A DNA stretch of 33,030 nt, from the NCBI GenBank assembly GCA_035759705.1, contig DASTUJ010000007.1, positions 1 through 33,030 on the forward strand. The letters run 5' to 3'. A program made the position numbers and the translations under genes. A model generated the notes under the pieces. That model saw nothing but the letters and a program-made list of their open reading frames with translations, made no database searches and was not told the origin of the DNA. Positions within the stretch are counted from its first letter, which is position 1, and each line of letters opens with the position of its first letter. The DNA comes from Actinomycetota bacterium (GTDB taxonomy: Bacteria; Actinomycetota; CADDZG01; JAHWKV01). Below, one piece after another: positions 1 through 33,030 of this stretch.

Positions 1-1985
1 CCCTGGTCGACGATGCTCGCCAGCCGGGCGGCCACCGCCCGGACGTGGTTGACGGTCGGCTCCTGCTGCGCGGGCAGGCCGCACAGGTCCTTCGGCTGCT
101 CGATCAGGCATAGGCCGTCCGGTTCCCCGGCCCCGGCCAGCTTGGAGGCCAGGCTCGGGTAGTCCGCAATCGGCTGGCGGAGCATCGACCGGGGGCCCAG
201 CAACGCAAATAGCCCGACCGCCACCGCTACCCCCACGAAGGGCAATGCCTGGGCAATCCACCGCCGGGACGGCGCCATTCCGCGCCCGGCTAAGCCCGGC
301 TCGGCGTAGTCCCAGAATCGGCCCGCCAGGTTGACGGCTACGAGCGCCAGGGGAATCCAGAGGTGGAACGGCGTGTAGTCGCCCGAACGGCCGACGAAGT
401 GCACCAGCATCAGCAGCCCGTAGACGGCCAGGAAGCCGTTGAACACCTCGAAGTGGCTCGCCCGGTTGTGGACCAGCCGGGCCAGCGACCAGCCGATCAG
501 CGTCAGGTAACAGAAGAACAAAAGAGCAAAGGCGGCGACCGTCACCGCGTTGGGGGCCGTCGCCATCGGCAGCTGGGCGAACCCCCCGCCGAATTCCAGG
601 ATCGCCTGCAGCCAGCCTTCCACGAACTCCAGGGTGAACAGGCCTCCCCGCGAAGCAACCAGCAGCCCGGCGATCAGCACCACGAAGGCAACCACCACCG
701 ATAAGGCTGCGTCGACCAGGTGCTTCCGTTTGCCGGTGCTCAGGCGCAGAGTCGCCAGCCAGTAGAAGGTCAGCGCCGCAGCCAGGTACAGGCCGGTGTC
801 GGTTGCGAAGAGCAGCGCCATGCCGACCGCCGCGCCTGCGGCCAGCGCCCATATCCGCCGGCCGGTCCGCCAGAACAGCAGGACCGCGATGAAGCACCAG
901 ACGTCGAACGGCCAGCGCATCATGGTCAGCGAGGCAAATCTCCAGATGACCGCCGAGCTCTGCCAGAGGAACAGCTGTAGGAGGATCACGGCGACTCCCA
1001 ACGCCGCCAGAGCCGACCGCCGGGTCAGAAGCCGCAGCAGCGCGTAGACACCGGTCAGGTAGACGCAGGCGTAAATCGACCCGATCTGGATCATCCGGCC
1101 GTAGGACAGGGGCACCCAGCGGGTCAGACCGCCGAAAAGCATCGGCCAGCCGACGCCGTACATCGAGTAGGCGTCCGTCCCCAGCGCCTTGCCGTGCGCG
1201 AACGCCAGAGCGGGCGCCATGGAGAAAAAATCCCAGTGGAACAGGCTCTCCTCGTAGAAGAACCGACCGGCAAGCTGCCGCCAGTCCGGGACGTAGATGA
1301 GCAGGACCAGGATCACCGGGACCGCCAGGTCGAGCGGAGAGAGCTTGAGCCGGACCGCAACCGGTTCTCCGGACGACCCGGCCAGCCTCTCCCACTGGGA
1401 CCCGCCGGGGCCGGTGCGCCGGGGCGGCGGCAAAAGGGTCAAGATGACCGTAACGGCGGCCAGCGCGCCCGCGAACAGGAGATAGACCCCGGGGATGTCG
1501 GAGCCGTCCTTCACGTACTCCCGCGCCCAGAGGAAGCCGGCGAGCGACACCAACACCGCGGCCAGGGCGGCGGCTGCCTGGACGACCAGACGCCGCCCGA
1601 TCGCCGCCGGCTCGGCCCCGGTATCGAACCTCCGGCTGTAGATCCGGACCGATGCCACCGCCAGCAAGATGGCCACAATGGTGCTCACCGCAAAGATCTG
1701 AAGGTCCCGGTCGGCGATGTACAGAAACCGCCCGTACGGGGTCAGGTTGTCCGGCTGGTCGGCCGTGGGCATCAGGACCACACCGGCCAGGACCATCTGC
1801 ACCCCGAGGCCCGCCATCAGCAACAGGGGGCCCAGCAGGCCGGCGAAGTAAACCCGCGGGGGGACCCCCTCGGGGGCCGGCAGCGGTCGGGTGCGCCTGC
1901 GGCTACCGGTGTCCGGCGGATCTACGGAGTCGGGCTGCTCGGGAGGGGACTCCTCGCCTTCCGTCGTGGTGGGAGTGCTATCCAT
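1..1985 (-). CDS. Polytopic membrane protein, GT-C-like, C-terminus cut by window edge
   Basis: An open frame runs leftward from ATG at 1985 to the window start without a stop, giving at least 661 residues. The first 40 or so residues are polar and rich in Pro, Glu and Arg, so the N-terminus is probably cytoplasmic. About ten strongly hydrophobic segments follow. Between the early segments lies an acidic/aromatic loop (FYEESLFHWDFF) and then a DAYSMYGVGWP stretch, the kind of first extracytoplasmic loop seen in GT-C lipid-linked-sugar transferases. The visible end is a soluble, cysteine-containing tail. An in-frame stop lies a little upstream of the ATG, which fixes the start, and no good Shine-Dalgarno is visible. 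It is the last visible gene of the minus operon that starts at 6097, 41 bp after the methyltransferase gene. Being a membrane protein is clear from the sequence; a glycosyltransferase role is inference from fold-like features and context. Confidence 0.75.
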   Translation of the reverse strand, partial: MDSTPTTTEGEESPPEQPDSVDPPDTGSRRRTRPLPAPEGVPPRVYFAGLLGPLLLMAGLGVQMVLAGVVLMPTADQPDNLTPYGRFLYIADRDLQIFAVSTIVAILLAVASVRIYSRRFDTGAEPAAIGRRLVVQAAAALAAVLVSLAGFLWAREYVKDGSDIPGVYLLFAGALAAVTVILTLLPPPRRTGPGGSQWERLAGSSGEPVAVRLKLSPLDLAVPVILVLLIYVPDWRQLAGRFFYEESLFHWDFFSMAPALAFAHGKALGTDAYSMYGVGWPMLFGGLTRWVPLSYGRMIQIGSIYACVYLTGVYALLRLLTRRSALAALGVAVILLQLFLWQSSAVIWRFASLTMMRWPFDVWCFIAVLLFWRTGRRIWALAAGAAVGMALLFATDTGLYLAAALTFYWLATLRLSTGKRKHLVDAALSVVVAFVVLIAGLLVASRGGLFTLEFVEGWLQAILEFGGGFAQLPMATAPNAVTVAAFALLFFCYLTLIGWSLARLVHNRASHFEVFNGFLAVYGLLMLVHFVGRSGDYTPFHLWIPLALVAVNLAGRFWDYAEPGLAGRGMAPSRRWIAQALPFVGVAVAVGLFALLGPRSMLRQPIADYPSLASKLAGAGEPDGLCLIEQPKDLCGLPAQQEPTVNHVRAVAARLASIVDQ

Positions 1986-2026
1986 GCGAATCGGCGAAGC
2001 CGGGCTCAGTCACCCCCGGCGGGACG

Positions 2027-3214
2027 TCAACGCTCGCCGAGGATGTAGACACCGGCGGCGAGCTCGATGTTCACCTTTTCGGAGAGGTCCTGGAACTCGG
2101 AGAGCGGCCGGTCCTCGTCCATGTCGCCCAGCAGGTCGGCGACCTTCATCTGCTTGAAGCGCTCCCGGTCGGCCTCGCTGTTCAGCCCCCAGACGTAGGA
2201 GCGCAGGATCCACTCCAGCGCCAGCCAGGGGCGCTGGAACTCGCCGACGCCCTCGTCGATGATCTTGCAGCCCTTGAACAGCTCCTTCAGCCCCTCCAGG
2301 GTGGTGTTGAAGTAGTGGTGGGGGTAGCCGTGGACCGGCTGCAGGAACGCCGAGTGGCAGATGAACCTGGCCCCCGGCTTCAGGACCCTCATCAGGTCTT
2401 TGGCGTAGCCGAAGGGGTCCCTCACGTGCTCCATGACGGCGTGGCTGATGACGCCGTCGAAAGTCTCGTCGGCAAACGGCAGGGCGGCGCCGTCGGCGAC
2501 CACGTTGGTGCTCGGGAACCGCTCGATCTCCAGCTGGATGACCTCGCCGCGGCCGAGCGGCGGCCATCCGGCACCGGCGTCAAGGAACAGGCCCTCTTTG
2601 GTGATCTCGAAGTAGTCGGGCACGATGTTCTCCAGGGCGGCGTGGCGGCTGACCGCTTCCCCTCTGGCGAGCGGGCTCGGCTGCTTGCCCAGAAAGCTCG
2701 GGCACTCCCCCATCCACTCAACCGGGCGGCCGCAGCCGGAACAGGCGGCCTGCAGCATCTCGAGCTTGCGGAAGCAGGTGGGGCACACCAGGACCTTCAT
2801 CAGGTTTTCGTGCGCCTGGGCGAAGGCCTCGTCGTGCAGCGTGACGTTCAGCGTGTAGAACTTGTGGGCCTCGCCCTCGCAGGTCTCGATCCACAACTCG
2901 CCGCCGTCGGCCCACAGCTTGCGGTCGACCTCCATGTAGAAGCCGGTGTGGAACGCGTTGGGGTGCTCCAGGAACGCCTTGTGGACGTCCGCCCGGCCGA
3001 ACCGGACCTGGGCCGGAACCCTGCCCTTGGTCGTGCGGCACTCGACGGTCTCGACGCCGTCCGGGTGGAACACCCAGCCGCGCACCGGGACGAAGGCGCC
3101 CGAGATCTCCATCCCGTCCTCGGGAATCTCCAGGAAGTACTGCACGTCGCCCGCCCGGAAGCCGGCGGTGGGCAGCTTGGTTTCGGGCAGCGCGTTGTCC
3201 GGCTTCATTTCCAT
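2027..3214 (-). CDS. SAM-dependent methyltransferase with N-terminal GW module and zinc ribbon
   Basis: The 395-residue protein has three parts. Residues 38-125 are a beta-rich module containing RGWVFHPDG and ending near HTGF, which resembles modules in the proteins at 6464 and 9622. Residues 144-161 hold a CPTC...CSGC zinc-ribbon pattern (Cys144, 147, 158, 161). Residues 208-390 form a class I methyltransferase: LDAGAG is the SAM-binding loop, followed by the Methyltransf_11-like segments LPFADETFDGVISHAVMEHV and VLKPGARF. Substrate is unknown; a sugar hydroxyl or carboxyl in the locus glycan is plausible. The ATG at 3214 has a purine-rich GAGGAGG about 12 nt upstream, and the gene lies 18 bp after the 954-residue fusion gene, so they are probably cotranscribed. 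Methyltransferase identity is secure; the module's role is inferred. Confidence 0.85.
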   Translation of the reverse strand: MEMKPDNALPETKLPTAGFRAGDVQYFLEIPEDGMEISGAFVPVRGWVFHPDGVETVECRTTKGRVPAQVRFGRADVHKAFLEHPNAFHTGFYMEVDRKLWADGGELWIETCEGEAHKFYTLNVTLHDEAFAQAHENLMKVLVCPTCFRKLEMLQAACSGCGRPVEWMGECPSFLGKQPSPLARGEAVSRHAALENIVPDYFEITKEGLFLDAGAGWPPLGRGEVIQLEIERFPSTNVVADGAALPFADETFDGVISHAVMEHVRDPFGYAKDLMRVLKPGARFICHSAFLQPVHGYPHHYFNTTLEGLKELFKGCKIIDEGVGEFQRPWLALEWILRSYVWGLNSEADRERFKQMKVADLLGDMDEDRPLSEFQDLSEKVNIELAAGVYILGER

Positions 3215-3232
3215 GGTCTTAGGGGCCCTCCT

Positions 3233-6097
3233 CTAGATGGAGGGTACAGGAGGAAGTTCGATCTTGAGGCTCGGGGGGTCGAACGGGTCCATATAACCCT
3301 TCCACCGGGTCCGGAAGAACTCCTCGTCCTCCACCGGGTGCGACTTGCCCGACGTCTCGTCGCCGTAGCCCCGGGTGGCGGCCTCGTGGTGGGTGAGCAC
3401 CGCGTAGGGCGTGAAGACGATCAAAAAGCCCTTGTCCTCGGCCCGAAGGCAGTAGTCGACGTCGTTGTAGGCGACCACCAGGTCCTCCTCGAAGCCCCCG
3501 AGGCCCTTGAACACCTCGGCCCGGGTCATCATGCAGGCTGCGGTCACTGCCGAGGGGTTGTGGATGCACCGGCCGATGCCGAAGTAGTTCTCAAAGTCGG
3601 CGTTGCCGGCCAGGCCGTTGCCCGGCCCGACGATCACACCCTCGTGCTGGGCCTTGCCGTCCGGGAAGAGCAGACGGGCGCCGACGGCTCCGACCTCGGG
3701 CCGCTGCGCGTGCTCGAGCAGCGCCTCGATCCAGTCCGGAGTCTTTACTTCGGTGTCGTTGTTCAGCAGCAGCAGGTACTCGCCATCCGCGTTCTCGGCG
3801 CCGTGGTTGATGATCTTGGAGAAGTTGAACTCGCCGGGGTGATGGACGACCCGGCCCCCGTATGACTTCAGGTAGTCGAGGGTCGCCTGCTCCTCGCTGT
3901 TGTTGTCGACGACGATTATCTCGTAGTTCCGGTAGGTGGTGCGCTGGCGGATGCTGTCGATGCAGACCTTCAGCAGGTCCAGCCGGTCCCGGGTGGGGAT
4001 GATGATGCTGACCTTCGGCTCGCCCTCGATGTCGTAGCGCATCCGGTAGTAGCCGGCGTAGGGGCCGTCCTCGACCCTGCCCTTGATCCCCTGGCGCTCC
4101 AGCGAGTCGGCCAGCGCCCGGCGGGCGGCGTCGTGGGCCCAGGGCTTGGTCTCGTCCGAGTGGGCGATGGAGGTGGGCACCTGGCGCCAGGTGTAGAGCG
4201 GGGTGCGGACGTGGCCGATGCGGTCGGTCTTCTCGGTGATCCTCAGGGTGAGGTCCCAGTCCTGGCTGCCGTCGTAACCCTCGCGGAAGCCCCCGGCCTC
4301 CTCGATAACCGACCGCCGGAACACGCTGAAGTGGGTGACGTAGTTGCAGGACTTCAAGAAGTCGGGCGACCAGTCCGGCTTGCGGAACGGGTCCCGGAGG
4401 GTCCCGTCCATGTCCTTGTGGTCGAGGTCGGAGTAGATGAAGTCCAGGTCCCGGCGCTCGTTGAGCAGCTTCACCACCTGGTAGAGGGCGTGGGCCTTCA
4501 GCTCGTCGTCGTGGTCCAGGAAGCCGACGAACTCGCCGGTGGCCATCTTCAGTCCGGCGTTGGAGGCTGCGGTTATCCCGCCGTTCGCCTCGCTGTAGTG
4601 GACCTTGATCCGGGGGTCGGCGGTCTCGTACTGCTTGAGGAGTGCCTTGAGGTCCTCCCGGTCCGACCCGTCGTCGACGATGCACAGCTCCCACTTGGTG
4701 TAGATCTGGCCGGTGACCGACTCGACCGCGTCCCGCAGCCACTCGGGCTCGGGGTTGTAGACCGGCAGGACGATGCTGACCGTGGGCTGGTATGCGAACT
4801 TCTTCGACTTGCGGGCCATCTCCTTGACCAGCGCAGGCGACAGCACGTAGAGGTCCTCCCACACCTGGTAGCGCTTCTCGGCGGGAACCGCGCTCGGGTT
4901 CATCGCCTTGCGGAACAGGCCCGGCGCCCAGCGCCAGGGCTTGGCGACGTGCATGAGGAAGCCCATCGGGCCCTTCTCGAGGATGATCCGGATCGCGTAC
5001 CCCGGCAGCAGGATCAGCCGGCGGCGGCGGGTGCCCCACGGGGCGTACTGGTCGATCTTCTCGACGAGCTTCTGCCACAGCTTGTAGTTCGTGCGCTGGA
5101 CGACCAGGTCGTGGGCGTGCTGCAGTCCGGCCAGCCGGGCTTCCATGGCCCCGAGGGCCTTTGAGGAGTCTGCGTCCAGCTGCTGGAGCTTGCCGGTCAG
5201 GTGGTGGACCTGTTCCTTCAGCTGCCACGCCCGGATGTCCAGGGCCCACAGCGGCGCCAGCATCTGGCGGGCCCGGGAGTGGGTCCCGTTGGTGGCGCTG
5301 AGCCTGCGGGTCACCCGCGCCGGGTCGGCAGCCGGTTCGGCCCGGACGATGAACTGGTAGGTCAGGGCGTCCGGCGAGGAGTTAAGGGCGTCCATCAAAG
5401 CTTTGGGGTAGTCCTGCTCCCGCAGGTCGAACTCGGTGGCGAAGACGCCGACGTCGACGTGACGCCACTCACTCACCTCGTAACCGGCGCCCGCGAAGAG
5501 GTCCTCGATGCCCGCCCGGGTGAAGAACCTCAGGTGGGTGCCGTCCAGCAGGCCCTTCTCCCGGTAGCGGAACTCGCCCTGGAGGAGGGAAAGGCGCACC
5601 GAGCCGTGGGCGACGTTGGGGATCGAGGCGCAGACGACGCCTCCGGGGGCCAGGATCGACCTGACCGCGACGAGGACCTTTGACGGGTTCACCAGGTGCT
5701 CCAGCACGTCGGAGAAGAGCACTACGTCGAACTTCTCGTCGCCGAAGAACTCGGGGAGGTTCATCTTCTCGATGTCGCCGACGATCATCCGCTCGCAGTA
5801 CTGCTCCCCGATCTTGGCGGCGACCGGGTCTATCTCCAGGCCGGTAACCCGGCAGCCCCGCTCGGTGAGCACCTTGGACATGTCGCCGGTGGCCGGTCCG
5901 ACCTCGAGCACCTTCTTGTCGCGGCCCGCCAGCAGGATGATCTGCGTCTGGGAGGTGTTCTTCTCGTTCAGGTCGATGTGGGTCTGGTACCGGAGCGCAT
6001 GGCCCTCGTCGCCGCTGGACAGCTCCGCCCGGGGTTCCAGCGAGTCCGGCGTTGGCTCGGAGGGGTGAGCGGGGGCCTGCTCTGGTCCGGTGGTCAA
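3233..6097 (-). CDS. Tri-domain methyltransferase-GT2-GT2 fusion
   Basis: This 954-residue protein fuses three catalytic domains. Residues 40-250 are a class I SAM methyltransferase (VLEVGPATG at 63-71, FDVVLFSDVLEH at 123-134). Residues 290-335 look like a short coiled coil, then a basic and hydrophobic linker. Residues 438-640 are a GT2 domain (SIVLPVYN, IVDDGS, and DHDD at 528-531 as the metal-binding DXD). Residues 694-915 are a second GT2 (SIIIPTRDR, VVDNNS, NND at 779-781, and a YNDVDYCLRAEDKG acceptor-side motif). Such fusions occur in surface-polysaccharide loci and can add two sugars and methylate, possibly to cap the chain. The start is TTG at 6097: AGGAG lies 7 nt upstream (6109-6105) and no better ATG precedes the methyltransferase domain. 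It heads the minus operon whose candidate promoter is at 6218-6191. Domain calls are firm; sugars and methylation site are unknown. Confidence 0.88.
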   Translation of the reverse strand: MTTGPEQAPAHPSEPTPDSLEPRAELSSGDEGHALRYQTHIDLNEKNTSQTQIILLAGRDKKVLEVGPATGDMSKVLTERGCRVTGLEIDPVAAKIGEQYCERMIVGDIEKMNLPEFFGDEKFDVVLFSDVLEHLVNPSKVLVAVRSILAPGGVVCASIPNVAHGSVRLSLLQGEFRYREKGLLDGTHLRFFTRAGIEDLFAGAGYEVSEWRHVDVGVFATEFDLREQDYPKALMDALNSSPDALTYQFIVRAEPAADPARVTRRLSATNGTHSRARQMLAPLWALDIRAWQLKEQVHHLTGKLQQLDADSSKALGAMEARLAGLQHAHDLVVQRTNYKLWQKLVEKIDQYAPWGTRRRRLILLPGYAIRIILEKGPMGFLMHVAKPWRWAPGLFRKAMNPSAVPAEKRYQVWEDLYVLSPALVKEMARKSKKFAYQPTVSIVLPVYNPEPEWLRDAVESVTGQIYTKWELCIVDDGSDREDLKALLKQYETADPRIKVHYSEANGGITAASNAGLKMATGEFVGFLDHDDELKAHALYQVVKLLNERRDLDFIYSDLDHKDMDGTLRDPFRKPDWSPDFLKSCNYVTHFSVFRRSVIEEAGGFREGYDGSQDWDLTLRITEKTDRIGHVRTPLYTWRQVPTSIAHSDETKPWAHDAARRALADSLERQGIKGRVEDGPYAGYYRMRYDIEGEPKVSIIIPTRDRLDLLKVCIDSIRQRTTYRNYEIIVVDNNSEEQATLDYLKSYGGRVVHHPGEFNFSKIINHGAENADGEYLLLLNNDTEVKTPDWIEALLEHAQRPEVGAVGARLLFPDGKAQHEGVIVGPGNGLAGNADFENYFGIGRCIHNPSAVTAACMMTRAEVFKGLGGFEEDLVVAYNDVDYCLRAEDKGFLIVFTPYAVLTHHEAATRGYGDETSGKSHPVEDEEFFRTRWKGYMDPFDPPSLKIELPPVPSI

Positions 6098-6177
6098 AAA
6101 ATTGCTCCTAAACTCGTACGCGGAAATGGTTGCCGACGTGCAGAAGGTTCGCCCGCTCGAACCGGTCTAAATCAGCA

Positions 6178-6193
6178 GATGCCCCTGGGCATC
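6178..6193. promoter_or_regulatory. Perfect 16-bp inverted repeat, possible operator
   Basis: GATGCCC and GGGCATC are exact reverse complements separated by CT. The repeat overlaps the last three bases of the candidate minus-strand -10 box and covers the predicted start of transcription, which is where a repressor would bind. No regulator gene is in the window, so the binding protein is unknown. A short palindrome can occur by chance. Confidence 0.35.
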
Positions 6194-6218
6194 CTAGTCG
6201 GCCCCACGTTTCAGCCAA
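6191..6218 (-). promoter_or_regulatory. Candidate promoter of the minus operon 6097-1
   Basis: On the minus strand TTGGCT (6218-6213) and TAGGAT (6196-6191) are separated by 16 nt, fitting a sigma-70-type -35/-10 pair. Transcription would begin near 6184, leaving a leader of roughly 85 nt with AGGAG before the TTG start. The downstream end of the -10 box overlaps the inverted repeat at 6178-6193. Confidence 0.4.
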
Positions 6219-6449
6219 CGGTTGCTTGGGCTTTACCGCCGGCCGGGTGATCCTTCGGACTCCTCGGTGGTGCGGTGTTGCCGATGCCCACGTTCGAAAC
6301 TTCGAGGCTCCTCATGTCGTGTCCAAACGGGTATGCGCCAAGACGTATCCCACGATTATCTCCCGGTAATAGTAAAGAGTCCAAGAGACCCCTGCGCTGC
6401 CGGCCGGCCGGGCCGCCCTGCAAAACCGGCGCCCGCCACCGGCCGGGCC

Positions 6450-6464
6450 TATATTCTTCCTGCA
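6450..6464 (+). promoter_or_regulatory. TATATT -10 box placed for a leaderless start
   Basis: TATATT at 6450-6455 lies 8 nt before the ATG at 6464, and no Shine-Dalgarno sequence stands before that ATG. A transcript starting 7-9 nt after the box would begin at or next to the start codon. No clear -35 hexamer is visible. Confidence 0.5.
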
Positions 6465-9400
6465 TGTACGCTGCTAACGCCCAAAAAGAGGGGCGCATCA
6501 TTGCTCCTGCCGACGCGTCGGCAGTTGAGTCCGGTTACCTACAGGTGACCGGGTGGGCCCTCACCGATCCTCCCGTTTCCCGGGTCGATGTCACCGTCGA
6601 CGAAAAGGTTGCCGGCAGCGCCCTGATCGGGCTCCCGGCCCCTTCCGAGCAGGCGTACAGGCGTGAGTCGCAGGCGCCGATCTGCGGGTTCGAGTTCGAG
6701 CTCGACCTGGCGCAGTTCGTCACCCCGGGAGACCCGGTTCGGATCGGAGCGACTGTCGTGGCGGTCAACGGGTCGACGTACCGGCTGAACGAGGTCCACC
6801 TGACCACGGTCGCACCCGGCGACGGCAAAGAGCTCTCCTTCGACTTTCTGCCCTCTGCTCGACCGGTCCATCAGGGCGAGGGACCGATGAAGGTGGCGAT
6901 AGTCGCCAACGACCTGTTGCTCGGGGGTTCCCAGCTCCGGCTGCTCGAGGTGCTGGCGAACCTGACGAGTGACCCCCGGTTTGCGTTCACCGTCTTCTCC
7001 CCCCTAGACGGGCCGCTGCGCCCCGAGCTGCTGTCGCTCGGCATCAAGGTGAAAATCTGCCCGGCATTTTCCTACTCGTCGGCCGGCGGCTACACCGAGG
7101 CTGCCTCCGGGCTCGCCCGGGAGTTGGCCGGCGGCGGGTACCGCCTGGTTTGGGCGAGCACCCTGATCTCGTTCATCGGAATCGAAGCCGCCCGGCTTGC
7201 CGGCCTTCCCAGCCTGCAGTTGATCCAGCAGAACCAGGACGTGCCGGTCTTCTGGGGCCACGCACTGGCTAACGGCGAGATCGACCCGGTGGTCGCCCGG
7301 CGGGCCCAACGGCTGTGTGCCCTGGCGGACCGGCTGGTGGTGGTCTGCGAGGCGTCCCGGCGGACCTACGGACGGTACGGGAACGACGGCAAGATCGCGG
7401 TCGTCCAGAACGCCATCGACCTGGAGGCAATCGACCGGTACCGGGCCGCAACCTCCCGTGCCGAGGCCAGGCGCAGCCTAGGCGTGGGGGACGGAGAGAC
7501 GCTCGTGCTGTGCTGCGGGGTGATCGCCCCCCACAAAGGCCAGACCACCCTGGCACAGGCTTTCGCGTCGGTGGCCGAGCGCCACCCGGACGCGGTCCTG
7601 ACCCTGGTGCACGAAATCGGCAACCGGTACACCGCCGGACTCAAGGCGTACCTGGAGAGGGCCGGCCTCGGGGACCGGGTGCGGGTGCTGCCGCTCGCCG
7701 ACGACGTCTACCGCTGGTACCGCGCCGCCGACCTGGCGATCTGCCCCTCCCAGGAGGAGGCGCAGCCCTCGGTGGTCCTGGAGGCCATGGCTTTCGGCGT
7801 GCCGGTCGCGAGCACCACGGTCGGTGGGGTGACCGAGGTGGTCGAAGACGGTGTCACGGGCCTGTTGTGCCGTCCGGGCGACCTGTCCGCCATGGCCGCG
7901 ATGCTCGACCGGGCTCTTTCGCTGAGCTCTTCCGAGCGGGAGGCGATCGTCGCGGCGGCCAGGGCACGGGTCGACCGTAACCACGACGTGCGACGGGCCT
8001 CCATGCAATACCTGGCCGTGCTGGAGGAGCTCACCGGGGCCGGGCCGCTGCCGGAGGATCAGGCCCGCCCGCAGGTTGAGGTCGAGCTGGAGCGGGGCCG
8101 GGCGGCCATCGCAGAGTTCCGGTCCTGGGCCAAAGAGCTCCAGGAGGCGGTCCGCTATCACCACGACCGCGCCAACGCCTCCGAGGCCCTGGGCGCCAGG
8201 CTCGTAGCCGAGCGCGACGTCGCGCAGACCGAGGTCGCCCGGCTCGCGCCGCTGGAAAAAAAGCTCGATGCGGCAACCCGGGAGATCGAGGCGATCCACC
8301 ACTCGAAGGCGTGGCGGGTCTTCAACCTCATTTGGGCGGCCCGACGGACCGCCGACCGGCTGGTAGCCCCGGTTCGCAACCGTCTGTCCCGGCTCGCCTC
8401 CCGGCCGCCCGCAGCCACCACGGCCGCCGGCGCCGCGGCCGCCGGCGCCGGCGCCGAACAGGAGTTGGGGGCCTCCGCCGCCCGTCTGATCGAAAAGCTG
8501 CCCGAACGGTTCCCTGCCGGCAACGGCCGGCCGGTCCTGCTCTGCCTCCCGTGGTTTGTCACCGGGGGCGCCGACCGGGTGGTCGAGTACCTCCTCGGGC
8601 ACTGGCGGGCCGGCGGCCGGACGGTTGTGGTCATAACCACCACCCCGCTCGGCGTCAACATGGAGAGCCGCTTCGACGACCTTCTCGGACTCACACCTTT
8701 CGCCTACGACCTGAACCACATGGCGCCTGCTGCGTCCTGGCTGCCGTTCGTGGAGGAGCTCCTCGACCGTCTCGGCAACCCGACTATCCTCAACATCGGC
8801 AGCGGGTGGCTCTACTCGAACCTGGAAAGGCTGCTCGCCTCGCGCCCGGGAATCCGGGTGGTGGACCAGCAGTTCAACGACGTCGGTCACCTCACCAGCA
8901 ACCGCAAGGTCAGGTCCCATGTCGACCTCACGGTCGCTGCGCACCGCGCGCTGGCCGAGGTCGTTCGCTCCGACGGCCGGGACCCCGGCCGGGTGGTCAC
9001 TGCCTACGTAGGCATCCCGGCCCCGCCAAGGGCCACAGACGAGCAGCTCGCCGGGCTCCGGGCCGAGCTCGGCGTCGCTCCCGGAACCAAGGTGGTGCTG
9101 TTCATCGGGCGGTTCTCGGAGGAGAAGCGCCCGGAGTGGGTGGTAGCGCTCGCGGCCGTCCTGGCCGGCGACGACGTCGCCGTGGTCATGGTGGGCACGG
9201 GACCTGAGGAGGCGGAGCTTCGCAAAGGCATCGAAGCCCTCCCCGGGGTCACCTGGCGGCGGTACGTCGAGAACATCGGTGCGTTCATCGGGCTGGCCGA
9301 CGTCCTGGTCCTGCCGAGCCGGACCGAAGGCATCCCGCTCACCGTGATGGAGGCCCTCTCGCTCGGAACCCCCGTGGTGGCAACCCGCGTCGGCGGCCTG

Positions 9401-9619
9401 GGCGAGCTGGACGGAATCCCCGGATTCCGGCTCTGCGAGCCCGACGACTTCCCGGGATTCGTCACCGCGGTGAGGGAGACGCTGGGATCGGCTCCGGCGG
9501 AGGGGATAGCCCTCCCCGCCCACTTCGGGGTCGAGCACATGGTCGAGACCTACGACCGGATCGTCGACGGAACCGAGCTCAACCCCAGGTCCCCGCAGAC
9601 GGCCGGGGTGGGGGCGTAG
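6464..9619 (+). CDS. Double GT4 glycosyltransferase with N-terminal GW module
   Basis: The 1051-residue protein starts with a GW module (residues 24-115; VTGWALTDPPVSRVDV...CGFEF). The first GT4/GT-B domain spans about 142-525, with GGSQLRLLE near its N-terminus and an EX7E pair at Glu432/Glu440. A helical region follows (540-640), containing the SKAWRVFNLIW segment common in linkers of multidomain glycosyltransferases. Next comes an Ala/Gly-rich linker (650-666), encoded by a repetitive GCC-GGC stretch. The second GT4 spans about 688-1035 with GGADRVVEYL, GRFSEEKRPEW and EX7E at Glu955/Glu963. Retaining transfer from nucleotide sugars is the family activity; sugars are unknown. The ATG at 6464 is preferred to a frame opening at 6275 because a TATATT box lies directly upstream and the extra 63 residues look non-coding. 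The next gene follows after 2 bp. Confidence 0.88.
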   Translation: MYAANAQKEGRIIAPADASAVESGYLQVTGWALTDPPVSRVDVTVDEKVAGSALIGLPAPSEQAYRRESQAPICGFEFELDLAQFVTPGDPVRIGATVVAVNGSTYRLNEVHLTTVAPGDGKELSFDFLPSARPVHQGEGPMKVAIVANDLLLGGSQLRLLEVLANLTSDPRFAFTVFSPLDGPLRPELLSLGIKVKICPAFSYSSAGGYTEAASGLARELAGGGYRLVWASTLISFIGIEAARLAGLPSLQLIQQNQDVPVFWGHALANGEIDPVVARRAQRLCALADRLVVVCEASRRTYGRYGNDGKIAVVQNAIDLEAIDRYRAATSRAEARRSLGVGDGETLVLCCGVIAPHKGQTTLAQAFASVAERHPDAVLTLVHEIGNRYTAGLKAYLERAGLGDRVRVLPLADDVYRWYRAADLAICPSQEEAQPSVVLEAMAFGVPVASTTVGGVTEVVEDGVTGLLCRPGDLSAMAAMLDRALSLSSSEREAIVAAARARVDRNHDVRRASMQYLAVLEELTGAGPLPEDQARPQVEVELERGRAAIAEFRSWAKELQEAVRYHHDRANASEALGARLVAERDVAQTEVARLAPLEKKLDAATREIEAIHHSKAWRVFNLIWAARRTADRLVAPVRNRLSRLASRPPAATTAAGAAAAGAGAEQELGASAARLIEKLPERFPAGNGRPVLLCLPWFVTGGADRVVEYLLGHWRAGGRTVVVITTTPLGVNMESRFDDLLGLTPFAYDLNHMAPAASWLPFVEELLDRLGNPTILNIGSGWLYSNLERLLASRPGIRVVDQQFNDVGHLTSNRKVRSHVDLTVAAHRALAEVVRSDGRDPGRVVTAYVGIPAPPRATDEQLAGLRAELGVAPGTKVVLFIGRFSEEKRPEWVVALAAVLAGDDVAVVMVGTGPEEAELRKGIEALPGVTWRRYVENIGAFIGLADVLVLPSRTEGIPLTVMEALSLGTPVVATRVGGLGELDGIPGFRLCEPDDFPGFVTAVRETLGSAPAEGIALPAHFGVEHMVETYDRIVDGTELNPRSPQTAGVGA

Positions 9620-9621
9620 CC

Positions 9622-10917
9622 ATGGTGAGGTGCTCGGTGGTCATCCCGGCCTACAACGCAGAACGGTACCTGGCCTCGGCCATTCGTTCCGCGCTGGCCC
9701 AGACCTTCACCGGGACCGAGGTCATCGTCGTGGACGACGGGTCGACCGACGGAACGGCCGAGGTCATCGACTCCTTCGGCGACCGGGTATTCGCCATACA
9801 CCAGCCCAACGCAGGCCCCTCGGTGGCCCGGAACGTCGGCATGAAGGCTGCATCCGGGGAGTACATAGCCTTCCTCGACTCCGACGACATGTGGATGCCC
9901 AGGCGGTTGGAGCAGATGGTCGGCCGGCTCGACGCCGACAAGAACCTGGGTTTCGTGACGAGTGACGCCTACCTGATCAACGAGGAGCGGCCGACGTCGC
10001 TCCGCTACTACGGAACGCTGGTCGACCCGACCCCGTTCAACTCCGAGGACCTGGGCTACTGGATCGTCCGGCAGAACTTCATATTCACCGGAGTTGTGGT
10101 CAGAACCGAGCTCTTCGACCGCCACGGCACGTTCATGCCGAACATCCTGGCCGAGGATTGGGACCTGTGGACCCGCTTCATCCTCGAGGGCTCCGGGGTC
10201 GGGCTGGTCGACAGCCCCCTCGGCTACTACCGAATCCGCCGGGCGGGGCTCACCTGCTCCGACGAGTTCGACGCCCACCGCGAGGCGGCCCTGTTCCGCA
10301 ACCTTCACGACCCGAAGGTGCTGAGCATCCCGGGCCTGGGCCGGGATCTGTTCCTGCCGCTCGCCCGCGAGGCGCTGCTCAGCCGGAACCTCGACGAAGC
10401 CCGCTTCTGCCTGCAGGCAACGGCGCACGACCGGACGATCTCCCGCCCCCGCCGCGTGCTCGCCGGGTGCATGGCGGCGTTCCCCGCGGCGGCGGCAATT
10501 TCGGCCGATCTGCAGGCCCAGCGGGAGGCGAGGCGGGCCTCTCGGACCTTCGTCTTGGTGTCGGGGGCGTTGCGGGACTCGGACGGAAGGGCCTACCGGC
10601 CGGATCCGTATTTCGAGGGTTGGGTGGAGTCGGACGGCCGGAGCGCCCCCCTCAGCGGGTGGGCGGTCGGGCGCAGGCGGGAGCCGGTGGACCTGCTGGC
10701 CGTGTTCGTCGACGGCCGGTTCCACGGTTCGGTGACCCCGTCGGTGCTGCGCCCCGATGTGGCCGCCCACACCGGCAACCCCGAGTCGGTAATCTCAGGA
10801 TTCTGCGCCACCGAGCCGGCGATCCGCCCGGAACCGGAGCAGAAAATCCAGGTCATCGCAATCTCCGGGCACCGGTACGCCGAGCTGCCCATGCTGGATT
10901 CCCCGACGCAGACTTGA
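9622..10917 (+). CDS. GT2 glycosyltransferase with C-terminal GW module
   Basis: Residues 4-215 of this 431-residue protein form a canonical GT2 (GT-A) domain: SVVIPAYNAERYL, IVVDDGSTDGT, LDSDD at 85-89 as DXD, and AEDWDLWTRF at 177-186 as the catalytic-base region. A helical connector follows, then at about 326-421 a GW module (PLSGWAV, VFVDGRFHG, LRPDVAAHTGNPESVISGF) like those at the N-termini of the enzymes at 2027-3214 and 6464-9619, but here C-terminal. GT2 enzymes invert and use nucleotide sugars at the cytoplasmic side. The ATG is 2 bp after the previous stop and the next gene overlaps its stop, so the three genes form one operon. Donor and acceptor are unknown. Confidence 0.88.
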   Translation: MVRCSVVIPAYNAERYLASAIRSALAQTFTGTEVIVVDDGSTDGTAEVIDSFGDRVFAIHQPNAGPSVARNVGMKAASGEYIAFLDSDDMWMPRRLEQMVGRLDADKNLGFVTSDAYLINEERPTSLRYYGTLVDPTPFNSEDLGYWIVRQNFIFTGVVVRTELFDRHGTFMPNILAEDWDLWTRFILEGSGVGLVDSPLGYYRIRRAGLTCSDEFDAHREAALFRNLHDPKVLSIPGLGRDLFLPLAREALLSRNLDEARFCLQATAHDRTISRPRRVLAGCMAAFPAAAAISADLQAQREARRASRTFVLVSGALRDSDGRAYRPDPYFEGWVESDGRSAPLSGWAVGRRREPVDLLAVFVDGRFHGSVTPSVLRPDVAAHTGNPESVISGFCATEPAIRPEPEQKIQVIAISGHRYAELPMLDSPTQT

Positions 10918-12599
10918 CCGAGGGGCAACCCGGCAGCAGACGTTTGTACACCGCCGTAATGGGGCTGTCGGCGGTCGTCGCCTACCTGATCCTCGCTCTG
11001 CCCCAGACCGGCCAGTCCCTGATCATCGACGAGGTGGAGTTCCCACGGCTGGCCGAGGCCATCGCCGAAACCGGGAAACCGGTCTTCTACCGGGGCGAGG
11101 AGTCGCCCGGGCAGACCGGTGTCTTTCACCCGCCCCTCTACGCATTCCTGCTCGGCTTCTGGGTCAAGCTTCTCGGCTTCTCCCCGGCGGTCGTCCGCCT
11201 CTTCGGGGTCCTGCTTATGCCGGCGACCGCCTGGTTCGGCTACCGGACGATCGAGGAGATGGGTCCCAAGGATCTCGAGCCCGGGTTCTTCCTGGTTTTC
11301 TTCCTGCTGCACCCTTTTGTGCTGCAGAGTGCGCTCCTGCCGGACATCGACGGAACCATGTTGATCTTTGCGACCACTCTTCTGGGCTGGACGGTGGTCC
11401 GCAGCGTTACCCGCGAGATGAGCCTCGGCCGGCAGATCCTCGGAGTCGGATCGGCTCTGGCGCTGGTCCTCGCATGCAAGCTCACTGCGGTCTACGCAGT
11501 TCCGTTCGTGTTCGGGGCGCTGCTGATCGCCAATGGCCCGATGCTGGCGGCAAAGGTGACCGCAGCCGCTTCCACTCTGGCGGCCGGCATCTTTCTGGTC
11601 GTATGGAGACTGGTTTCCTGGGTGACCGACTCCCCTTTCAGCTTCCCGTTCGAGTTCACGCTCCAGAGCGGGCTCAAAGGCGGGGTCAGCGACCTCCCGC
11701 TTGCGACGGCCCTCAGGCGGCTCATCCCGGCCGACTGGGCGATGTTCTGGCTCGGGATGCCCGTTCTGCTGATGGCGGCGGCCGGGACCGTCCACGTGGC
11801 TGCCCGCTGGAGGAAGGAGCCCTCCCGCCGGGTGCTGCTCGCGTTTGCCGCCTGGGCGGGCGGCGTCCTGGCCCTCTACTCGCTGATCACCGGACCTCCC
11901 TACGGGTTCCCGAAGTACCTGGTGGGGGCGATGCCCGCGCTGGCGATGCTGGCGGCCATCCCGGCGGCTTCCGGGGCCGAGAGGCTGAGGGTCCTCGGGA
12001 GGTGGGCCTGGGCGGTTCCGGTCGCGGTCGTTCCGCTCGTCTACGTGCTCTATGTGAACTACGCGGACGGCCTGGAGACCGACCGGTACTTCACCCACCC
12101 CTGGTTCGTGCTGCTGCCCATCGGGCTGGCGGCGGGACTGGTCCTGGCGGTCCTGGCCTCGCGGCGTCCCGACGGCTGGATCCGCTACTCGATCGCCGGC
12201 CTGTCGGTCGGCGGCGCGGCGCTGCTGTTCTCGCACAGCTTCAGCGTGGACCTCTACCAGGCGCAGCAGGACTCCTCGATCCGCTACCACCCGTCCGAGG
12301 TCGGCTTCGACCGCACCGTCGCCCGGATGAGGGATCTGGTACGCCCCGATGAGCCGTTCCTGGCCCCGAAGGACATCGGTTCGGCCGTCTACAACCGGTT
12401 CCACCAGCAGGAAATAATCTTCCACGACATGCAGGTGCTGGACCGCCTGCTGGCGGACCCCGCGGTCAGGTACGCCGTGGTGCGCACCGAGTGGGACTAC
12501 TCGTATGCGGTGTTCCCGGAGGCGCAGCCGGTCATCGAGCGCCACATGCAACTGCAGGAGACCATCGGGGGATTTCTGATCTACGCCCGCCGGCCTTAA
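10914..12599 (+). CDS. GT39/ArnT-like membrane glycosyltransferase
   Basis: About 561 residues with roughly ten hydrophobic segments. After the first membrane segment comes LIIDEVEFPRLAEAI, whose Asp39-Glu40 matches the conserved acidic pair in the first outer loop of GT-C enzymes of the PMT/ArnT class. GVFHPPLYAFLLGFWVKLLG follows, also typical of that class. These enzymes use polyprenyl-phosphate sugars outside the membrane; the synthase-like GT2 at 15280-16005 could supply such a donor. The C-terminal 100 residues are soluble. The chosen TTG at 10914 overlaps the previous stop as TTGA; ATG at 10959 is the alternative and would remove 15 residues. The gene ends 3 bp from the convergent gene at 12603, with no terminator between them. 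Confidence 0.8.
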   Translation: MTEGQPGSRRLYTAVMGLSAVVAYLILALPQTGQSLIIDEVEFPRLAEAIAETGKPVFYRGEESPGQTGVFHPPLYAFLLGFWVKLLGFSPAVVRLFGVLLMPATAWFGYRTIEEMGPKDLEPGFFLVFFLLHPFVLQSALLPDIDGTMLIFATTLLGWTVVRSVTREMSLGRQILGVGSALALVLACKLTAVYAVPFVFGALLIANGPMLAAKVTAAASTLAAGIFLVVWRLVSWVTDSPFSFPFEFTLQSGLKGGVSDLPLATALRRLIPADWAMFWLGMPVLLMAAAGTVHVAARWRKEPSRRVLLAFAAWAGGVLALYSLITGPPYGFPKYLVGAMPALAMLAAIPAASGAERLRVLGRWAWAVPVAVVPLVYVLYVNYADGLETDRYFTHPWFVLLPIGLAAGLVLAVLASRRPDGWIRYSIAGLSVGGAALLFSHSFSVDLYQAQQDSSIRYHPSEVGFDRTVARMRDLVRPDEPFLAPKDIGSAVYNRFHQQEIIFHDMQVLDRLLADPAVRYAVVRTEWDYSYAVFPEAQPVIERHMQLQETIGGFLIYARRP

Positions 12600-12602
12600 C
12601 GC

Positions 12603-13337
12603 TCAGCCCTTTTCGTCGGGCAGAAGTTGTGCCCGCATACGGTCGAAGTCCTGGGCCGCCCGGTCGTAGTCCTCTGGCCGCCCGATGTCCATCCAGTAGC
12701 AGTCGGAACGGTACGCCACGACCTTCTCTCCCCTCTCCAGCAGCCGGTTGACGAGGTCCGGGAAGTCGAGGCGCTTCCCCGGCTCGATCAGCTTGAGGGC
12801 GGCCGGCGAGTAGACGTAGGCGCCCATGCTGCACTGATAGGAGTTGGTGGGTTTTTCGATGTACTCGGTGACCCGCCCGTCGCCGTCGACGCCCAGGACG
12901 CCCAGGTCGACCCGGATCTTCTTCGTGTGGACACCGATCGTCAGGGCCGCCTCCTGCTCCCGGTGGAAGCCGGCCAGCGCCGTGAAGTCGAGGGTCGTGA
13001 GGATGTCGCCGTTGCAGACCAGCAGGTCGTCGTCCACGCCTTCGAGCATCGCCAGCGCCCCGGCGGTGCCCAGCGGCTCGTCCTCCCGCAGGTAGGAGAT
13101 TTCCATCCCCTCAATCGGGCCGCGGGTCAGGAAATACGCCTCGATCAGCGGCGCCAGGTGCCCGACCGAGATGTAGGCCGACTTCACCCCGTGCCAGCGC
13201 AGCTGGCGGAGGACGATCTCCATGATCGGGATGTCGCCCAGGGGGACCAGGGGCTTGGGGAAGACCATGGTGTAGGGCGCGAGCCGGGTGCCCAGGCCTC
13301 CGGCGAGAAGCACCGCCCGAACGGGCTCAGACGCCAT
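12603..13337 (-). CDS. Sugar-1-phosphate nucleotidyltransferase
   Basis: A 244-residue single-domain nucleotidyltransferase. The N-terminus has AVLLAGGLGTRLAPYT and FPKPLVPLGDIPIME, the nucleotide-binding signature of the NTP_transferase family. NGD at 109-111 supplies a metal-binding Asp. A later VTEYIEKP and the DIGRPEDYDRA ending match glucose/mannose-1-phosphate nucleotidyltransferases. There is no C-terminal hexapeptide-repeat acetyltransferase domain. It overlaps the dehydratase gene upstream by 11 bp. Because its partners look like GDP-sugar enzymes, guanylyltransfer is a reasonable guess, but base and sugar cannot be read from the sequence. The ATG at 13337 fits the family start. Confidence 0.85.
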   Translation of the reverse strand: MASEPVRAVLLAGGLGTRLAPYTMVFPKPLVPLGDIPIMEIVLRQLRWHGVKSAYISVGHLAPLIEAYFLTRGPIEGMEISYLREDEPLGTAGALAMLEGVDDDLLVCNGDILTTLDFTALAGFHREQEAALTIGVHTKKIRVDLGVLGVDGDGRVTEYIEKPTNSYQCSMGAYVYSPAALKLIEPGKRLDFPDLVNRLLERGEKVVAYRSDCYWMDIGRPEDYDRAAQDFDRMRAQLLPDEKG

Positions 13338-14319
13338 AGACCCTGGGCTGGAACCGGGCGAGGTTGGGCTCCATCCATGCGATGACCCGGCGCAGCCCCT
13401 CCTCCAGGCCGACCTCGGCCTTCCAGCCGCACAGCTCGGCGGCCTTGGAGGCGTCGCAGAGCAGCCGGCCGACCTCGCTGGCTTTCGGCCGGATCCTCTG
13501 GGCGTCCTCCCGGACGGCCAGCTCCCGGCCGAGCAGCTTCGAGACCATGTTCACGACGTCACCTATCGACACCTCGGTGCCGGTGCCTAGGTTGACGGTT
13601 TCCCCGACCGCCGCCTCGCTCCCGGCGACTGCGGCGAAGCCCCGTACCGTGTCGGCGACGTAGGTGAAGTCCCTCTTGGGGGCCAGCGAGCCGAGCTGCA
13701 GCTCACCGCCGGCCAGCGCCTGGCTGATCACCGTGGGGATCAGGGCCCGGGTGGACTGGCGGGGGCCGAAGTTGTTGAAGGGCCGGATGACGGTCACCGG
13801 CAGCTCGAAGCTGCGGTAGAAGCTCTCGGCCAGCTTCTCGGCGCCGATCTTGCTCGCCGAGTAGGGGGACTGACCCTGCAGGGGGTGCTTCTCGTCGATC
13901 GGTGCGTAGATCGCCGTCCCGTAGACCTCGCTGGTGGAGATCTGGATCATGCGGCCGACCCCGTTCTCCCGGGCCGCCTCGAGTACGTTGAGCGTGCCGA
14001 TCACGTTGGTGTCAACCACATCCCGAGGGCTCTGGTAGGAGTACGGGATGCCGATAAGGGCCCCGAGGTTGAAGATGCACGAGGTCCCCTTCGACGCCCG
14101 CCGGACCGTGTCGGAGTCGCGTAGGTCGCCGAAGTGTTTGTCGACCCCGGACAGGACGTCGGCAGGCACGTCGGCCAGCAGGCCGGGGTCGTTCCGGGAG
14201 TTGTAGTGCAGGAACACCCGCACCTTGACCCCCTGGGAGACCAGGTACTCGGTGAGGTGGCTGCCGATGAAGCCTCCCGCTCCGGTGACCAGGACCGGGC
14301 CGTCGTCCCATCCGCTCAA
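13327..14319 (-). CDS. LegB-like NAD-dependent 4,6-dehydratase (extended SDR)
   Basis: This 330-residue extended SDR has TGAGGFIGSHL at 12-22 for NAD binding, STSEVYG at 128-134, and the catalytic pair Tyr153/Lys157 in SPYSASKIGAEKLA. The stretches GALIGIPYSYQSP, DTNVIGTLNVLEAAR, PIDEKHPLQGQSPYSASK and FNNFGPRQSTRALIPT closely recall LegB-type nucleotide-GlcNAc 4,6-dehydratases of legionaminic acid synthesis; this is recognition from memory, not a search. No LegC aminotransferase, LegI synthase or LegF cytidylyltransferase is present, so the product probably feeds another route. The start is TTG at 14319, overlapping the previous stop as TTGA; there is no in-frame ATG before the Rossmann motif. 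Dehydratase identity is likely; LegB-type specificity is less certain. Confidence 0.82.
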   Translation of the reverse strand: MSGWDDGPVLVTGAGGFIGSHLTEYLVSQGVKVRVFLHYNSRNDPGLLADVPADVLSGVDKHFGDLRDSDTVRRASKGTSCIFNLGALIGIPYSYQSPRDVVDTNVIGTLNVLEAARENGVGRMIQISTSEVYGTAIYAPIDEKHPLQGQSPYSASKIGAEKLAESFYRSFELPVTVIRPFNNFGPRQSTRALIPTVISQALAGGELQLGSLAPKRDFTYVADTVRGFAAVAGSEAAVGETVNLGTGTEVSIGDVVNMVSKLLGRELAVREDAQRIRPKASEVGRLLCDASKAAELCGWKAEVGLEEGLRRVIAWMEPNLARFQPRVYGV

Positions 14320-15272
14320 AGCACCGACCTGAAATGTTCCAGCGTGTCGCGCAGGCTCGTCTCGAAGTCGATGGCCGGGGCCCAGCCCGTCAATGAGCGG
14401 AGCCGGGAGGCGTCGCAGCAGGTCTCGGACGGCTCACCGCGCCGTACCCGGCCTGCCACCGGCCTGACCTCCACCTTCGTCATAGCCATCCTCGCCAGAA
14501 TTGCGACTGCTTCGCCAATACTGTGGTTCACCCCGCTCCCGATGTTGTAGATCCCGCCCGACGGGCTCATTATCAATGCCTGCAGGTAGGCGCGCACGAC
14601 GTCCCGGACGTCGGTGAAGTCCCGCCGGTCCTCGGTGGAGCCCACCTCGACCACCGGCGGCCCCCCGGCCTCGGCCCGTGCGATCTGGCTCGCAATCGAG
14701 GGAATGACAAATCGGTCCGACTGGCCGGGCCCGATGTGGTTGAACGCCCGGACGCAGACCACCCTGAGGCCGGCCGCAGCGTAGGACAGCGCGACCTCCT
14801 CCTGACGCAGCTTTGCCCTCCCGTAGGCGTGGACCGGCCGCATGGGCGCCTCTTCGGCCGTCGGCAACGACCCGGGTTCCTGGGGGCCGTACTGGGCGTC
14901 CGATCCGGCCGAGAGGACCGCCGCATCCGGCACGGCGGCCAGCACCTGCTCCATCAGCACCGTCGTTCCTCCCACCGCCGTGTCGATGAGGTCGTGGTCA
15001 TCGGCCGGCGGCGTCCGGGCGGCCAGGTGGAAAACGTAGTCCGGCCGGGAAACCTCGAGCGCCGCAGCCACGTCCTCCGGGTTCGTGATGTCGCCCTTCA
15101 GGTCGAGCACGCGTGCGTCTGCGGCGCCGCCCATGCCGGAGCGGGAGAGGCCGGCTACGTTCCATGCGGTGCTCTCCAGCAGGTGGCGGACCAGGTGCCG
15201 CCCGGCGAACCCGCCGGCCCCCGTCACCAGCGCGGAGCGGGGCAGGCCCGACTCGTGTTCGACCGATCCCAT
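14316..15272 (-). CDS. NAD(P)-dependent sugar reductase/epimerase, GDP-6-deoxyhexose reductase-like
   Basis: A 318-residue extended SDR with VTGAGGFAGRHL at 16-27 and Tyr150/Lys154 in HAYGRAKLRQEE. The segment VRAFNHIGPGQSDRFVIPS strongly recalls GDP-4-keto-6-deoxy-D-mannose reductase (RMD), which makes GDP-D-rhamnose. The usual SSxEVYG-like segment is AGSDAQYGPQ here. It would act after the 4,6-dehydratase encoded immediately downstream, with which it overlaps by 4 bp, reducing the 4-keto group. An epimerase role, or another 4-keto-6-deoxy sugar, is possible. The ATG at 15272 lies 7 bp past the stop of the GT2 gene upstream. Confidence 0.78.
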   Translation of the reverse strand: MGSVEHESGLPRSALVTGAGGFAGRHLVRHLLESTAWNVAGLSRSGMGGAADARVLDLKGDITNPEDVAAALEVSRPDYVFHLAARTPPADDHDLIDTAVGGTTVLMEQVLAAVPDAAVLSAGSDAQYGPQEPGSLPTAEEAPMRPVHAYGRAKLRQEEVALSYAAAGLRVVCVRAFNHIGPGQSDRFVIPSIASQIARAEAGGPPVVEVGSTEDRRDFTDVRDVVRAYLQALIMSPSGGIYNIGSGVNHSIGEAVAILARMAMTKVEVRPVAGRVRRGEPSETCCDASRLRSLTGWAPAIDFETSLRDTLEHFRSVL

Positions 15273-15279
15273 TTCCCGG

Positions 15280-16005
15280 CTATCGCGAACGGCGGCGGCG
15301 CCCCTCGAAAACCCGGATCTTCAGCAGGATCAGCACGGCCTCCACCCCGTCGGTCCACTGAAGTTTCTTGCCCTCTTCCCGGTTGCGGGCTTTGTACCTG
15401 ATGGGGACCTCCTGGATGCGGCGACCCGACAGCAGGAAGCGGCCGGTAGCCTCGGCCTCGATGCCGAAGCCGTTTTGTTTCAGCTCCAGCGACCTCCAGA
15501 CGTCCAGCCGGCTCATCTTCAGGCACGTCTCCAGGTCGCTCAGCCAGGCGTTGAACAGGAAACTGGCCCAGAAGCTGACCGCCTTGTTGCCGATCACGTA
15601 CCAGAACGAGTAGGCGCTGTGGGTGCCGAACGACCTTTTGCCGTAGACCACCTCGGCCCCGTCCTCGACAATCGCCTGGATCATCGCCCGGTAGTCGGCC
15701 GGGTCGTACTCCAGGTCGGCGTCCAGCACGGTCAGAAGATCGCCCCGGGCCGCTTCGATGCCGGTCCTGAGCGCCGCCCCCTTGCCCCGGTTGCGGTCGT
15801 GCAAGACCACCCGGACCTCGCCCTTTTGCACCAGATCCTCGATCGAGGTCACACTGCCGTCGGTGGACCCGTCGTCGATGACCACGACGTCCAGGCGGAG
15901 ACCGAGGTCGGTCTTCAGCAGGCGTTCCAGGGCGGTCCGGAGGGTGGCAACCTCGTTCAGCACGGGAATCAGTACGGTCAGGCTCTCGGGCGTTTCCTCA
16001 GGCAT
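15280..16005 (-). CDS. GT2, polyprenyl-phosphate sugar synthase-like
   Basis: A 241-residue GT2 protein: SLTVLIPVLNEVATL, VVIDDGSTDGS, NRGKGAALRTGIEAARGD and DAD at 95-97. This is the pattern of dolichyl/polyprenyl-phosphate mannose or glucose synthases. There are no C-terminal membrane helices, so it is the DPM1-like soluble or peripheral type. The likely product is a polyprenyl-phosphate sugar, the donor used by GT-C enzymes such as those at 10914 and 1-1985; that link is inference. I start it at ATG 16005, just before the domain. The frame stays open upstream, and TTG at 16044 lies 7 nt after a TAGGAT box (16057-16052), so a leaderless form 13 residues longer is possible. Confidence 0.82.
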   Translation of the reverse strand: MPEETPESLTVLIPVLNEVATLRTALERLLKTDLGLRLDVVVIDDGSTDGSVTSIEDLVQKGEVRVVLHDRNRGKGAALRTGIEAARGDLLTVLDADLEYDPADYRAMIQAIVEDGAEVVYGKRSFGTHSAYSFWYVIGNKAVSFWASFLFNAWLSDLETCLKMSRLDVWRSLELKQNGFGIEAEATGRFLLSGRRIQEVPIRYKARNREEGKKLQWTDGVEAVLILLKIRVFEGRRRRSR

Positions 16006-16051
16006 TGCGCGGTACCCCCGTCGGACATCCCGGACACCAACCAACACCCCG

Positions 16052-16057
16052 ATCCTA
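16052..16057 (-). promoter_or_regulatory. TAGGAT -10 box for the minus operon 16005-12603
   Basis: TAGGAT on the minus strand lies 7 nt before an in-frame TTG at 16044 and 46 nt before the ATG at 16005. The same box and spacing occur before birA. It would drive the GT2, reductase, dehydratase and nucleotidyltransferase genes. Confidence 0.4.
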
Positions 16058-16100
16058 CCCACCCGGCGGCCCGGCGGCCGGACGATCGTCCCGCTAACGG

Positions 16101-16113
16101 TAAGGTATCGACG
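16101..16113 (+). promoter_or_regulatory. TAAGGT -10 box before wzm
   Basis: TAAGGT at 16101-16106 lies 6 nt before the GTG at 16113, which fits a leaderless start. The AAGG inside it could instead act as a Shine-Dalgarno, so the reading is ambiguous. Confidence 0.4.
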
Positions 16114-16946
16114 TGAACAAAGTCCTCACCAAGACTCGGCTGACAAACTTCGCCGCCGCCAGGTCCCTGCTGATCAACCTGACGCTCAGGGAGAACCGCA
16201 GCAAGTACAAACGGTCCGCTTTGGGCTGGGCGTGGTCGATGATCAACCCCATCGCCACCATGCTGGTTTTCACCTTCGTCTTCCGGCTGGTGTTCCGGAT
16301 CCCCCCGCCGACCGGTGACCCCAGCGGCCTCGAGAACTTCGGCTTTTTCCTGATCTGCGGCCTGCTGCCCTGGAACTTCCTCGCTGCCGGCCTCACCGGG
16401 GCCACCGGATCCGTCGTGGGCAACGCCGGCCTGATCAAAAAGGTCTACTTCACCCGGGCCGTCCTCCCGGCCTCCAGCGTGCTCTCCTGGAACACCAACC
16501 TGCTGATCGAGCTCGGGGTCCTGTCGATTGCGCTGATTTTCGTCGGGCAGTTGGTCTTCATCTACCTGCCGGCCGCAATCCTCGTGATCGTGCTCCAGAT
16601 GTTCTTCGTACTGGGCATCGGGCTGGCGCTGTCCGCCCTCAACGTCTACTTCCGGGACATCGAGCACTTCCTGTCGATCCTGCTTCTGCTGTGGTTCTAC
16701 GCCACGCCTATCATCTACCCGATCGACCTGATCAACGCCAGTCCGAGCATCAACGGCGCCATGAGGACGATCTACTTCATGAATCCGATGGTTCACTTCA
16801 TCGAGGCGTACCGGGCGATCTTCTACCACTTGCGCTCGCCCGGGGCGGACACATTTCTGTACATGTTCCTCTCCGCCGCAGTGACCATGACCTTCGGAAT
16901 GTGGCTGTTTCGGAAGCTGGAACCCAAGTTTGCGGAGGAGCTTTGA
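16113..16946 (+). CDS. wzm: ABC-2 polysaccharide exporter permease
   Basis: A 277-residue integral membrane protein with six or so hydrophobic segments and the features of the Wzm/TagG/RfbA permease family. An amphipathic N-terminus carries LTLRENRSKYKRSALGWAWSMINP, and a later part has LNVYFRDIEHFLSILLLLWFYATPIIYP. It forms the channel that moves a lipid-linked polysaccharide across the cytoplasmic membrane with the ATPase encoded next to it. The GTG start at 16113 gives the normal family N-terminus. The ATPase gene overlaps its stop by 4 bp. Family assignment is secure; the glycan carried is inferred from the locus. Confidence 0.92.
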   Translation: MNKVLTKTRLTNFAAARSLLINLTLRENRSKYKRSALGWAWSMINPIATMLVFTFVFRLVFRIPPPTGDPSGLENFGFFLICGLLPWNFLAAGLTGATGSVVGNAGLIKKVYFTRAVLPASSVLSWNTNLLIELGVLSIALIFVGQLVFIYLPAAILVIVLQMFFVLGIGLALSALNVYFRDIEHFLSILLLLWFYATPIIYPIDLINASPSINGAMRTIYFMNPMVHFIEAYRAIFYHLRSPGADTFLYMFLSAAVTMTFGMWLFRKLEPKFAEEL

Positions 16947-17728
16947 GCGAAGAAATTGCGGTAACCGCCCAGAACGTCTCCAAGCGTTTCCGGATCTACC
17001 ACGAGCGCAACCAGAGCATCAAGCAGATGGTGCTACGGCGCAGCCGGGGCGTTTACGAGGAGTTCTGGGCCCTGAAGGACGTGTCGCTCGACATCCCTCA
17101 GGCGTCGTCCTACGGCCTGATCGGTGAGAACGGCTCCGGGAAGTCCACTCTTTTGAAGTGCATGGCAAAAATCCTGGTCCCGGACGAGGGTTCGGTTGCG
17201 ACGGTCGGCTCGATCTCTGCGCTGCTGGAGCTCGGCGCCGGCTTCCACCCCGAGCTCTCGGGGCGGGAGAACGTGTTCCTCAATGGGGCGATCCTCGGCA
17301 TCAGCTCGAAGGAGCTGAACCGCAAGTTCGACGAGATCGTCGCCTTCTCCGGCATCGAGAGGTTCATCGACACCCCGGTCAAGAACTACTCCTCCGGCAT
17401 GTACGTGCGCCTGGGATTTTCGATTGCAATCAACGTCTCCCCCGACGTCCTTCTCGTGGACGAGGTCCTGGCGGTAGGCGATGCCGAGTTCCAGATGAAG
17501 TGTTCGCAGAAGTTCCGGGAGCTCAAGAGCTCCGGGTGCACGATTGTGGTGGTCTCGCACTCGATGGAGATGATCCGCGACCTGTGCGACTCGGCCGCGT
17601 GGCTGGAGCACGGGACCTTGAGGGCAACGGGGCCGGCCAGGGACGTCATCCGTTCATACATGAAGCACGTCGCCGAGAACACCGGCTCGGAGTACGTGGA
17701 CCCCGACCAGGTGGCCCCCACCCCCTAG
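16943..17728 (+). CDS. wzt: ABC transporter ATPase for polysaccharide export
   Basis: The ATPase partner of the permease, 261 residues. Walker A is GENGSGKST (61-69), the signature is the Wzt/TagH variant YSSGMYVRLGFS (149-160), Walker B is DVLLVDE (168-174), and the switch His is 206. FHPELSGRENVFLNGAILG is typical of this family. Unlike the well-studied O9a-type Wzt, it ends soon after the nucleotide-binding domain and has no C-terminal carbohydrate-binding domain, so export may not require recognition of a chain cap by Wzt. The start is TTG 16943, overlapping the permease stop as TTGA with GGAGGAG directly before it; the frame is open further upstream, but only as a shadow of wzm. Confidence 0.92.
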   Translation: MSEEIAVTAQNVSKRFRIYHERNQSIKQMVLRRSRGVYEEFWALKDVSLDIPQASSYGLIGENGSGKSTLLKCMAKILVPDEGSVATVGSISALLELGAGFHPELSGRENVFLNGAILGISSKELNRKFDEIVAFSGIERFIDTPVKNYSSGMYVRLGFSIAINVSPDVLLVDEVLAVGDAEFQMKCSQKFRELKSSGCTIVVVSHSMEMIRDLCDSAAWLEHGTLRATGPARDVIRSYMKHVAENTGSEYVDPDQVAPTP

Positions 17729-17789
17729 CCGAAGGCTTCTAACATCCCATCGAAGTCCGGCCCGATTTCGACCTGTCCCCGCCATCCTC

Positions 17790-17802
17790 CGAGTCGGACT
17801 CG
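17790..17802. repeat. 13-bp palindrome upstream of the hydroxylase gene
   Basis: CGAGTC and GACTCG are perfect complements around a single central G. The repeat lies 30 bp before the TAGAAT box, so it could be an operator. It could also help end wzt transcription, but no T-run follows it. Confidence 0.25.
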
Positions 17803-17831
17803 CCCAGGTAGGTTCCAGGAGGCTCTTTGAC

Positions 17832-17853
17832 TAGAATCCCCGGGAACGAGGAG
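17832..17853 (+). promoter_or_regulatory. TAGAAT -10 box and GAGGAG ribosome site
   Basis: TAGAAT at 17832-17837 is followed by GAGGAG at 17848-17853, which stands 8 nt before the ATG at 17862. This start is leadered, unlike many others in the window. No good -35 is visible. Confidence 0.45.
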
Positions 17854-17861
17854 TCGGTCGC

Positions 17862-18764
17862 ATGGATGCAACGTTTGGATGGGTTCCGGAGCAGATCGCC
17901 GCGTACTACCGGGCGGCCGCCGAGGTCTACACCAGCCCCTGGCTTTTCGCCGGCGTCGCCGCCCTGCTGCTCATCGAGCGGGTCCGCCCGGCCGTCCGGG
18001 AGCAGAAGGTTCTCTCCTGGGGGCTCTTCGAGGACTTCTGCTGGTTCAACCTCGACATAGTTTTCAAGGTCGCCGCCTTCCCGGCCTTCGTCGGGCTGGT
18101 AAGCCTGGCGTACGACAAGCTGACGGGCGGCTTCACCTTGAGTTTGGTGACCGAGTGGCCCGCCTGGCTGCGGGTGTCGTTCTCACTGCTGATCTACGAC
18201 TTCTACCAGTGGCTGCACCACTTCGTCCGGCACAAGGTGGCGTGGTTGTGGCAGTTCCACGTCATTCACCACTCCCAGACCGAGCTGAACCTGTTCACCG
18301 ACCTGCGGGTCCACTTCGGGGAGTACCTGGCCGCCCACGTTCTGACCTTCATCCCGCTGTTCGCCCTTAATCTGACCCCGTTTGCGATCATGGGGGTGGG
18401 CTTCTTCACCATCTGGTACACCCGCTTCATCCACACCAACGTGCGCACGAACCTGGGGCCCCTGAAGCACATTCTGGTCACGCCCCAGTACCACCGGGTT
18501 CACCACTCGATAGAGACCCGGCACTACGACAAGAACTTCGGGGTCCTGTTCACCCTGTGGGACCGGGTGTTCGGCACCATGCACCCCGACTACGACGAGT
18601 ACCCGGAAACCGGCGTCGCCGGCGTGGACTTCGGACGGCCTTCGACGTTTGCCCCCCGGGAGTGGGCGGCGACCCTCGGCCGGCAGCTGGTGTACCCGTT
18701 CGCCGCGATCCTGCGGTCGACGCGCCCGGCAAAGGTGCCGGCGGAGTCGGGATCCCGGAGCTAG
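17862..18764 (+). CDS. Fatty acid hydroxylase/sterol desaturase family membrane protein
   Basis: A 300-residue membrane protein carrying the di-iron histidine boxes of the fatty acid hydroxylase superfamily: His120-x3-His124 (HFVRH), His133-x2-His136-His137 (HVIHH), His191, and His211-x2-His214-His215 (HRVHH). Four or so hydrophobic segments surround them. The family inserts oxygen into, or desaturates, lipid chains. In this locus a lipid carrier or anchor could be the substrate, but that is inference, and the gene may be unrelated to the glycan. The ATG has a good GAGGAG site at 8 nt. Its stop codon abuts the stop of the convergent gene at 18765 with no base between. Confidence 0.85.
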   Translation: MDATFGWVPEQIAAYYRAAAEVYTSPWLFAGVAALLLIERVRPAVREQKVLSWGLFEDFCWFNLDIVFKVAAFPAFVGLVSLAYDKLTGGFTLSLVTEWPAWLRVSFSLLIYDFYQWLHHFVRHKVAWLWQFHVIHHSQTELNLFTDLRVHFGEYLAAHVLTFIPLFALNLTPFAIMGVGFFTIWYTRFIHTNVRTNLGPLKHILVTPQYHRVHHSIETRHYDKNFGVLFTLWDRVFGTMHPDYDEYPETGVAGVDFGRPSTFAPREWAATLGRQLVYPFAAILRSTRPAKVPAESGSRS

Positions 18765-21221
18765 CTACTCCAGCCGCTGGCGGTTGATCAGGTGCCGGTT
18801 CAGGTATCCGGCCGCCCGCTTGGCCACCAGGATCGGGCCCCCCTCGTCCCAGGCGACGTTCATCCGCGCCATCAGCCGGCGCCGGGCGCTGAGACGGGCG
18901 CCGGTGCGGCCCACGGTCAGCAGGTCGGAGGCCCGCTGCGGGTTGGCGCAAAACTTGTCCAGGGGCTTCATGATCTGGCCCCAGGTCAGCTCGGGCCGAA
19001 GTTTGCCGGTGTTCAGCTTGAACTCCCGGGCGAGCGACTCGTCCTCGATCATGCGGGTGATGGCCTCGGTGAAGCCCTCGACGTCCCCCGGGTTGACGGT
19101 TAGGCCCAGCTCACGCTCCTCGACCAGCTGGCTGAGGGCGTCGCCCCGGGTGACGATCACGGGGAGTTCGGCCCAGAAGTAGTCCAGCACCCGGGTGCGG
19201 TAGGAGTAGGTGGTCTCGATGTGCTCCAGGTGGCACGAGACCCCGATGTCCGCCTCCAGCAGGTAGTTGGACCGGTCGTCGTAGGCCACCCACCCCTCGT
19301 TGAAGAAGACGTGGGTGCCGACCAGGCCCAACTCCTCGGCCAGGTCCTTGGCCTGCACGGCCATCCGCATCTCGGGGACGTCGGGGTTGGGGTGGGCCAG
19401 GCCCATGAAGAACAGCTTGACCTCGGGGTGGTCGCGTGAGACCCGGCCCACGGCCCGGATCAGCGTGAGCGGGTCGAACCAGTTGTAGATGCCGCCGCCC
19501 CACAGGATCACCTTGTCGTCCTCGCCGATCCCGGGGATCACGCCTTTCAGGACCTTGCGGGTGTGGTTGGGGGTGTCGGACGAGACCCCGAAGGGCACCA
19601 CGTCGATCAGGCTCCGCAGGGTCGGGTCGTTGTCGTAGATGTGGGGGTTCAGCCGGCCCGCGCCCGCAAGCTGGCCGAGCCAGAAGTCCCGCTGTTTCTC
19701 GCTGGCGCAGATGAAGTAGTCGCAGCCGCGCAGCTGGGCGGTGATGACCTCCAGGTCCGACTCGAAGATGTTGTTGCGTTTGCCGGCGTCGTCCTCCCGG
19801 AACATCTCCAGGTTCTCGAGGTGGAACGGGTCGTAGAGGTCGGCGACCAGGATCGCGCCCGAGTCCCACACCACCGGCCGGTGGTGGGCGATGAATCCCT
19901 GGAAGATCACGACGTCGGCCCAGTCCAGGTGGTCGGGCAGGGTGGCGTCGGACAGGACGTCGAGGGTAAAGGTTTTCGGGGTAATGTCGGCCGCCTTGAC
20001 CACCAGCATCCGAACCTCGTGCTTGCGGCTGAGCTCGGAGGACATCTCCCAGGCACGGATCGCCGGGCCTGCCATCTTGGTCGAGACGGTGTCTCCGGTG
20101 ATCACCAGCACCCGGGTCCTGCCCTTGAAGATCTGGTCCAGGCCGCTGGTGCCGACCAGGCTGTTGAACGTTTCCGAGAAGCCGGGGTCGGAGATGTTGG
20201 GCCTAAGCGACTCCCGGAACAGCGCCATGATCTCCGAGTCGTTCCGCTTGCGCCGCTCCTGGACGAACTCCCGCTTGGCCAGGATGCTCGGCATCTGGCG
20301 GGCGACCTCGGAGATGCCCAGCAGGTGCGACATGGTCATCGGCGAGACCTTCTCCGGGCTCTCGACCGCACCCATCTCCGGCGACGCCAGGTTGTAGTTC
20401 TGGCGGCCGGTGTCGGTGTAGGTGAGGCCCCGCTCCAGGGCGAGCAGAAGAGCAGGCGCCAGCGCCTTCTCCAGCGTCTTCTCCTGGTAGTTCTTCAGCA
20501 TCGTCATGAGGGCGTTGCGCTCCAGGAGGAACCGCTCGCGTTCCTGGCCCAGGCCCTCGGCCGTGCCGTGGTGGCGGTGGTAGGCGATCGAGGAGGGCTC
20601 GTAGATGACCCGGTAGCCCATCAGCCACAGGCGCCAGCCCAGGTCGACGTCCTCGAAAAAGGCGAAGTACTCGTCGTCGAAGCCGCCCACGTCGAGAAAC
20701 AGGTCCCGGGGCATGAACATCGCGCAGCCGGAGGCGAACAACGTCTCGCCCGGGCGGTCGTACTGTCCCTCGTCGGGCTCGTTGACCCCGACCTTGAACC
20801 CGTGCCCGTAGAACGAGAGCGCTCCGCCGGCGTAGTCGATGGTCTTGCCGTCGAGGGTGAGGATCTTCGATGCCACCACGGCCACGTCCTGCGACTTGCC
20901 GAAACCCGCGATGCCCTCGGTGAGCCAGTCCGGGTGGGCCCGGGCGTCGTTGTTGATCAGGGCGACGTAAACGCCTTTTGAGAAACGGACGCCGGCGTTG
21001 ATGCCTCCGGCAAAACCCAGGTTCTTGGGCAGTTCGAGCACCCGGGCATTCGGCCAGTTGGCCCTTACGTGCGCCACCGACCCGTCGGAGGACCCGTTGT
21101 CGACAAAAACGACCTCAAACCGGTCTGCGGCATAGGTCTGCTGGGCAAGGGAGCGCAGGCAGTCATCGATGAACTGCTTGCCGTTGAAGTTCAGGACAAC
21201 GACAGAGATATCAAGCGGCAT
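18765..21221 (-). CDS. GT2-GT4 fusion glycosyltransferase
   Basis: The 818-residue protein has a GT2 domain at 4-215 (ISVVVLNFNG, FVDNGSSDGS, NND at 90-92, FFEDVDLGWRL at 188-198), the rhamnosyltransferase-like subtype. A helical connector (225-360) follows, then a GT4-like GT-B domain at 367-765 (ILWGGGIYNWFDPLTLIRAVG, VFFNEGWVAYDDRSNYL). In the GT4 part the usual EX7E is not seen: the region reads HIETTYSYRTRVLDYFWAELP, with Asp680 where the second Glu is expected, so it may be a divergent subfamily or have weakened catalysis. ATG 21221 is chosen over TTG 21227 because a TAGGGT box or AGGG site is correctly spaced for it. Both domains probably act in succession on the same glycan. Confidence 0.85.
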   Translation of the reverse strand: MPLDISVVVLNFNGKQFIDDCLRSLAQQTYAADRFEVVFVDNGSSDGSVAHVRANWPNARVLELPKNLGFAGGINAGVRFSKGVYVALINNDARAHPDWLTEGIAGFGKSQDVAVVASKILTLDGKTIDYAGGALSFYGHGFKVGVNEPDEGQYDRPGETLFASGCAMFMPRDLFLDVGGFDDEYFAFFEDVDLGWRLWLMGYRVIYEPSSIAYHRHHGTAEGLGQERERFLLERNALMTMLKNYQEKTLEKALAPALLLALERGLTYTDTGRQNYNLASPEMGAVESPEKVSPMTMSHLLGISEVARQMPSILAKREFVQERRKRNDSEIMALFRESLRPNISDPGFSETFNSLVGTSGLDQIFKGRTRVLVITGDTVSTKMAGPAIRAWEMSSELSRKHEVRMLVVKAADITPKTFTLDVLSDATLPDHLDWADVVIFQGFIAHHRPVVWDSGAILVADLYDPFHLENLEMFREDDAGKRNNIFESDLEVITAQLRGCDYFICASEKQRDFWLGQLAGAGRLNPHIYDNDPTLRSLIDVVPFGVSSDTPNHTRKVLKGVIPGIGEDDKVILWGGGIYNWFDPLTLIRAVGRVSRDHPEVKLFFMGLAHPNPDVPEMRMAVQAKDLAEELGLVGTHVFFNEGWVAYDDRSNYLLEADIGVSCHLEHIETTYSYRTRVLDYFWAELPVIVTRGDALSQLVEERELGLTVNPGDVEGFTEAITRMIEDESLAREFKLNTGKLRPELTWGQIMKPLDKFCANPQRASDLLTVGRTGARLSARRRLMARMNVAWDEGGPILVAKRAAGYLNRHLINRQRLE

Positions 21222-21233
21222 GATCAAACCCTA
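21221..21233 (-). promoter_or_regulatory. TAGGGT box before the GT2-GT4 gene
   Basis: On the minus strand TAGGGT (21233-21228) is 6 nt before ATG 21221, the geometry of a leaderless promoter. The contained AGGG could serve as a Shine-Dalgarno at 7 nt instead. The gene upstream ends 48 bp away, so readthrough is also possible. Confidence 0.35.
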
Positions 21234-21269
21234 TGCCATGAACCCCGCGCGCGCCGGGCGGCGCCCGGG

Positions 21270-22205
21270 TTAAGCGGTGCTGGAGTTGGCCCGCCTGGAC
21301 CCTTTCCGGAAGAACAGCTCGCCCCAGACCAGCAGCATCCGGACGATGAGGCCGGCTGCGACGGCCGGAACGAAGATCTTCAAAGGCCCCTTCAATCGGC
21401 GGGCGGCGAATCTGATGAGGCTGAAGTGGTGGTGGCGAATCATCTTGTAGGGGTGCCGGCGGCTCGACCCCGCGACGTAGTGGAGCATCTGGGCCCCCGG
21501 GTAGTAGACGTTCTTCCAGCCGGCATCCTTGATGCGTGAGCACAGGTCCAGGTCCTCGACGTACATGAAGAACCCCTCGTCGAAGCCGCCCACCTGTTCG
21601 AATGCCTCCCGCCGGATCAGCATGGCGGCGCCGGAGACCCAGTCGACCTCCTGCTCGGAGTCGTGACTGATATCCATCAGCTTGTAGGCCCGGGTGAAGC
21701 GGTTCTTGTCCGAGATAAGGCCGAAGATTGCGTGTCCCACGGCCACCCCGATCTTGGGGACCACCCGGCACGAGGGGTAGGTCGTGCCGTCGGGGTTGAG
21801 CAGGCGGGGGCCCATGACGCCGGCGTCGGGACGGGCCGAGATCGCGGCGAGCATCTTGCCCAGGCTGTCGGAGTCCGGGACGATGTCTGGGTTCAGGAAC
21901 CAGACGAAGGGGGCGTTGGTCGCCTTGAAGCCCTGGTTGCATGCCCGTCCGTAGCCCACGTTCAGCGTGTTGTCGAGAACGGTCACCCGCGGGTCGATGG
22001 CCTCTACGCCGTCCCGGCTTCCGTCGGTGGATGCGTTGTCGACCACCACCACCTGGACCGGGATGCCGGCCGCGGCGGCACACAGGTGCGTGATGCAGTT
22101 GCGCAGGTGGTCGCCGGAGTCGAAGTTGATGACGACCAGGGCGAGATCGGCGGCTTGGGCAGGATCCGGAATGGCGGCCTCACCGGGGAAGTGGAGGACT
22201 AGCAC
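21270..22205 (-). CDS. GT2 glycosyltransferase, rhamnosyltransferase-like
   Basis: A 311-residue GT2 protein: LALVVINFDSGDHLRNCI, VVVDNASTDGS, LNVGYGRACNQGF, NPD at 105-107 and MYVEDLDLCSRIKDAGW at 214-230. This arrangement is that of WbbL-like rhamnosyltransferases, though the sugar is unproven. The C-terminus has a hydrophobic stretch (278-298) and a basic end, suggesting membrane association. The frame is open to 22295, but that would cross the divergent gene. GTG 22205 sits exactly 6 nt after a consensus TATAAT box and so is the best start. The GT2-GT4 gene follows 48 bp downstream. Confidence 0.85.
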   Translation of the reverse strand: MLVLHFPGEAAIPDPAQAADLALVVINFDSGDHLRNCITHLCAAAAGIPVQVVVVDNASTDGSRDGVEAIDPRVTVLDNTLNVGYGRACNQGFKATNAPFVWFLNPDIVPDSDSLGKMLAAISARPDAGVMGPRLLNPDGTTYPSCRVVPKIGVAVGHAIFGLISDKNRFTRAYKLMDISHDSEQEVDWVSGAAMLIRREAFEQVGGFDEGFFMYVEDLDLCSRIKDAGWKNVYYPGAQMLHYVAGSSRRHPYKMIRHHHFSLIRFAARRLKGPLKIFVPAVAAGLIVRMLLVWGELFFRKGSRRANSSTA

Positions 22206-22217
22206 CGCCGCATTATA
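22205..22217 (-). promoter_or_regulatory. Consensus TATAAT box, leaderless geometry
   Basis: A perfect TATAAT at 22217-22212 on the minus strand is followed by 6 nt and the GTG at 22205. No Shine-Dalgarno exists between them, which makes this the clearest leaderless candidate in the window. Confidence 0.6.
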
Positions 22218-22229
22218 GAGGTGACGGTC

Positions 22230-22246
22230 TAGGCTGACGGAGAAAA
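22230..22246 (+). promoter_or_regulatory. TAGGCT -10 box for the 22246-26027 operon
   Basis: TAGGCT at 22230-22235 lies 10 nt before ATG 22246. GGAG at 22239-22242 is too near the ATG (3 nt) for a normal ribosome site, so a very short leader or none is likely. The box is 12 bp from the opposite TATAAT, so the two promoters overlap. Confidence 0.45.
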
Positions 22247-23277
22247 TGGAGCCAACCCAAACGGCGCACCCCACGATGTCTGCGGTCGTCCTCAACTACA
22301 ACGGCGGGAAGATGGTCCTCGACTGCGTCGCTGCCCTGCAGGCCCAGAGCCCGCCCTGCTACGAGATCGTCTGTGTCGACAACCACTCGGGCGACGGCTC
22401 GGCGAACGACGTGGAGGCCAGGTTCCCCGGCGTTCGGATCGTCCGGCTTCGGGAAAACCTGGGGTTCGCCGGAGGGATGAACCGTGCGATCGACGCTTCA
22501 AGTGGAGACTACGTGGCCCTGATCAACCTCGACGTCACCCTGTCGCCCGACTACCTGGACCTGTGCGCGCAGGCGCTTACCGCCGACCCGACCCTGGCCG
22601 GTGTGACCGGGAAGCTGCTCCGCCCGGACGAAGCCGACCCGCCGATCCTCGACACCACCGGCCACACCGTCTACCGCAACCGGCGGGCGGTCGACCGGGG
22701 CGAACGGGAGCCCGACCTCGGCCAGTACGACGGCGACACCGGCCTCTTCAGCATCTGCGGCGCCGCCCCGATCCTGCGGAGGACCGCCCTGGAGGACGTC
22801 CGCCTGGACGGCCAGTACTTCGACGAGGACTTCTTCGCCTACTTCGAGGACTTCGACCTGTGCTGGCGGGCCCAGTTGCGGGGGTGGCACTTCGCGTACG
22901 TCCCTCAGGCGCGGGGCACCCACTACCGGGGAGGGAGCGGCGGCAAGTCGTCGACGTTCATCCTTAGCTGCAACCACCGCAACCGGCTGCTGGTGATGCT
23001 GCACAACGACTCCCCGGCCAGCTTCCTGCGCCACCTGCCGGGCATCGCGTACACCGAGGTGCGGGCCACCCTCCACATGCTGAGCCTCCGCCCGGCCGCC
23101 CTGGTCCGGGCCTGGGCCGCTTTTTTCCGGCTGCTCCCCCGCCAGATCGGCAAGCGCCGCCGGATCCAGGCCGGCCGTAAGGTGCCGTGGCAGGAGCTGG
23201 AACACTGGTTCCAGTCCTACGACTACCGGTTCTCCGAGATGCTCCGCCGGGCCCGCCAGCGGAAGGCGGTCCGGTGA
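22246..23277 (+). CDS. GT2 glycosyltransferase, first gene of four-gene operon
   Basis: A 343-residue GT2 protein: MSAVVLNYNGGKMVLDCV, VCVDNHSGDGS, ENLGFAGGMNRAI, NLD at 94-96, and YFEDFDLCWRAQLRGW at 199-214. It belongs to the rhamnosyltransferase-like GT2 group, like the divergent gene at 21270 and the GT2 domain at 18765. The C-terminal third is basic and helical with KRRRIQAGRK. It begins an operon of GT2, GT4, GT2 and nucleotidyltransferase; the next gene overlaps its stop by 4 bp. The donor is not predictable. Confidence 0.87.
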   Translation: MEPTQTAHPTMSAVVLNYNGGKMVLDCVAALQAQSPPCYEIVCVDNHSGDGSANDVEARFPGVRIVRLRENLGFAGGMNRAIDASSGDYVALINLDVTLSPDYLDLCAQALTADPTLAGVTGKLLRPDEADPPILDTTGHTVYRNRRAVDRGEREPDLGQYDGDTGLFSICGAAPILRRTALEDVRLDGQYFDEDFFAYFEDFDLCWRAQLRGWHFAYVPQARGTHYRGGSGGKSSTFILSCNHRNRLLVMLHNDSPASFLRHLPGIAYTEVRATLHMLSLRPAALVRAWAAFFRLLPRQIGKRRRIQAGRKVPWQELEHWFQSYDYRFSEMLRRARQRKAVR

Positions 23278-24371
23278 GGATAGGCATCCACGCCGACCCG
23301 GCGGCCCACTCGATCCCGGGCGGGGTAGGGGTTTACGTGCGGCGCCTGGTCGACGAGCTGCTGGCCGCCCCGGGCGACGACGAGCTCAACCTGATCATCT
23401 CCCGCTTCGCCACGCCCCCTGCGGCCTGGGTGGAGGCGACCATGATCCGGCCCCAGCTGAAATTCGCCGCACTCTACGCAGCGTGGAACTTTGCCAACCG
23501 GCCCCCGATCACCGAAACGCTCGACGTCGTCCACGCCACCAACCTCGTCATCCCGCCGGCCGCCGGGGCGGCACTGGTCTCGACGATCCACGACCTCGCA
23601 GTCGACCAGATGCCCGAGGTGGTTCCCTTCCCGTGGCGCCAGCTCTACCGCCGGGGCCTGAAGCGGGCGCTGGAGGAGTCGAAGGTCATCTGCGCGGTGT
23701 CCGAGGCGACGAAGCAGGGGATAGTCGACGCCTACGGCACCGACCCGGAGCGGATCCTGGTCACCCCGGAGGCCGCCAACGTGACCCCGGCGAGCCCGGT
23801 CGACGACAACGTCTTCAAGCGGCTCGGAATAGAGGGACCCTACGTGCTGAACGTCGGGACCGTCGAGCCGCGCAAAAACCAGGCCCGCCTGGTCAAGGCC
23901 TTCGTCGACGCCGGCCCCCACCTCGCGGGCCACACCCTGGTACTGGCCGGCATCCCCGGCTGGGGGCAGGAGGAGGTGGAGGCGGTGATCGAGAAGCTGA
24001 AGGTGCGCCACCGGGTGATCCTGAGCGGCAAGGTCACCAACCTGGAGCTCGCCTCGCTCTACTCCCGGGCCTCGATCTTCGCCCTGCCCTCGCTCTACGA
24101 GGGGTTCGGCATCCCGCTGGTCGAGGCGATGTCCTTCGGCATCCCGTCGGTCGCCGGGTCCACCCCGGCCCTCGCCGAGCTGGCGGGCGACGCGGCCCTG
24201 CTGGCGGATGCCCGGGACGCCAACGCCCTCGCCCAGGCGCTGGAGCAGCTGGCAAGCGACGAGGCCCTGCGGACGCGCCTCGCCGCCGCAGCGACCGCCC
24301 GGGCGGCCGGCTACACCTGGGCAAAGACGGCTCGGCTGACGCTGACGGCCTACCGGAGGGCCGCCGGGTGA
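23274..24371 (+). CDS. GT4 glycosyltransferase
   Basis: A 365-residue GT-B fold enzyme of family GT4, the usual single-domain length. It begins MRIGIHADP and has the Gly-rich PGGVGVYVRRLV loop at 15-26, STIHDLAVD at 103-111, VLNVGTVEPRKNQARLVKAF at 191-210, and the EX7E pair Glu276/Glu284 in EGFGIPLVEAMSFG. It resembles mannosyl- or rhamnosyl-type retaining transferases. The start is GTG 23274, overlapping the GT2 stop as GTGA; the upstream-extended frame merely shadows that gene. The next gene overlaps its stop the same way, indicating translational coupling. Confidence 0.9.
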   Translation: MRIGIHADPAAHSIPGGVGVYVRRLVDELLAAPGDDELNLIISRFATPPAAWVEATMIRPQLKFAALYAAWNFANRPPITETLDVVHATNLVIPPAAGAALVSTIHDLAVDQMPEVVPFPWRQLYRRGLKRALEESKVICAVSEATKQGIVDAYGTDPERILVTPEAANVTPASPVDDNVFKRLGIEGPYVLNVGTVEPRKNQARLVKAFVDAGPHLAGHTLVLAGIPGWGQEEVEAVIEKLKVRHRVILSGKVTNLELASLYSRASIFALPSLYEGFGIPLVEAMSFGIPSVAGSTPALAELAGDAALLADARDANALAQALEQLASDEALRTRLAAAATARAAGYTWAKTARLTLTAYRRAAG

Positions 24372-25324
24372 GGATCTCGCTGATCTCGACGCTGCTGAAC
24401 GAAGCCGCCGGCCTGAAGGAGATGCTCGCCGCGGTCGACGGGCAGACCCGGGCGCCCGACGAGGTGGTGATCGTCGACGGCGGCTCGACCGACGGGTCGC
24501 TGGAGATCCTCCAGGGCTGGGCGGACGGGCGACCGGAGATCCGAATAGAGAGCCGGCGGGGCGCCAACATCTCGGCCGGGCGGAACGCTGCGATCAGGCT
24601 GGCCACCGGCGACGTGATCGCAGTGACCGACTTCGGCTGCACCCTCGACCCGGAGTGGCTCGCCGCCCTCGCCGCGGGCTTCGAGGGTGGCGCCGACGTG
24701 GTCATGGGCTTCTACGCGCCGGACCCCCGCAGCCGGTTCGAGCGGGTCGTCGCCTGCCTGAACCTCCCCGACGCCTCCGAGGTAGACCCGGACAAATTTA
24801 TGCCGTCGTCCCGCTCGGTGGCGTTCCGCAAAACGGTTTGGGAGAAGGCCGGGGGGTACCCGGAGTGGCTGGCCATCGGAGAGGACATGTACTTCAACTT
24901 CCGGGTGCTCGACACCGGCGCCCGGCGGGTCTTTGCACCCGGTGCGCTGGTTCACTGGCGCCTCCGGCCCGACCTGCGCTCGACCCTGCGCCAGTACTTC
25001 CGCTACGGCGAGGGCGACGGGCGGGCCGGGATGTACCCCAAACGGCACGCCCTCCGCTTCGGGACCTACGCCGGAGCGGCCGGGTTCCTTGCCGTCGCCT
25101 CCCGCCGTCCGGCGCTGCTCGCCTTAGTCCCGGTGGCGGTCGGCGTCCGCATGGCGCCCGCCTACCGCAGGGCGTTCAAACGGCTCGATGCCGCCGAGGC
25201 GGCGCTGGCGCTGGCAGTCCTCCCGGTGCTGGAGATGCTAATTGACCTCGCGAAGATGGCCGGATACGTTTCTGGAAGAATCGCCGGGCAGCCGGTGCAG
25301 CCCCGAGCGACCCCCTATTCCTGA
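24368..25324 (+). CDS. GT2 glycosyltransferase with C-terminal hydrophobic segments
   Basis: A 318-residue protein: ISLISTLLNEAAGLKEML, VVIVDGGSTDGS, ISAGRNAAIRLATGDVIAVTD, GEDMYFNFRVL at 171-181 and a HWRLRP acceptor-side motif. The usual DXD is replaced by TDFG at 87-90, keeping one Asp. Two hydrophobic stretches near 235-265 and 278-295 suggest membrane anchoring. The start is GTG 24368, overlapping the previous stop as GTGA. The long open frame upstream (to 23483) is the shadow of the GT4 gene. The nucleotidyltransferase gene follows after 16 bp. Confidence 0.86.
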   Translation: MRISLISTLLNEAAGLKEMLAAVDGQTRAPDEVVIVDGGSTDGSLEILQGWADGRPEIRIESRRGANISAGRNAAIRLATGDVIAVTDFGCTLDPEWLAALAAGFEGGADVVMGFYAPDPRSRFERVVACLNLPDASEVDPDKFMPSSRSVAFRKTVWEKAGGYPEWLAIGEDMYFNFRVLDTGARRVFAPGALVHWRLRPDLRSTLRQYFRYGEGDGRAGMYPKRHALRFGTYAGAAGFLAVASRRPALLALVPVAVGVRMAPAYRRAFKRLDAAEAALALAVLPVLEMLIDLAKMAGYVSGRIAGQPVQPRATPYS

Positions 25325-25340
25325 AAGGCAGTCCCGACCC

Positions 25341-26027
25341 ATGCAAGCGATAGTCCTGGCCGGAGGCAAGGCAACCCGGATGCGGCCCTACACCGACGAC
25401 CGGCCCAAAGCCATGGTCGAGGTGGCCGGCATGCCGATCGTCGAGCACCAGATCCGGTGGTTGGTCGACAACGGCGTGAAGGAGATCGTGGTCTCCTGCG
25501 GCTACAAGGCGGAGATCCTCCAGGAGCACCTGCAGGACGGGCAGGACGTCGGCGCGGCCATCACCTACGCAGTGGAGTCAGAGCCTCTCGGCCGGGGCGG
25601 AGGCCTGAAGTTCGCCGCCCGCCGGGTGCCCCACCCCGAGCAGTTCACCTTCGCCCTGAACGGTGACGTGCTCTCCCGCTTCGCCCTTGCGGACCTGCTG
25701 GCGCACCACCGTTCGGTCGGCGCGACCGCCACCGTGGCTCTCGCCCCCTACAAGACCACCTGGGGGATTGCCGACCTGGACGGCGGGCTGATCAAAGGGT
25801 TCCGGCAGAGCCCGACCCTGCCCTACTGGATCAACGGCGGCATCTACGTGCTGGAGCCGGAGTGCGTCGACCTGCTCCCCGACAAAGGCGACCACGAGGA
25901 CTCGACCTTCCCCGAGCTGGCCCGGCAGGGCAAACTCGGCGGCTACCGGATCGACGGGTACTGGCGCGGCATCGACACGGTGAAGGACGTCATCGAGGCG
26001 ACGAACGACCTCGAACAAATCGGGTAA
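25341..26027 (+). CDS. Sugar-1-phosphate nucleotidyltransferase
   Basis: The 228-residue protein starts [18 protein letters not shown], then [18 protein letters not shown], the NTP-transferase signature. Ala replaces the second Gly of the usual GGxGTR, as seen in some mannose- or heptose-1-phosphate guanylyltransferase-like relatives. ALNGDVLS places the catalytic Asp at 109, and [14 protein letters not shown] is the normal C-terminal motif. It makes an NDP-sugar for the glycosyltransferases of its operon; base and sugar are unknown. It is only distantly similar to the nucleotidyltransferase at 12603, so two different donors are likely. ATG 25341 is chosen over an open frame reaching 25242 because it begins the domain; AAAGG lies 12 nt upstream. 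Confidence 0.85.
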
Positions 26028-26041
26028 CAATCCCTCACCGG

Positions 26042-26056
26042 TAGACTCCAACCCAA
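26042..26056 (+). promoter_or_regulatory. TAGACT box before the carboxylase beta gene
   Basis: TAGACT at 26042-26047 lies 8 nt before ATG 26056 and only 15 bp after the glycan operon ends. This suggests the carboxylase genes have their own, leaderless promoter. No -35 is recognised. Confidence 0.45.
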
Positions 26057-27678
26057 TGGCAAAGACCGAACCCCGCACCGAACAGGACCAGACCATGTCC
26101 AGCTCCCCGGACCCAGGCGTCTCCAAGACCTCGGTCGACTACCGCATCGAGCAGATGCGCGCCCGCGAAGAGGAGGCCAGGCAGGGCGGCGGCGCGGCGG
26201 CCATCTCCAAGCAGCACGAGAAGGGCAAGCTAAGCGCCCGGGAGCGCATCGACCTCCTTCTGGACCCCGGCTCTTTCGAGGAGACGGACATGCTGGCCCG
26301 CCACCGGGTACACGGCTTCGGGATGGAGGACAAGCGGCCCTACGGCGACGGCGTCGTCACCGGCTGGGGCACGGTCAACGGCCGAAAGGTCTTCGTCTAC
26401 TCCCAGGACTTCACGATCTTCGGCGGGTCGCTCGGCGAGGTCGTGTCCGAGAAGATCTGCAAGATCATGGACCTGGCGCTCGCCACCGGGGCCCCCGTGA
26501 TCGGCCTGAACGACTCGGGCGGCGCCCGCATCCAGGAGGGTGCGGCGGGCCTGGCCGGCTACGCCTACATCTTCGACCGCAACGTCCGGTCCTCCGGAGT
26601 CATCCCACAGATCTCGGTGATCCTCGGGCCGAGCGCCGGCGGGGCGGTCTACTCCCCCGCCATCACCGACTTCGTATTCATGAGCCAGGGAACCTCGCAC
26701 ATGTACATCACCGGCCCGGCGGTAATCAAGACCGTCACCGGCGAGGAGGTCACGCAGGAGGAGCTGGGCGGGGCCATGGCCCACGCCTCCCGGTCCGGCG
26801 TCTGCCACTTCGTCGGCGAGGACGAGCGCCACACGCTGGAAACCGTCCGTTACCTGCTGAGCTTCATCCCCTCGAACAACGCCGAGAAGGCTCCCTTCTT
26901 CCCGCCCTCCGACGACCCGAACCGGGAGGAGGACCGCCTGGTAGAGCTCATGCCGGACGAGGCGAACAAGCCCTACGACATGCACGAGGTCATCAAGCTG
27001 GTCTTCGACGACGGCGAGTTCCTCGAGGTCTTCCCCCACTGGGCCCGCAACATCATCACCGGGTTCTCCCGGCTGAACGGCCACTCGGTGGGCATCGTCG
27101 CCAACCAGCCCCAGGTGCTGGCCGGCTGCCTGGACATCGACGCTTCGGCCAAGGGCGCCCGGTTCGTCAGGTTCTGCGACGCGTTCAACATCCCGTTGAT
27201 CGCCCTGGTCGACGTCCCCGGATTCCTTCCGGGCCTCTCCCAGGAGTACGGCGGGATCATCCGCCACGGCGCCAAACTGCTCTACGCCTTCACCGAGGCC
27301 ACCGTGCCGCGCATGACCGTGATCACCCGGAAGGCCTACGGCGGCGCCTACCTGGTGATGAACTCCAAGCACATCCGCTCCGACGTGAACTTCGCCTGGC
27401 CCACCGCCGAGATTGCGGTCATGGGCCCCGAGGGGGCGGTCAACGTGGTCTTCAAGCGCCAGCTCGAAGGTGCCGAGGACCCGGTCGCCAAACGCAAGGA
27501 GCTGATCGACGAGTACACCGAGAAGTTCGCCAACCCGTTCATCGCCGCCGAGCGGGGCTACATCGACGCGGTGATCGAGCCCCAGCAAACCCGCTCCCGC
27601 CTGATCAAGGCCCTGGAGATGCTGCAGACCAAGCGGGAGAACCTGCCGGCCCGAAAGCACGGCAACATCCCCCTGTGA
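26056..27678 (+). CDS. Acyl-CoA carboxylase beta (carboxyltransferase) subunit
   Basis: 540 residues, the normal length for PccB/AccD5-type carboxyltransferases. The N half has [21 protein letters not shown] and the first oxyanion-hole motif SGGARIQEG (154-162). The C half has VDVPGFLPG (385-393), [13 protein letters not shown] (423-435) and [18 protein letters not shown]. It moves CO2 from biotin to acyl-CoA. At the position where propionyl-CoA carboxylases have Asp (GGAYDVM) this protein has Leu433, which is closer to the Ile of acetyl-CoA-preferring enzymes, so acetyl-CoA or mixed use is possible. The start may be ATG 26056 (leaderless) or ATG 26095, which has AGGA 7 nt upstream. Its alpha partner probably is the gene at 31400. 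Confidence 0.93.
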
Positions 27679-27959
27679 GCCTGGCTTCCGGTTCCGATGC
27701 GGCCCGCCGCCACGCCCGCCGGGTGGAGTGGCTCTCCATAAAGCCCGAGCCCACCCCCACCGAACGGATTGCCCTCATGGCAGCCCTCGAGCTGGCGCTC
27801 GGCACCGAGGCGAAGGAGATCCCGGCGTCGGGCTGGTCCTCTCCGCAGTACCGGGATGGGAGCTCGCTCCGGCCCGGAATGAGAGTCTGGACCGCAGGGG
27901 TCGAGTCGGAGGCCCCCAGACAGCCGGCGCTGCCCTCGAAAACCGGGCGCAGAACCTAG
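27675..27959 (+). CDS. Acyl-CoA carboxylase epsilon subunit-like small protein
   Basis: A 94-residue protein starting with GTG that overlaps the beta-chain stop as GTGA. Its core, [25 protein letters not shown] followed by [10 protein letters not shown], has the layout of actinobacterial AccE/PccE epsilon chains: a short beta start, a P-TP-E helix and a W.SP motif. Those subunits bind and stimulate the carboxylase complex. Sequence similarity in this family is weak, so the call depends mainly on position and this pattern. Confidence 0.7.
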
Positions 27960-28040
27960 TCAGTCGGGGGATGTTTACCTGAATCTGGGCTCGGGTAGAC
28001 CTCCAAGCGAGTCAAGGTAGGCTCACTGAAAGGAGCAGTC
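27960..28040 (+). promoter_or_regulatory. Promoter and ribosome site of the small-protein gene
   Basis: TAGACC (27996-28001) and TAGGCT (28018-28023) with 16-nt spacing form a possible promoter. AAAGGAG follows, 6 nt before ATG 28041. This is the strongest Shine-Dalgarno in the right half of the window. Confidence 0.45.
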
Positions 28041-28223
28041 ATGCCCGACGAAGAAGGCAACATGAAGGCCGATTCAGGTACCGACACCCCGCTCCACGCC
28101 TACAAGCAGGAGTCCGGAGGCGGCAGCTCTGACCCGCACCAGGACGACGTTCAGGGCGACCCCACGGGCGGCGATGTAGTGCAGCAGCCGGTTGAAGAGC
28201 GCCAGGACCCGGGCAAGCACTAA
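28041..28223 (+). CDS. Small hydrophilic acidic protein of unknown function
   Basis: A 60-residue protein I do not recognise. It is rich in Asp, Glu, Gln, Gly and Pro, has no hydrophobic segment, no cysteine, and a composition suggesting disorder (QESGGGSSDPHQDD, VQQPVEERQDPGKH). Evidence that it is real: it has its own promoter-like boxes, a near-perfect AAAGGAG at the right distance, and a strong terminator about 50 bp after its stop, so it looks like a monocistronic unit. It may be a stress-type small disordered protein; no function can be assigned. Confidence 0.6.
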   Translation: MPDEEGNMKADSGTDTPLHAYKQESGGGSSDPHQDDVQGDPTGGDVVQQPVEERQDPGKH

Positions 28224-28270
28224 CCCCACCGTCCGGCCTTTCAGCCCCAGGGCCGGCTCAACCAGTTTTA

Positions 28271-28328
28271 GCGATAGCTACGTTTTCCAGCCCCGGCCCA
28301 GTCGGGGTTGGAAACCGTAGCTTTTCGC
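28271..28328 (+). terminator. Strong hairpin terminator between convergent genes
   Basis: Arms 28276-28294 and 28304-28322 are 19 nt long and complementary except for two mismatches, with a 9-nt loop. GCGA and TCGC can extend the stem outward. A short T-run (28322-28325) follows on the plus strand, so it ends the small-protein transcript. Lying 7 bp beyond the stop of the minus gene at 28330, it may also stop that operon. Confidence 0.8.
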
Positions 28329-28329
28329 G

Positions 28330-29271
28330 TCAGGGGGTTTTCCAGTTCGACCGGCACCACTCCGCCGTCCGGCGCAGGCCCTCCTCGAGCGACACCTTCG
28401 GCTCCCAGCCGAGCAGCTCCGTGGCCCTCGTGAGATCCGGCCGGCGGTTCTGCGGGTCGTCCACCGGCCGGGGCTCGTAGATGATCTCCGAGTCCGCGCT
28501 CAGGGCCTTCTTCACGATCCCGGCGATTTCGAGGATCGTCGCCTCCCCCGGGTTGCCGATGTTGACCGGCTGCGCCGGGCCCTCGTAGGCGAGCAGCCGG
28601 ATGAACCCCTCGATGAGGTCGTCGACGTAACAGAGGCTGCGGGTCTGGTTGCCGTCGCCGTGGACGGTGATCGGCCTGCCCGCCAGGCACTGGTCGATGA
28701 AGGTCGGGACCGCCCGGCCGTCGTTGCGGCGCATCCGGGGGCCGTGGGTGTTGAAGATGCGCACCACCCGGACCGGCACCCCGTGGGTCCGGTGGTAGGT
28801 GAACGTCAGGGCTTCGGCGTACCGCTTGGCCTCGTCGTAGCAGGCCCGCGGGCCGATGGGGTTCACGTTGCCCCAGTAGGTCTCGGGTTGCGGGTGGACT
28901 TGCGGGTCCCCGTACACCTCGGAGGTCGAGGAGAGAAAAAAGCCGGCACCCTTCGCCTTCGCCAGCCCGAGGCAGTTCAGAGTTCCGGCCGACCCGACCT
29001 TCAGCGTCTCGATCGGGTACCTGGCGTAGTCGACCGGGGAGGCCGGCGATGCGAGGTGCATGACGAAGTCCACCGGCCCGTCGACCTGGATGTGGTTGGT
29101 TACGTCCTGGATAGAGAGCTCAAATGCCGGGTCGTCCTGCAGGTGCGCCACGTTCGACGTGCTCCCGGTCAGCAGGGAGTCGAAGCAGACCACCTCGTGA
29201 CCATCGTTCAGCAGCCGCTCGCACAGGTGGGAGCCGAGAAACCCGGCCCCGCCCGTGACGACTACCCTCAA
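28330..29271 (-). CDS. UDP-glucuronate decarboxylase (UDP-xylose synthase)-like
   Basis: A 313-residue extended SDR with [12 protein letters not shown] at 5-16, [11 protein letters not shown] at 72-82, [22 protein letters not shown] at 114-135, and Tyr145/Lys149 in [14 protein letters not shown]. The EVYGDP...GPRxCYDExKR pattern is characteristic of UXS enzymes, which oxidise and decarboxylate UDP-glucuronate to UDP-xylose. Next to ugd, which makes UDP-glucuronate, this is a complete route from UDP-glucose. The start is TTG 29271, overlapping the ugd stop as TTGA; the long upstream frame is a shadow of ugd. UDP-xylose presumably feeds the glycan locus. Confidence 0.87.
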
Positions 29272-30575
29272 AGATTTGCGGGCGGGCGCCCGGTGGGAAT
29301 GTAGCTGAAGCCGGCCTCCACCACGTCCGCCGCGTTCAGCAGGTTGCGGCCGTCCACGATGATCGGCAGGGTCACGATGCCCTTGAGCCGCACGAGGTCG
29401 AGCTCGGTGAACTCGGGCCAGTCGGTGCAGACCACGATGCAGTGGGCGCCTTCGGCCCCCTCGTACGGGTCGTCGACCACGGTCAGCCCGGGTAGCTCCT
29501 GCACCGCGAACTCGTTGGCCTGCGGGTCGTGCCCCACGACATCGGCACCCAGGTTCGTGAGGGCCCGGGCGAGGTTGATCGCAGGCGACTCGCGCACGTC
29601 GTCGGTCCCCGGCTTGAACGACAGGCCCAGCAGCAGGATCTTCTTCGACTCGACGTTCCAGAGCGCGTCCTTGATCTTGCGCACGGTGGCGTCGAGGGCC
29701 CCCCGGTTGATCTTCATGACCTCCTCGAGGAGGCCGAAGTCGTAGCCGAACCTGCCGGCGACCGCCTTGAACGCCAGCAGGTCCTTGGGGAAGCAGTAGC
29801 CGCCGTACCCCAGGCCGGCGTTCAGGAACTCGCGCCCGATCCGGTGGTCGGAGCCCATGATGTCGGCGACCGACACCACGTCGGCCCCCGAGGCCTCGCA
29901 CACCCGGGCCAGGGCGTTGGCAAAGGAGATCTTGAGGGCCAGGAAGGCGTTGCAGGCGTGTTTGGCCAGCTCGGCGGTGTGGATGTCCACCTCGAAGTAC
30001 CTGCAGCCGTCGCCCAGCACCGGCGCGTAGAGCTCCCGCATCAATGCGTGTGCCTGCGGGTCGTCCGAGCCGACCAGGATCCGGTCGGGGTGCAGGCTGT
30101 CGGAAACCGCCGCCCCCTCCCGGAGGAACTCCGGGCTGGAGACCAGGTGGACGGTGTGGGTGGTCGCCTTGGCGAAGATCGAGTGAAGCCGGTCGGCGGT
30201 GCTGACCGGGACCGTGGACTTCTGGATCACGACAATGTCGCCGGTGGCGTTGCGAGCCACCGCCCAGGCGGCGTTCTCCACCGCAAGCAGGTTGGCTTCC
30301 CCATCGGCCCGGGCCGGGGTCCCGACACAGATGAACGCGCAGTCGGCGCCCTCGATGGCGCTGGAGGCGTCCTTGGTGAAGCGCAACTTGCCGGAACCGA
30401 CGACCTCGTCGAGGAGGTCCTGCAGGCCCGGCTCGAAGAACGGCGCCCTGCCCTGCTTCAGAGTCTCGATCTTGACGTCGTCCTCGTCGAGCCCGACGAC
30501 GTCGTGGCCGAAATGAGCCAGGGTCGCCGCAGTCACCAGCCCCACGTGGCCCACCCCGATGACTGCGACCTTCAT
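29268..30575 (-). CDS. ugd: UDP-glucose 6-dehydrogenase
   Basis: The 435-residue protein has the three-part UDP-glucose/GDP-mannose dehydrogenase build. The NAD domain starts [16 protein letters not shown], with [15 protein letters not shown] and VQKST-like VVIQKSTVP. The central domain has SSPEFLREG, Lys206 in [11 protein letters not shown], and the catalytic Cys261 in [10 protein letters not shown]. The C-terminal UDP-binding domain has [16 protein letters not shown]. It oxidises UDP-glucose to UDP-glucuronate with two NAD+. The ATG at 30575 has AAGGAAAGG upstream (nearest AGG 10 nt away). The decarboxylase gene is coupled by a TTGA overlap. Confidence 0.94.
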
Positions 30576-30601
30576 AACGGACCAACCTTTCCTTGAAGAA
30601 A

Positions 30602-30607
30602 AATATA
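30602..30607 (-). promoter_or_regulatory. TATATT box for ugd and the UXS-like gene
   Basis: TATATT on the minus strand would start transcription near 30595, giving a leader of about 20 nt that contains the AAGGAAAGG ribosome site. It sits in the 49-bp gap after birA, so ugd can be transcribed apart from birA. Confidence 0.5.
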
Positions 30608-30624
30608 CCTACCCTGAGACGGGA

Positions 30625-31362
30625 TCACCGGACCTGGACAACGTCGCCGGCCCTCACCACCCGGCCCCCGGCCAGTACCAGCCCCCCGAACGGGTCGATA
30701 TCGACCGCGCGGTCCTCGATAAAGCCGCTGCCGAGATCGACCCTCACCTCCCTCCCGAGCGTCCGGGACCACCCCCGGTAACCGGCGGGGACCTCGGCCG
30801 GCGGAGTTTCCACCAGACCCGAAAGGCGGCCGGTCAGGTCGGACAGCACGTGCAGCCGGCTGAACGCCCGGCCCGAGAAGTTCTCCAGGCTGGTGGCGGT
30901 TGCCGCAATCTCTTCGGGGAACTCGACCCGCCCGACGTTCAGTCCGATACCCAGGATAACCACCCCTTCGGCCGCTTCGGCCAGTATCCCCGCCACCTTG
31001 CGGCCGCCCAGCAGGACGTCGTTCGGCCACTTCAGCCCCGGCTCCAGCCCGAGCCCGGCGAGGCATTCGCAGAGCGCCACCCCGGCGGCCAGCGAGATCA
31101 GCGGCCACCCTTCGGGAGCGGTGCCCGGCCTCAGCACGACAGAGAACAGAAGGCTTGAGCCGGCGGGCGCGGTCCAAGTTCGGTCGAGACGGCCCCGGCC
31201 GGCGGTCTGGAAGTCGGCGACGACCATCGACCCGGCCGCTGCGCCCTGGTTCGCCCACGCCATCGCCCGGCGGTTGGTGGAGTCGGTCTCGGGCAGGAAG
31301 CGGACCTCGGGAACCCAGCCGGGAAGGGCTTGGCTGAGGCGCTTGTCGTCGAGGTCGTTCAA
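30625..31362 (-). CDS. birA: Biotin--[biotin carboxyl-carrier protein] ligase, no repressor domain
   Basis: A 245-residue class I (non-regulatory) biotin ligase. It has TDSTNRRA, TAGRGRLDRTW (53-63; GRGR binds biotinyl-AMP), KWPNDVLLGGRKVAGIL (111-127), LGIGLNVG and a small C-terminal SH3-like domain. There is no N-terminal winged helix, so it should not repress biotin genes. It attaches biotin to the carrier domain of the alpha chain, whose gene starts divergently 37 bp away. The TTG at 31362 follows a TAGGAT box by 7 nt. Asp60 stands where relatives often have a basic residue or Gly. Confidence 0.9.
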   Translation of the reverse strand: MNDLDDKRLSQALPGWVPEVRFLPETDSTNRRAMAWANQGAAAGSMVVADFQTAGRGRLDRTWTAPAGSSLLFSVVLRPGTAPEGWPLISLAAGVALCECLAGLGLEPGLKWPNDVLLGGRKVAGILAEAAEGVVILGIGLNVGRVEFPEEIAATATSLENFSGRAFSRLHVLSDLTGRLSGLVETPPAEVPAGYRGWSRTLGREVRVDLGSGFIEDRAVDIDPFGGLVLAGGRVVRAGDVVQVR

Positions 31363-31369
31363 CGCTGCG

Positions 31370-31387
31370 ATCCTACCTCGCTAGAAT
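31370..31387. promoter_or_regulatory. Back-to-back promoters for birA and the alpha subunit
   Basis: In the 37-bp gap, TAGGAT (31375-31370, minus) is 7 nt before the birA TTG and TAGAAT (31382-31387, plus) is 12 nt before ATG 31400. Polymerases at the two sites would interfere, so expression of the ligase and its substrate may be linked. Confidence 0.45.
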
Positions 31388-31399
31388 TCGCTGGTCCCT

Positions 31400-33030
31400 A
31401 TGCCAAAAATCACGAAAGTCCTTGTAGCCAACCGCGGCGAGATTGCCATCCGGATCTTCCGGGGGTGCCGCGAGCTGGGCATCTCGACGGTCGCCGTCTA
31501 CTCCGAGGTGGACCGCGACGCTCTGCACGTCACCTTTGCCGACGAGGCCTACCTGCTGGGCGACACCGCCCCCTCTGCCAGCTACCTGAACATCCCCAAG
31601 ATCCTGGCGGTGGCCGCACGAGCCGGGGCCGACGCGGTCCACCCGGGGTACGGGTTCCTGGCCGAGAACGCCGGCTTTGCCCAGGCGGTCATCGACGCAG
31701 GCCTGATCTGGATCGGCCCACCGCCGGAAGCGATCGAAGCCGCCGGCGACAAGCTCTCCGCCCGCCGGATCGCAGCCAAAGCGAAGGTCCCGAGCGTCCC
31801 CGGCTCCAAGGGGTCGATCCCCGGCCCGGAGGCCATCGTCCCGTTCGCCGAGGAACACGGCTGGCCGGTTGCGCTGAAGGCGGCCAAAGGCGGCGGCGGG
31901 CGCGGTTTTAGGGTCGTCCGCAACCAGAACGAGGCCCAGGGCGCCTTCGACGGGGCCACCCGCGAGGCCGAGCTTTCGTTCGGCAGCTCCGAGATCTACA
32001 TGGAGCGCTACCTGGAGAACCCGCGGCACATCGAGATCCAGATCCTCGCCGACCAGCACGGCAACACCGTCTACCTCGGCGAGCGAGACTGCTCGCTGCA
32101 GCGGCGGCACCAGAAGCTGCTCGAGGAGTCCCCCTCCCCCGTCCTCGACCCCGAGACCCGGAAGGCGATGGGCGAATCGGCGGTGGCCTTCTCCAAAGAG
32201 GTCGGCTACTTCTCCGCCGGGACCGTCGAGTTCCTGTTCGAGCAGAGCCCCGAGGGGCCCCGATTCTTCTTCCTGGAGATGAACACCCGCCTGCAGGTGG
32301 AGCACCCGGTCACCGAGCTGGTGTGCGGCGTGGACCTGGTGCACGCCATGATCCGGGTGGCCGAGGGCGAGCCGCTGGGCTTCACGCAGGAGGACGTCAC
32401 CCTGCGGGGCCACGCTATCGAGTGCCGGATCAACGCCGAGAACCCACTCACCGACTTCCTGCCCAACCCCGGCAGCATCGGCGAGTACGCCGAACCCGGC
32501 GGCCCAGGGGTTCGGGTGGACTCCGGCGCCCGGGCCGGCACGGTCATCCCGGCTAGCTACGACTCGCTGATCTCCAAGCTGATCGTCTACGGCGCCGACC
32601 GGGACGAGGCGATCCGCCGGATGGTGCGGGCGCTGGACGAGTACCGCATCGAGGGCCTGGTCAGCACGATCCCGTTCCACCGCCTGGTCCTGTCGAGCCC
32701 GTGGTTTTCCGAGGGCAACTTCTCCACCAAGACCATCGAGAACGACCTGGACCTGAACGAGATCGACCTGGGCGACGCGGGCCGGGCCGGCGCCCCCCTC
32801 CCCAAGCCGCGCAAGGTCTCCCTCGAGCTCGACGGGAAGCGCTTCGAGGTCAAGTTCACCGAGCTTTCCGGCCGGCAGACCAAACCCAAGCCGCCGCAGC
32901 AGACGCACAAGAGCCTGGCCGGGTCGGGCGACACGCTAACTGCCCCCATGCAGGGGACCATCGTCAAAGTCCTGCACAACCCAGGCGACAAGGTTAAGGC
33001 CGGCGACGCCATCCTGGTCCTGGAGGCGAT
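31400..33030 (+). CDS. Acyl-CoA carboxylase alpha chain (biotin carboxylase + carrier), cut at right edge
   Basis: An open frame from ATG 31400 to the window end, 543 complete codons. It starts KITKVLVANRGEIAIRIFRGCRELG. The biotin carboxylase domain has HPGYGFLAENA, the ATP-grasp Gly loop KAAKGGGGRGF, ERYLENPRHIEIQIL, and EMNTRLQVEHPVTE with the carboxylase C-terminal domain to about 450. A Pro/Lys-rich linker (PLPKPRKV to TKPKPPQQTHK) leads to the biotinyl domain TLTAPMQGTIVKVLHNPGDKVKAGDAILVLEA. The window ends inside the Met codon of the EAMKM motif, so the biotin-acceptor Lys is just outside. It carboxylates its own biotin with bicarbonate and ATP and passes CO2 to the beta chain, probably that at 26056. 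Confidence 0.95.
   Translation, partial: MPKITKVLVANRGEIAIRIFRGCRELGISTVAVYSEVDRDALHVTFADEAYLLGDTAPSASYLNIPKILAVAARAGADAVHPGYGFLAENAGFAQAVIDAGLIWIGPPPEAIEAAGDKLSARRIAAKAKVPSVPGSKGSIPGPEAIVPFAEEHGWPVALKAAKGGGGRGFRVVRNQNEAQGAFDGATREAELSFGSSEIYMERYLENPRHIEIQILADQHGNTVYLGERDCSLQRRHQKLLEESPSPVLDPETRKAMGESAVAFSKEVGYFSAGTVEFLFEQSPEGPRFFFLEMNTRLQVEHPVTELVCGVDLVHAMIRVAEGEPLGFTQEDVTLRGHAIECRINAENPLTDFLPNPGSIGEYAEPGGPGVRVDSGARAGTVIPASYDSLISKLIVYGADRDEAIRRMVRALDEYRIEGLVSTIPFHRLVLSSPWFSEGNFSTKTIENDLDLNEIDLGDAGRAGAPLPKPRKVSLELDGKRFEVKFTELSGRQTKPKPPQQTHKSLAGSGDTLTAPMQGTIVKVLHNPGDKVKAGDAILVLEA

Follow-up and report, generated by a model that had tools for sequence, protein, structure and literature searches.

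A methyltransferase-GT2-GT2 fusion as a candidate polymerase and chain-end methyltransferase in an actinomycetotal glycan cluster with a Wzt lacking the carbohydrate-binding domain

Gene Content of the Locus

The window, by which we mean the whole stretch of 33,030 nucleotides analyzed here, encodes a fusion protein with a methyltransferase (MT) and two GT2 glycosyltransferase domains, together with a second methyltransferase, a membrane protein, and a Wzm/Wzt-type ABC transporter (Table 1). The extent of the fusion gene given in the preliminary description (3233-6097) is exact, and translation and start context place the gene itself on the minus strand. The gene starts with TTG at 6097, is preceded by a good ribosome-binding site (AGGAG at 6109-6105), and ends with a stop codon at 3235-3233. 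The preliminary description also held that a methyltransferase and two GT2 domains with intact motifs belong to one protein, and the Pfam matches and motif positions bear this out; the N-terminal MT and both GT domains lie on the same 954-residue polypeptide in the Pfam scan as well as in the AlphaFold2 model.

Table 1. Coordinates of the fusion gene, its domains and the associated genes in the window.
Feature	Position	Strand	Basis
MT-coil-GT2-GT2 fusion gene, 954 aa	3233..6097	minus	translation, start context, Pfam
N-terminal class I SAM methyltransferase domain, residues 45-255	5333..5965	minus	Pfam, AlphaFold2 (AF2) model
Predicted coil, residues 274-334	5096..5278	minus	single helix in AF2 model, pLDDT about 50-70
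Basic then hydrophobic helical stretch, residues 354-395	4913..5038	minus	sequence; helix 357-385 in model
First GT2 module, residues 434-676, DHDD motif	4070..4798	minus	Pfam, conserved residues
Second GT2 module, residues 693-915, NxD motif	3353..4021	minus	Pfam, motifs
Second methyltransferase gene, 395 aa, CxxC..CxxC zinc-ribbon-like stretch	2027..3214	minus	Pfam Methyltransf_11, 44 bits
Membrane protein, 661 aa up to contig edge	3..1985	minus	open frame; 11 TM-like segments
Wzm-type ABC permease	16113..16946	plus	PF01061, 57.7 bits
Wzt-type ATPase without C-terminal carbohydrate-binding domain	16940..17728	plus	262 aa; Pfam, structure alignment

The second methyltransferase is, as described earlier, next in the operon, starting 18 bp downstream of the fusion on the same strand, and it is kept behind the fusion in two further genomes (G001 and G002); its zinc ribbon matches Pfam below the cut-off only. 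The membrane protein, for which the Pfam scan gave no match, is the third gene of the likely operon. Upstream of the fusion, a GT4-GT4 protein and further glycosyltransferases are encoded divergently. Similar-looking "GW" stretches of about 100 residues, perhaps small beta domains, are found in the second methyltransferase and in two plus-strand products (6470-9619 and 9622-10917). A carbohydrate-binding domain common to the second methyltransferase and to the window's GT4-GT4 and GT2 proteins was considered because the stretches look alike by eye, but hhalign probabilities of 1-4% did not bear it out. Between the Wzt gene and a GT2-GT4 gene, the plus-strand product of 17862-18764 resembles OlsE hydroxylase, with 82 bits against a curated cut-off of 475. 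A homologue of PF00908 (RmlC family) is present in the genome, which makes dTDP-rhamnose a possible donor.

The Wzt, whose start codon is inferred from its overlap with wzm, aligns through residues 12-247 to residues 7-240 of 404-residue Wzt structures and nowhere else, and its Pfam matches do not include Wzt_C. It ends just past the ATPase domain, and the earlier statement that it lacks a cap-recognition domain is therefore correct; export licensed by a C-terminal carbohydrate-binding module (CBM) is not a feature of this Wzt. The transporter genes lie 10 kb from the fusion on the opposite strand, so that the usual, though not defining, position directly behind wzm-wzt is not seen in the window. 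The same genome carries a second Wzm and a Wzt with a PF14524 C-terminal domain (C118:294-1058 and C222:9567-9971; loci L127 and L128), which are apparently split over two contig ends and belong to a separate glycan cluster.

Domain Architecture of the Fusion Protein

An AlphaFold2 model of the fusion built on 20 sequences (mean pLDDT 78.4, pTM 0.59) places the MT first, followed by one long helix (274-334), more helices to approximately residue 432, and the two GT modules. In the MT domain, Pfam Methyltransf_23/11 matches at about residues 58-208 and the SAM-binding loop is intact, with the motif EVGPATG from residue 65. The modeled domain has a generic class I fold and is best matched by 3cc8 (Z 22.4, 192 aligned residues, rmsd 4.1, 35% identity), the closest solved relative, which is itself annotated merely as a putative methyltransferase. 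Compared with the MTs of eight other aligned fusions, it is 55% identical to one and 17-31% identical to seven. The MT profile matches WbdD weakly (31-32 bits, E about 1e-6), and WbdD is absent among the 50 matches in the Foldseek and VIA-align listings for the MT model, an absence which excludes nothing.

In its best register, 15 of the 17 a/d positions of the predicted coil (61 residues) are hydrophobic, and the coil has a 3.5-residue periodicity (p=0.004 against shuffles) in a part of the model where pLDDT is 50-70; when the stretch is extended to residues 274-351, the periodicity is not significant (p=0.22). Ruler terminators such as WbdD, WbbB and ORF6-O7 have an extended coiled coil separating terminator from polymerase, a feature for which the helix in the window's fusion is a candidate. 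The arginine-rich and then hydrophobic stretch that follows (354-395) may, judging by its composition, contact the membrane.

Pfam Glycos_transf_2 matches two stretches of the fusion, with the best at 441-600, and Glyco_tranf_2_3 matches best at 694-906. The first GT2 module carries VDDGS from residue 474, DHDD from 528 and SQDWD from 611, with D528, D530, D531, Q612, D613, and D615 invariant across 20 aligned proteins; the second carries VDNNS from 730, NND at 779-781 and NDVDYC from 878. Heparosan synthase 2 and chondroitin polymerase, both bifunctional polymerases, are the most significant Foldseek matches; their whole-chain TM scores of only 0.20-0.22 indicate that the modules match and that their arrangement does not.

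Relatives of the Fusion

A first scan of genome contigs with a single-protein query found no relative, and a second scan with an alignment query did. The congeneric genome G001 encodes a homologue with 65% identity over residues 20-954, and a Chloroflexi contig (L031) encodes one with about 50% identity; in view of this recurrence, the fusion is no accident of assembly or frameshift. In G001 the fusion, the second methyltransferase, the GT2-GT4 gene, and a short Wzt with its Wzm are found in one place, the transporter lying beside the fusion and divergent from it, with Wzm between Wzt and the fusion and Wzt 916 bp away. This layout ties the fusion to a short Wzt better than the window alone does. 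A fusion in a Bacilli locus (L252) with the order wzm-wzt-fusion has an MT close to that of the window (113 bits over 200 residues).

Proteins with a GT2-GT2 pair are numerous (162 in the 142 sources surveyed), and the pair is a very common platform. Its N-terminal additions include MTs of two Pfam types, GT4, sulfotransferase, a further GT2 domain, other stretches or nothing, and the named types were confirmed by Pfam in examples. Fusions with an MT of either type come from Chloroflexi, Peregrinibacteria, Clostridia, Enterococcus, Azospirillum and a Thaumarchaeota bin, the taxa being given as named in the records.

Several variants of this architecture were observed. In a genome of the same genus (G003; L022:8040-11021) the order is reversed, with the GT2-GT2 pair followed by a C-terminal MT (Pfam Methyltransf_23 at 777-919). 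A Phormidium locus (L050:4114-7358) encodes a GT2-GT2 pair without a detected MT and, directly behind it, a homologue of the window's second methyltransferase (155 bits). A sulfotransferase replaces the MT before the GT2-GT2 pair at L043:8402-11641 (by Pfam) and L063:8075-11767 (by our own profile), where the sequences would be compatible with a possible sulfate cap. A frame of 24,448 residues in genome G004 (L023:8001-18000) was rejected as an artefact, given that positions 8001-18000 are all N among the 18,000 bases inspected.

Survey of Linkage to the Transporter

The regions surveyed were selected, for the most part for long frames, and do not form a random sample: those from 11 of the 12 matched genomes of one search (the window's own omitted), from further searches 20 from 45 match rows, 15 from 19, 12 from 26 and 3 from 11, 7 from the 22 match rows of a search with an MT-fusion query, and the best 80 of 578 related stretches. 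Near-duplicates in the whole set were then clustered. A Wzm/Wzt pair was within reach at 74 loci, which formed 59 groups at 60% identity, a cluster being scored as MT when any member had an MT.

MTs were assigned with our own profiles and phmmer (E<1e-3). The N-terminal MT also scored above the Pfam cut-off for the window, L020, L024, L031, L089, L064, L078, L032, L097, and L034; in L025, which is cut by a contig end, the MT falls below the Pfam cut-off, and in L234 the match spans 75 residues only. The label "kinase-like" was assigned by eye to L029, L090, L101, L102, L234, and L236, and the Pfam scan of L029 named no kinase.

Among the 21 MT clusters, 16 have the fusion within 150 bp of wzt and on its strand; the same placement is found in 9 of the 38 clusters that lack a fused MT (p=2.3e-4, uncorrected for phylogeny). 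The type of Wzt follows no such pattern. The MT clusters comprise 8 with an ATPase-only Wzt, 12 with an extended Wzt, and 1 mixed cluster, and those without a fused MT comprise 13 and 25, respectively, where "extended" means a C-terminal extension of at least 100 residues and nothing more. The preliminary description had proposed a survey of co-occurrence with short Wzt proteins, and this one shows no tie of the fused MT to them (p=0.78, computed without the mixed cluster, which joins L078, with an MT and a short Wzt, and L095, with no MT and a long one); the fusion architecture thus occurs with both transporter types.

A tie to the short Wzt had been entertained on a smaller set before clustering, and was later rejected. 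The first set (L020-L110 and the window) gave 6 short against 1 long among tandem-detected MT_23/11 fusions, or two long when L064 is added; with more genomes, MT loci had 10 short and 9 long against 14 and 34 without an MT (p=0.093), and in the next set, with L064 counted as MT, 11 and 15 against 14 and 34 (p=0.31). A difference in MT-GT2 linker length between short-Wzt and long-Wzt loci was likewise rejected (8 versus 8 MT_23/11 fusions, p=0.43).

At the level of whole genomes, PF14524 was sought in nine that encode an N-terminal MT_23/11 fusion, with none found in six (G001, G061, G701-G704), of which G001 is 81% complete and the other five are given no completeness figure, and one each in G000, G062, and G700. 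None was found in G002 (94% complete), where the fusion is cut before the MT. The genomes with Methyltransf_24 fusions have two (G006) and one (G007).

Comparison With Characterized Systems

Two fusions of polymerase and methyltransferase domains are described with biochemical evidence, WsaE and ORF6-O7 (PMC2943079, PMC3898925, PMC11231755). WsaE, from the S-layer glycan system of Geobacillus stearothermophilus, is reported to consist of an N-terminal MT and two rhamnosyltransferase domains, the MT being assigned the 2-O-methyl terminal cap, in a cluster with the order wzm-wzt-fusion (PMC2943079, PMC3898925). Compared by description, WsaE and the window's fusion have the same N-terminal MT and two GT domains on one chain, and both clusters hold wzm and wzt. 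They differ in the transporter, as the Wzt of the WsaE cluster is predicted in those accounts to bind the capped chain, whereas that of the window has no C-terminal domain and does not lie beside the fusion.

ORF6-O7 of Klebsiella pneumoniae O7 is described as MT-kinase-CBM-coil-GT2-GT2, with a CBM-like domain, and both polymerase and terminator activity are reported as shown for it (PMC11231755). It shares with the window's fusion an MT, a coil (predicted in the latter), a GT2 with DxDD, and a GT2 with NxD, and the spacing from DxDD to NxD is 255 residues in ORF6-O7 and 251 in the window's fusion. As described, ORF6-O7 is the longer protein, with its GT modules within 766-1414, and unlike the window's fusion it has an additional kinase and CBM-like domain ahead of the coil, and its cap is a methyl-phosphate. 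The Pfam scan of the window's fusion found no kinase family, and the gap between the end of the MT, near residue 255, and the start of the long helix at 274 is too short to hold one.

In Escherichia coli O9a, WbdD is reported to combine MT and kinase domains with a coil; for O8, a homologue that has the MT alone is enough (PMC3482155). As the predicted coil would in the window's fusion, a coil in WbdD parts the MT from the end that deals with the polymerase, in that case by recruiting it; unlike the window's fusion, WbdD is described as acting with a separate polymerase, WbdA, and the cap is recognized by the Wzt CBM (PMC3482155). Caps are normally read by the carbohydrate-binding domain of Wzt, according to PMC9445017. 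For E. coli O101, a separate MT with a coil has been suggested as the capper and perhaps as a ruler (PMC13168486), and PMC10629545 cites a published bioinformatic survey of terminated systems.

Export without a CBM has precedents. The CBM-less transporter of K. pneumoniae O1 is reported to export chains with and without terminal pyruvate, the terminal modification being needed for neither export nor chain length (PMC11231755). Vibrio cholerae O1 Ogawa is reported to have a terminal 2-O-methyl group and a CBM-less transporter, and export continues when the MT is lost (PMC10629545). The window's system is like that of Ogawa in its CBM-less transporter and, if read as proposed below, in its terminal methyl, and differs in that the Ogawa passages of PMC10629545 describe no MT-polymerase fusion.

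Proposed Function and Alternatives

We consider a WsaE-type polymerase that also performs terminal methylation to be the best explanation for the fusion, with a probability of about 0.6. The preliminary description had proposed a fused extender and terminator, and this stands as the best reading; the design is already known from WsaE and ORF6-O7, which the description did not name. The coupling of capping to length control by another route, which the description also raised, may or may not apply, and control of chain length by the cap alone is less sure than the combination of polymerization and terminal methylation.

Judging by homology and intact motifs, the two GT2 modules would alternate in lengthening a lipid-linked surface glycan at the membrane. 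The N-terminal MT, set off by a predicted coil of approximately 9 nm, would move a methyl group from SAM to a hydroxyl of the non-reducing-end sugar and, judging by WsaE and ORF6-O7, would thereby stop growth of that chain. With a Wzt that lacks the C-terminal carbohydrate-binding domain, the cluster probably does not use the cap as an export ticket, and chain length would then follow how often the MT or the transporter catches the chain. The donor sugar, the acceptor sugar, the terminal position of the methyl, and any effect on length are what we infer.

The domain order and motifs shared with the characterized fusions support polymerization with terminal methylation, as do the recurrent wzm-wzt-fusion operons of the survey, including the order at L252, and the joint presence of fusion, second methyltransferase and short Wzt in G001. 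We also count in its favor that six of the nine genomes with an N-terminal MT_23/11 fusion yielded no PF14524 and that bifunctional polymerases are the top Foldseek matches. Against it we count the generic MT fold with a closest solved relative that is just putative, the short, low-confidence coil, the separation of Wzt from the fusion by 10 kb and its opposite strand, and the second transporter in the genome with its C-terminal-domain Wzt.

The absence of a C-terminal domain from the cluster's Wzt also suits an alternative in which terminal methylation does no more than add variety at the chain end. The transporter would then export chains equally well with or without the cap, and their length would depend on the balance between polymerase and transporter; K. 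pneumoniae O1 (PMC11231755) and V. cholerae O1 Ogawa (PMC10629545) are printed cases. The capping enzymes of these two systems are not described in those accounts as fused to a polymerase; fusion and a predicted coil would point to a closer involvement of the MT, and we regard this alternative as unlikely. More doubtful still is that the MT methylates a sugar of each repeat as the chain grows and does not act as a terminator. Fusion to a polymerase would suit repeat-by-repeat methylation, with which the sequence is compatible, and a separate second methyltransferase comes next in the operon; yet the published accounts of both characterized fusions, WsaE and ORF6-O7, assign the MT to the chain end, and a methylated acceptor hydroxyl would be blocked from extension at that position. 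Action of the MT on a lipid carrier or protein, or loss of its activity, might fit the low identity of the MT to most of the other aligned MTs and is very improbable given the intact SAM-binding loop and the conservation of the whole fusion in G001 and L031.

Implications

The fused polymerase-methyltransferase design itself is already known, and what is still of interest here is its CBM-less version, in which length and export would have to be kept in order by a transporter that does not read the cap. The set combining an ATPase-only Wzt with a fused MT amounts to 8 of 21 protein clusters plus the MT member of the 1 mixed cluster. In such systems the fused-MT polymerase might end its own chains and the ATPase-only Wzt export them, placing quality control of length within the enzyme and not the transporter, a proposal that we advance as a doubtful one; by analogy with the printed precedents, the question of length and export without a CBM may have an ordinary answer.

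If terminal methylation does set length here, the rule that caps are read by the Wzt CBM would not be general, and one enzyme could define the length of a glycan. If it does not, the fusion would be another modular capping enzyme on the shared GT2-GT2 polymerase, and the main use of these observations would be in annotating the very common proteins now recorded as "glycosyltransferase family 2."
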